64,000 bases of DNA. It comes from Clavelina lepadiformis. Its lineage: Eukaryota > Chordata > Ascidiacea > Aplousobranchia > Clavelinidae. The stretch spans positions 23,994,860 through 24,058,859 of the forward strand of contig NC_135244.1 of NCBI RefSeq assembly GCF_947623445.1. The letters are read 5' to 3'. The position numbers and the translations under genes were made by a program. This document shows positions 1-64,000 of the stretch, piece by piece. A model generated the notes under the pieces. It was not told the DNA's origin. It worked only from the letters and a program-made list of their open reading frames with translations, and ran no database searches. Position 1 is the stretch's first letter. Each line of letters begins with the position of its first letter.

Positions 1-474
1 ATAAAAACATGATCATGTGATGTCATCACCATTGATGACGAAAAGTGGATTGAGATAGGTCAGGCACGAACATGAAAACCAAACACAACCAAATGAAAAT
101 ATTTTAACAATTGTTGGTTTAGTTTGCAAGTTGCAAAAAATAATATGGTTTAATAATTTCTTGTCGTAATGTGAGTATAGTGGAAGAGTTCTTGGAAAAG
201 ATGATTTTGTTTCGTAAATCATGATTAGTGAGAGACATTTCACTTATACACTTACTTTTGCCGATAATTTACATTATGCGTAAATAATTTTTCGTCAAAA
301 ATAGTCAACTTTAAAAGTAATCACATGCCCAAATTTTGCTATGTCATGAATTTATACATGTCTGGGTTCATATTGGTTGCTTCCTTAACATGGATGCTAT
401 TGTAGACACATATACTGCAAGCACGATGACTTTTTGCCGTTAACAAAACCATTAACAGCATGATTAGTTATCAT
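1..474. other. non-coding, probably USP19 intron
   Basis: No exon with homology or sensible splice sites is visible on either strand. Because the USP19-like gene is still incomplete at its last recognised exon (1881-1975) and is transcribed leftwards, this stretch is most likely part of the intron that also contains the hAT element at 475-1831. Confidence 0.5.
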
Positions 475-1831
475 TAGGGCGATTATTTTTTGAACTAAAA
501 AACGAAAGTTTTTGACCTAAAAATTGAAAATTTGACATTAAAAAACTTTTTTTTGAAAAATTTTGAGATATGATGAACTCAAGTAGTTAAATTATGCATT
601 ATTGTACAAAAAATTAAAATTTATTGTAGTAAAGAAGGGCAAAAATCTGAACACAGACCTAGCCTATTCTGAAAAGGGAAATCAGCTAATTACAAATCAC
701 TGCCAAAAAACTCCAACTAAGACACTACAAAAACTGTTCAATACATTTGTCTAAACTAAAGATACATGATGTATCTAAAGCAAAATCGAAGCAAGAGCTG
801 ATTCACAATAAGTAGACAATGGGCCATTTACAACAGTATAAAGTAGGCTACAAGGTGTGTAGAGGTTGGGGTCGTTTTAGGATGTAGAGGTTGATGCCGA
901 CAGATGCAGATACAGATGCAGAGTTTATCGGTCTTAGCTTACGTTACGTTATTGACTTAGTTAACCTACTACATTAGTATCTGACTCTATTGTTGCGTGC
1001 GGTTAGAATTCTCTAACCTTTCTGATAGCCGAACGTTCGTATTATATTATAACAAATACCGTTTGCCAGAAAAGGCTTTTATTGTAGGTGCTGTACACTT
1101 TCTCAATATTACAAATAACCGAGAACACAAGTCATGTGACTGTTTACACGATGTCTACTGATTCAATCACCACAACTACAGTAGTACGGTATTACATATG
1201 TCTATAACTTCGCGTCTGTGACTGAGGTTCTGAGGCTCTGAGGGAGTCTCACACAAAAGTTCAAGCTTATAAAACGTGCTGCGATGTGGCGGAAATATAT
1301 GACAAAAAAGGCATGAACATTTCAAAGCGTGTGAACGTGAAAATCGGTGTGTTTGCAATGCAAAGTAAATTTGGTTAAGTTGGAAACAGTTACTTGGAAG
1401 CGACCTGGTAACGTACTAAATAAGGAGCTTTCACACGAAGTTATTCGTAGCAAGTTTTCAAATATACCAACGGTAGTTTGCAGTGTTCTGAAAAGGCAAG
1501 TTTTAAACTCCATTTACTAGCTGGAAAACTCTTTCATAAGAATGATGTGGCGGGACTGAAAGTTTAAAAACTCCAATTGTTCTGGAAAACACATTTCTAC
1601 GAAAGACGTAAGGATTTTACAAAAGCGAGCCAAGCCGCCACAGGTGTACAATGTAAAATGGCAATTTCACCTACAGTGCAACCTATATGACATCACGAAA
1701 ATGCAGTTTGTAAACAATTTGACCTGGTTAAAAATTTTGACTTTTTAAACAATTTTGACAATTTTTGACCTAATGCTGTAAATTTGACAAATTTTTGAAT
1801 TTTTTTGACAAGTCAAAAAATAATCGCCCTA
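475..1831. mobile_element. non-autonomous hAT-type DNA transposon (1.36 kb)
   Basis: The ends are near-perfect inverted repeats: TAGGGCGATTATTTTTTGA on the left and its reverse complement on the right. The element is flanked by 8-bp direct repeats, GTTATCAT (467-474) and GTTATCAA (1832-1839), matching at seven of eight positions, which is the hAT target-site pattern. No transposase reading frame is visible, so it depends on another element. The subterminal sequence repeats short TTGACCTA-like words, as does the TAGGGCAACC family at 33.6, 52.8 and 60.4 kb, so the two families may be related. It lies in an intron of the USP19-like gene. Confidence 0.85.
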
Positions 1832-1880
1832 GTTATCAAAATAAATCAAGCAATTATCAGTAAATAACAAAAATACTCAC

Positions 1881-4800
1881 ACAAAAATGACATCGGTAGA
1901 TAAAACTTTATCAAGGCTCGAATCAGGGACAAAAAATCGATGAATCCTGTGACGATAAACTTCAAACATTCTCAGCTGAAACATATCATCGATGTGTGAG
2001 AGCTGACAGCAGCATTAGTGATTTATTTATTGATACTGATTGGTCGTCTACGTTTAAATGGTAACGATCAACGCAACGATAAATAAGAATTTTACTTATC
2101 AGATCTAGTGTGGACAGTTAGGGGCATTACATGGTCAATTGAACATTTCATTAATTTTGCGACTTGATCAAAAACTTCTTGTGCCGTCCCTCCATGCTTT
2201 GTGATCGTCACGGTCAGCTGCACACAACAGACACATTTATTCAATTGCAAAAAAATTTGTAAGTAGACAAAAACTGATCAACGTATAGCAGTGATTCGAA
2301 GGAAAAAATAACATAAATTATATTAAAGCTGCCACACAAACACAAAAAATGCAAAACAAATTGATAAAAACTGCACCTGCACAGGTGTTTTGTCTGGGTC
2401 TTTGTGCAGGAAGTAGAGTGTAAATAATCGAGTCGCTTTCGGAAGAAGAACAGATAAAAATAAAAAAGGATCGAACTTTGTTGAATGCTGAAAATAAAAG
2501 AATTCGTCTGACAACTTTCAGCGGAAAGTGAAAAATAAACTTTTACATCCGAACAAAACTGGTCCATCAAGCCTTGCAACACGACAACTGTATTTATTTG
2601 TGAATAGATAGTGGTTTAATGATCTTATAAATTATTTCTTCTCAGAATATTGTCTGGCCTCGAAATGACTCTGCAAAGCAAACCCACTAATACCCTGAAA
2701 CACCAACCTTATCACATTCAGGACATACAAGCTTCGATTTAAATATTCCGTGAAAAAGATCAACAATAAAAGAATCGTTTCGAGATTTGTGCAATTTCCA
2801 ACTTTCTTCTGCCACCAAGTGGTCAGGTTTGCCCTCCTGTTCTTTGATCTGAAACAGAGGAACGTGTCGTTATTTAAATCTTTGTCCAATAGATTGTTGT
2901 TTAATAATAATCAATTTGTGCATTTCTAGAACTGAAGTTCTAGAATCTTCTAGAACTTTGTGCCTAAAGCTCCAGGCCAAATCACATCTGCCACACGATG
3001 CAACATAGGTAATAAATCCATGTATGTTTGGCCGTGTATGTCTGTGACCGAAACAAAACCTAACAGCATCTACGGTACAAAGTTCAAACGTTGCACTGCT
3101 GTACGAAGTACTTTTTGGTCCCAGGATATCAGAATCAGAAAATTTTAACAATATAACCACAAACTCTAACAATAACATAGCAGAGAGTTTTAGGAACCAC
3201 AATTATGACCTCATAATAAGGTTTATCTTTGATTCGATTCACGTCCTCGTGAAGTTGATCAAGTAGGAACGCCATGAACTCCTGCGCGTCGTGCTGCATG
3301 TAATCGGTGAAGCGTGACTCCTTCTCACCCACTGCCCACTGAAGAAAATGTTAGAAATTAGTATTTCTCCAACTCGAGGTTGCTAATACAACACAAAATG
3401 CCTGGATTATCTAGAAATAAGACATTTTGTTAGTTAAAGAATGCAACCATTATAAAATAAAGCAATCAAATTGACTTAATGCAGCTTATTTTATGCCAGC
3501 TGTGTGTGCAAATGAAAACTTTTAATTATGGAACAATTGGTTCCTATCATTTGGAAAAGTGGATTTTCTCAGATTTGGTGCTCAAAGATTTTTGGACTAT
3601 GAAGATCATAGTGAGATTATTTCAGAAATAATTTCATTCCAGCAAACACATTTCACATTCACAGTTTACGCAAACAATTATCACTGATGCAATAAACGGA
3701 GAGCCGACCCTGAACTTGCTGGGAGCAAATGAGTGGGTCTTGGAAGACCACAACTTTCCCACAACGGCGGAGAATTCCTCGGCCATTCTCCCTTTCATTC
3801 CGAGAGGATTTTCAAGGTTGATATCCTTCTTGAAGTGTTTCCCTGGAAACATGACATCATCACTTATACAAACGATACTCAACACACAGAGAAATCATAG
3901 ATGCTTACCAACAAAATAGTCTCGAACTTCTACTGTGTTAGCGAGAGCCTGCAACACACTGTTCATGAAGCAGGTGTTGCCGACGTTATCCAGACCTGAG
4001 TTCAAAGCAAAGCAAAGTTTGACTGAGACATCAAAAATTATTCAAACTTGCAGATTTGCCACCATCAGTAAGTCTACTTTCACTTTTTACCAACTTTAAC
4101 ATCATAAATGTTCAACAAACCTGTGCAACCAGGCTTTGAGCCGGTTTCAGCTGATTTGTTCAGTGAATTGTTTGACAAGTTGTTGTACCAGACACTTTGC
4201 ACTGGCTCCGAAGCTCCGTCACCGCTGGTGGATGCTGCTGGTGCAAGAGGCAACCACCGGAATGAAAATGAGGACAGGATATAAATGATGCCATAAAATA
4301 AAGAAAATGTTCGATAAGACGTGTAACAAAAACAAACCTTCATTAAATAAATCCAAATTTTCCTCGTCTGATTCGCAGTTGTTATGAGATGTATCTGTTA
4401 AAATTATGACACGTTTCATTGATATCTTATACAATAATCCATGAATCCGTTATATTGTATCCACCATTTTATCCTGTTTTCAAAACACAAGAAACTGAGT
4501 GTTTTAAGAAATATAAAATGAAGTCAAACAGAAAGCACCTTTCGGGGATTGCTGGGTTACATCCATGAGGTTGCTCCATCTTTCCGCCTTTTTCTTCACC
4601 AATTTGATTTCCATATTTTTCAGATTGACCCGATGTGTGCATTTCTCTGGTACAATCTCACCACTGAAAATTATCAACGACAATGCTCTATTTGGTCACG
4701 GTGATCTCACAGTTAAGGCAGCCAGTGCCCAATCAGCATTTTTCAACTTATATAACTAACAGGGTGGTTTTGAAATGAATTTAACTGCAATTACATAAAC

Positions 4801-7101
4801 ATTAAAACTCCACTTCAGTTCAAAGATCATGACGACACAGACAGCGACGGCTGAAATTTCTGATAAACTACTGGTCTACTGCTATGTCCAAATTCAATAT
4901 CTACGTTACAGTTCTGCATCTCCATTGCACAACAAATATTCACAATTGCACTGAGTTTTAAAATTCTTGAACACAATATTTACCTCAACTTAATTTTCCA
5001 GACAAACATAACCTCAGAAGTGGTGTCATGCTTAGTATGGAATTTCTCATCACTGCAGAGGGATAAATCATAGACCGCGTGTTAACGATAAACTCAAAGC
5101 TAATCACTAAGCACAGAGGAAATGCATTGTTACAGAATGGGGAGTTACCCGGTTTTGAAAGAGATTTGAAGCTGGTCATCCAGGAAGACAGGATTGCAAC
5201 CCCATGGGTCAAGATGCGGGATGTAAAGAGTCAGGACGATCATTTCGTTTCCCTGAGAAACGCAGGAGGTAAAAGCAACTGAGCATCATGAATGGAACAA
5301 GTTTATCAACCTAATTCAAATAACCACAAAGTAAGAACGTAAAGAAATGGACTTACCGAGTTATACCAGTCGTGCTTTACAGAGGTGAGATGGTGACAAG
5401 CTCCACTGTGCTGGAATTTTGGTCCGTTTACTTCCGTCTCAGTCGATTGCATTTCTGGAATAAAAACATTCAGTAGAAAATGTGCAACTTTCTACACGGT
5501 GAGGATGACGGCCGTTACACAACACACCTGAACCCTCAGATTGCACGCCTGCCCCTACTGGTCGATCGCCCCCTTTCAATATTCCATTCGTAACAATGGT
5601 ACCTGTTGCTATGGTAACATTAGAAAGAGCTTTTTCTTCAGCAGCCATTTCTTCGCTCGAAACTGATTCTGTTGTCTGAAAACACGAATAGAAATCAAAT
5701 ATACCAAACGAAAGGACGAAGGCAAGTCTAAGTACAAAGAACATGTCATGGTGGGTGGTGATGATGTTACCGTCGTGTTATCCACTTCGACCGACTGATG
5801 AAGAATTTTCTCTGGAGGAGGTTCATCCCCACAAGGCACAATCGGTTCAGAAACCTCCTCCCTGGAGCTTGTGTCCGCTTCCAGCTGAGAATTAAGGGAA
5901 CAATTAGTGACTATGACTATGAACAGTGACTATGGCTTGTACGTCTTTATGGTTGGAAGCACACAGACGAATTGACAGTTGCAGCTATGCAATAGTCCAT
6001 ATGGTTTTAGGAACAAATGAAATGAAGAGCTTACTTTTAGAGAAGGCCAGCACAGCGTTGGGTCTTTCTTGGGAACAACAATGATAAGCCGGTTGTCATT
6101 TTGTACGCGATGTGCATCTTTTGCCTTCACTTCGAGGAAAAAGTTCCAGTGCTTTTCCAAACCTACAACACATAAAATGTAGAAAATTTCATAGACAAAA
6201 GAGAGTCGATATTTTGTTATTGACAGACCTGGAACTCGAATCGTGCAAGTTTGGTCGGTGAGTGCAACATCAAAGTCTTGGAGGTTGAGTTCCAGAGTAT
6301 TCCTCTCAAATATCATGTAAATATCGTGGCCTCTTTGGGACCAGCTCATACAAAACGGACCTAGGTGGAAGAAAGAAAACATAAAATTTGTCCAGGTAAT
6401 TTTGAGAATACAAAATACGGTCCTGAAATCGTTGTAAGTCTTCATCATCGTAATGATGAAAGTCCTCAGGCTACAGCAAATAGATACAGCAGATACAGCA
6501 AATGGCTACAGCAGATATCTTCTCGGCGAGTGCACAAGGGTCAAGTTGAAATTTATGACGACACGTCAGAAACTGATATTTACATCATGGACTGAACGAC
6601 ATTTGCAGATTTGCCAAGCGGGGGATTTCAGGCGAAACTATCGAAAATCTACAAACTTTCCATACACGCCACACTTTCAACTATGGTCCTTGGATAGGTA
6701 GGCTAGCATATAACGTAGCTGCTGATATGCCTTGTATCCCACTGGAAAGTATGGCAATTTTCGACGAATCATGCATGCAAAGACGCAATTTTTGGCGCGA
6801 TGGTATTCACTGAAGCCTCGATTCTCTGCTTACTAATTATAAAATGGCGTTCAAACAACCAGTTTTTCTTTGTTCGTTTATTAAAACTCGGCGTGAACAT
6901 AAAAAATTCACCGTTCACTTGATGAATCTCCTGCAGCCGATGCACAATTATACACGTTCGTTGTTAAACTATTTTGAAAATTTAGTAACATTTAAAATAA
7001 AAGCTCCCTAAGTTATAGGGAATGACTGATAACTAGTGTAGTGGTAGGCTAAGTGTTCAAACACAAAAAATCATGCCCATCTCACCAGGGCTGTTGGCCA
7101 T
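1881..7101 (-). CDS. USP19: USP19-like ubiquitin carboxyl-terminal hydrolase, 5' part (runs off left edge)
   Basis: This is a cysteine-protease deubiquitinase; vertebrate USP19 acts in ER and protein quality control and is C-terminally membrane-anchored. Eighteen coding exons join in frame: 7086-7101, 6229-6360, 6035-6162, 5771-5884, 5528-5675, 5357-5454, 5149-5252, 4984-5052, 4539-4663, 4338-4394, 4121-4237, 3909-3995, 3709-3842, 3210-3338, 2708-2848, 2377-2487, 2116-2217 and 1881-1975. The protein starts MANSPGPFCMSW. A CS (p23-like) domain covers residues about 5-92, then an acidic, Ser-rich linker, then a second CS domain at about 205-300 (ending near [10 protein letters not shown]). The USP domain begins near 370 with the Cys box GNTCFMNS (Cys378), followed by [13 protein letters not shown] and [13 protein letters not shown]. 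The His box, the MYND finger and the membrane anchor of the family are not in the window, so the 3' end is missing. Donors at 3708 (GTCGGC) and 2115 (GTCCAC) are weak but keep frame and family alignment. Confidence 0.9.
6660..6815. repeat. dispersed repeat copy 1 (in USP19 intron 1)
   Basis: This stretch shares several blocks with 11420-11545 (CCACACTTTCAACTATGGT, GGAAAGTATGGCA, TTTTCGACGA, CAAAGACGCAA, TTGGCG.GATGG, CACTGAAGCC). A shorter relative lies at 11216-11290. The class is not recognised; it could be a decayed short transposon. Confidence 0.6.
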
Positions 7102-8474
7102 GTTTCTTTCCAAGCTATTCCCACGACGCTTCGTCCCGGCGTTTCTATTACAAATTTGCCTAGTTCCTAATTTCGCTGCATTTTCTCGGTGCATTGTATT
7201 TCATTGTAACAAATAAAACGGCAAAAAACTAATGGAAAATGAGTTCATTCATTAACATCTTCTAACCGAGGCAAGTATAAGTGATTTATTACAAATTATT
7301 AGCAACTCGACTCCCTGCTTTGTCGCTCAACCGATCGCAGTGTTGCCAAACTAAAATTATAAAAACGGCGGAGCAAACACTGCGCGCGTACAGCAACAAG
7401 AGTAACAACAACGTTTTCATCACAGAAACGGGTATTCGATTTCTGGGATATTTTTTTTGATTTGGTTTTATTTTAGCCAAGCATGTGCTCGTCAACAAAT
7501 CCTCGTAAGCATGTCTTCTTTGTTTACCTTTGTAAATTTCGATTTAGTTATTCATATTCCTATGACTTTTTCTTCTTTCCTCTTGTTTTTGCTAAACAAC
7601 TTCTGTTAACGTAAACAAATTTTAGGCTTAGTGGCCTTTCTAACCTTCTATTGTTGTAACACCACTGTACTTTTCACCTTGCTATCCGTTAAATTTTGTT
7701 TGATTACGCTTAATCACGAGAACCGCTTTTTCTTTTATTTCGTCTTAATATAAATTTGTAATGAACAGCAGGTCATAAAGATTAGAACGGTCCACGTTTT
7801 CGGTGAACTGACTTCCACTAGGCCTCTCAGTGGCGCAGATTTTGTACTCTGCTTTAGTAAAGTGAAGTAACTTTGACCTAAATCAAATTACTGCACGGTA
7901 TTTTCTCGCTTGTGACCTTGTCTTTGCACAAGTTGATAAACGAATAAGCACCCTGCAATTAACACTGTGGACTTTTGTGAAGGAGTCAAACCAGAGCTGC
8001 ATATTTACATTTAAGTAGAAACAATTATCATTGTATACTGCATAATTTAACCCAAAATTCAAGAGAAAAATTGTGGTGCTGTAAGTAAGAAAAAGTGATG
8101 AAGCTGGTGACAAATATGAAATGTTGTGCAACGTGCATCCATACCTTCGTGACGTATCCTTTATTTTTCGCGCCTGCAAATATGCGAATCGAAAAATACT
8201 ATGTTAACCGTTTTAGTTTCAGCGCAGTAAAATACATAATCATGGTTCTTCATAGCTCAAGCCCGGATTACCAAGCTTTCTTTGTGCAAGTTCCGATTGA
8301 CGCACACATTTGTATTGTCTTTTTTGTGTTTTTACATGTTTTTTATCAAAACTTAAATCTGTTTACTAGGACCGTTAAATATAAGCAAACATCGCCAATG
8401 ACCAAACGTTTTAACATTACAGCGGTAGCGCCACTGAACACCAAACACGGGCTTCATTATTATTACTGCATTAT
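7102..8474. other. non-coding, upstream of USP19
   Basis: This stretch holds the presumed promoter side of the USP19-like gene. No reading frame with recognisable homology or splice structure was found. A moderately long plus-strand frame (8095-8598) runs into the terminal repeat at 8475 and looks fortuitous. Confidence 0.5.
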
Positions 8475-10364
8475 TGCATCAGTGTGTAATGAAAGTGGTA
8501 TATTGGTACCTTTGCCTGAAAGGTTTACCCACTTACACTACAAAGTCTGTTTCCTTGTGTATAACTTAACAGTGAACTTTGATAGACTTCAGCAATAATG
8601 ACACAGGAATGACTACTGTATAATCTGATTATATTTGAAGCTTCTTTGAACGAATACATCAAGATAGAACATTATAACAGCAACAGCACAGAGACATGTT
8701 GCGGCGTTGAACGTACGACTGAAAAGAGACTGAATGAATCAAAATGCACGCACAAGGGAACAATCGATTACGTCACGCAGTGTTATGCTTCACTGATTCC
8801 ATAGATGAGAATTCTATGTAGTACACAATTTTATATTATATTAAGTGATATATTTATCACATAACCTCCCCCCAGAAAATCGCGTTAAAATGCAATTTTA
8901 AAGCAATTTTCTAATCATGATAGAAACAATTCTTGATAAGCAATAATTAAAACAATAGTGTTGATAACAAAAGTCAATATAACACGTTAAATGTAGATCA
9001 CATAACAATAAACGTTGAAACATAGTTACAATACAATTCATATTGGCAATACATTCGCAAAACGATAGTAATATGTTTTCTGTAACTCAAAATTAGTATA
9101 CAAAACAAACAATGATAACATTTATGTCACGACTTTAAATAGAAAACAGAACGCAGGATGTCATTTGACACATCACGCGCGGTTTCTTGCGCAGGATAGC
9201 AAAATGAGGAAACGTCGGCAAATGTTTCATCTCACATGTCGTGACGCCGATTTCCGTAAACAACTTTAGTATAAAATTCTCTTATGCTCACGCGATTTCA
9301 GCATCTGGTTTTACCAGTATAGCTGTGTGAATATTTCACTTGGAAATACGCGTATTACAAAACATATATATAAAATTAGTCAAATACGTTTTGTAATTGA
9401 CATTCAACATAGTGTATCGGTGTTAGCCTTGGGCATTTGTTTAACCTTCGAAAACAACCGCTATGTTTTAAAGCATAACAAAATAACACAAAGAAACATT
9501 TCTCTCCGGCATGGTTGAACCGTTAGAGAGTATGGCAATTAAGCCACCATCAATTAAGGTAAACTACACAATAACGCCATAATATATACTACATAGAGAA
9601 AAAAACAAACAAAAAATCATTACTGAATGTCCAAATACCGACAAAGTGTTTTCACTGGAGTGCTTTGTTCGTCGGTCATTCTTGCATTCGAAATTGGTTG
9701 AAGTCCAGGCGATTCATCGTCACAGTCGTTGTAGTTGATTTGTTCGAATATCAAATTGTCGAGATGTCTGTCGGCTAGATCCAATGAGTGTTGTATGGGT
9801 TGTGGATGAGACATATCTTCGAAACTTGTAGTCTGAGATCACTAGACTTCTCTCAGCCTCAAATTTAACTGTTCATAGATTCCTCGATAAAAGAAAAGCG
9901 TAGTTCTCAGCGATTTCGGCTCCACCACACTTGTAATGGAAATGTCTTCTTTTATCGTCAATTCGTCCTCACTCGGCTGCATCAGTTTGTAATGAAAGTG
10001 GTATATTGGTACCTTTGCCTGAAAGGTTTACCCACTTACACTACAAAGTCTGTTTCCTTGTGTATAACTTAACAGTGAACTTTGATAGACTTCAGCAATA
10101 ATGACACAGGAATGACTACTGTATAATCTGATTATATTTGAAGCTTCTTTGAACGAATACATCAAGATAGAACATTATAACAGCAACAGCACAGAGACAT
10201 GTTGCGGCGTTGAACGTACGACTGAAAAGAGACTGAATGAATCAAAATGCACGCACAAGGGAACAATCGATTACGTCACGCAGTGTTATGCTTCACTGAT
10301 TCCATAGATGAGAATTCTATGTAGTACACAATTTTATATTATATTAAGTGATATATTTATCACA
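8475..10364 (-). mobile_element. short non-autonomous LTR-type element (fossil), minus orientation
   Basis: Two near-identical direct repeats of about 386 bp (about 8476-8861 and 9979-10364) flank an internal region of about 1.1 kb. Read on the minus strand, each repeat starts TGTGATAAATATATCAC, and a G-rich purine tract (GGGGGGAGG) lies just before the downstream repeat, as a polypurine tract would. If the repeat edge is set at TGTAATG (plus strand), a 4-bp direct repeat AGTG flanks the element. The interior is far too short for gag-pol, so it resembles a TRIM or LARD-type derivative. The near identity of the two repeats suggests a young insertion. The exact family is not assigned. Confidence 0.55.
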
Positions 10365-11215
10365 AGTGCTATATCCGCTTCGCTACTAAGTACCGAGGAA
10401 TATTAACAGCAATACATAGACGTAGAAAAGTTGTACTTTCTTAATACTGCTTGTTTTATTTTTCATCATTAACCTATTCCCGTATTATGTTTAATACAAA
10501 TTAAGTTAACACTATTATAATGTTACATTTGTACGTTACAATTGTTGTTAAGTCATTGAATGTATTGTGTTCTAATAATTGTAACTCAAAATACTTATAA
10601 AAACTTTGTTCTGATGACGATAAACCGAAAAAGTTACCGAAAACTTGGCAGAAATAAATATTTTGCTTTGCGCCAGTCTGGCCATGGAAAGTTTATAACT
10701 TCAGATACTTGCATGTTATTAGTTTGTTGTAAGATGTCTATGCTTTCATATGACAATTCGTTCAACTTTGATGTTCTGTTGGTTTTATTATTTCAAGACC
10801 TCAGTCTTGATGAAGTGAAAATGGAGTCGCTTAAGTTTAGGGTTATCTTATCGCTGATAGCAATAATTTGTTGCCAGTACCGAGTTTATTTTTATTACGG
10901 TTGAACGGACCAATTAATTAGGTGCACGAGAAAGGCAGTGTTATTGTTAAGGATCTGATTTTTTGGTTGGGTACCGGTAGTTTTTATTGTAGGCTAAGCT
11001 CTATCCTAACCAGGTCTGGTGTCATCTTTTACATTTGCAATCCCATTCAGGCCTTCAAGTCGGAAACCCTTAGGGTTCCCATTACTTTTGCACTCTCATA
11101 TAAGGGTTGATTATTTTGGAAATATTACCGTACGTTATAACTTCTCTCAATGCTCTAGCTTATTATCTCATAATTAACTGGAACCCAAGTTCCCGCTCAA
11201 GCCTTACTGTATACG

Positions 11216-11290
11216 ACCGGAAAGTACAGAAGTTTAGCAGTTTTTGACGAGAATACATACAACAAAAAACAATTTTGGCGTGATGGAAGT
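11216..11290. repeat. dispersed repeat copy 2, partial
   Basis: This partial, more diverged relative of the repeat at 6660-6815 and 11420-11545 shares CCGGAAAGTA, TTTTGACGAGAA and TTTTGGCGTGATGGA. Confidence 0.45.
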
Positions 11291-11419
11291 TTCAAGTCAT
11301 TGTTTGTTTAAAATAATTTACTTTTCGAACAATTTATATTTTGTTTGTTATGGCCTAAATCAGCGTAAAAAAAAATTTTATGTGCACATTGCTACGTCTA
11401 GTGTGTAGCTATATGCGCA

Positions 11420-11545
11420 GATGCCACACTTTCAACTATGGTTCATGTGGAACCCCGACTGGCTGTCCGGAAAGTATGGCAGTTTTCGACGAGAAATTAA
11501 ACGTACAAAGACGCAAATTTTGGCGTGATGGAGTCCACTGAAGCC
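11420..11545. repeat. dispersed repeat copy 3
   Basis: This is the best-preserved relative of the repeat in USP19 intron 1 (6660-6815), sharing the same ordered blocks from CCACACTTTCAACTATGGT to CACTGAAGCC. Confidence 0.6.
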
Positions 11546-12069
11546 TTTATTTATTTATTTATTATGAATTGGCAAGAAGGTAAAAAATTAAGCCTGTTAT
11601 GGCTATGAAGGTTGAACAAAATCAACCTTTTTAGTATCAATCTTTTAGAGATCTATTAAGCTTTGGTAATTTTTCACTTTTTTTAAATTTTCACTGTCTA
11701 TTATAGTCTATTAGTGAGCAATTAATGTTGCCTTCCATTTAACATTTCCATTTTAAAGTTGTCATCATTGCTATCGGAAACAGTTAGCAATATTGGTCCA
11801 AATGTGAGATGTTTGACAGCTCAGACAATGGTAGGCTGGTTGTCTGAGTAAAAAATTGCATTTCAAGACCGAAGCTTTTGGGAAAAGCTTTAATTTTTGT
11901 TTTGTTGGTAAAAACAATGAAGTTAACCAGCTTAAGGTGTTGAGGTGCACAGAAAATATTAATTTATTTTGCATCCAAAATCGGCAGATTTAATGAGAAT
12001 AAAGAAGTGTAATTAGGTTAAGTTATATCTTTCATTTGCAAGCAAGACAGTTGATTAATTCTAGCAAGC

Positions 12070-13520
12070 ATGGATGAAGGTGGTGCGTATGGTGCTGGAA
12101 AAGCCGGGGAGCCATTTCATCCGATCGAATTCTTAAAACGACCCCGAACCATCTTAAGACTCCTCAGTTGGGTGAGTCATCACATTCCTCTCCACATCAC
12201 TTGCTGGAGCATTTGGACTTTTACGTTTCTAGAATAAAAATTATCCTTATTTTTAATTTTTTTTCAGGTCTTTGCAATTATTGTCTTTGGCTGCATCGTT
12301 TCAGAGTCGTATGACAAAAAGAATGAATGTATCTTTGGCCAGGTTCAGAATATTATAAACCTATACATGTATAAATACAATTCTCTGATACTTCATCTGC
12401 TCTTTCTACTGTTTTTGTGGTTGAAAAACGTTGTTTTAGAACGACAACGCCTGTCATTATGGGGTCGCCATTGGGATCATGGGTTTCATCATCGTCACTG
12501 TGTTCTTCGTCGTTGATTTGATATTCCCAAGCATCAGTAGCGCAGAGAAGAGAAAGAAGATTGTGATGGCTGACATGTTCTTCTCAGGTGCTCAGTACCA
12601 TTAATAATGCGTCGCTTGCTCTAAATTAATATCATGAGGCAAAAGGGAAAATGTTTTATATAAACTGAAAGCTCACACTCTTTGTAGTATAACTAGCATG
12701 GAATTTAACATGTTTCCTAAAGTTCTTTTTTCATAACATTATTCTTTAGATTCACTCTGTTGTGTTTAATATCTTTTCTTCTCTCTGTTTATTATAATGT
12801 GTTTAAATGACAACTGACTAATATTTGAACAATAACTGTCAAGGTGTCTGGACTTTTCTCTTCTTTGTTGGGTTTTGTTTCCTCACAAACGCGTGGGCTA
12901 ATCGCCACGCTGCCGATCCCGCCAGCTCTGATTATGGGGCGGATAATGCCAGAGCTGCAATCGCCTTCTTATTCTTTTCAATTTTATCTTGGGTAGGTGC
13001 CACCGGTAGTTATTTTACAAACCAAGTGTATAACTAGTTTGAATATATCTTAATTGTACTCAATCAAGTGTCAGTCCATCCCAGCAGTTGGACTATTTTT
13101 ACACAACAGTTGTGTGAACTACCCTATATTGCTGATGTTCGCGTGTGATGTTTAAAGTCAGCATTGAGCTCACAATGTCTTGTTCAGGGTGGGCTGACCT
13201 ACATTGCAGTACAAGCTTACAGACAGGGTGCTTTGTCTGCATTTGCTCCGACCTACTCAGATCCAGCTGCAGAGAGTAGCGCCCCCTACACCTCGTTCCC
13301 GGGAGCAGCTGAGATGTCTTCGCCATCCTCGTATCAACAAGTATGTCGTATTTTTCTTCTTGTTTACATTATGACAGCTTTTGCAGCAAGATCTTTTTTG
13401 AAAGTTTTTAATCGTACTACTGAGTGCATTGGTGCTTAATTTCAAGAGGATATTCTCTCATTTTAGGGCCCGTTTTCACAGGAAGGTGAAAAACCAAGCT
13501 ACCAAGCTCCTCCTTACTAG
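12070..13520 (+). CDS. SYNGR: synaptogyrin (tetraspan MARVEL vesicle protein)
   Basis: Synaptogyrins are four-pass membrane proteins of synaptic and other small vesicles. Six exons join in frame: 12070-12171, 12268-12342, 12440-12587, 12844-12992, 13188-13340 and 13467-13520, giving about 226 residues, the usual family length. The cytosolic N-terminus holds the typical FDP-like stretch (GEPFHPIEFLKRPRTILRLL). It is followed by TM1 (LSWVFAIIVFGCIVSE), a loop with CIFGQ and NACHYGVA, and TM2 (GIMGFIIVTVFFVVDLIFP). TM3 (GVWTFLFFVGFCFLTNAWA) and TM4 (AIAFLFFSILSWGGLTYIAV) follow. The C-terminal tail is rich in Ser, Pro and Tyr and ends QAPPY. The only soft junction is the acceptor at 12843 (GTCAAG), which lacks a good pyrimidine tract, but frame and family alignment support it. 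Which vertebrate paralogue is closest cannot be decided here. Confidence 0.93.
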
Positions 13521-16500
13521 TGCAAGTGCATCTTGGCAAATGGAAATAAGTTTGTAGTAAAAACTAAATTAAATTTGTACACCTGGATATATACGTGTGT
13601 GAATTGCAGGGTACGACTCCATAGACATCCTGTTTATTTAACTTGTTGTCACTAATGAATTATGTAATGAAGTGAAGGTTGGCGTCGATCTATTTCTCCT
13701 GATTTTAAAATTTTATTTCTATTTGTTCAACCTTACATTGATATTGTGATATTTGTTGTGGTGTAGCTTTGAATGGTCGTTGGCCAGTTTCGTGTTAACC
13801 AGAGCACAGAGCGTTTAACATAAAATTTCTGGAAAAAAAGGAGAAAAATTTTTACCTTTGCCCTATTGACGTTGCCAAGAACTTTGTCTATAATCACTGA
13901 ACCTCTAAAAGTTTGATGTCTATTGTGCATAAATATAGTCCCATAGCTTGTGGTGCTTCTTGCAGTTTTCTCTCGACCATAATTTTGCGTTAATGCAGTA
14001 AACTGATAATGAGATTCGTGGTTAAATTGAACTTTCCTGAGACATTCCTCATTCCTGCTACGATTTCTTGGCTTGTGGCACGTCATGGTTTTCGTGGGAT
14101 GTCTTCATAGAGTCACCTGTGATGTCACAATGTCACCTGTGATGTCCACCTTCTTAGAGTTGGTCCATGTACATTTGCATATTTTGTGAACTTTCCAACT
14201 CAGTGCTCCGGGTTTTATGAAACCGTTTCTCTGAACATTCTTGTATCTAGCTAATGAAGCATTATCTGGAAAATGTATTGGTAAGGTTATAGACGTGCGC
14301 TTGTATTGTGTTTATATGTAGTACATGTTACCATACCTGATAGTTTATCATTGTTTTGTGTCTTGGGTCTGCCGTAAAAATTGTGAAATCAACGATCAAA
14401 ATTATTTTCCAAATTTTAAACTTGATAAAAAAATGCTGACTGGCTTAAACGTGTTCCCATTTAAAAGCTTCGTGAAAGCTTTTTCTAATCCTTTGTAAAT
14501 TCTTGCACATTAAAATATTTTGCTCCTTGATGAAATACAACGAACAACCCACGCGCGTGTGTATTATGAGGTCACAATAGGATGGTAACGGGGACAATTT
14601 CCGAGTTAAACAGACGCCCGCATCTACTATGCCACTGGTAAACATATCGCTTTGTGACGTCATACTACATTTAGGTGAATGAGGTGGCGTACTGGCGTCC
14701 AATCGATGTAGCAGTCGATCGATTCCTTTCACTTTTGATTGTCTTTTTTATTTTAACCTACTTCGCTTGATTAAGGTATTGACCCGGGGTCAGGAGTGAG
14801 GTCGACCTGGCAGCTTCTGATTGGTCGGACTCGATGCTCTAGCGAAGTAATTAGTCGCCGAATCGATTTCTTTGTTCAAATATTACGTCATAACATCTGC
14901 ATTCGCTTTCACATTTTCAAAAGTCAGATACTTCGTCCGCTGTTGCATGGTAAGTGGCATCCGTGTCACTGCCACATTATTTATCACTACAACGCCACAC
15001 AACGACATCAGTTGCTTCACAATTGAATTGTTTAGGGCTTAGATTAACCTTGTTGCAATCTTCCTTGCGGCGATCGAATCATATTTTATGAAAATATTGC
15101 AATGAGCGGAACGAGACAGAAACAAATTTATCCATTGAACAAACCGAGATGTATCGGGTCATGTCTCACTCTCTCGACCAAATTGAAATGAAACGATGTA
15201 AAACTGAACTCTACAACAATAATTAACGGATGATGAGGAGGAGGCGATAAATCATGGGCAGTTGCAGGAGAATAAAATGTAAAAGCAAAGAACAACGACA
15301 CGGCGATGATATGACATGAAAGCAATACGCGCCATAGCAAGGCAGTATGTGTTAAGCGTGAAGCAGGTAACACACCCATCGTGCAACGGAATGACTGATA
15401 TGGATACGGCCTATACTGTTTACAAAACTAAGATAAGGTTCTTCATATAAAAGTTATTCCACTATCACATACGTCAGATTCGGGTGACCTTGTTTAAGTA
15501 ACGAGGCTTCGCAGCAAAGATTGCTCCGTTTCTTACCACTAGCGATGGATTATGTTAAAATTCTCTCGCCACTAATTACACCAGCGCAAGATTAGGCTGG
15601 AGCGAGTCAATAGAAGTATTTTGAAGCAGCGGAAATCCTTCCATTTGACTTCCAAACATCGCCCCTCTGATGACCACTCAAATCATCCTGCAGATTGAGT
15701 GACTGTTGCCTCAGTTAGATTCCTGGGCCCCTGGTTTTAAGCAAAATAAAAACTTGGACATCGCAGTGAAGCATCTTTGCACATTCTTGTGATTTATAAT
15801 CAGGGCTGAAAAGCTTTTTTTTAAAGTTATACTTCATCAAAACCTCTTGTGGCAAAGAGTCTTGCAGTTTTAGCGCCATGTTGTGCTTAGTGGCTGGAAA
15901 TATGTAGAATATTTAACCGCTAGATTACATATCGAGACCTTCATGACAATACATTTTAAGTCGAGCACCATTGCGCAAGAGAAAGTCAGTGAAAGCTAAA
16001 AAACGAACCTTCTTATAAAACAAGTGACGTGTCCGGTTCGAAATGTGGCTCTTGCTACAAGTAATTGTCTGCAAACATCGCTTTGTGCTTGGACAAGACG
16101 CCTCATTTTAATCATACGATTCATTAAACTCTTCAACTTGCACTATTCCCTCACTTATTCACACGTCATTGACGCCAGTGCGTCATACTGAGAAGGGCAG
16201 GTTTGACGACATTTGCCCTGAAGTAAGCGTCGTTTCCATTGGCAACAAATAGGCAGAGCGTTCTTGGTGACGTCACGTAGGCTACTTATTTAGCAAACGC
16301 GACATTTCTTTAAAAAGTTTTGCGTTCTTTTAACACTGCCTTGCTTGATGTCTGACGTCAGGAATCTGTAACCACTTTGCAGATTGATTGACGTCAGATT
16401 GCGCGCGTAATTGCGAAAATTTTATCGTTGCCAAAAAAATGTTAATGACAATGTTTTCTGCTTTTATTTAGGCAAAACGACTAAAAAGTGGTCACTTTAC

Positions 16501-19216
16501 GATAATTTCTCCTCGTTTCGATCAACAGCGCGACTGACTTCAATGAGAAATGCGTCTTTATCTAAATTTCATCAAATTTTTTGGTAATTGAAGCGAATTT
16601 ACGATGTTTGCTTCAATCTTTCTATTTCCGAGTTTAACAGCGCTCGCAATTTGCCAAACTTATATCTTACGTCACCGCACAAGCGGTCGGTTTTACTTCT
16701 TCGTTCACAAATCGCTTTAAATCGTGGTGTCCTGTCACAAGTCACTTCCACTGGGCGTTTTCCACGGATGTGGTCGAATGTGACACCGACCATCAATCAG
16801 GTTTAGCTGCAGTCCAACCAACTTGTAGTAGTGTCATAACGAAGCGTCGTGTTATAGCCAAGTCCCAGGGAACGGCGCAGACAAGAAGCTCATTGTGCGA
16901 AGGTCGGAGATGAAAGTTGAATGGATAAAAGAATTTTGACTTGCAGGCAAATTAAGTGGAAAATACCGGGTTTTTAAACAATCGGCTTCTATACTTTTGA
17001 TCGGCGAAGGTCGGTTAAGGTTTGAGAAAGCTTCTGATTTAAACTCAGTGCGATATGACGTCACCAATAGAGAAGATTTCCTCAGATTCGATCAGAAATA
17101 CGAGAGCTCTCAATTTCAGTTTAAGTTGTTTACTAGAAAAACTTTATTTTGACTTTATGGGAAGTTGGATAATTTGAAGCGGTCTTGGATCGATTTTTCG
17201 AGCTGGGTTCGGCGACTTTTGTAGCAAAATCAGGTTGATCTCGGTTTTAAAAGTTTGAACAGAAGCTTACACTGTGGATGGTTTGATAAATTGTTCCCAG
17301 TGTTTGGAGTTGGCGAGTGTTTTTGTTCAAAAATTTAAATTTAGGTTTGACTTATGAGAAGCCAGACAATCCACAAAACTGTGTTTTGACTGGCCGCTGT
17401 ATACACCTAAACTGACGTCAGCAAGAAAATATGCTCCGTCACTATGCCTTTATTGTGACGTGACTTTGACCTGGTGGTAATTGATGTTTATGGGAGATTT
17501 ATAAGACGCGTGGAAAGTCGTCCTTTGTGCTCGATCCACCGCTAATGCCAGCAGCGGTAAACATGCCTGCCCGTGTGCAGCCATGCGTATTACGACGCGA
17601 TAAAAGAAACCGCCGCAAAAGTGACGTAACAATCGCTTTCATGTATCTCGATTGAAGAGGCCGCTGATCGAAGAAGATCGCGGCAAAGTCGATTGGAAAT
17701 CTGCGCCCGACAGATGAGAAGCGGTGGGGGGAAGGTTGAGGGATTTTCGTCAAAATATAAGTCGATGCAGAAAGCGGAGTCAAGATTAGATTACGAGAGC
17801 TTAATTTCGTCCGAGGATCGCGTCGTCGTCTGTCGACGAAAACCCGGATAATTGGGGCAGGTTCCATATTGGGGGGGCTGATTAGTTGAGCGTATTTATA
17901 AATTCCAGAAAATCGCTTTGAGACCGAATAAATCAAACAATGGAGCAGAAATGCAAGAGCCGTTTGATCCGCCGCCGTCAACTTCCTGCTAACGCTTTGA
18001 TCTCGCCCCTCGAAGAACATTAAAGGCGGGGCCGACCGCTGACTAATTCCCAAACTTTGAATCCGCTCATTTCCAGAATGCCTATTTTCGACTTGTTACG
18101 TCATTTCCTTTGTGTGAGCAGTAGTTGGTGTGCTTGTCAGTGACGTAACAACGAAAGTTTAGAAGTGTGCTGGTTAAGTTTAAGTTCAGAGAGATCCAGC
18201 TCTTAAGGCCAGAAGCTGAATTCTTTTTGTAGAAAGAAAATTTAGAAATAAATATGGCACTGGCTGGAAATGAAAATTGTTTTCTGCTAAATGCTCATTA
18301 TTGCGCAAATGCTGCGTTAATGTTTGCAGCCAGTCAAATTACGAATGTTGCAATTAATATTATCTTCTTGGTAAAAGATCGCGTCTCAACTTTCAATCTA
18401 CATAAATTTTTAACATATTTGTGACTTGACTTATTCGCAGAGATTGTTTTGATTTTTTAATAAACTTCATTCGACAACTGTCAAATTTCCAAAAAGAAGA
18501 AACAAAGACAAAGAAAGAGTTTAGGTGAGATTTTGTTCAAAGTTAGCATCATCTTCAGTTTATTTCTTGTATTTAACTGTTTATTAATTCGATATTTATA
18601 ATAAATACAACGCTCACAACAAATAAGCGCCTTTGACAAATAAAAGCGGTTGATGATTATATAACATCATGACATAAGTGACCAGGACTGACAATAACCA
18701 AAAGACATTTTATTTAAAACAAGTGATGAGTGAGATGTTTATGAGGCGATTGCCTCCCCAAATAATTTTCTTACAAGCAAGGGGATCCCCCTCTCTCTAC
18801 AAGTCTCCAAGTCTTAGGACTACTTTTGAAGTCGGGTCGGAAGATTTAGTTGAAAGAAAAGCTGCTTTGTGATCTCACAAAGGAGCTTCCTCGTTGACTC
18901 GCGTGCGCCTAATTCCAGATCTTGATCCATTTCGCAAACACGACTCGCGCGCGCTCTGTCATGTAACTTCAAAGCACCGCGCACTTTGATTGACGGATCA
19001 AGCCAGGATCATATAGCCTGTGCCTCGAAGCGTGACCGTTTCTTTGGTCGGGGAAGCACCGCTATATTCATCACAATTTAGCAATTGTCTTGTAAATCGA
19101 CGTTGCCCGCGAATTCGCCGTACAGAAGCGATTAAGAAGAAAAACTAGCATCAATTAGTTTTCAATGTTTTGAAAAACAACTTGTGGATAATTTACCTTT
19201 TTTCTTCATTTTTCAG
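13521..19216. other. long non-coding stretch between synaptogyrin and Notum
   Basis: About 5.7 kb with no recognisable exon on either strand. The first part holds the synaptogyrin 3' UTR. Many CRE-like words occur, for example TGACGTCA near 14657, 16269, 16352, 16388, 17055 and 17411. The length and the neighbouring Wnt-pathway gene make it a candidate regulatory region for Notum. No specific enhancer can be demonstrated from sequence alone. Confidence 0.5.
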
Positions 19217-19220
19217 CGAC
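19211..19220 (+). promoter_or_regulatory. splice acceptor just before the Notum start codon (candidate trans-splice site)
   Basis: TTTTTCAG ends at 19216, four bases before the ATG at 19221, after a T-rich tract. Either a 5' UTR exon lies upstream or a spliced leader is added here, as is common in ascidians. The sequence alone cannot tell which. Confidence 0.5.
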
Positions 19221-22200
19221 ATGATCTTCGCTTCGTTCAACATCGCGCTAATCGTTATAATTGCGCTGACGTCAGCGTTGCCATCGCAACACAATCGTCG
19301 CTCGGTGCCTGGGGTCGGGGATCAGCCGGAGGTCGTGGTCCGGGGTCGTCTTGAGGAGGAGAGAAGGCAGCTGAATGGGGAAACGAACTTGGGGGCGGAA
19401 TGCATCAATTTCTCGCAGCCTAAGATGGGGCTCTTCAAACTAACCGGGCGGGATTCGGCCAAGTGCAACGACGGCACAGATGCCGGGTGAGCTGTCAAAC
19501 GCCACTGGTTGTCGAGGCGTAAATCGTCAAGAGTTACCGCTCACGCACAGGACGAACGGTTGAGCCGAAGCAACGAACTTTCCAGCTTTTCGCTCTGACG
19601 TCCGTCGCGCGTGCGCAGTTGGATTCTTTGCGTTTCGTCATTTTTCAACTATCACTGTGATACCCGCAAACGTTGCTTGTAGTTATTTTCCACTCTGTGA
19701 CGCAATAACTGATCGCGTTATGTTTGTCCCAGATATTATCTCCTCCGACGCCCATCGAGCAGGAAGTGGATCATCTATCTGCAGGGAGGATGGTATTGTG
19801 CGGATGAGGAGAGCTGCAAACTGAGGATGGCTCAAATCCCGTCTCTCACCGGATCAGCATCCTGGAGAAATTGCAAGACAGGTTCGTAGCGTGATGAAGA
19901 TTTATTTTCAAGCGGATCTTTTTGTCCTCGGCGACACAGAGACCACAGCGGCCAATCGCTTATGGAGCATTGTAGTTGAGCCGAATGTTTGACGGTGAAC
20001 GCGACTGTGCTCGAGAAACATTTTAGACAACTTTCAACTTAAAAACAACTCTCAGCTTATCTTTTTCGGGCGACCGCAAGAAACATGCTAGGTGGTCGAA
20101 CTTTGTGACATAACAATGAGGAAGAACACACGTTATGCCGTCACAAAGGGGCTTGCCTTGGCGAGGGAACAGAAAGTCGAAGCATGCCAGGTTAAATTAG
20201 TAATCTTGATTGGCTTATCAGGTCACGTGAGTGCAATGAATGGCCCGATTGTTAGACAATAATGACGCAACGGTGAAGAACATGCAGCAGGGATAAGGGT
20301 CAGAGAGTCCTGACTATAATAAGACTCTGAGTCATATTCTCCTTTGAGGCCGAAATAGAAAGGTCAGTTTAGATGTTGCGCAAAGGTCGCGGCGTAAATG
20401 TTGCTGTAAACCGGGACAGGTTAGAAATAATTTCGATTTGACTTCAATTTAATTTCTTCCTCATTCGAATAACTTTCACACGTGATACAAACAAACAAAA
20501 ATATTGTGTTATTATTGTCAATATTTTTGTTCATCTTGAAAGCGGAAATTCTCAAAAATGGCGATTTCACAGAACATGGTGTTTGATGTTTATATTTTAT
20601 GCACGTGACCGCTACATTTTTGATTTCCTTTTCAGGCGATGGTATCATTTCCATGTCATCAACAGTTAATCCTCACCTTTATGACGCAAACATGATGTAA
20701 GTGCGGCTTCTTAATTTAATAATATTTTGCAGATACAAATAAAAGTACTTTGTTAAAAAACATTAGCGCACAGTAAACCCCGCTTTGTGATTTGTGCAGT
20801 TACATTCCTTATTGCTCGAGCGATGTTTGGTCTGGAACCGTAAGAAATCGCATCTTAGGAGACAGTAAGTTTAAAAGTTGTTGTTACGGGATAATTTAGT
20901 TTATCACAAAAAATCATGGATTAATTTCAACCAAGACACCAAATTTAACCATTAATACACCGTAACGTTTAAATTCAACATTTTACAAAAAAAAAGGTGA
21001 AATGGTCGGATTTTGTTTGTTAAATTCTGCCACAGACTATTTCTTATGTTGTTTGTAAAAAACTGAAATTCGTTTTTCCCCACACCAAGTGGCAACCACG
21101 TTCAAAATGGCGTGTGGCGGAGCCAGTTACATTAAAATTAGTCAAGCTTAGTTGTTTAGACGGGCTATATGAAATAAACAAACAATAAACTTATGTTCTT
21201 CAAAAAATCTTTCGTTTTCTTCATAGTGGCCTTCAGCTTCATGGGCTCCGCCATCGTCGAACAAGTCGTGCGAAGACTGATTCATAACCATGGTATGCTT
21301 GAAGCCACTAGTGTAGTGATGGCGGGCAGCAGCGCTGGAGGAACGGGTGTTTTGTTGAACATCGACCGGGTTCAAAGAGTTTTAACTTCGGCGGAAATCG
21401 ATGTTCGTGTCCGGGGTGTGGTCGACTCGGCGTGGTACCTGCTGCGGCCGGACATGGAAAATGACGTGAGTTGATTCACATTGAACTGGATGTCTTGTCT
21501 CATAAGTGTAGCTATTTCTGCTTCTGTGCCGGCCTGTTTGTTTTCATAACCCTTGCAAACACCAAAAGTGTTTGCAAACTCAAAGAGTTTTGTTTTGGCG
21601 GGGGCTGCGATCCTTTCCTTGTTTGCTGCAGCTTGTGACGTACACCATGTCTCTTTTGCTGTGAGGATTGAGAAAATAGAAAAAAAACACGTCCATTATC
21701 ACGCCCCATAACATCTAATATTCTTCACCTAAAAGTAACCTATACTTCGAAAAAAAGGACAGAAAAATATTTACCTTTTTACCTCGCTTAGACGTCACAG
21801 GGGAATCTGTTACATGGAGTTGCGTGATAGTCTCACAACAGCGGAGTGATTTCATCCGATGTTTACCGCTCTGATATCAAACAATTGGTGGATTGTGACG
21901 ACATATTGAACTAATATGATGTAACGAAAGCGTTCGAAAAGGTCATTTAAGGTCATTAGTGTTTTCATCAGAAGCAATCTTCGGATTCAAGGAATCTTTG
22001 CGTTTTCAACACGAACAAAGATCAATTGTTTTCAAACAATAATTTCACGCTTCCGTGCGCATCAAAGGATTTGAGTTCGCTGAAATGAAAAGCACTACGT
22101 GTCTATTATTGCATCTTCTTCAAAAGTTTCTTGAATTCACCGACCTCGACCCAAACAGGCAGTTTTGCGAACTCTCATGATCAAAGAGTTCGAAGAACAG

Positions 22201-23876
22201 ATTATCAGGGATTAGGCGGTCGAGATAATACACTTTTGTTTGTCCGTTTGTCTTCTTCCTTGATGCAGCACATTACGTCATACGAACGTCATTAAACTCA
22301 TTTGGATATTTTTAAGAACGTCCTCATGACGTCATTTCTACAGTTTTCTAAAATTCGGAAACAATTATCACTGGTCAACACGGTTTTTGCGGCAGATTGT
22401 ATTTGGGTCTTTTTTACTTAATTTCGGGGCGCTGAATCCGAATCTGGCGTTATTTTGTGAATTTGATCAAAATTTGATCAATTTATGAAATTGGGCAAAA
22501 TGCACAGCGAAAAAACCTGACGTGATAGAGCAATTCTGAGCTCAGAATTGGATTCAGCAACCAAAACTTAGCCTAAATCAATCATCAAAGTTCATGCCGC
22601 AAAATTTTTTTTTTGTTTTTGTAGACCAGTAATTATCCTCACTCATTTAAAATGGAATTTTAATCGCGACTTATTTGCAGAATTACTGCCGAGGCGTCAC
22701 GGCGTGCTCTCCGGTTGCCATGCTTAAACGTGGCGTTCATTTGTGGCGTCCTAACATGCCACCGGGCTGCCTCAATCAGCAGAAATCTTTGATTTCTATG
22801 AACTCGCCGAGGTCGTCCATGCGTAACAAATCCTGGAAGTGCTTTTTCGGTCACGTGGTTTATCCTCATATCAAAGGTGATTTGAGCGCTTTATTATGAC
22901 GTAACAAACGAACAACGACAAGTGTTTTTAGCAGTTTCGTGTGTTACAGCTGACGTTTTCGTGGTCCAGATGCTTTTCGACGAGGTCCAGTTCCTGAGCG
23001 ACCGCGTCAGTGTGTGGCAGTTTCCAGGTCCCATAACGCAACTGCAGTCGTACATTTACAAACTGTACAGAGACGTAAAGGCGAGCTTGATCGATGTCGG
23101 GTAAGCTTTGAGTCAACTTCGAACTCTTTAAGCTTAACACCTGTCAAAATGTTCCGGTTGTTCAGCAGCGTCAGCTAGCGGCAGATAGATAAAAACATTT
23201 TCAGAATTTATTGGATGCAAGTTTCTTCGATAAAGATGGGAACTCAAATGCAATTTATCCTGGATCTATGTCATAAGTAAGTCTTTTTCTGATTTCAGTA
23301 ACCATCTCTTATTTATTTTTAGCGGAGTTTTTGCCTCGTCATGCGTCGGACACGCCATTTTGACTAGCAGGTGAGAGTTGAACACGCGCGTCACAACATC
23401 TATGAGAAATTAACTCTTTAACTTTTGTCGTCTTGTTCTTAAGCGATTGGTCTGAAGTCGCCATCTCACACGTTCGTCTCCCCGACGCCATCCAGTGTTG
23501 GGAATTACGTCACGGCGGCACAAGCGAACAACCAACCAACAACCGACCAGAAGCGCAAACTCGACCAGATTTTTATGACACAATAAATGAAACAAGTGAC
23601 GTAATAATGCCGGAAGGAAGTCAAATGTATCAGGAGTATTATTACGAGGAGGCGCACCTTGACCCCGACACGTGTCAGGATAAGGTCATTGACCCGTGTT
23701 CGTTGCCCCATTGTAACCCCAGCTGTCCCCCGCTCTATCACCCGAATAGCTACCGAGAGATCAACGCCGTCCAGCTGAATAGAGACTACCTCGGCATAGA
23801 CATCTCATCGATGGCGGGTCAGCTGAATATGAGCGTCAACGAGCTGTTGAGAATGATGAGTGACGTATACGACTGA
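19221..23876 (+). CDS. NOTUM: Notum, palmitoleoyl-protein carboxylesterase (Wnt deacylase)
   Basis: Notum is a secreted alpha/beta hydrolase that removes the palmitoleate from Wnt and so dampens Wnt signalling. Nine exons join in frame: 19221-19486, 19733-19881, 20636-20696, 20800-20864, 21227-21465, 22681-22876, 22950-23100, 23323-23370 and 23444-23876, giving 535 residues (human NOTUM 496). A signal peptide lies at residues 1 to about 19 (MIFASFNIALIVIIALTSA). Family blocks include CNDGTDAGYYL, LQGGWYCADEESC, IPYCSSDVWSG, the nucleophile motif AGSSAGGTG (Ser216), FVVQMLFDE (Asp336), SSCVGHAIL (His386) and CSLPHCNPSCPP. All three triad positions are therefore present. The ATG at 19221 is preferred to an in-frame ATG at 19170 because an acceptor (TTTCAG) ends at 19216 and the signal peptide then starts the protein. 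A region of about 60 residues after the His block, rich in Asp, Glu and Tyr, is longer than in vertebrates. A poly(A) signal (AATAAA) lies at about 23910. Confidence 0.95.
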
Positions 23877-24678
23877 TGACGACTGGTTTGGACCACGTCA
23901 CTACCTCACAATAAAACTGTTTGCACGGATTCGATGACGTATGAAATATACCTCATCAATATCTTTTACGTCATTGGGAATCCCCCTTCGCCTTTTGCAA
24001 GGAGGGTTAGGTGTATAAGCCATTTCAAATTTAAAGTCGACCGTTAAAACAACTATTCCCAGTCTTTTAGAGACTTTGTACGAACAATAGAGATCAAAAA
24101 AAAATCCCCGTCCAATTCGTGTTTTAAGTTTTAGCAATTTGTGGAATCTCTTTGTCTTTAAGTTCAAAATTTTCTGTAATTGTCTTACATAGAAATCTCT
24201 ATTTATTTTAATTTGATGAATTTTGTGTACAATTTTTGTTTATTTTTATTTCAATTATTTAACCAAGTTCGATTAGCGCCTAATGTTAACCTCTTCTTTG
24301 TACGATAGAGTCACCGTGTTGTTGATTTACATTTCTTTACGAAATACAATTTTTTGCAAACAAACGTTTTAAAAAGACAGAAGGTGAAAAAGTTATTAAT
24401 ATTCACTGAGATGGTCAAACGAAATTTCTAAGAAAATTCATTTACAAGAAGGCGGACATATTTAAACGATTTATAAGCCCACTATATCGTCGCAGTCATT
24501 TTTGAACTAGAACTGCTAATAAAAAACTAAAAGTATTTCCTAGACATTGAAGAAAACTGCAAGTCTAAGTTAAAAACCCTAATAAATGTTGTGCAACATT
24601 TCAAATGACTCAAGAAACAAACCACTGTAACTTCGACTGCTCATATAAGATTGTCAAATAAGATACGTGTAGCTCGTT
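23877..24678. other. Notum 3' UTR and non-coding spacer
   Basis: An AATAAA at about 23910 probably ends the Notum transcript. The rest is AT-rich with no recognisable gene up to the tRNA at 24679. Confidence 0.5.
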
Positions 24679-24750
24679 GCGTCGATGGTGTAACGGTTAG
24701 CATTGGTGCCTTCCAAGCACTAGTTCCGGGTTCGACTCCCGGTCGACGCA
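24679..24750 (+). tRNA. tRNA-Gly (anticodon UCC)
   Basis: The 72-nt cloverleaf has acceptor stem GCGTCGA/TCGACGC with discriminator A. The anticodon arm GGTGC-CTTCCAA-GCACT carries anticodon TCC. The T arm is CCGGG-TTCGACT-CCCGG. An internal A box (TGGTGTAACGG) and B box (GGTTCGACTCC) for RNA polymerase III are present. There is no intron and no encoded CCA, as expected in a nuclear eukaryotic gene. It stands alone; no second tRNA is seen in the window. Confidence 0.95.
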
Positions 24751-25840
24751 ATCCATTTTTTTCAACAATCGTCAGGTATCAGGTAGAGTAACTTTATCAA
24801 AATGATTTTCGTCACAAATGAATTTGGCCTACTTGTGAAATAAACTACATTTTCAACCAATCAATGGTTTTATTTTTCTACAAAGCATTTCAACGCAAAC
24901 GTTTACCGCGTCCTCATGGCACTTAACTAAGCGTATAATGCTTCTTGTTGTAGAAGAAATGTTGATTCCAACTCTCACCATTTCTTTGTTATCGGAAATC
25001 ACTCACATGCGTTTTCAATTCTTCGGATAAACATTTCGTTGAAGGACTCAGATGAACCCATACCGTGCAAGAAGACTAATGACATTGTGACTAAACTTAC
25101 TAAAGGTTTGTATCGATTGATGCCTACGTCACAGAGGATGGACTGCCGGATTAAAAACGTCAAAGGCGACTGACTACGAGCAATTTACAAAGATGTAAAT
25201 TTCAAAACTAATCTCTAACTGACCTCAAACAAAGTATTTCTGTAGTTTTTGGTGCAACTCTGTCATTTTATATTTTCAAAGCATCTCCCAAGCTCAAAAA
25301 TTTGGGTAGCAATGGTACCTTGCTATACAGTAGAATTTATCACGTAAGAAGTGGTACGAGTAATGTGAATTATATCATCGTCAATTATGTCAGGCTTAGC
25401 CTAGGGTTACCATACGCCCGGAATTTCGGTGTTGGAATCTGTGTCCGGAAATAACGTGTTCTAATGTATGAAGTTCTAGCATCTAGTAAGTTATGTTTAA
25501 CTTGAAATAATGTGCACGTGTTGTGAAAATGATAATTTCAACTTTCTGCGGACTTCAAGGCCTATCGGGTAAAAGGCCTCGCCCAAGCGTCAGTCTAGTG
25601 TGATTTTTCAGTTAACTTTGCTTTGTGACATAATAATTTTCATTATTTAATAATTATGCGAATTGGTTTTTTTTTTCGAGTCATTTAACTAGGTGAGTGT
25701 TTTTGTGTGATCAATTTTGCTGTTTGCTGTATAGTGACCAGACCTACCTTCGTATTTCGTAACTTTTAGGTGGTGTGTGTAGCAAAGTTGGTCTTATTTA
25801 TTTAAGCGGAAAAAGATCTTAATAAAACAGAAAGTTGTTG
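24751..25840. other. non-coding spacer left of the duplicated block
   Basis: About 1.1 kb without a recognisable gene. It is not repeated in front of segment 2, so it marks the unique DNA left of the duplication. Confidence 0.5.
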
Positions 25841-25848
25841 GACTAAAC

Positions 25849-26026
25849 CAGGGATGTCCAACCTGCGGCCCGCCTGAGATTTTTGTGCGGCCCGCTAGTC
25901 ATTTTCACTCCAAAAGTATGTACTTCATGTACCCATTTTTCTTGAAATTTAATAGGTTCTGCGGCCCATTCAATTATTTCAAGTGACAATGCGGCCCACT
26001 ATAATAAAAGGTTGGACATCCCACTA
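25849..26026. mobile_element. hAT-type MITE (178 bp)
   Basis: The termini are inverted (GGGATGTCCAACCT on the left, AGGTTGGACATCCC on the right). The element is flanked by an exact 8-bp direct repeat, GACTAAAC (25841-25848 and 26027-26034). The interior repeats GCGGCCC-type words, as in Charlie-like hAT elements. Its right end is also the left edge of the large duplicated segment. Confidence 0.85.
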
Positions 26027-27051
26027 GACTAAACCAATGTGGCAATCCTGTGCTTTTTTCCCTCTGTGACAGTGATGCTGTCTTGCGGAAAAAACGAGCG
26101 TTTGGTTTGATAAGACGTAAAAACATAGGCTACTGAAAAATGCCGCAAAGCTCGGTGTCCCGAAAGGTGGTCATTGAGGCCGTCAGGAATTTGGCCTTTT
26201 CAGATGTGGTGAACCTAGCTGAGCCTATAACCAAGTGTTGTTCAGTGCAGCCAAATGTTGGAGCCTTTTGGAGTGCTTTGGTTGGTGTTGAGTTCATAGG
26301 CGTAACTAAATATGTTAGGCCTAATCGTTTGGTGATTGGTTGCTTTGGTTGGTGTTGAGTTACACTCATAGTTCATGGTCACGTGGTTATAACTTGAGGC
26401 TTTCTGGCTTTATTCGACGAGTCTCGTATCTATCGGTCGTGAAATATTCCGCAGCCAGAATTCTGATATTATTGAGCTTGCATTCAACTCGACAAAGTTT
26501 GTCCATTTAAAGATTCATTTTATTGACATCGCGATATATTCCAATTCCACTAAGACTAGAACAAGATCACAAAACACAGGCTTGAGTAGCAGACTGATTA
26601 CAGTAGAACAGTAATAATAATAACGAATTATTTTAGGTGGCAACCCATATTAATATTCACAGCTTTTCTGGTTAGTGCAGGAAGTCACGTCACAAAGAAA
26701 TAAACGTATACGCGACGTGCAGTGTAGTCGTTAAAAATTACTTGCAGGCCAATTACAATATTTGACAGGCAATTTATATCTTGCGAAAAATGCAAACATG
26801 TGGTTACTGACTTCACATAATTGTATTCAATATTTTGTTTCACTGTTAATTTGCAACTGTTCATACCTCCTACGTCATAGGATATTTATCGTGTGATCGC
26901 GTTTATATCATGAAGCACTACGAGCAAGTGGTTGCGCGTACAAGCACAAACAATAAGCGCCATTATTAGAAATAGAAAGAGTGGGAAATGCAACTTGAAA
27001 GGACATTTCCATTTCTCGGTTAAGTGATGACCGCCCAATTATAGTCGGCAG

Positions 27052-27180
27052 ATGAGCACCCCTTCTCATGTCCTTCACATAGGAGGTGAACACGAGGATA
27101 TCAAACCTTCCAATAGAACTAAGGCTACCAAGACACCATTGGTAAAGAAACCGGCAAAAGTAACTTCAACATTTCAGATG
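27052..27180 (+). CDS. possible first exon of an unrecognised small protein
   Basis: An ATG opens a frame of 43 codons, starting MSTPSHVLHIGGEHED and rich in Lys and Thr. It ends at a consensus donor (CAGATG|GTGAGT at 27181). It is kept without change of frame in segment 2 (45356-45484), where the start context differs by one base. No partner exon could be identified downstream and the protein was not recognised, so this may be fortuitous. Confidence 0.2.
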
Positions 27181-28743
27181 GTGAGTGTCATTGTGGTATT
27201 TTGGTCAATTACTTTCAAATTTCTCAGCATTGGTTACAACATTACAAACCACAAATGCTAGACACTTTTATTGGTGGTACGCTTATAAGAGATATCTCGA
27301 AATGTTCAATCGTGCACTAGCTCACTTGGGGCATAAAACGAAACTACTTGTAAAATGTTTTGAGTAATATCGTGTGTTCGCATTCACTTTCATCAGCCGC
27401 TATCGGCAGTGAAACGACGAAGTCCACTCTATTATAGCCAGGAACATCCCTATAAATTACTTTGACGGTTGACAGTTCCAGTTTTCCTATCCAACAGCAG
27501 TTATGTAACTGTATATATACATACATAATAACTATATAGATTGCACACAAAGCCAGTGTTTTTTCAAAAGCACAGCCTTCCTTATAACTTTATAAGTATG
27601 GCGTCACCATCGCAGTTCTTAACTCCGAGAATAAAAGTTATTATGACGCCATAATAAGCAGAATAAATAGTGTTGGTTCGAAAACTTACCAACCGAACAA
27701 CAAACTTAAACCGAATGCTGCATAGTTCAAGTGGTTTTAGGCGAAGATTGTCGAGAGTCATCTATACGAAATCAGTGGCGTACCGTAACGTAAAAATTTG
27801 GCATCAATCCGGACCATTGATGCCAAAAGGAATAAAGAAATCTAAAAAATACACTGCGCAAGTAGTAATCAATGGTTAATAAATGGTTAGAAATCAATGG
27901 TTAATAAATGGTAATAAATGGTTAGTAATCAATGGTTAATAAAATAATTTCAACAGAAAGATGAACACGCAGCGATAGGAATTTACCAAAATTGTTTCGA
28001 GCAAAGTTCTCTATTGTTACGTCATAGAACACTCAACAACGTCGAAGTTCGAAAATAGGCATAAGCAAACGCATTCTATGGACGAGACCTCCGTTTTACG
28101 TTTTTATTGAAGCTGACAATGACAATTATGACAATTACTATGACAATTCAAGCTCACAACAGGAAGATAAATTTGTGACGTATGCACAGAACTGACCACA
28201 ACCGCGAAAGCTCAGCGGTCCCGAACGGCGACACTGATGCTCTAAGAGCGATTAAAGTGCTCTCAAAGCACGTTGCACGTGACAAGGAAAACACTGTTTT
28301 GCTGACGTCACATGATGACCTCGCGTCACGCGAAAGTGCTTATGCCTCGATTTGATGATTTCCTGGACAGCTTGTTCAAGCCAGAAAGTAGCAGAAATAG
28401 TTGAAAGTCTAAAAGTGTTGTGAAATAGAGCAGTAAATCTAGTTCGCGCGTTATTTATGAGAAAGTATTTGCAAGAGAATGTAGAATCGATGAGTTTTGA
28501 ATAAATTTGCCGTGAGCTTCGTTTTATTTCATTCCCTTTGATCTGAACAACCTGAACGAGCTGTTGGCTTGATATAAGTCATAGTGAGTTACGTCTAGCA
28601 TGTATAGAGGATGCAATGAGCGCAACGAAGAAACACTTTATAAAGAAAAACATTTTTCAAACAACATTAACAACATAAAGAAGCTTCTTATAACAATGAG
28701 TGAATACCAGGCCTATTAGGCTACCCCATGAAATTCGATTTTC

Positions 28744-28773
<30 letters not shown>
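28744..28773 (+). repeat. (GCA)10 microsatellite
   Basis: Ten GCA units. The matching site in segment 2 (47048-47062) has five, which accounts for the 15-bp change in offset between the two segments. Confidence 0.95.
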
Positions 28774-28774
<1 letters not shown>

Positions 28775-28956
28775 TAACAAGTGAAAGAGGACAACTCTTT
28801 GTGACAACAACAACACAGCGTGTTCCAAGGGAGGCTACATCCCTTGTTAAGATAAAGAAGCTGGTCGATATGTTTCCAGCACAGGAAGGATGCAAAGTGG
28901 TTACACATCACGCCTGTTAGTTACCAGTTAGAAGGTGGAGACATTAGGTTAAGTCG

Positions 28957-29667
28957 TTTTACTCAGCGCCTTTATCTAAAAGCGGCATGCTGGTGAAATT
29001 GATACATGCGCCATATTGACTTGAAAGACTGTTGTCAGATTACAAAAGGTCTCTGACGGTCTCAACGGAATGAGACGTCATGCACTGTTGGAGTCAAGAA
29101 AAATTTCGGTTTAAAAGGGGCGGAGGGGAATATTGAAAAGCACCGGGGCGTAAATAATAGCAAGTTGCAAGGCGGTGAGAAGGACTTTCTGTGTTGAAGA
29201 GACGTCGCGATGAGATAGATTGGATAAATGGGACAGATGAATATTTGATGATCAGCAGACACGTGACAATTGAACAATACTTGCCTTGACCATGACGTAT
29301 AATAAAAGAGCGAGCGAGGACAGAGCCAGTATTTTTGCGACGATTCATTCATTATACAGACAAAGAAAGTGACGTAATTCAGGGATTCACGGTTTTAAAT
29401 GTAGATTATCCATCGCGTTAATTAACGTAAATTCCTCCCAGGTCACATACCCAGGCTGCAGCAAAGAGAAGCATCTAAATATAATGGCGATAGCGATCAC
29501 AAATGACTGAGTTGTTTTCACAGAGGCCATGACTAGTAGAGCAAATGAAAATGTCGCGGTCCGGAAGGCGAACTAAACCAGGCGTAAAATCCCACGGCGA
29601 AACGAACTATTTGAAGAAATAAAAACACTTCTAACTACAACCCTTGACTCTCCACGCTTAAATAGTC
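28957..29667 (+). promoter_or_regulatory. FUT-A upstream (promoter) block P
   Basis: This block of about 700 bp lies directly in front of each fucosyltransferase start codon (28957, 47246 and 50201; shortened at about 56010). It is copied without a gene at 31912 and 58760. It starts TTTTACTCAGCGCC and contains a GC-rich box (GGGGCGGAGGGG) and several CRE-like words (GACGTCA, TGACGTA). Conservation in front of every gene copy suggests it contains the promoter; no TATA box or start site was identified with certainty. Confidence 0.55.
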
Positions 29668-31611
29668 ATGGCGCGCTCTATGAACGGGACTAAGGTTGTG
29701 GGATTTGTATTTGCTGTGTACGTCGTGTTGGTCAGTCTGTCCTACTTCAGTCCTCGTTTAACTCTTAACGCCACTGGACCGAAGAAATTTTATCCACTTC
29801 CAATGGAAAGGCCCCTGTCTGATGAAGAGTTAGAAACCTCTCCAGAAACCTCTTCAGACGAGTTAGAAACCTCTTCAATTGGAATCAAGATGCCAGCAGA
29901 AGAGCTCATCCTTCCACCCAATTCATTCAAAACAAATTTCACGGAATCAAAGAGTCCACATCAACTCAGTGAAGATGGAAATAGACTGAACGCGGCGTTG
30001 GAAGAGGCACAGGAACAGGTGGACGACACTTTACAACGCAGTCGATGTGTATTGTAGCTTATCAGAATAACAACATGTTGGTTGCATCAGTTATCAATAG
30101 CTAAGTCGAGGAGTATAAAATGATCCCTACAAAAGTAAGGGTCGTAGATTGAAACAAGATTCAACCCCGTAGGCCCACATAAGTAAACGAAAGACTTGCG
30201 AAATGTTTCACAATTATGAAATTGGTTTCATTATAAAAACTATTCATAAATTGTTATTGTTTATTTTTAGTATGACATCATAGCCTGGGATGCACCGTTC
30301 GGCTCAAAGTGGATACCAAACAACATAATAACTTCAAAATGTGGCAACTGCCAGTTTTCTTACGACAGAAGTAAGGTCGGTTGGGTCTGAGTAACCATAT
30401 GAAAGACAAAAAGTCAACTTAACTTTAAAATTTCCTTGTAATTTCTAGATAAATGATCCTTCAACAAAAGCGATCATCTTCCATTTCAACGAGGCAAGAA
30501 TCTCTAGAATGCCAAAACAGAGGTTTGTTGTTTTCTTGTAAATTTAACAATTTATGTCAGACAGAAGCGACATGTTACTTATATTTTATGCTTATTACGT
30601 GGACATATTCACAGACGAACAGACCAACATTACATCTGGTTCAGTTGGGAGTCGCCAGTCGCGCTAGGAACGCTTCGTGGTTTAACTTTGAAGGAGTTTG
30701 ATGACGTCTTTAACCTCACTATGACGTACAGGTATGACAAAAACATACAGAAGATAAAAACCAGTGTACAATATTTTCAATTTAAACCAAAAAATGAAGT
30801 CCCTTTTCATGGAACTACGTCATACAGGCGAGACTCTGACGTCTACTTCCCCTATCAAACGACTGAAAACATTTTGCAAAGAATTCACAGCCAAAGTTCT
30901 GAGAATCTCCAGCATGACTTAGATGAATTGATCAAGAGCAAGCGCAAGGTGGCGCTATGGATTGTAGGTAACTGCGGGAGCACGCCGGGAGCTCGGGCGA
31001 GGATGAAATACTCGCAGCAACTGGTGAAAGCCGGACTCGACTTAGATCGAAGAGGAGGGTGCTTTCCCAATGCGCCAAAAGTCCTTCCAAAACACAAGAG
31101 AGCTACACCTAGTTGGGACAACTTTTTAAGGCCGTACAAGTTCTACATGGCGTTCGAGAACGCTTTCTCATGCAACGATTACATAACAGAGAAGTTTTTT
31201 CTAAACTCCCTGACCCACGGACTGGTTCCTGTCGTCTTGGGAGCGAAGAAGTCGGACTACGAGGCCGTGTCCCCGAAACATTCTTTTATTTATGCGGATG
31301 ACTTTGAAAACGCAGAGAAACTTGTCGAGTATCTCCGCTACTTGGACGGGAACGACACAGCATACAGGGAGTACCTGGCCTGGCGTACACACGACCCTGA
31401 GGAGATGCCATATCACGGTAGGGCGGTGGGACTGTGTCAGCTTTGTCGGATTTTGCACGGAATCAACGTCGACAACAAATATCATGAAAACTTTGAAGAA
31501 AAATACTCAGAGATTCCCTTATATGGTCATCCTAAGAAACCTAGAATCGTTCATTCTTTAAGAAACTGGTTTTATGGAAATGAAGATAAGAAATGTATAA
31601 GTAATTACTAG
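29668..31611 (+). CDS. FUT-A, GT10 alpha-1,3-fucosyltransferase
   Basis: A Golgi type II membrane enzyme predicted to transfer fucose from GDP-fucose to glycans. Four exons join in frame: 29668-30048, 30271-30375, 30449-30522 and 30615-31611, giving 518 residues. A short cytosolic tail (MARSMNGTK) is followed by a membrane anchor at residues about 10-27. A Ser/Thr/Glu-rich stem comes next (repeated ELETS), then the GT10 catalytic region with YIWFSWESP, KVALWIVGNCGS and YKFYMAFENAFSCNDYITEK (about 364-383). The downstream part includes HGLVPVVLGAKKSDYEAV and HSFIYADDF, the nucleotide-sugar-binding signature of the family. The exon-2 donor used is GTCGGT at 30376; a stronger-looking GTAAGG five bases upstream would shift the frame into a stop. 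From intron 1 onward the gene resembles FUT-D; its promoter and early exon 1 resemble FUT-B. The acceptor specificity (Lewis, LacdiNAc or core type) cannot be told. Confidence 0.93.
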
Positions 31612-31911
31612 CGTCATTTTTATTGAAATGACAATAACATTTCAGTTTTTCATCAAATATTTCCAGTTTTCAAAGTCTGCTGCCATCATGGGGAAAGTTG
31701 GCAGCTCAATTTTGTGTTTTCTAGATCCGTTTTACTATTGTGTTGTTTTTACAGTTTCTGTCTTTTCCAATTTCTACCAGCTTACGTACACCATAAAGGT
31801 TGCAATGAATTTGTTGAACAATTGAAAAGAGCCGAACGCGGTTTCTATATCATCGTCTAAACATTTACGAAAATATTACATTTAATAATATTACACGTTA
31901 ATAGCAAAACC

Positions 31912-32535
31912 TTTTACTCAGCGCCTTTATCTAAAAGCGGCATGCTGGTGAAATTGATACATGCGCCATATTGACTTGAAAGACTGTTGTCAGATTAGGA
32001 AAGATCATTGACGGTCTCAAAGGAATGAGACGTCATGCACTGTTGGAGTCAAGAAAAAATTCGGTTTAAAAGGGGCGGAGGGGAATATTGAAAAGCACCG
32101 GGGCGTAAATAATAGCGAGGTGCAAGGCGGTGAGAAGGACTTTCTGTGTTGAAGAGACGTCGCGATGAGATAGTTTGGTCAGATAAATATTTGATGATCA
32201 GCAGACACGTGACAATTGAACAATACTTGCCTTGACCATGACGTATAATGAAAGAGCGAGCGAGGACAGAGCCAGTATTTTTGCCGAAATTCATGCATCA
32301 TACAGACAAAGAAAGTGACGTAATTCAGGAATTCACGGTTTTAAATGTAAATTATCCATCGCGTTAATTAACGTAAGTTCCTCCCAGGTCACAGACCCAA
32401 GCTGCAGCAAAGAGAAGCATCTAAATATAATGGCGATAGCGATCACAAATGACTGAGTTGTTTTCACAGAGGCCATGACTAGTAGAGCAAATGAAAACGT
32501 CGCGGGCCGGAAGGCGAACTAAACCAGGTGTAAAG
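31912..32535 (+). repeat. orphan copy of the FUT promoter block (P') after FUT-A
   Basis: The first 600 bp or so of the promoter block are repeated here, starting TTTTACTCAGCGCC. The last 130 bp before the start codon and the gene itself are missing, and repeat X follows directly. The same arrangement occurs after FUT-D (58760-59383). Confidence 0.85.
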
Positions 32536-33501
32536 CAAAGCGCCTGAACAAATGACACAAGAAGAATTGCCTCTCAATCAATCAAATTATATGTGGAGTT
32601 GGTTACATTGAGACGAAGCGAGGAGATATCAGCACTGCTTACCAGTAAAGGAGCTATCACAATAGTCTATCACAAAAAGTGTTGTAAGATTTAGAATTTC
32701 TTTTATCATGGAAGTGAAACAGACCAAACAAACATACCTGGTTTATTCGCATTAAAACTATCAACTAGCACAGATAAACGAACAAATCAAACAGTTTCGA
32801 AAAAGGTTACTGCGGTTTCGTCCTTATTGCAAAGAATGTGTCACAGATTTGAAGACAGGTTCAGCAAACAGTGTGATGTCATACAAATATTTCACAGCAG
32901 CTGAACACAGGTGGCTCGCTTGGTGTGATACGGTGAAGAGTTTTTCTACTTTTGATCGTCGAAAATTGACGGCGTGAAAAATGCCGCGGCCAAGTGAAAG
33001 TCAATGCTGTGTTGTCGTTACATTGGAGCTCAAACGTAGGCTGGAAAACAACTAGTTTATTTGAACGCAACAGTATCTTCTCTCTACGTCACATAAACAG
33101 CATTATGAAGCTGTCGACTGATCCATGGTTGAAATGATGCTAAGTCTTACATGCAAGCTGTAGCCTAGCTTGCCACGCTGTACAGCGTACACTGCTGACG
33201 TAGTTTATCGCGCACCATCACACAGACACCGGATGGAATGAACGATCTCGCTCGCAAGTAGATGCTGACAATAGAAAACGCCACACCGGAACGATGGCGA
33301 CGCCAGTTGAACACCCAGGCCGGAAGCACAGACGTCACTAGCTTGTGCCACCAATGCAAGTAACTGAATCCAGAACTCCTGGCCTATGGTGGGCAGTTTA
33401 GGTAAATCTCACGCACAGGCAACACGTGAAATATGGCAGTGCGGTTCGTACTAGCAGTCGACAGATCGCTCAGGGACGATCCATTAGGAACTATTGCTAA
33501 C
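32536..33501 (+). repeat. repeat X, copy 1
   Basis: This block of about 970 bp begins CAAAGCGCCTGAACAAATG and ends GGAACTATTGCTAAC. It is also at about 54840-55806 (upstream of FUT-D, more diverged) and about 59384-60349 (downstream of FUT-D, near identical). No coding potential or transposon ends were recognised. Confidence 0.8.
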
Positions 33502-33527
33502 AGACAGACACACCAGACCAGACTAGA

Positions 33528-33598
33528 CTAGAATCGTTCATTCTTTAACAAACTGGTTATATGGAAATGAAGATAAGAAATGTATAAGTAATTACTAG
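33528..33598 (+). pseudogene. 3' relic of a fucosyltransferase last exon
   Basis: About 70 bp match the very end of FUT exon 4, from the codons before RIVHSL through NWFYGNEDKKCISNY, with two or three substitutions. The match ends exactly where a hAT element is inserted at the stop codon. Everything upstream of this point in the gene is absent and is replaced by repeat X. The same relic lies at 60376-60446 in segment 2. Confidence 0.85.
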
Positions 33599-34314
33599 GG
33601 CAACCAGTTTTTTGACCTAAAAAGTTTAAATTTTGACCTTAAAATTTGCAAATTTTGACCTTATTTTGACCTAAAAAGTTTAAATTGACGAAAAGAATTG
33701 TCGGCAACTTAGATCTACCAATGCCACCTAGAGAAGTAATAACTTGCGTATTGTAAAGCTCAAACTGCTATGATTGTTCTTGCATTTTAAAATCAAAAAT
33801 CTTGCATGTTGCTAACTGAAAAACGCTATACTGATAGTCTCTACACTGTCTACAGCAACTTTCTAATCTAAAGCTGCATTTAAAGTTGACAAAACGCTTT
33901 TCTAGTGTCGACTTTTTTTCGTTTCTGCGTATTAAGATTGACAACTTGCAGTTTCAAATGCAATGCCTTCACATCGTGACGTCACCAGACGCGCTGAAAG
34001 GCCTTCGCTCTCTTTGTGTCTTTGGTTCTAAGTATAATTTGCGGCACTGGAATTGTTTGCGGTACAAGAAAAGAGAAAAAGGGAAGAATAATATTACAAA
34101 ATGGTTACAAAATTACAAGTTTAATAGATTTTGACCTAAAAGAAACAATTTGACCCTATTTTGACCTAACGTAACATTCCTAATAATGTCAATTATTATT
34201 GACCTAATAACTTCTATACCACACGTCGTACAAAGCTGAGATTTGTTTTGTGCCTGTTTGATAGCATTCTGAGCAGGTTAAAAAAATTGACCATATTGAC
34301 TTTTGGTTGCCCTA
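33596..34314. mobile_element. hAT-type MITE, TAGGGCAACC family, copy d1
   Basis: It starts TAGGGCAACC and ends GGTTGCCCTA. The left flank is GTAATTAC (33588-33595), whose partner lies not at this element's own right end but after the second copy (35186-35193). The interior has repeated TTTGACCTAAAAAG words. There is no transposase. Confidence 0.8.
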
Positions 34315-34595
34315 TTAATAATCATAAAAAAATAATAATTTCATTGTGATAAAAACAGTCCATTATTAACAAAGGCAAATTACTTAGTTGAAAGTACGTC
34401 AGACCTTCTCAAGCAAAAACTACCTCGACCCAAATTCGATCGAAAATTAGTTCAACTATGACATACGTGTCAAACTCCCGGCCCGCTTTACAACAAAACT
34501 TGGCCCGCAATGTTATTTTATACATTGAACTATTTCCGGCCCGCGAGATCATTGTACAGTATAACTTACTTTTTTCAAGCAAGAAACAAGGTTAT
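34315..34595. other. 281-bp spacer between two hAT copies
   Basis: This stretch is present only in segment 1. It contains GGCCCG-rich words (TCAAACTCCCGGCCCGC, TTCCGGCCCGCGAG) like those of other hAT elements and may include a fragment of another hAT family. Confidence 0.5.
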
Positions 34596-35185
34596 TAGGG
34601 CAACCAGTTTTTTGACCTAAAAAGTTTAAATTTTGACCTTAAAATTTACAAATGTTGACCTTATTTTGACCTAAAAAGTTTAAATTTTGACCTTATTTTG
34701 AAAAACGCTATACTGATAGTCTCTACACTGTCTACAGCAACTTTCTAATCTAAAACTGCATTTAAAATTGACAAAACGCTTTTCTAGTGTTGACTTTTTT
34801 TCGTTTCTGCGTATTAAGATCGACAACTTGCACTTTCAAATGCAATGCCTTCACATCGTGGCGTCACCAGACGCGCTGAAAGGCCTTCCCTCTCTTTGTG
34901 GCTTTGGTTCTAAGTATAATTTGCGGTACTGGAATTGTTTGCGGTACAAGAAAAGAGAAAAACGGAAGAATAATATTACAAAATGGTTACAAAATTACAA
35001 GTTTAATAGATTTTGACCTAAAAGAAACAATTTGACCGTATTTTGACCTAACGTAACATTTTGACTTTATATGACCTAATAACTTCTATACCACACGTCG
35101 TACAAAGCTGAAATTTGTTTTGTGCTTGTTTGATAGCATTCTGAGCAGGTTAAAAAATTTACCATATTGACTTTTGATTGCCCTA
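34596..35185. mobile_element. hAT-type MITE, TAGGGCAACC family, copy d2
   Basis: It has the same family and orientation as d1 but lacks an internal part. It ends GATTGCCCTA, with the same variant 3' end as the single element at 60444-61152, and is followed by GTAATTAC (35186-35193). The locus therefore holds a doubled element where segment 2 has one. Confidence 0.8.
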
Positions 35186-35193
35186 GTAATTAC

Positions 35194-35644
35194 TAACGTC
35201 AGTTTGTTGTAACGAATTGTTTTGATTTTACACCTAGTACTGCTTTTCTGTTACATTGAAATATTTCAGTTAAAATTAAATCCTAAAATTTGTTGGATTT
35301 TTTTGCTATTGTGCTATTTTCAGAGTTTCAGAGTAATTCTTTTTTCTCAATATTCTGCAAATTTACTTCGACATGACGGAACGCTTATCTTTTTAGTTAG
35401 TGACGTATGAATGACGTATTGTTTTCAAAAAAATAATACAAAGGGGTTAATGACGACACAAAGCATTACAAGACGGTTGAAGTTTCCTCGAGAGTGAGCG
35501 GAAGAACCTATTGAAGAATCAAAATAAATACGAGTTGATCGCGACATAGACAGCAGTGTTGCCAATTTCGTTTTTATCATTTTCACTGTTATAGCGCTGT
35601 AAAGTAAATAATGATTCGAGAAGAAATGAAAAACGGAAACTCAC
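35194..35644. other. spacer and unresolved 3' end of the LPMO-like/DOMON gene
   Basis: The terminal exon of the minus-strand gene should lie here but could not be placed. The two segments differ by small insertions around 35550, so no reading frame is shared through the likely last exon. Confidence 0.4.
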
Positions 35645-38600
35645 CGATACACACTCTCTCCTCGCTCACGTAAGTTGATTTGTGTTTGGTGACGTCACCG
35701 TCTTTCAACTTTCCACCCCACGCATATAGAAAGTAGACACATTTGTTCAGAACAAGATCGTTCGGGTCCTGCGAATATGTTAGGAAATGAACTCGCTAAA
35801 TGTATATATTGTTCGATGTTTTACGATAGGCCTTGAACTTTGAGCAGACTACGGACCTGTGCGCCGGTGAACGTTTCAAACGCTTACTTCTGTGTCGAGA
35901 GCTCGTGAGAACGAGATTTTGAGGAAACCGTCTCTGTAAGAACCACGCACATTCTCAAACGAGGCAGGTCCATTGTCAAGAGCGACACCTTCCGGTGCTT
36001 TTGAAGTGAGCCAACGATCTGTGAGTGTCAGTTCACCGCTAGATGGCTCTACCCAACCCACGGCAGCATCGGAGTTCTCCTGCGAGGATGACGTCATGTT
36101 TACATACTACAGGTGGATAATGTCTGGCTCATGCGACCACAAACAACTTGAAAGGTTTTTAACCATTTCTGGCTTTTCCGAGAAACCGACCGCAGCCCAC
36201 TGGTCTTCTTCTACGCGCGCTTTTATTTTGAAATGAACCAATCCGGTTTTTTCCCGGTATTTCCACTCCAACATGTACTCGCATTTGTCGGTCTTGCATT
36301 TCTCTGGATGACGAAACGACCCATTGTTCGATTTGCTTTCGTCATCAGGGTCGTCTGTTTGATAGAAATCATATACTGTAATACTCCAATTCATGAAGCT
36401 GTCCCCAGCTTATTGAAAAAACTTAATTTCTTTCTCAAAGGCGTATTTTCCGTAAGTCAGACATGTTGCCCGCGAAAAGATTAATGTTATTTTAAAATAT
36501 TTAAGTTTCAAAATTTGTCTGAAATCGAAGAAAAACTTAACGGAAAGATGCAAAACCACCTACCATAGAAATTAAATGATGTGGTCCCACGCTGTGACGG
36601 TTTTGTTCCGTGATACTTGAGTTCATTTATCCTGTGAAGGGAAGGTGAAATTGGCGATTCATTTCATCTGATTCACGAAACAAATAAGTGACTTCACCTG
36701 TAATAGTCATAGTCAGTAGCTGCACAACTTTCCAACCCACTCAGTGGTCGGTGGTTGAACAGATAAGGAGTTTGCCCACGGGCCCATATAAGCATCACCT
36801 CGTCGTCCCTCAACGAATGGTCAGAAGGATCGGACGAGACGAGGTTCCTGTGACGTAATAAACGATGACGCGCGATCACTAAGAAATGGGATCAACCATG
36901 CATATCAATCAACATATTAGAGATGTTTCCGTTTCACAATATCGTGTCCAGCTCGGTAAAAGATTTCGGAGGATCTTTCCTTAAAAAAATAAACATGAAC
37001 GCGTCGCGATATACGGCGATGGCGACCTTCTAAACTTCACGTGGAGAATTCCGTCCTCGCGTCGGGCGACGGCCGCTGTGAGGTCATCACTTCCGCCGAA
37101 CCAGGGGTCATGTTTTGGGCTCGCCCTGTCCCTCGTATACATATCCAAGACACGGTGAAGATTGCCCTCCGCCGTCGCTGAGGTTAGAAGAAAATTTAGC
37201 GCTTTGTCTATGACGCCATAAACACATTTGCAGAATAAACCAAATTACCGTAAATTATATCAGAGCAGTCCATTGGATGTAAGATGTCCTTGTAGCCCGG
37301 TCCCGGCTCAACATCGGGCTCCGGCTCAGGATCTCCTTTCGTTTTCCGGTTAGAACTCGGGGAAGATTTGCTATTCGGTTTCGGTTCTGGTTCAGGGGGA
37401 AGTTTGTCTATAAAAGACTCGAAAGTCAGTTGGTCGGAAATAAGAAATTCCAAATTGGTCAAACAATCAACATATTGTGTAGAATATCTAGGTTAATAAT
37501 AAGCAGAAAACATGACACAGTGACATTGTTTCGGTTTTCTTGAAATGACCTTTCACCTGAACTTGGTAGAACGTCATTAAACGTTTTTTTCGCCCACTCG
37601 GCGGCAGCAGAGATGTTTCCAGCGTTGCAAAAAATTTTGATCATATTTTCCTGAACAATTGAAATTTATCAAAAGTCCATTAAAAAATGCCGCCCAGAAT
37701 TTAATCTAAGGCTTACGTCATCATTTCGCTTATCAACCACTACCCGCCGAGCTCTTTGTTGCCCTCTACCGTACTTCAAAGAAATAAATCTTCTGCGCCG
37801 GGTGGCTTCTACGTCTGTTGATAGAGAGCGATGCCACTGGCAATATTAGTGCTACTCAGACGATAGGAATTTTCTTATGAAGTTTACTGTATGTTACGGA
37901 CTATTTTAACCACTGCACCCAAAGATAGTCAATGTACTGACTTTAAGCTACACCAAAATTGCAGCTATGCAAGGATAATGCAATTAATGCAACTATAACT
38001 ATAGATACATGAATTACATCAACTAGTGATTTGTTAGCCAGGGTGGCCTGACGTCATATTCACATCATACCATTGTTATCGGACGTTTCGTCATTAACTC
38101 CGTCATCGCCTTCAGAACTTGAGCTGGTGCTGAGAGGAAAATCCTAAAAAATGCAACAAAATGAGGCAACTGTATGGCATTATGACGTCATGGGTAAAAT
38201 GCACCGCCTCAAATCCAACTGTGTAATAAAAATCCCGGTTCCCAAACAGTTGATGCTTCCTTATGACTGTATTAAACGCCCATGCTACTCTCAAAGTTGT
38301 GTCTGACAAATTGCGGTTTTTAACCTGTTTGTTCCCTCTTGTAAAAAATTTAATTTGCGAATCTTTCACAAAGTTTTTTTTAGGAATTTCACCTCGAAAT
38401 GCTTCGTCATTTGCTTGTTCAAAAAAAGTTTATTTCGGCCCCGATCTGGGATATTTTAATAGAATTTTACATCCCTTGATGATTCCGGTGTATTTAGATT
38501 GATGGTCACCAGCTGGCTGCATTCTGGCTCAAAGTATATGCACAGTCATCATTACCTTGCATTTCTTATCAATGTCATCTGGCCTCCACCCAATGGCGCA

Positions 38601-41328
38601 CCAAGTGTCGGTTTCAACACGCAGAGCAATTTCCACCTGAGGGCGATCGTTGATCAATCTCCAAAAAAGTCTGGAAAATAATAAAATGGGATACGATGAA
38701 AGAAATTTTACGATTTGATTAAAATACCCGAGGGGGAGTCAATTTCGAAAGACTGAAATCTAAAACCAAGCCTGCCAAAAATGTTTCCATAGAAATCTCA
38801 CTCGAACTTGGGATTGTCGTAGAGCACCACCTTGTGGAAGTCCTTTTCATCGGATTCGTCCAACTTTGCCTCTGAAAGCTCCGATTCTAACCAATAAGAA
38901 CAGCAATGACTGGATAGTTAGGATAGTTTGGACAACCTTCGTGCAGAGACCCAAAGTTTGCGAGGGGAAACGTTCAACTTACACGTTAAAATAGAAAAAC
39001 AGTTTGCTTGGCACTAAATAACGGTTTCACTCGTTTTTACTACACGGGGACCATTTTGCAACTTGCTACAGTGCGCAGAGGTAGGTAGTCGGCACTTGAA
39101 AAGAATTGTCGGTAACAGTAAAAAATGGCAAAAACTTGGCAAAAAATGTACTGACGGTTCCGGTATTCGGTACTATTTGAAAAACGTAGTTCGGTTCTTT
39201 TTCGGTACTTGATACCGGTACTTTTTGTGTAAAAGATCCTTCTGCAAATGCAATGTTTGCAGCTATTATGCCCTCTATTATTAGTAAAGGTTACTCCAAG
39301 TCAAAACATATGTGACGTTAATCGCTTGCAATTTTACTTGACATTTTTAGATTAAAAAAGATCAACAGATGCTAAAATTAGTATTAAGGATTAATTAACA
39401 TGTATTTTGGAACACATACTTGTAAAAATTTTGAAATTATCACGTGAAAGTACCGAGTACCGGGACCAACCGAATTTTCTTGAAAAAAGTAATTTGTTAC
39501 AGAGATTCGGTACATTTTTTCAAAAGTACCGACGGTGCAGTAATTCGGTATTGTAGTACCGCGGTTGCCCAACTATGTCAGTGCGCATGCGCAACTTAAC
39601 ATCATCGCATTTTAACGAAGACACCTGGTCCACCTTTCTCGCAACTTCCACCCATCCAGCCCGGTTCGCAGAAGCAGAACTTGCTCGGGAAATTCGTCGA
39701 ATCCACGTCCACGCATCTTCCGTGCGCGCAGTCGCCATCATCCGCGCATTCGTTCTCATGCTCGCACCTGCGCGGAAATCGACTCACATCATCTGACCCC
39801 GTCGCTCGCACTGACCGCTCTTACCTCTCGCCCTCGTATCTCGCCGCGCATGCGCATTTCCCGTTTTCACAAGTACCGCCGTTTAGACACTTGTTGTCAT
39901 AGCAACCACCGTTTACGTCAGCTTTGATGAAATGAAAAAGTTTAATGTTTGAAGAGAGAAAGTTCGGTTGCGCGGATAACTTTAAAACAACTGAACTATT
40001 TTCTTTTCAAATAAAAACCGACCGGAAGCTTACCGTCGGAAACCATTGTGACGTCAGCACATGACCAGAACAAGTATCCATCCGATGTGTTCTGATTGGT
40101 CCATTCTGACGCTTGCTTTATGATACGTAGAACGCAGTGATCGCAGGCAATGTCGCTTTTGAGCGTTACCTCGTGGTTCAGTCTCCTACATCATATGGCC
40201 GCATGGTGGAAAGCGAGAAATAATATCGAAAAAGTACGAAGATGATTATTATTAACTCGCAGGTATTTAATATAAATTCATGATTTATTGTTAACTTTGT
40301 ATTAAAATAAATAGCGACTGACGTGGAATCATCTTTATAAATAAAATTTGAATCTGTTAGCTCAGAAAGAACAGCGCCCTCCGTGTCAAGAAGTTGCAAT
40401 TTGATTCCTCCCTGAAACAATTAAGAAATCTTCTGATCTGGTGTCGATTTTATATCCAGACATGATCGATTATTTGCGCGAATAACACAAAGTGTTTCCG
40501 TCTAAACCTGTTACAAATACAATCTAAATCTGTTGCAATATATTTTATAACAGGCTGCTTATGTCGAAGTCACCACGTTCAATTGTTCATCAACTTAGGC
40601 GTGTTATACAAACTTCACTCATATAACATTAAAATAACAAACAATTATGCATAATATACATGTAATATACGTGATTATAAATAATTAGTTATTATATAAG
40701 ACATATAACCGTTGAAAAGGGTTGCGCATCCACATTCAACTGATTAAACAAGAAATACAAGCCCGATATAAACCGGTGCAATCACTGTGTCAAGGAGAAA
40801 GTAAAGTAAATAATAAAATATAAAAAAAGTCACCAGATGCGGGTAGGCGACGTGCCACGTCACATTGAAGGGTGTTCCCGCCGCCAATGAGGTCATAATT
40901 TTATGTTCTGATTCGTAGAAAAAACGTAAACATGATTGGAATTAACACATAAATCATAGCAATGTGTTAACGGAGTAAAAAACCGTTGAAAACTGAAAAG
41001 GTAGAAATTAATGGGTTGGACAGATCTAATGGCGGTGACGTCATATCGAAAGAAACGTACAGAGCCCGTTCACCTTTGTTAAACGTCATTCCGCAAGGCC
41101 CCTCGCTTTGTGAATTGTCCAGAAAGTCGAACGCGAACGGACGCGCCGGAGGGAAAGTCAAAACCACGTGACCAGTGACGTCATAAAGAAATACCTACCC
41201 GATGCAATAAAGGGTTATGTCATGGATACTGGCAATGTATAAGGTATAGCAGAGTATAATGTACCGACATGCAACACCTATCTCACCACAAGAAGAAATG
41301 TGATCAACGTCGTAAGTGTCTTTGCCAT
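35645..41328 (-). CDS. secreted LPMO-like / EGF / DOMON multidomain protein (segment 1 copy)
   Basis: Nineteen exons join in frame: 41287-41328, 41074-41194, 40834-40907, 40323-40411, 40034-40185, 39825-39921, 39634-39767, 38802-38886, 38556-38670, 38071-38143, 37717-37814, 37557-37650, 37249-37407, 37027-37177, 36698-36847, 36564-36631, 36164-36375, 35888-36079 and 35645-35768. This gives at least 743 residues; the last exon is unresolved. The signal peptide is MAKTLTTLITFLLVVFLYDV, with predicted cleavage leaving His23 first (HVVLTFPPARPF). Residues 23-159 look like an LPMO-like beta-sandwich: PCGM, WHVAYPH (His73, His78), then CDHCVLR and FWSCADV. Two EGF-like modules follow (about 160-236). 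A first DOMON domain (WRLI, WCAIGWRP, MDCSDIIYG, DPWFGGSDDL, LIWARGQ) is split by an acidic and Pro-rich insertion. A second DOMON domain (WAAVGFSEKPEM, DAAVGWV) follows. The domain order is seen in the sequence; copper and haem binding are inferred from the families. The substrate is unknown. Confidence 0.8.
39076..39577. mobile_element. hAT-type element in an intron of the DOMON gene
   Basis: The diverged inverted ends are CAGAGGTAGGTAGTC on the left and, as reverse complement, CATAGTTGGGCAACC on the right. Flanks share CAGTGCG (39069-39075 and 39579-39585), extending to an imperfect 8-bp repeat. The interior is full of GGTACCG-like words in both orientations. It sits in intron 7 (38887-39633). 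No transposase is visible. Confidence 0.6.
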
Positions 41329-43382
41329 TTGCGACCTTCAAAATTGGCGCTCACTTATAACAATGAACTTTTAGAACGTTAGATGACTACAGACTTTCTA
41401 GGCAAAAAATTTAACGTTGAAATTGCTTTATTTGAAGTAAATGAGGTTTTCCTAGAACCCGCTTGAACAACTTTAACTTATGGACGCTATAAAGTTTTCT
41501 ATGAACAAAATGTTTCACGACAATCGCAGAAAGATTTTGTGTCATGATTGATTGATGATGACAACTTCCCAACATTTGAACAATAACAAACAAACTTTGG
41601 AAGAGATCTTTTGTCCTGATCGAGCCCGCTACGTAATTTCTTTCATGTTTAGAAAATGTATCAAAAAAGTTTAATGAGGACTAAAACCTTTGTCGGTTTG
41701 TTTCGCTTCATAAGATAACTTATTCTTTTAGTAAGAGAAAAAAGCTGATCTTACAAAATTTTATAAAACTATTGACAGCCATTATTTCTGTTGATTTAAC
41801 TACATTTACTGAGAAAGGGAAGTTGTAACTAAAAATGTCGAAGAAAATTTCTAACGGTTTTAAAATTTGAATTAAGATTTTAATTTATAAATTTTCTTTG
41901 CAAACTTTCCACTAAACACAACAACGCTTCATACTGACGCTCCGCCCTTGCTACCTGCAAACCCACCAAGTGGATTGCGTAGCTGCTCGATCGCTTCTTT
42001 ATTGCTGTTTCGGTTTTAATTGTTCTTATATGAACTTTTTCATAAAACCGCCACTTAACCGCGGGCGCACCAGTTCCGTTCAGGACTTGAGAGCAAATTT
42101 TGGTCAAGGGAAGGGCTACTTGGGTCTACTTGATACAAACCACACCGTGCAAGCTTATGACTTCATAACACGTAAATGTGTAAAAACAATAGTCCATTGT
42201 GGCCAACAACGAACAAAGTACTTACGTCAGAAATGTTTTTCAAATATTTGCAGTGGAATTATAGCCAATTCAAATCTTTTTGCGCTAAAAACAGAGGATT
42301 TTGTGTTATTTTTTAGTGTACATAAATTTTTCAAGCACAAGTTGTTTTCACTGTGGTCGTATAAAACTTTATCAAACACAGGAAATGTCAGGAAATGTCC
42401 TAAATGATATCCTGGTCCACATTTAAACAGAATATTTTTGATTTGATCCCATTAAAAACCCAATTGGAATAGTTGTCTAAGCTCTAAATAACATCGGAGT
42501 GTTTTGTCAATCATCAGCTTTCAGGGGTCGCCAACACGATGACCGAGGGCACCAGGTCGCCAGTAAACTAGTTGTGAAAGCAGCGCAAATGACCGCTGTT
42601 GTCGCTGTTGCCAACCTTGCTGGATCGTTCCGAATTATTTCAATAAGAATATAGCGCGCAACTTTATATTATTCCAGAAGTGCGTCATCGAACTGGTGAC
42701 CTTTGGTTCTTCTACTGATGGTCAGAAACCTTGAAATCGCCCTCAATTGAAAAATATTGGCGATCCAGACCCAAATGAACAGAGAACCTAAAAATTTCCT
42801 TGAAATTTTGTCTCACTGTGCTTAATGCGTCATGCAATAGTGACGTACGTATTATAATGATTTCTACTTAAAACCCATCAACCACAAATGCGTAACTGCA
42901 GCTGACGCGTTGCACTAATATTACGTCATATCCGCTGTTTCGACAGAGATCAAATTACTGATGCATGTTGCCAGGAATGTGTCATATAATTAGTGCATTT
43001 TTATGAAGAGACTTGGAAGTTTATAGAATTCATCTTTGTGCAGCCCCATGTTAGCTCACATTGCTGTGAAAATGATATTTATGAGCTAACAATGGCGCCA
43101 AAAAGGATCGCATAAGAAGTACCATAAATATTGCACTTGCAAGGCTGACTCGAAAAACGAGATTTCAATTGAAAGGCTACAAATATCTTTTGTTTAGTTT
43201 GTGTCGTCATAATAAGTATATAGAATTGCAACAAAGGGCATAGTTCGTGGTTAGTGCGGCAAGCTATGCAAAGACTGCTTATGGTCAACTTGAATAAATG
43301 CTAGATATTACTGTACTGTACCATACTAGCAGGCAGGCAAGAACTTACATCACTGCAAGTAGGTTGCATGTTTAGCTTAGCC
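41329..43382. other. non-coding, upstream of the LPMO-like/DOMON gene
   Basis: About 2 kb with no recognised exon. A plus-strand frame of 145 codons at 41970-42407 has no recognisable domain and no matching splice structure. The promoter of the minus-strand gene presumably lies near 41330. Confidence 0.45.
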
Positions 43383-44312
43383 TAGTGCAGGGATGGCGAA
43401 CCACTGACCCGCGGGTCACGAAGTGACCCATCACAGATTTTCAGTGACCCACTTGTCTTTTTTTAAATAATGGAATTTAAGCAAATATTTAAGCAAAGAA
43501 TAAATTTTTCTCTATTAAATATTTGTAATAAGGCCCCAACCTATTTTAATCTAGTACCGTACCGAATTGCCATATAGAATAGCAGTCTGACACAACTAAA
43601 GCGGTAGTAGTGCGTTATCAGTATCACGGCAAGTTACTGGGTGCTTATAACGTAATAAAGGTATTGTGCTCTTGATTGTTAGCAAATCATGTTACATATT
43701 TGTACCCTTTAGTGACTGCATGCCTCTTGGCTGTTCAGGATTAGTGTGGTCTGGTAAGCTTTAAACATTTAATGCCTGCAAGTAGGCCTAAGTTTTTATA
43801 TTCTGTTGAGTTGGTCTCTTTGTAGGCCTACTTTGTTTTGCACTAGCGGTAGTTGAGTATAGTCTTTCCAGAAACTCTAAAATGAGTATCTTTTACCTAA
43901 TTATTAACTGTCAGTTCGTTTGCTAGGCCTGTTCGTTTGCTGTTGAAAACCATGCTGAAAATATAATTCTTACAGAGTGGAACTCCCTGCCGAATTCGTT
44001 TGAAACTATGAAAAGATTTGCGATAGCTCTGTTAACGTTGTTTGGTTCTTCATATTCGTGCAAATCTTTAGTTTTGCACATGAATTTTATACAATCAAGT
44101 ACACGGAATCGTCTCAGCTAAGATATGAGTGCTGCATGTGTGAAGCTAAAAACTACGGATTACCAACCAAGGATAATAAGACTTGCAGAGAAGGTGCAGC
44201 AGCAAGTTTCGCATTAACATGTAATTAAATGTATGACCCACTTTCGCTTTTTCAAGGATTAAGGTCTCTTTTGTGACCCATGCACTAAAAAAGGTTCGCC
44301 ATCCCTGCACTA
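43383..44312. mobile_element. hAT-like non-autonomous element (930 bp) at the duplication junction
   Basis: A 20-bp perfect inverted repeat, TAGTGCAGGGATGGCGAACC, bounds the element. GTGACCC words recur near both ends. There is no transposase. The flanks do not form a target duplication: GCTTAGCC on the left, GACTAAAC on the right. The right flank is the one that belongs to the MITE at 25849-26026, so the element's right end is the junction between segments 1 and 2. Confidence 0.8.
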
Positions 44313-47047
44313 GACTAAACCAATGTGGCAATCCTGTGCTTTTTTCCCTCTGTGACAGTGATGCTGTCTTGCGGAAAAAACGAGCGTTTGGTTTGATAAG
44401 ATGTAAAAACATAGGCTACTGAAAAATGCCGCAAAGCTCGGTGTCCCGAAAGGGGGTCATTGAGGCCGTCAGGAATTTGGCCTTTTCAGATGTGGTGAAC
44501 CTAGCTGAGCCTATAACCAAGTGTTGTTCAGTGCAGCCAAATATTGGAGCCTTTTGGAGTGCTTTGGTTGGTGTTGAGTTCATAGGCGTAACCAAATATA
44601 GTTTAGTAACCAAATATGTTAGGCCTAATCGTTTGGTGATTGGTTGCTTTGGTTGGTGTTGAGTTACACTCATAGTTCATGGTCACGTGGTTATAGCTTG
44701 AGGCTTTCTGGCTTTATTCGACGAGTCTCGTATCTATCGGTCGTGAAATATTCCGCAGCCAGAATTCTGATATTATTGAGCTTGCAATCAACTCGACAAA
44801 GTTTGTCCATTTAAAGATTCATTTTATTGACATCGCGATATATTCCAATTCCACTAAGACTAGAACAAGATCACAAAACACAGGCTTGAGTACCAGACTG
44901 ATTACAGTGGAACAGTAATAATAATAACGAATTATTTTAGGTGGCAACCCATATTAATATTCACAGCTTTTCTGGTTAGTGCAGGAAGTCACGTCACAAA
45001 GAAATAAACGTATACGCGACGCGCAGTGTAGTCGTTAGAAATTACTTGCAGGCCGATTACAATATTTGACAGGCAATTTATATCTTGCGAAAAATGCAAA
45101 CATGTGGTTACTGACTTCACATAATTGTATTCAATATTTTGTTTCACTGTTAATTTGCAACTGTTCATACCTCCTACGTCATAGGGTATTTATCGTGTGA
45201 TCGCGTTTATATCATGAAGCACTACGAGCAAGTGGTTGCGCGTACAAGCACAAACAATAAGCGCCATTATTAGAAATAGAAAGAGTGGGAAATGCAACTT
45301 GAAAGGACATTTCCATTTCTCGGTTAAGTGATGGCCGCCCAATTATAGCCGGCAGATGAGTACCCCTTCTCATGTCCTTCACATAGGAGGTGAACACGAG
45401 GATATCAAACCTTCCAATAGAACTAAGGCTACCAAGACACCATTGGTAAAGAAACCGGCAAAAGTAACTTCAACATTTCAGATGGTGAGTGTCATTGTGG
45501 TATTTTGGTCAATTACTTTCAAATTTCTCAGCATTGGTTACAACATTACAAACCACAAATGCTAGACACTTTTATTGGTGGTACCCTTATAACAGATATC
45601 TCGAAATGTTCAAACGTTCACTAGCTCACTTAGGGCATAAAACGAAACTACTTGTAAAATGTTTTGAGTAATATCGTGTGTTCGCATTCACTTTCATCAG
45701 CCGCTATCGGCAGTGAAACGACGAAGTCCACTCTATTATAGCCAGGAACATCCCTATAAATTACTTTGACGGTTGACAGTTCCAGTTTTCCTATCCAACA
45801 GCAGTTATGTAACTGTATATATACATACATAATAACTATATAGATTGCACACAAAGCCAGTATTTTTTCAAAAGCACAGCCTTCCTTATAACTTTATAAG
45901 TATGGCGTCACCATCGCAGTTCTTAACTCCGAGAATAAAAGTTATTATGACGCCATAATAAGCAGAATAAATAGTGTTGGTTTGAAAACTTACCAACCGA
46001 ACAACAAACTTAAACCGAATGCTGCATAGTTCAAGTGGTTTTAGGCGAAGATTGTCGAGAGTCATCTATACGAAATCAGTGGCGTACCGTAACGTAACAA
46101 TTTGGCATCAATCCGGACCATTGATGCCAAAAGGAATAAAGAAATCTAAAAAATACACTGTGCAAGTAGTAATCAATGGTTAATAAATGGTTAGAAATCA
46201 ATGGTTAATAAATGGTAATAAATGGTTAGTAATCAATGGTTAATAAAATAATTTCAACAGAAAGATGAACGCGCAGCGATAGGAATTTACCAAAATTGTT
46301 TCGAGCAAAGTTCTCTATTGTTACGTCATAGAACACTCAACAACGTCGAAGCTCGAAAATAGGCATAAGCAAGCGCATTCTATGGACGAGACCTCCGTTT
46401 TACGTTTTTATTGAAGCTGACAATGACAATTATGACAATTACTATGACAATTCAAGCTCACAACAGGAAGATGAATTTGTGACGTATGCACAGAACTGAC
46501 CACAACCGCGAAAGCTCAGCGGTCCCGAACGGCGACACTGATGCTCTAAGAGCGGTTAAAGTGCTCTCAAAGCACGTTGCACGTGACAAGGAAAACACTG
46601 TTTTGCCGACGTCACATGATGACCTCGCGTCACGCGAAAGTGCTTATGCCTCGATTTGATGATTTCCTGGACAGCTTGTTCAAGCCAGAAAGTAGCAGAA
46701 ATAGTTGAAAGTCTAAAAGTGTTGTGAAATAGAGCAGTAAATCTAGTTCGCGCGTTATTTATGAGAAAGTATTTGCAAGAGAATGTAGAATCGATGAGTT
46801 TTGAATAAATTTGCCGTGAGCTTCGTTTTATTTCATTCCCTTTGATCTGAACAACCTGAACGAGCTGTTGGCTTGATATAAGTCATAGTGAGTTACGTCT
46901 AGCATGTATAGAGGATGCAATGAGCGCAACGAAGAAACACTTTATAAAGAAAAACATTTTTCAAACAACATTAACAACATAAAGAAGCTTCTTATAACAA
47001 TGAGTGAATACCAGGCCTATTAGGCTACCCCATGAAATTCGATTTTC

Positions 47048-47062
47048 GCAGCAGCAGCAGCA
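47048..47062 (+). repeat. (GCA)5 microsatellite
   Basis: Five GCA units, against ten at the equivalent site in segment 1 (28744-28773). Confidence 0.9.
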
Positions 47063-47245
47063 TTAACAAGTGAAAGAGGACAACTCTTTGTGACAACAAC
47101 AACACAGCGTGTTCCAAGGGAGGCTACATCCCTTGTTAAGATAAAGAAGCTGGTCGATATGTTTCCAGCACAGGAAGGATGCAAAGTGGTTACACATCAC
47201 GCCTGTTAGTTACCAGTTAGAAGGTGGAGACATTAGGTTAAGTCG

Positions 47246-47956
47246 TTTTACTCAGCGCCTTTATCTAAAAGCGGCATGCTGGTGAAATTGATACATGCGC
47301 CATATTGACTTGAAAGACTGTTGTCAGATTACAAAAGGTCTCTGACGGTCTCAACGGAATGAGACGTCATGCACTGTTGGAGTCAAGAAAAATTTCGGTT
47401 TAAAAGGGGCGGAGGGGAATATTGAAAAGCACCGGGGCGTAAATAATAGCAAGTTGCAAGGCGGTGAGAAGGACTTTCTGTGCTGAAGAGACGTCGCGAT
47501 GAGATAGTTTGGATAAATGGGACAGATGAATATTTGATGATCAGCAGACACGTGACAATTGAACAATACTTGCCTTGACCATGACGTATAATGAAAGAGC
47601 GAGCGAGGACAGAGCCAGTATTTTTGCGACGATTCATTCATTATACAGACAAAGAAAGTGACGTAATTCAGGAATTCACGGTTTTAAATGTAGATTATCC
47701 ATCGCGTTAATTAACGTAAGTTCCTCCCAGGTCACATACCCAGGCTGCAGCAAAGAGAAGCATCTAAATATAATGGCGATAGCGATCACAAATGACTGAG
47801 TTGTTTTCACAGAGGCCATGACTAGTAGAGCAAATGAAAATGTCGCGGTCCGGAAGGCGAACTAAACCAGGCGTAAAATTCCACGGCGAAACGAACTATT
47901 TGAAGAAATAAAAACACTTCTAACTACAACCCTTGACTCTCCACGCTTAAATAGTC
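47246..47956 (+). promoter_or_regulatory. FUT-B upstream (promoter) block P
   Basis: Near-identical to the block in front of FUT-A, including the stretch ATAAATGGGACAGATGAATA near 47513 that the copies in front of FUT-C and after FUT-D lack in part. Confidence 0.55.
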
Positions 47957-49900
47957 ATGGCGCGCTCTATGAACGGGACTAAGGTTGTAGGATTTGTATT
48001 TGCTGTGTACGTCGTGTTGGTCAGTCTGTCCTACTTCAGTCCTCGTTTAACTCTTAACGCCACTGGACCGAAGAAATTTTATCCACTTCCGATGGAAAGG
48101 CCCCTGTCTGATGAAGAGTTAGAAACCTCTCCAGAAACCTCTTCAGACGAGTTAGAAACCTCTGCAATTGGAATAAAGATGCCAGCAGAAGAGCTCATCC
48201 TTCCACCCAATTCACTCAAAACAAACTTCACGGAATCAAAGAGTCCACATCAACTCAGTGGAGATGGAAATAGACTGAGGGTGGCGTTGGAAGAGGCACA
48301 GGAACAGGTGGACGACACTTTACAACGCAGTCGATGTGTTTTGTAGCTTATCAGAATAGCAACATGTTGGTTGCATCAGTTATCAATAGTTAAGTCGTGG
48401 AGTATAAAATGATCGCTACAAAAGTAAGGCTTGTAGATTGATACAAGATTCAACCCCGCAGGCCCACATAAGTAAACGAAGAACTTGTGAAATGTTTCAG
48501 AATTATAAATTTTATTTCCTTATAAAAACTATTCATAAATTGTTATTGTTTATTTTTAGTATGACATCATAGCCTGGGATGCACCGTTCGGCTCAAAGTG
48601 GATACCAAACAACATAATAACTTCAAAATGTTGCAACTGCCAGTTTTCTTACGACAGAAGTAAGGTCGGTTGGGTCTTAGTAACAATATGAAAGACATGA
48701 ATTCAACTTAACTTTAAAATTTCCTTGTAATTTCTAGATAAATGATCCTTCAACGAAAGCGGTTATCTTCCATTTCAACGAGGCTCGAATCTCTAGAATG
48801 CCAAAACAGAGGTTTGCTGTTTTCTTGTAAATTTAACAATTTATGTCAGACAGAAGCGACATGTTACTTGTATTTTATGCTTATTACTTGGATATATTCA
48901 CAGACGAACAGACCAATATTACATCTGGTTCAATTGGGAGTCGCCAGTCGCGCTAGGAACGCTTCGTGGTTTAACTTTGAAGGAGTTTGATGACGTCTTT
49001 AACATCACTATGACGTACAGGTATGACAGAAACATTAAGAAATTAAACACCAGTGTACAATATTTTCAAATTAAACCAAAAGATGAAAACCCTTTTCATG
49101 AAACTACGTCATACAGGCGAGACTCTGACGTCTACTTCCCCTATCAAACGATTGAAGACATTTCGCAAAGAATTCACGACCAAGATTCGGGGAATCTCCA
49201 ACATGACTTAGATGAATTGATAAAGAGCAAGCGCAAGGTGGCGCTGTGGATCGTTGGAAATTGCGGGAGCACGCCGGGAGCTCGGGCGAGGATGAAATAC
49301 TCGGAGCAACTGGTGAAAGCCGGACTCGACTTAGATAGAAGAGGACGGTGCTTTCCCAATGCTCCAAAAGTCCTATCAAAGAACAAGAGAGCTACACCTA
49401 GTTGGGACAACTTTTTAAGGCCGTACAAGTTCTACATGGCATTCGAGAACGCTTTCTCATGCAACGATTACATAACAGAGAAGTTTTTTATAAACTCCCT
49501 CACCCACGGATTGGTTCCTGTCGTCTTGGGAGCGAAGAAGTCGGACTACGAGGCCGTGTCCCCGAATCATTCTTTTATTTATGCGGATGACTTTGAAAAC
49601 GCAGAGAAACTTGTCGAATATCTCCGCTACTTGGACGGGAACGACACAGCATACAGGGAGTACCTGGCCTGGCGAACACACGACCCTGAGGAGATGCCAT
49701 ATCACGGTAGAGCGGTGGGATTGTGTCAGCTTTGTCGGATTTTGCACGGAATCAACGTCGACAATAAATATGATGAAAACTTTAAAGAAAAATACTCAGA
49801 TATTCCCTTATATGGTCATCCTAAGAAACCTAGAATCGTTCATTCTTTAAGAAACTGGTTTTATGGAAATGAAGATAAGAAATGTATAAGTAATTACTAA
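47957..49900 (+). CDS. FUT-B, GT10 alpha-1,3-fucosyltransferase
   Basis: Exons 47957-48337, 48560-48664, 48738-48811 and 48904-49900 join in frame to 518 residues, with the same anchor, stem and GT10 signature as FUT-A. It is the most distinct of the four in the last exon: NIKKLNTSVQYFQIKPKDEN, TIEDISQRIHDQD, RRGRCFPN and KFFINSL. Exon 2 reads SKCCNCQF where the others have a Gly or Ser before the second Cys of the pair. The stop codon is TAA (CTAACGTC), the form present before the hAT insertion in FUT-C. There are no signs of decay. Confidence 0.93.
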
Positions 49901-50200
49901 CGTCATTTTTATTGAAATGCCAATAACATTTCAGTTTTTCATCAAATATTTCCAGTTTTCAAAGTCTGCTGCCATCATGGGGAAAGTTGGCAGCTCAATT
50001 TTGTGTTTTCTAGATCCGTTTTACTATTGTGTTGTTTTTACAGTTTCTGTCTTTTCCAATTTCTACCAGCTTACCTACACCATAAAGGTTGCGATGAATT
50101 TGTTGAACAATTGAAAAGAGCCGAACGCGGTTTCTATATCATCGTCTAAACATTTACGAAAATATTACATTTAATAATATTACACGTTAATAGCAAAACC

Positions 50201-50903
50201 TTTTACTCAGCGCCTTTATCTAAAAGCGGCATGCTGGTGAAATTGATACATGCGCCATATTGACTTGAAAGACTGTTGTCAGATTAAGAAAGATCATTGA
50301 CGGTCTCAAAGGAATGAGACGTCATGCACTGTTGGAGTCAAGAAAAAATTCGGTTTAAAAGGGGCGGAGGGGAATATTGAAAAGCACCGGGGCGTAAATA
50401 ATAGCAAATTGCAAGGCAGTTAGAAGGACTTTCTGTGCTGAAGAGACGTCGCGATGAGATAGATTGGTCAGATGAATATTTGATGATCAGCAGACACATG
50501 ACAATTGAACAATATTTGCCTTGACCATGACGTCTAATAAAAGAGTGAGCGTTGTCAGAGCCAGTATTTTTGCGACGATTCATTCATTATACAGACAAAG
50601 AAAGTGACGTAATTCAGGAATTCACGGTTTTAAATGTAAATTATCCATCGCGGTTAAATAACGTAAATGTCTCCCTGGTCACAGACCCAAGCTGCAGCAA
50701 AGAGAAGCATCTAAATATAATGGCGATAGCGATCACAAATGAGTGAGTTGTTTTCACAGAGGCCATGACCAGTAGAGCAAATGAAAATGTCGCGGTCCGG
50801 AAGGCGAACTAAACCAGGCGTAAAATTCCACGGCGAAACGAACTATTTGAAGAAATAAAAACACTTCTAACCACAACCCTTGACTCTCCACGCTTAAATA
50901 GTC
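50201..50903 (+). promoter_or_regulatory. FUT-C upstream (promoter) block P
   Basis: The block lies between the FUT-B 3' flank and the FUT-C start codon, so FUT-B and FUT-C are direct tandem copies about 2.95 kb apart (start to start). Confidence 0.55.
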
Positions 50904-52847
50904 ATGGCGCGTTCTATGAACGGGACTAAGGTTGTGGGATTTGTAATTGCTGTGTACGTCGTGTTGGTCAGTTTGTCCTACTTCAGCCCTCGTCTAACTC
51001 TCAACGCCACTGGACCGAAGAAATTTTATCCGCTTCCAATGGAAAGGCCCCTGTCTGATAAAGAGTTAGAAACCTCTCCAGAAACCTCTTCAGACGAGTT
51101 AGAAACCTCTTCAATTGGAATCAAGATGCCAGCAGAAGAGCTCATTCTTCCACCCAATTCACTCAGAACAAACTTCACGGAGTCAAAGAGTCCACATCAA
51201 CTCAGTGGAGATGGAAATAGACTGAATGCGGCGTTGGAAGAGGCACAGGAACAGGTGGACGACATTTTACAACGCAGTCGATGTGTATTGTAGCTTATCA
51301 GAATAGCAACATGTTGGTTGCATCAGTTATCAATAGTTAAGTCGTGAAGTTTAAAATGATCCTTACAAAAGTAAGGCTTGTAGATTGATACAAGATTCAA
51401 CCCCGTAGGCCTACATAAGTAAACGAATAACTTGTGAAATGTTTTATAACTATAGAGATTGTTACATTATAAAAACTATTCATAAATTGTTATTGTTTAT
51501 TTTCAGTATGACATCATAGCCTGGGATGCACCGTTCGGCTCAAAGTGGATACCAAACAACATAATAACTTCAAAATGTGGCAGCTGCCAGTTTTCTTACG
51601 ACAGAAGTAAGGTCGGTTGGGTCTGAGTAACAATATGAAAGACAAAAAGTCAACTTAACTTTAAAATTTCCTTGTAATTTCTAGATAAATGATCCTTCAA
51701 CGAAAGCGGTCATCTTCCATTTCAACGAAGCTCGAATCTCTAGAATGCCAAAACAGAGGTTTGCTGTTTTCTTCTAAATTTAACAATTTATCTCAGACAG
51801 AAGCGACATGTTACTCGTATTTTATGCTTATTACTTGGACATATTCACAGACGAACAGACCAATATTACATCTGGTTCAGTTGGGAATCGCCAGTGGCGC
51901 TAGGAACGCTTCGTGGTTTAACTTTGAAGGAGTTTGATGACGTCTTTAACCTCACTATGACGTACAGGTATGACAAAAACATACAGAAAATGAAAACTAG
52001 TTTACAATATTTTCAATTTATACCAAAAGATGAAAACCCTTTTCATGAAACTACGTCATACAGGCGGGACTCTGACGTCTACTTCCCCTATCAAACGACT
52101 GAAAACATTTCGCAAAGAATTCACAGCCAAAGTTCTGAGAATCTCCAACATGACTTAGATGAATTGATCAAGAGCAAGCGCAAGATGGCGCTATGGATTG
52201 TAGGTAACTGCGGTAGCACGCCGGGAGCTCGGGCGAGGATGAAATACTCGGAGCAACTGGTGAAAGCCGGACTCGACTTAGATCGAAGAGGAGGGTGCTT
52301 TCCCAATGCGCCAAAAGTCCTGCCAAAGAACAAGAGAGCTACACCTAGTTGGGACAACTTTTTAAGGCCGTACAAGTTTTACATGGCATTCGAGAACGCT
52401 TTCTCATGCAACGATTACATAACAGAGAAGTTTTTTCAAAACTCCCTCACCCACGGACTGGTTCCTGTCGTCTTGGGAGCGAAGAAGTCGGACTACGAGG
52501 CCGTGTCCCCGAATCATTCTTTTATTTATGCGGATGACTTTGAAAACGCAGAGAAACTTGTCGAATATCTCCGCTACTTGGACGGGAACGACACAGCATA
52601 CAGTGAGTACCTGGCCTGGCGTACACACGACCCTGAGGAGATGCCATATCACGGTAGGGCGGTGGGATTGTGTCAGCTTTGTCGGATTTTGCACGGAATC
52701 AACGTCGACAATAAATATGATGAAAACTTTAAAGAAAAATACTCAGAGATTCCCTTATATGGTCATCCTAAGAAACCAAGAATCGTTCATTCGTTAAGAA
52801 ACTGGTTTTATGGAAATGAAGATAAGAAATGTATAAGTAATTACTAG
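50904..52847 (+). CDS. FUT-C, GT10 alpha-1,3-fucosyltransferase with a transposon-derived stop codon
   Basis: Exons 50904-51284, 51507-51611, 51685-51758 and 51851-52847 join in frame to 518 residues. Features include the anchor residues VIAV (shared with FUT-D), the stem repeat with one change (SDKELETS), KPDENP-type sequence in the last exon and KFFQNSL. All GT10 motifs are kept (FENAFSCNDYITEK, GLVPVVLGAKKSDYEAV). The coding sequence ends at the codon for the final Tyr, and the stop codon TAG (52845-52847) is the first three bases of an inserted hAT element. The original 3' flank resumes after 53425. The 3' UTR therefore now begins with 581 bp of transposon. Confidence 0.92.
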
Positions 52848-53425
52848 GGCAACCAAAAGTCAATATGATCAATTTTTTTTAACCTGCCCAGAATGTTATC
52901 AAACAAGCACAAAACAAATTTCAGCTTTGTACGACGTGTGGTATAGAAGTTATTAGGTCAAATAAAGTCAAAATGTTACGTTAGGTCAAAATACGTTCAA
53001 ATTGTTTCTTTAGGTCTTTTTTTAGGTCAAAATCTATTAAACTTGTAATTTTGTAACCATTTTGTAATATTATTCTTCCGTTTTTCTCTTTTCTTGTACC
53101 GCAAACAATTCCAGTGCCGCAAATTTTACTTAGAACCAAAGCCACAAAGAGAGGGAAGGCTTTTCAGCGCGTTTGGTGACGTCACGATGTGACGGCATTG
53201 CATTTGAAACTGCAAGTTGTCAATCTTAATACGCAGAAACGAAAAAAAGTCAACACTAGAAAAGCGTTTTGTCAATTTTAAATGCAGCTTTAGATTAGAA
53301 AGTTGCTGTAGACAGTGTAGAGACTATCAGTATAGCGTTTTTCAAAATAAGGTCAAAATTTAAACTTTTTAGGTCAAAATAAGGTCAAAATTTAAACTTT
53401 TTAGGTCAAAAAACTGGTTGCCCTA
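52845..53425. mobile_element. hAT-type MITE, TAGGGCAACC family, inserted at the FUT-C stop codon
   Basis: Termini are TAGGGCAACC and GGTTGCCCTA. Exact 8-bp target duplications GTAATTAC lie at 52837-52844 and 53426-53433. The FUT-B gene shows the empty site (one GTAATTAC followed by TAACGTC). Its orientation is opposite to the related copies at 33596, 34596 and 60444: the TTTGACC-rich end lies on the right. Confidence 0.95.
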
Positions 53426-53433
53426 GTAATTAC

Positions 53434-54186
53434 TAACGTCATTTTTATAAAAATGCCAATAAGATTTCAATTTTTCATCAAGTATTTCCAGTTTTCAAAG
53501 TCTGCTGCCATCATTAGAAAAGTTGGTGGCACAACTTTTTTATTTTCTAGATCCGTTTTACCATTGTGCCGTTTTTACAGTTTCTGTCTTTTCCAATTTC
53601 TACCACCTGGCCTGCACGATAAAGGTTGCGATGAATTTGTTGAACAATTGAAAAGAGCCAAACGCAGTTTCTTTATCATCGTCCAAAACTTTTAAGGAAA
53701 TATTACGATGCGGAATATATTAATAATGGTTTATACAAAAACAAATCTGTGGTCAAGTTAGAATACAATGTGGCAGACACCGAAATTACTAAAGATCAGA
53801 AAACACATCACATGTAATATTCATCAGAAGTAGCTTAAAGCTCTGCCCTACAAAATCGCCCGCGCCAACCCAACACAAGACACACGGTCGCAGATGTAAA
53901 TGTTCGTTCGGTTTTTATTTTGGTAAAAACGAGCTTCGAAGTCTTCCGTGTTACGATCGTTTGCATGAAAATATAACGTAAAGTCCATGCTTAAAACAAT
54001 TACTGGCAATTAATCAATCAATTTATTAAACAATTAATTCTCAAGATGAAAAATTATTAAAGGAAAGTTATATATAATGGACGATATGGAAAAATGACCA
54101 CGCGCTTGTGGTGGAAAATTACTTCTTTAAAGGTTATAAGTAAGTTGTTAATTTAACATCATCGGTTGTCATCATCGTCAAATTGC
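53434..54186. other. FUT-C 3' flank and spacer
   Basis: The first 260 bp or so match the 3' flanks of FUT-A, -B and -D (TTCATCAAGTATTTCCAG and so on) at lower identity. The rest is unique, AT-rich and without a recognised gene. Confidence 0.6.
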
Positions 54187-54613
54187 GGTGTGATGTGGAA
54201 GAGGTGATGTGGAAGAGGTGATGTGGAGGAGGTGATGTGGAGGAGGTGATGTGGAGGAGGTGATGTGCAGGAGGTGATGTGGAGGAGGTGATGTGCAGGA
54301 GGTGATGTGGAGGAGGTGATGTGGAGGAGGTGATGTGGAGGAGGTGATGTGGAGGAGGTGATGTGGAGGAGGTGATGTGGAGGAGGTGATGTGGAGGAGG
54401 TGATGTGGAGGAGGTGATGTGGAGGAGGTGATGTGGAGGAGGTGATGTGGAGGAGGTGATGTGGAGGAGATGATGAGGAGGAGGTGATGTGGAGGAGTTG
54501 ATGTGGAGGAGGTGATGTGGAGGCGGTGATGTGGAGGAGGTGATGTGGAGGAGATGATGAGGAGGAGGTGATGTGGAGGAGGTGATGTGGAGGAGGTGAT
54601 GTGGAGGAGGTGA
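54187..54613. repeat. 14-bp minisatellite, about 30 units
   Basis: A tandem array of GTGATGTGGAGGAG with a few variant units (GGAAGAG, GTGCAGGAG, GATGATGAGGAG). It lies between FUT-C and FUT-D and has no counterpart in segment 1. Because 14 is not a multiple of three and the unit lacks stops, the minus strand stays open in all three frames with the same 14-residue repeat (HHLLHITSSTSPPP). These long frames are not evidence of a gene. Confidence 0.95.
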
Positions 54614-54839
54614 CACAACCTGATGGCAGGTCGTTCCCACACCAGGACAATATGGGAAACTGCCCGGCATTTTACGACAGCGCTGACACGGCCTATGCTA
54701 CAACTAACAGGACGGCACAAGACACCCGAGAGAAACGACGGAATTTAGTCGAGGTTTCCAATTGTTACAACATTGCTATCAGGGTGACGCTAACTTCCTT
54801 GCTCTGAAAGCGAATTTCCGGAGGCTGTCACAAACAAAG

Positions 54840-55806
54840 ACAAAGCGCCTGAACAAATGACACAAGAAGAATTGCCTCTCAATCAATTCAATTATATGTG
54901 GGGCTGGTTACATTGAGACGAAGCGAGGAGATATCAGTACTGCTTACCAGAGAAGGATCTATCACAGTAGTCTATCGTGAAAAGCGTTGTAAGATTTAGA
55001 ATTTATTTTATCATGGAAGTGAAACAGACCAAACGAACATACCAGGTTTATTCGCATTAAAACTATCAACTAGCACAGATAAACGAACAAATCAAACAGT
55101 TTCGAAAAAGGTTTCTATGGTTTCGTCCTTATTGCAAAGAAGGTGTCACAGATTTGAAGACAGGTTCAGCAAAAAGTGTGACGTCATACAGGTATTTCAC
55201 AGCAGCTGAGCACAGGTGGCTCGCTTGGTGTGATACGGTGAAGACTTTTTCTACTCATGATCATTGAAAATTGACTGCGCGAAATATGCCGCGGCCACGT
55301 GAGAGTCATTGCTGTGTTGTCGTTACATTGGAATTCAAATGTAGGCGGGAAAACAACTAGTTTATTTGAACGCAACAGTATCTTGTCTCTACGTCACATA
55401 AACAGCATTATGAAGCTATTAACTGATCTATGGTTGAAATGATGCTAAGTCTTACATGCAAGATGTAGCCTGGCTTGCCACGTTGTACAGCGTACACTGC
55501 TGACGTAGTTTATCGCGCGGCATCGTACAGACACGGGTTGGTATGAACGATCTCGCTCGCAAGTAGATGCTGACAATAGAAAATGCCGCATCGGAACGAT
55601 GGCGATGTCGGTAGAACACCGAGGCCGGAAGCACATACGTCACTAGCTTGTGCGACCAACGCAAATAACTGAATCCAGAACTCCTGGCCTATGGTGGGCA
55701 GTTTAGGTTCATTTCACGCACAGACAACACGCGATATATGGCGGTGCGGTGCGTAATGGCAGTCGACAGATCGCTCAGGGACGATCCATTAGGAACTATT
55801 GCTAAC
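54840..55806 (+). repeat. repeat X, copy 2 (diverged)
   Basis: The same block as 32536-33501 and 59384-60349, with more substitutions than those two have between themselves. It lies upstream of FUT-D; about 200 bp of other sequence separates it from the promoter block. Confidence 0.85.
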
Positions 55807-56009
55807 TACCAACTGCTGAAACTAACAATTAAATTTAGCTGATTGCTGAAACTTTTTCGAAAATTGTTAGCTACTGTCGTCTTCTGATATTGGACGAATT
55901 CGTTTTAACATAAATTGGATGTTACTTGTGACACGGTCAGCAAAAATTGTGATGTCATAGAATAAAACAAAAGCTTCGACACCGACGAGTTACGTAATCG
56001 CAAGAGAAA

Positions 56010-56538
56010 CTTCGGTTTAAAAGGGGCGGAGGGGAATATTGAAAAGCACCGGGGCGTAAATAATAGCAAGTTGCAAGGCGGTTAGAAGGACTTTCTGTGT
56101 TGAAGAGACGTCGCGATGAGATAGATGGGACAGATGAATATTTGATGATCAGCAGACACGTGACAATTGAACAATACTTGCCTTGACCATGACGTATAAT
56201 AAAAGAGCGAGCGAGGACAGAGCCAGTATTTTTGCGACGATTCATTCATTATACAGACAAAGAAAGTGACGTAATTCAAGAATTCACGGTTTTAAATGTA
56301 AATTATCCATCGCGGTTAATTAACGTAAGTTCCTCCCCGGTCACAGACCCGGGCTGCAGCAAAGAGATCACAAATGACTGAGTTGTTTTCACAGAGGCCA
56401 TGACCAGTAGAGCAAATGAAAATGTCGCGGTCCGGAAGGCGAACTAAACCAGGCGTAAAATTCCACGGCGAAACGAACTATTTGAAGAAATAAAAACACT
56501 TCTAACTACAACCCTTGACTCTCCACGCTTAAATAGTC
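56010..56538 (+). promoter_or_regulatory. FUT-D upstream block P, shortened
   Basis: This block begins only at the TTCGGTTTAAAAGGGGCGG part, about 135 bp into the full version. It lacks a further short stretch near 56365 (GAAGCATCTAAATATAATGG). The region next to the start codon is intact. Confidence 0.55.
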
Positions 56539-58459
56539 ATGGCGCGTTCTATGAACGGGACTAAGGTTGTGGGATTTGTAATTGCTGTGTACGTCGTGTT
56601 GGTCAGTCTGTCCTACTTCAGCCCTCGTCTAACTCTTAACGCCACTGGACCGAAGAAATTTTATCCGCTTCCAATGGAAAGGCCCCTGTCTGATGAAGAG
56701 TTAGAAACCTCTCCAGAAACCTCTTCAGACGGAATAAAGATGCCAGCAGAAGAGCTCATTCTTCCACTCAATTCACTCAAAACAAATTTCACCGAGTCAA
56801 AGAGTCCACATCAACTCAGTGGAGATGGAAATAGACTGAGGGCGGCGTTGGAAGAGGCACAGGAACAGGTGGACGACACTTTACAACGCAGTCGATGTGT
56901 ATTGTAGCTTATCAGAATAACAACATGTTGGTTGCATCAGTTATCAATAGCTAAGTCGTGGAGTATAAAATGATCCCTACAAAAGTAAGGGTCGTAGATT
57001 GAAACAAGATTCAACCCCGTAGGCCCACATAAGTAAACGAAAGACTTGCGAAATGTTTCACAATTATGAAATTGGTTTCATTATAAAAACTATTCATAAA
57101 TTGTTATTGTTTATTTTTAGTATGACATCATAGCCTGGGATGCACCGTTCGGCTCAAAGTGGATAAAAAACAACTTAATAACTTCAAAATGTGGCAACTG
57201 CCAGTTTTCTTACGACAGAAGTAAGGTCGGTTGGGTCTGAGTAACAATATGAAAGACAAGAAATCAACTTAACTTTAAAATTTCCTTGTAATTTCTAGAT
57301 AAATGACTCTTCAACAAAAGCGATCATCTTCCATTTCAACGAAGCAAGAATCTCTAGAATGCCAAAACAGAGGTTTGTTATTTTCTTGTAAATTTAACAA
57401 TTTATGTCAGACAGAAGCGACAGGTTACTTTTATTTTGCTTATTACGTGGATATATTCACAGACGAACAGACCAATATTACATCTGGTTCACTTGGGAAT
57501 CGCCAGTCGCGCTAGGAACGCTTCGTGGTTTAACTTTGAAAGAGTTTGATGACGTCTTTAACCTCACTATGACGTATAGGTATGACAAAAGCATACAGAA
57601 GATAAAAACCAGTGTACAATATTTTCAATTTATACCAAAAAATGAAGTCCCTTTGCATGGAACTACGTCATACAGGCGAGACTCTGACGTCTACTTCCCC
57701 TATCAAACGACTGAAAACATTTCGCAAAGAATTCACAGCCAAGGTTCTAGGAATCTCCAAAATGACTTAGATGAATTGATCAAGAGCAAGCGCAAGGTGG
57801 CGCTATGGATTGTAGGTAACTGCGGGAGCACGCCGGGAGCTCGGGCGAGGATGAAATACTCGGAGCAACTGGTGAAAGCCGGACTCGACTTAGATCGAAG
57901 AGGAGGGTGCTTTCCCAATGCGCCAAAAGTCCTTCCAAAACACAAGAGAGCTACACCTAGTTGGGACAACTTTTTAAGGCCGTACAAGTTCTACATGGCG
58001 TTCGAGAACGCTTTCTCATGCAACGATTACATAACAGAGAAGTTTTTTCTAAACTCCCTGACCCACGGACTGGTTCCTGTCGTCTTGGGAGCGAAGAAGT
58101 CGGACTACGAGGCCGTGTCCCCGAAACATTCTTTTATTTATGCGGATGACTTTGAAAACGCAGAGAAACTTGTCGAGTATCTCCGCTACTTGGACGGGAA
58201 CGACACAGCATACAGGGAGTACCTGGCCTGGCGTACACACGACCCTGAGGAGATGCCATATCACGGTAGGGCGGTGGGACTGTGTCAGCTTTGTCGGATT
58301 TTGCACGGAATCAACGTCGACAACAAATATGATGAAAACTTTGAAAAAAAATACTCAGAGATTCCCTTATATGGTCATCCTAAGAAACCTAGAATCGTTC
58401 ATTCTTTAAGAAACTGGTTTTATGGAAATGAAGATAAGAAATGTATAAGTAATTACTAG
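56539..58459 (+). CDS. FUT-D, GT10 alpha-1,3-fucosyltransferase
   Basis: Exons 56539-56898, 57121-57225, 57299-57372 and 57463-58459 join in frame to 511 residues. Exon 1 is 21 bases shorter than in the other copies and lacks one ELETS-type repeat of the stem (TSSDGIK). The last exon is almost identical to FUT-A (PKNEVP, LPKHKR, KFFLNSL, SPKHSF), as are intron 1 and the whole 3' flank. All GT10 motifs are present. The stem deletion is in frame and is not expected to affect catalysis. Confidence 0.92.
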
Positions 58460-58759
58460 CGTCATTTTTATTGAAATGACAATAACATTTCAGTTTTTCA
58501 TCAAATATTTCCAGTTTTCAAAGTCTGCTGCCATCATGGGGAAAGTTGGCAGCTCAATTTTGTGTTTTCTAGATCCGTTTTACTATTGTGTTGTTTTTAC
58601 AGTTTCTGTCTTTTCCAATTTCTACCAGCTTACGTACACCATAAAGGTTGCAATGAATTTGTTGAACAATTGAAAAGAGCCGAACGCGGTTTCTATATCA
58701 TCGTCTAAACATTTACGAAAATATTACATTTAATAATATTACACGTTAATAGCAAAACC

Positions 58760-59383
58760 TTTTACTCAGCGCCTTTATCTAAAAGCGGCATGCTGGTGAA
58801 ATTGATACATGCGCCATATTGACTTGAAAGACTGTTGTCAGATTAGGAAAGATCATTGACGGTCTCAAAGGAATGAGACGTCATGCACTGTTGGAGTCAA
58901 GAAAAAATTCGGTTTAAAAGGGGCGGAGGGGAATATTGAAAAGCACCGGGGCGCAAATAATAGCAAGTTGCAAGGCAGTTAGAAGGACTTTCTGTGTTGA
59001 AGAGACGTCGCGATGAGATAGATTGGTCAGATAAATATTTGATGATCAGCAGACACGTGACAATTGAACAATACTTGCCTTGACCATGACGTATAATGAA
59101 AGAGCGAGCGAGGACAGAGCCAGTATTTTTGCCGAAATTCATGCATCATACAGACAAAGAAAGTGACGTAATTCAGGAATTCACGGTTTTAAATGTAAAT
59201 TATCCATCGCGTTAATTAACGTAAGTTCCTCCCAGGTCACAGACCCAAGCTGCAGCAAAGAGAAGCATCTAAATATAATGGCGATAGCGATCACAAATGA
59301 CTGAGTTGTTTTCACAGAGGCCATGACTAGTAGAGCAAATGAAAACGTCGCGGGCCGGAAGGCGAACTAAACCAGGTGTAAAG
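58760..59383 (+). repeat. orphan FUT promoter block (P') after FUT-D
   Basis: Near-identical to 31912-32535 after FUT-A. It is followed by repeat X and a fucosyltransferase relic in the same order. Confidence 0.85.
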
Positions 59384-60349
59384 CAAAGCGCCTGAACAAA
59401 TGACACAAGAAGAATTGCCTCTCAATCAATCAAATTATATGTGGAGTTGGTTACATTGAGACGAAGCGAGGAGATATCAGCATTGCTTACCAGTAAAGGA
59501 GCTATCACAATAGTCTATCACAAAAAGTGTTGTAAGATTTAGAATTTCTTTTATCATGGAAGTGAAACAGACCAAACAAACATACCTGGTTTATTCGCAT
59601 TAAAACTATCAACTAGCACAGATAAACGAACAAATCAAACAGTTTCGAAAAAGGTTACTGCGGTTTCGTCCTTATTGCAAAGAATGTGTCACAGATTTGA
59701 AGACAGGTTCAGCAAACAGTGTGATGTCATACAAATATTTCACAGCAGCTGAACACAGGTGGCTCGCTTGGTGTGATACGGTGAAGAGTTTTTCTACTTT
59801 TGATCGTCGAAAATTGACGGCGTGAAAAATGCCGCGGCCAAGTGAAAGTCAATGCTGTGTTGTCGTTACATTGGAGCTCAAACGTAGGCTGGAAAACAAC
59901 TAGTTTATTTGAACGCAACACTCCCTTCTCTCTACGTCACATAAACAGCATTATGAAGCTGTCGACTGATCCATGGTTGAAATGATGCTAAGTCTTACAT
60001 GCAAGCTGTAGCCTAGCTTGCCACGCTGTACAGCGTACACTGCTGACGTAGTTTATCGCGCACCATCACACAGACACCGGATGGAATGAACGATCTCGCT
60101 CGCAAGTAGATGCTGACAATAGAAAACGCCACACCGGAACGATGGCGACGCCAGTTGAACACCCAGGCCGGAAGCACAGACGTCACTAGCTTGTGCCACC
60201 AATGCAAGTAACTGAATCCAGAACTCCTGGCCTATGGTGGGCAGTTTAGGTACATCTCACGCACAGGCAACACGTGAAATATGGCAGTGCGGTTCGTACT
60301 AGCAGTCGACAGATCGCTCAGGGACGATCCATTAGGAACTATTGCTAAC
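59384..60349 (+). repeat. repeat X, copy 3
   Basis: Almost identical to copy 1 (32536-33501). No coding potential recognised. Confidence 0.85.
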
Positions 60350-60375
60350 AGACAGACACACCAGACCAGACTAGA

Positions 60376-60446
60376 CTAGAATCGTTCATTCTTTAACAAA
60401 CTGGTTATATGGAAATGAAGATAAGAAATGTATAAGTAATTACTAG
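60376..60446 (+). pseudogene. 3' relic of a fucosyltransferase last exon (segment 2 copy)
   Basis: The same fragment as 33528-33598, ending at a hAT insertion in the GTAATTAC of the former stop region. Shared by both segments, so it predates the duplication. Confidence 0.85.
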
Positions 60447-61152
60447 GGCAACCAGTTTTTTGACCTAAAAAGTTTAAATTTTGACCTTAAAATTTGCAAA
60501 TTTTGACCTTATTTTGACCTAAAAAGTTTAAATTGACGAAAAGAATTGTCGGCAACTTAGATCTACCAATGCCACCTAGAGAAGTAATAACTTGCGTATT
60601 GTAAAGCTCAAACTGCTATGATAGTTCTTGTATTTTAAAATCAAAAATCTTGCATGTTGCTAACTGAAAAACGCTATACTGATAGTCTCTACACTGTTTA
60701 CAGCAACTTTCTAATCTAAAGCTGCATTTAAAATTGAAAAAACGCTTTTCTAGTGTTGACTTTTTTTCGTTTCTGCGTATTAAGATTGACAACTTGCACT
60801 TTCAAATGCAATGCCTTCACATCGTGGCGTCACCAGACGCGCTGAAAGGCCTTCCCTCTCTTTGTGGCTTTGGTTCTAAGTATAATTTGCGGCACTGGAA
60901 TTGTTTGCGGTACAAGAAAAGAGAAAAACGGAAGAATAATATTACAAAATGGTTACAAAATTACAAGTTTAATAGATTTTGACCTAAAAGAAACAATTTG
61001 ACCGTATTTTGACCTAACGTAACATTTTGACTTTATATGACCTAATAACTTCTATACCACACGTCGTACAAAGCTGAAATTTGTTTTGTGCTTGTTTGAT
61101 AGCATTCTGAGCAGGTTAAAAAAATTGACCATATTGACTTTTGATTGCCCTA
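60444..61152. mobile_element. hAT-type MITE, TAGGGCAACC family, single copy in segment 2
   Basis: Starts TAGGGCAACC and ends GATTGCCCTA, with exact flanking GTAATTAC repeats at 60436-60443 and 61153-61160. This is the undoubled state of the locus that holds two copies in segment 1. Confidence 0.9.
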
Positions 61153-61612
61153 GTAATTACTAACGTCAGTTTGTTGTAACGAATTGTTTTGATTTTACAC
61201 CTTGTACTGCTTTTCTGTTACATTGAAATATTTCAGTTAAAATTAAATCCTAAAATTTGTTGGATTTTTTTGCTATTGTGCTATTTTCAGAGTTTCAGAG
61301 TAATTCTGTTTTCTCAATATTCTGCAAATTTACTTCGACATGACGGAACGCTTATCTTTTTAGTTAGTGACGTATGAATGACGTATTGTTTTCAAAAAAA
61401 TAATACAAAGGGGTTAATGACGACACAAAGCATTACAAGACAGTTGAAGTTTCCTCGAGAGCGAGCGGAAGAACCTATAGAAGAATCAAATAAATACGAG
61501 TTAATCGCGACATAGACAGCATAGTGTTGCCAATTTCGTTTTTATCATTTTCACTGTTATAGCGCTGTAAAGTAAATAATGATTCGAGAAGAAATGAAAA
61601 ACGGAAACTCAC

Positions 61613-63777
61613 CGATACACACTGTCTCCTCGCTCACGTAAGTTGATTTGTGTTTGGTGACGTCACCGTCTTTCAACTTCCCACCCCACGCATATAGAAA
61701 GTAGACACATTTGTTCAGAGCAAGATCGTTCGGGTCCTGCGAATATGTTAGGAAATGAACTCGCTAAATGTATATATTGTTCGATGTTTTACGATAAGCC
61801 TTGAACTTTGAGCAGACTACGGACCTGTGCGCCGGTGAACATTTCAAACGCTTACTTCTGTGTCGAGAGCTCGTGAGAACGAGATTTTGAGGAAACCGTC
61901 TCTGTAGGAACCGCGCACATTCTCAAACGAGGCAGGTCCATTGTCAAGAGCGACACCTTCCGGTGCTTTTGAAGTGAGCCAACGATCTGTGAGTGTCAGT
62001 TCACCGCTAGATGGCTCTACCCAACCCACGGCAGCATCGGAGTTCTCCTGCGAGGATGACGTCATGTTTACATACTACAGGTGGATAATGTCTGGCTCAT
62101 GCGACCACAAACAACTTGAAAGGTTTTTAACCATTTCTGGCTTTTCCGAGAAACCGACCGCAGCCCATTGGTCTTCTTCTACGCGCGCTTTTATTTTGAA
62201 ATGAACCAATCCGGTTTTTTCCCGGTATTTCCACTCCAACATGTACTCGCATTTGTCGGTCTTGCATTTCTCTGGATGACGAAACGACCCATTGTTCGAT
62301 TTGCTTTCGTCATCAGGGTCGTCTGTTTGATAGAAATCATATAATACTCAAATTCATGAAGCTGTCCCCAGCTTATACAAAAAACTTGATTTTTTTTTCA
62401 AAGGCGTCTTTTCCGTAAGTCAGATAAGTTGCCCGCGAAAAGATTAATGTTATTTTAAAGTAGTTAAGTTTCAAAATTTGTCTGAAATCGAAGAAAAACT
62501 TAACGGAAAGATGCAAAACCACCTACCATAGAAATTAAATGATGTGGTCCCACGCTGTGACGGTTTTGTTCCGTGATACTTGAGCTCATTTATCCTGTGA
62601 AGGGAAGGTGAAATTGGCGATTCATTTCATCTGATTCACGAAACAAATAAGTGACTTCACCTGTAATAGTCATAGTCAGTAGCTGCACAACTTTCCAACC
62701 CACTCAGTGGTCGGTGGTTGAACAGATAAGAGGTTTGCCCACGGGCCCATATAAGCATCACCTCGTCGTCCCTCAACGAATGGTCAGAAGGATCGGACGA
62801 GACGAGGTTCCTGTGACGTAATAAACGATGACGCGCGATCACTAAGAAATGGGATCAACCATGCATATCAATCAACATATTAGAGATGTTTCCGTTTCAC
62901 AATATCGTGTCCAGCTCGGTAAAATAAGTCGGAGGATCTTTCCTTAAAAAAATAAACAAGAACGCGTCGCGATATACGGCGATGGCGACCTTCTAAACTT
63001 CACGTGGAGAATTCCGTCCTCGCGTCGGGCGACGACCCCTGTGAGGTCATCACTTCCGCCGAACCAGGGGTCATGTTTCGGGCTCGCCCTGTCCCTCGTA
63101 TACATATCCAAGACGCGGTGAAGATTGCCCTCCGCCGTCGCTGAGATTGGAAGAAAATTTAGCGCTTTGTCTATGACGCCATAAGCACATTTGCAGAATA
63201 AACCAAATTACCGTAAATTATATCAGAGCAGTCCATTGGATGTAAGATGTCCTTGTAGCCCGGTCCCGGCTCAACATTTGGCTCCGGTTCGGGATCTCCT
63301 TTCGTTTTCCGGTTAGAACTCGGGGAAGATTTGCTATTCGGTTTCGGTTCTGGTTCAGGGTGAAGTTTGTCTATAAAAGACTCAAAAGTCAGTTGGTCGG
63401 AAATAAAAAATTCCAAAATGGTCAAACAATCAACATATTGTGTAGAATATATAGGTTAATAATAAGCAGAAAACATGACACAGTGACATTGTTTCGGTTT
63501 TCTTGAAATGACCTTTCACCTGAACTTGGTCGAACGTCATTAAACGTTTCCTTCGCCCACTCGGCGGCAGCAGAGATGTTCCCAGCATTGCAAAAAACTT
63601 TGATCATATTTTCCTGAACAATTGGAATTCATCAAAAGTCCATTAAAAAATGCCGCCCGGAATTTAATCTAAGGCTTACGTCATTATCTCGTTTATCAAC
63701 CAATTCCCGCCGAGCTCTTTGTTGCCCTCTACCGTACTTCAAAGAAATAAATCTTTTGCGCCGGGTGGCTTCTACGT
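61613..63777 (-). CDS. LPMO-like/EGF/DOMON protein, segment 2 copy, 3' part (runs off right edge)
   Basis: Nine exons match exons 11-19 of the segment 1 gene: 63680-63777, 63520-63613, 63212-63370, 62990-63140, 62661-62810, 62527-62594, 62132-62346, 61856-62047 and 61613-61736. They cover the end of the first DOMON domain and the second DOMON domain. The N-terminal LPMO-like and EGF exons would lie beyond the right edge. All visible exons keep the frame, with a few substitutions (for example PEPNVEP for PEPDVEP). The exon at 62132-62346 is three bases longer: a small deletion removes the acceptor used in segment 1, and the nearest AG (TTTGAG) adds one residue in frame. As in segment 1, the terminal exon is unresolved. 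Confidence 0.75.
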
Positions 63778-64000
63778 CTGTTGATAGAGAGCGATGCCAC
63801 TGGCAATATTAGTGCTACTCAGACGATAGGAATTTCTTTAAGAAGTTTACTGTATGTTACGGACTATTTTAACCACTGCACCCAAAGATAGTCAATGTAC
63901 TGACTTTAAGCTACACCAAAATTGCAGCTATGCAAGGATAATGCAATTAATGCAACTATAACTATAAATACATGAATTACATCAACTAGTGATTTGTTAG

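Follow-up and report, generated by a model that had tools for sequence, protein, structure and literature searches.

Lytic polysaccharide monooxygenases (LPMOs) need electrons, and those of fungi are fed by the cytochrome of cellobiose dehydrogenase (CDH); how animal LPMOs obtain theirs is, to our knowledge, an open question. Several described systems are close to the gene reported here (gene A). AA15 LPMOs such as TdAA15A (PDB 5msz) resemble it in family by profile, in a brace histidine (His91, matching His78 of gene A), in an aromatic axial residue and in C..C and CAD-type motifs, but gene A has a shorter region between the second His and CAD, carries Tyr at the position of AA15's Ala89 and lacks the GN-x-WG...G-x-G-x-QE segment. 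In its passages on fusions the AA15 paper names CBM and GH partners, with EGF (0 occurrences) and DOMON not named there. The SCE4755 family shares the His-first start followed by P, then PCG, a Trp, a second His, C..C, an aromatic residue and CAD, although it has Tyr where gene A has its axial Phe. With the BIM1/X325 proteins the likeness consists of a profile match over the whole domain, at a borderline score, and the GPI anchor of Bim1; X325 has an Asp copper ligand, an axial aromatic being predicted for gene A, and some histidine-brace proteins (BIM1/X325, CopC) have been linked to the transport of copper and not to oxygenation (PMC10952591). The CDH cytochrome (AA8) and the DOMONs of CYBDOM and AIR12 have the Met/His haem-b pair in common with gene A, which differs in having neither a flavin dehydrogenase nor a cytochrome b561 and in its covalently attached copper head. 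Insect Knickkopf, like gene A as we read it, is a DOMON protein of the apical surface acting on extracellular polysaccharide, but has DM13 domains and no LPMO-like head in its described architecture (PMC11354708). The combination of LPMO_10 with DOMON/EGF was itself already named in 2019, in one sentence that puts it on an early branch of an LPMO tree, in a section that specifies neither gene nor species for these sequences, nor their residues, anchor or haem ligands (Voshol et al. 2019, PMC6950343).

Within the window, the whole 64,000-nucleotide stretch of the Clavelina lepadiformis genome analysed here, gene A occupies 41328-35425 on the minus strand, with 20 exons, 19 introns that are all GT-AG, and one open frame of 763 residues. 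The first-pass annotation had proposed a minus-strand gene at 41328..35645 joining an LPMO-like domain, two EGF modules and two DOMONs in one chain. The strand and the set of domains hold, the second EGF-like module being recognised by sub-threshold EGF models and its cysteines. The proposed end at 35645 does not: the exon there (exon 19) has a splice donor, and a twentieth exon follows that contributes GSSAHSRGNFNRLVMLCVVINPFVLFF and a stop, with a counterpart in copy B, described below, that differs by two residues. The encoded chain runs from a signal peptide through the His-first domain, two EGF-like modules and two DOMONs to a hydrophobic, GPI-like tail, and its features are the following.

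41287..41328, minus strand: exon 1, ATG start codon and signal-peptide residues 1-14 (MAKTLTTLITFLLV), GT donor
41074..41194, minus strand: exon 2, end of the signal peptide (VFLYDVTG), start of the LPMO-like domain, PCG motif
41170-41168, minus strand: codon of the putative brace His23, exon 2, immediately following a plausible -3/-1 cleavage site
40834..40907, minus strand: exon 3, WHVAYPHL, with Trp72, His73, Tyr76 and His78
40854-40852, minus strand: codon of His73, exon 3
40839-40837, minus strand: codon of the putative second brace His78, exon 3, aligned to His91 of TdAA15A (5msz)
40323..40411, minus strand: exon 4, central part of the LPMO-like domain (GGIKLQLLD...), GT-AG, frame kept
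40034..40185, minus strand: exon 5, CDHC and FWSCAD motifs, end of the LPMO-like domain
40070-40068, minus strand: codon of the predicted axial aromatic Phe148, exon 5, aligned to Y..CADI of TdAA15A
39634..39921, minus strand: exons 6-7 (39921-39825, 39767-39634), two EGF-like modules
38556..38886, minus strand: exons 8-9 (38886-38802, 38670-38556), N-terminal part of DOMON1
37249..38143, minus strand: exons 10-13 (38143-38071, 37814-37717, 37650-37557, 37407-37249), DOMON1 linker, then HPMDCSD
37273-37271, minus strand: candidate haem Met437, in HPMDCSD
36564..37177, minus strand: exons 14-16 (37177-37027, 36847-36698, 36631-36564), C-terminal part of DOMON1
36753-36751, minus strand: candidate haem His527, DOMON1
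35645..36354, minus strand: exons 17-19 (36354-36164, 36079-35888, 35768-35645), DOMON2
36166-36164, minus strand: Met631 of DOMON2
35684-35682, minus strand: His724 of DOMON2
35425..35507, minus strand: exon 20, acceptor AG, small-residue stretch, spacer, hydrophobic C-terminus (GPI-anchor-like), stop
61392..64000, minus strand: 3' part of copy B (exon 11 onwards), a 97.5% identical block

A search of the genome identified five genes of such architecture: A, the near-copy B, and the diverged paralogs C, D and E, which keep the architecture at a first-domain identity of 43-51%. Copy B begins in the window and runs past its end (full 20-exon model at C5:24062188-24056254). Models for C, D and E came from a custom spliced aligner and are incomplete at their 3' ends, with the frames beyond DOMON2 located by eye; the junction of C after PCG is uncertain, and 38 draft-model residues were omitted from its row in the domain alignments and from its query in the plasmid search below. 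Gene C carries an extra DOMON, gene E has a SEA domain (39.1 bits), and transmembrane-type frames lie downstream of D and E, to which they would belong. Between A and B dN/dS is 0.27 overall, and the first domain (137 codons) has 6 synonymous and 0 nonsynonymous differences; the comparison indicates purifying selection between the two. Copy B may be an assembly duplication, its divergence from A of 2.5% being within the range for alleles in ascidians, but the tandem placement of A and B on one contig and the differing copy number of neighbouring blocks argue against this. The gene model itself comes from genomic DNA, and the signal peptides of A and B each span two exons, leaning on a first exon of 42 bases, such that a different N-terminal exon or other splice sites might leave no exposed His. 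We regard such an error as very improbable, as copy B has the same first exon, with one residue changed, and in C, D and E a single uninterrupted frame with a Met codon covers both the signal peptide and HVRLTFPPAR.

At the level of sequence, His is the first residue after the predicted cleavage site in all five genes, as had been proposed for gene A, with V, A or S at -3 and G or S at -1. The motifs initially listed for this domain (HVVLTFPPARPF, PCGM, WHVAYPH, CDHCVLR and FWSCADV) are all present within residues 23-159. His23 had been paired with either His73 or His78 as a copper-binding histidine brace; His23 and His78 are retained as the putative brace, both positions being invariant in 22/22 aligned domains (4 own-genome, 18 bacterial), and His73 drops out as second ligand, being His in just one of the 18 bacterial rows. 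The axial position is aromatic in all 22 domains (Phe in 4, Tyr in all 18 bacterial rows), and Phe148 aligns with Tyr184 of TdAA15A and with the Phe of F..C(A/S)D in the genome's own AA15-like genes, of which four were found. Two residues before the second His, Tyr76 is invariant in the 4 own-genome rows; this position is Ile, Val or Thr in the bacterial rows and Ala in 5/5 rows of the AA15 alignment.

Comparison of residues 23-159 with LPMO families and X325, as the first-pass annotation had advised, places the domain, judged by its sequence, in the LPMO superfamily, with TdAA15A as the best PDB match. LPMO_10 scores 25.3-25.8 bits on the domain alone (cut-off 23) and is absent from the E<=1 list of the whole-protein Pfam scan of A, while the BIM1-like model (PF20238) scores about equally, at 27.7 bits on whole protein A (cut-off 27) and 25.3 and 26.1 bits on the domain alone, its match spanning the whole domain, His1 included. 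In a PDB search with an E limit of 1, a profile of the domain with its bacterial relatives matched 5msz (AA15, 3.9e-5) and 4opb (AoAA13, 0.0049), followed by 7p3u (0.076) and 4oy7 (0.086), which we take to be LPMOs and which are not significant alone, and a carbonic anhydrase (0.7); the brace His is aligned in 5msz, 4opb, 7p3u and 4oy7, and X325 is absent from the matches. A phmmer search of the PDB with the single domain gave three matches, none of them an LPMO. Against the AA15 profile the domain profile gave 94.8% (E 5.5e-8), and 96.8% (E 3e-10) once bacterial relatives were added, compared with 0.2% (E 0.24) for the DOMON2 control, which together with the A/B comparison rules out a chance resemblance. 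The nearest model is the myxobacterial SCE4755 (NCBIfam NF043005), yet gene A, at 34.2 bits (E 2.2e-8), lies far under its curated cut-off of 75 and was not filed there. Filing under CAZy AA15 was also rejected: an Ala two positions ahead of the second His and the GN-x-WG...G-x-G-x-QE segment appear to define that family, and with the invariant Tyr76 at the Ala position the copper pocket would differ from that of AA15.

Searches for further relatives were negative within their scope. The SCE4755 model matched 0 of 8 other bacterial genomes, and we found no mention of 'SCE4755' in the literature; the domain alignment returned 7 stretches from genome contigs and 31 from viral contigs, with no relatives in either set; and neither tblastn of C's domain against plasmids nor the GH6 model on the own genome gave a match. 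The SCE4755 and BIM1-like models also had no match in the own genome, though such domains exist there, because that search goes exon by exon.

Downstream of the head, Pfam EGF recognises the first module (22.9 bits, cut-off 21.5), and Pfam DOMON (PF03351) scores 152.1 bits (cut-off 32.7), its match falling into three stretches owing to a basic, Pro/Glu-rich linker that interrupts DOMON1 and is variable among the genes. The C-terminal part of DOMON1 alone scores 45.2 bits, and the Pfam match to DOMON2 covers residues 590-713. The suggestion that these domains are of the haem type agrees with a Met/His pair kept in both DOMONs of all five genes, the position of Met437 being invariant (5/5) and the spacing, with His placed by motif and spacing rather than by direct alignment to CDH, being 90 in DOMON1 and 91-93 in DOMON2; the corresponding values are 93 in Drosophila CG8399 and 84 in Arabidopsis HYP1 (PMC10691727, PMC10784544). 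Profiles of the two DOMONs align Met on Met. The DOMON2 profile matched dopamine beta-hydroxylase (0.0012) and, weakly, CDH (0.03), the latter match putting the family Met on a CDH Met and stopping before the His. By sequence, DOMON1 found no cytochrome in the PDB. A large loop is inserted beside the predicted DOMON1 haem site, an observation that counts against our best reading of the gene, as do these DOMON search results, the Tyr at the AA15 Ala position, the lack of an LPMO among the PDB matches of the single domain, and the BIM1-like score being on a par with that of LPMO_10, which is missing from the whole-protein scan.

Of the earlier description as a secreted protein, the signal peptide stands and free secretion becomes unlikely. 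By eye and by hydropathy, A and B end in small residues, a spacer and a hydrophobic tail, the last 15 residues of protein A having a mean hydropathy of 2.69. Given this tail, which exon 20 encodes, the protein is probably membrane-anchored rather than simply secreted, and the SEA domain and transmembrane-type frames downstream in D/E likewise make simple secretion unlikely.

Our preferred reading, to which we assign a probability of roughly 0.6, is that the product of gene A is an LPMO-superfamily copper oxidoreductase that is anchored at the cell surface and has a built-in haem relay. Once the signal peptide is removed, one copper would be bound by His78 and by both the side chain and the amino group of His23, with Phe148 taking the axial place. 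Each of the two DOMONs would bind a b-type haem through its Met/His pair, and these haems would pass electrons to the copper, converting Cu(II) to Cu(I), which could then use O2 or H2O2 to oxidise a substrate, probably a surface-coat or tunic glycan. The EGF modules and linkers would keep the copper head at a distance from haems and membrane, with a GPI anchor holding A and B and a transmembrane helix that follows a SEA domain holding D and E. The initial idea of a self-contained redox protein survives insofar as a copper head and haem-type DOMONs share one chain; however, this chain has no dehydrogenase domain, so an outside electron source would still be needed and the protein would not be fully self-contained.

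The main rival is a BIM1-like role in copper handling, namely copper acquisition or cupric reduction at the cell surface, where the head would capture Cu(II), the DOMONs would reduce it and Cu(I) would go to a transporter, with no substrate oxidised. Consistent with such a role are the BIM1-like match of whole protein A, the GPI anchoring of Bim1 and its association with copper transport proteins (PMC10952591), the action of Cbi1/Bim1 with Ctr1 in copper uptake (PMC9258870), and HYP1, in which a DOMON with cytochrome b561 forms a ferric/cupric reductase (PMC10784544). The solved relatives found by profile are nevertheless LPMOs and not X325/BIM1, and the axial aromatic is as in LPMOs, whereas the fourth copper site of X325 is Asp (PMC10952591). 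The BIM1-like score also drops under its cut-off when the gene A domain is taken alone, and on balance we consider this role unlikely. A Knickkopf-like matrix organiser, its DOMONs binding or ordering polysaccharide (possibly tunic cellulose) and its LPMO-like head serving as a non-catalytic binding module, appears somewhat less probable again, even though the EGF and SEA modules of the family are of matrix type. Knickkopf, situated at the apical membrane, binds, protects and organises chitin (PMC11354708), and DOMONs can bind either haem or sugars (PMC10784544), but the Met/His pair, which sugar-binding DOMONs and dopamine beta-hydroxylase do not conserve (PMC10691727), is present in both DOMONs here, and the brace residues are invariant in the five genes, with no amino-acid change between A and B in the head.

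Extending the reading as a surface copper oxidoreductase, we tentatively suggest, at well short of even odds, a membrane-tethered, haem-wired animal LPMO that draws electrons from the cell surface, with cytochrome b561 or ascorbate as example donors, and acts oxidatively on cellulose or another coat glycan during its deposition. If true, the fungal CDH-LPMO pair would have a counterpart here that is covalently self-fed and under the control of the cell. The genome contains a cellulose-synthase gene fragment, fitting a tunicate; nothing was found that ties the gene A protein to cellulose. Where the head came from is a question prompted by its likeness to myxobacterial proteins. With a conserved brace head and two conserved haem-type DOMONs joined in a family of five genes that shows signs of constraint, intramolecular haem-to-copper transfer becomes directly testable, and such proteins, if anchored at the surface in a cellulose-making animal, might give the cell an oxidative means of trimming or loosening its coat, beside any roles of the AA15-like genes.

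Gene A, the minus-strand gene of the window that encodes a signal peptide, a His-first LPMO-like domain, EGF-like modules and two DOMON domains, was resolved into 20 exons (41328-35425), with all 19 introns GT-AG and a spliced frame of 763 residues. An end at 35645, as modelled in the first-pass annotation, was rejected, since a donor there leads into exon 20. The tail that this exon adds has a hydropathy of 2.69 over its last 15 residues and, judged by eye and from this value, is putatively of the GPI-anchoring kind.

Exon 20 of gene A and further members of the family
35507-35425 of the window, minus strand: exon 20 of A, adding the tail GSSAHSRGNFNRLVMLCVVINPFVLFF
C5:24062188-24056254: gene B, a near-copy of A, entering the window at 61392
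Contig C2: gene C, from the first-domain search of the genome
Contig C9: genes D and E, from the first-domain search of the genome

Searches of the 209 Mb assembly (in which the window is C5:23994860-24058859) with the first domains of A and C identified at least five genes of this type, a lower bound, with scoring limited to the best candidates. B has the same 20-exon layout as A and differs from it by 24 synonymous and 24 nonsynonymous changes (dN/dS 0.27), the 137-codon first domain holding six synonymous and no nonsynonymous differences. The diverged paralogs C, D and E, modelled with a custom-written spliced aligner, retain the signal peptide, His-first domain, EGF-like region and two DOMONs, with C carrying a third DOMON. 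In frames outside their spliced models, DOMON2 is followed on its 3' side in E by a SEA domain scoring 39.1 bits against a cut-off of 26.4, and in D by a SEA-matching fragment that stays below it (19.5 bits). A hydrophobic stretch comes next in both, the two being related (EEWKIAVI... and LEDWKIAVI..., hydropathy 3.34 and 2.87).

The N-terminal histidine predicted for A in the first-pass annotation was borne out across the family: in 5/5 genes His is the first residue past the hydrophobic signal sequence, with permitted residues at -3 and -1 (predicted cleavage sites VTG/H in A and B, VQS/H in C, AEG/H in D and SEG/H in E). Because C, D and E encode the signal peptide and HVRLTFPPAR in a single intron-free frame, most doubt over the split exon of A is removed.

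The LPMO likeness proposed for this domain also held in profile comparisons. An alignment of the first domains of A, C, D and E (that of B, equal to A's, being left out) matched a profile of AA15 proteins, built from four genes of this genome and 5msz, at 94.8% (E 5.5e-8), versus 0.2% (E 0.24) for the family's own DOMON2 as a control. The Pfam models BIM1-like and LPMO_10 matched all four sequences (best E 4.6e-6 and 1e-5), as did the NCBIfam model SCE4755, under its cut-off (best E 2.2e-8). A single first domain retrieved no LPMO from the PDB, its three matches being unrelated (E 0.84-1.3); the four-sequence profile retrieved TdAA15A (5msz, E 0.0084) as the sole sequence up to E 10. Addition of myxobacterial relatives gave five sequences up to E 1, only 5msz and 4opb falling under 0.01.

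PDB matches of the extended profile
5msz (AA15): E 3.9e-5
4opb (AoAA13): E 0.0049
7p3u, 'Endoglucanase, putative', which we take to be AA11: E 0.076
4oy7, 'Putative secreted cellulose binding protein', presumably AA10: E 0.086
Carbonic anhydrase: E 0.7

SCE4755 proteins, about which little is known, are a bacterial His-first family whose brace is of the LPMO type, and some genomes encode two or more of them. Within the phylum to which a 'Myxococcales bacterium' belongs, the model matched 67 of the 377 genomes, 64 of them above its cut-off. Of the 20 bacterial loci taken, 18 joined the four family sequences in an alignment of 22 rows, in all of which His1, PCG, Trp72, the second His, the C..C pair and CAD were invariant. 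The first-pass annotation had paired His23 with either His73 or His78. Since the two brace histidines are invariant in 22/22 rows and His is found at position 73 in only 1/18 bacterial rows, the predicted copper brace is His23 with His78, and His73 was rejected as second ligand. The predicted axial position, Phe148 in A, is Phe in four rows and Tyr in 18. The active site of TdAA15A includes His1, His91, axial Tyr184 and Ala89, as given in PMC5823890; in alignment, His78 of gene A falls on His91 and Phe148 on Tyr184. Ala89 corresponds to Tyr76, which is invariant in the A family, whereas AA15 sequences have Ala here in 5/5 and the bacterial rows Ile, Val or Thr.

Both DOMONs have a Met and a His in 5/5 genes, spaced by 90 residues in DOMON1 and 91-93 in DOMON2, and their profiles align Met on Met (96.6%, E 5.5e-10). 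DOMON2 is uninterrupted; in the PDB its profile matched dopamine beta-hydroxylase at E 0.0012, with weak hits to cellobiose dehydrogenase (E 0.03) and to the cytochrome of a pyranose dehydrogenase (E 0.36). In these two weak hits a Met, presumably the haem ligand, lies opposite the family Met; dopamine beta-hydroxylase has none there. DOMON1, interrupted by a variable-length linker, had no meaningful PDB match. For HYP1, the pair Met90/His174 has been proposed (PMC10784544).

The DOMON1 linker of A contains, at 37814-37717, RRRR and RARR clusters resembling the furin consensus site; RAKR occurs near the linker of C, and no such cluster was seen in D or E. Linkers of C, D and E (L018, L019, L020-L022) have longer PEPEP-type repeats of differing lengths immediately before the candidate haem Met of DOMON1.

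Features of the genomic setting
29662-31608, 47951-49897, 50898-52844 and 56533-58456 of the window, plus strand: four tandem GT10 fucosyltransferase-like genes, the long ORF in each scoring 163-166 bits in Pfam
26006-32534/44289-50824, 29095-34319/56001-61157 and 34699-38037/60665-64000 of the window: direct duplications, 3.3-6.5 kb, ~97% identity
C9:12557714-12558331 (L033): cellulose-synthase gene fragment, with CelA the best NCBIfam model, below its full-length cut-off, and a match to Pfam Cellulose_synt

The fucosyltransferase-like genes sit between and beside A and B within the duplicated blocks, which represent genuine segmental duplication or, less likely, haplotype duplication from assembly. 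The window also holds a tRNA-Gly (tcc) at 24678-24751 (plus strand) and a minisatellite at 54190-54613 (14-base unit GTGATGTGGAGGAG, ~30 copies, 95% matches). Elsewhere in the genome, the cellulose-synthase fragment, which fits a tunicate, scored 30.5 against Cellulose_synt (cut-off 24.7) and 106 bits against CelA, a loose model that also matched 11/14 control genomes. We found four separate AA15-like genes, and no GH6 match in an exon-by-exon search. Further DOMON clusters lie on contig C7 (14278224-14291311, 15278000-15298360 and 17020514-17077684), where searches with the first domains of A and C gave no LPMO-like match.

Searches of open-licence literature on LPMOs or the histidine brace with DOMON, EGF, tunicates, Ciona or metazoans listed no paper characterising such a protein. 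The available text of PMC8704543 reports an LPMO orthogroup in all its tunicates, exclusive to them among its chordates, and does not specify which of the two, this family or AA15, the orthogroup represents; that of PMC5823890 mentions tunicate AA15-GH18 fusions, and that of PMC3204972 describes coral DOMON proteins with no mention of an LPMO-like domain.

The protein probably holds its copper head, whose brace is of the LPMO type, at the cell surface next to two putative haem domains, which could deliver electrons to that head. In fungi, the cytochrome of cellobiose dehydrogenase delivers electrons to LPMOs in a parallel arrangement. Among rival explanations, most weight goes to a BIM1-like role combining copper handling and reduction; whole protein A matched the BIM1-like model at 27.7 (cut-off 27), and LPMO_10 was absent from its Pfam matches. 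Judged from sequence, a surface-tethered copper head that would be fed by two haem domains is the most likely mode of action.
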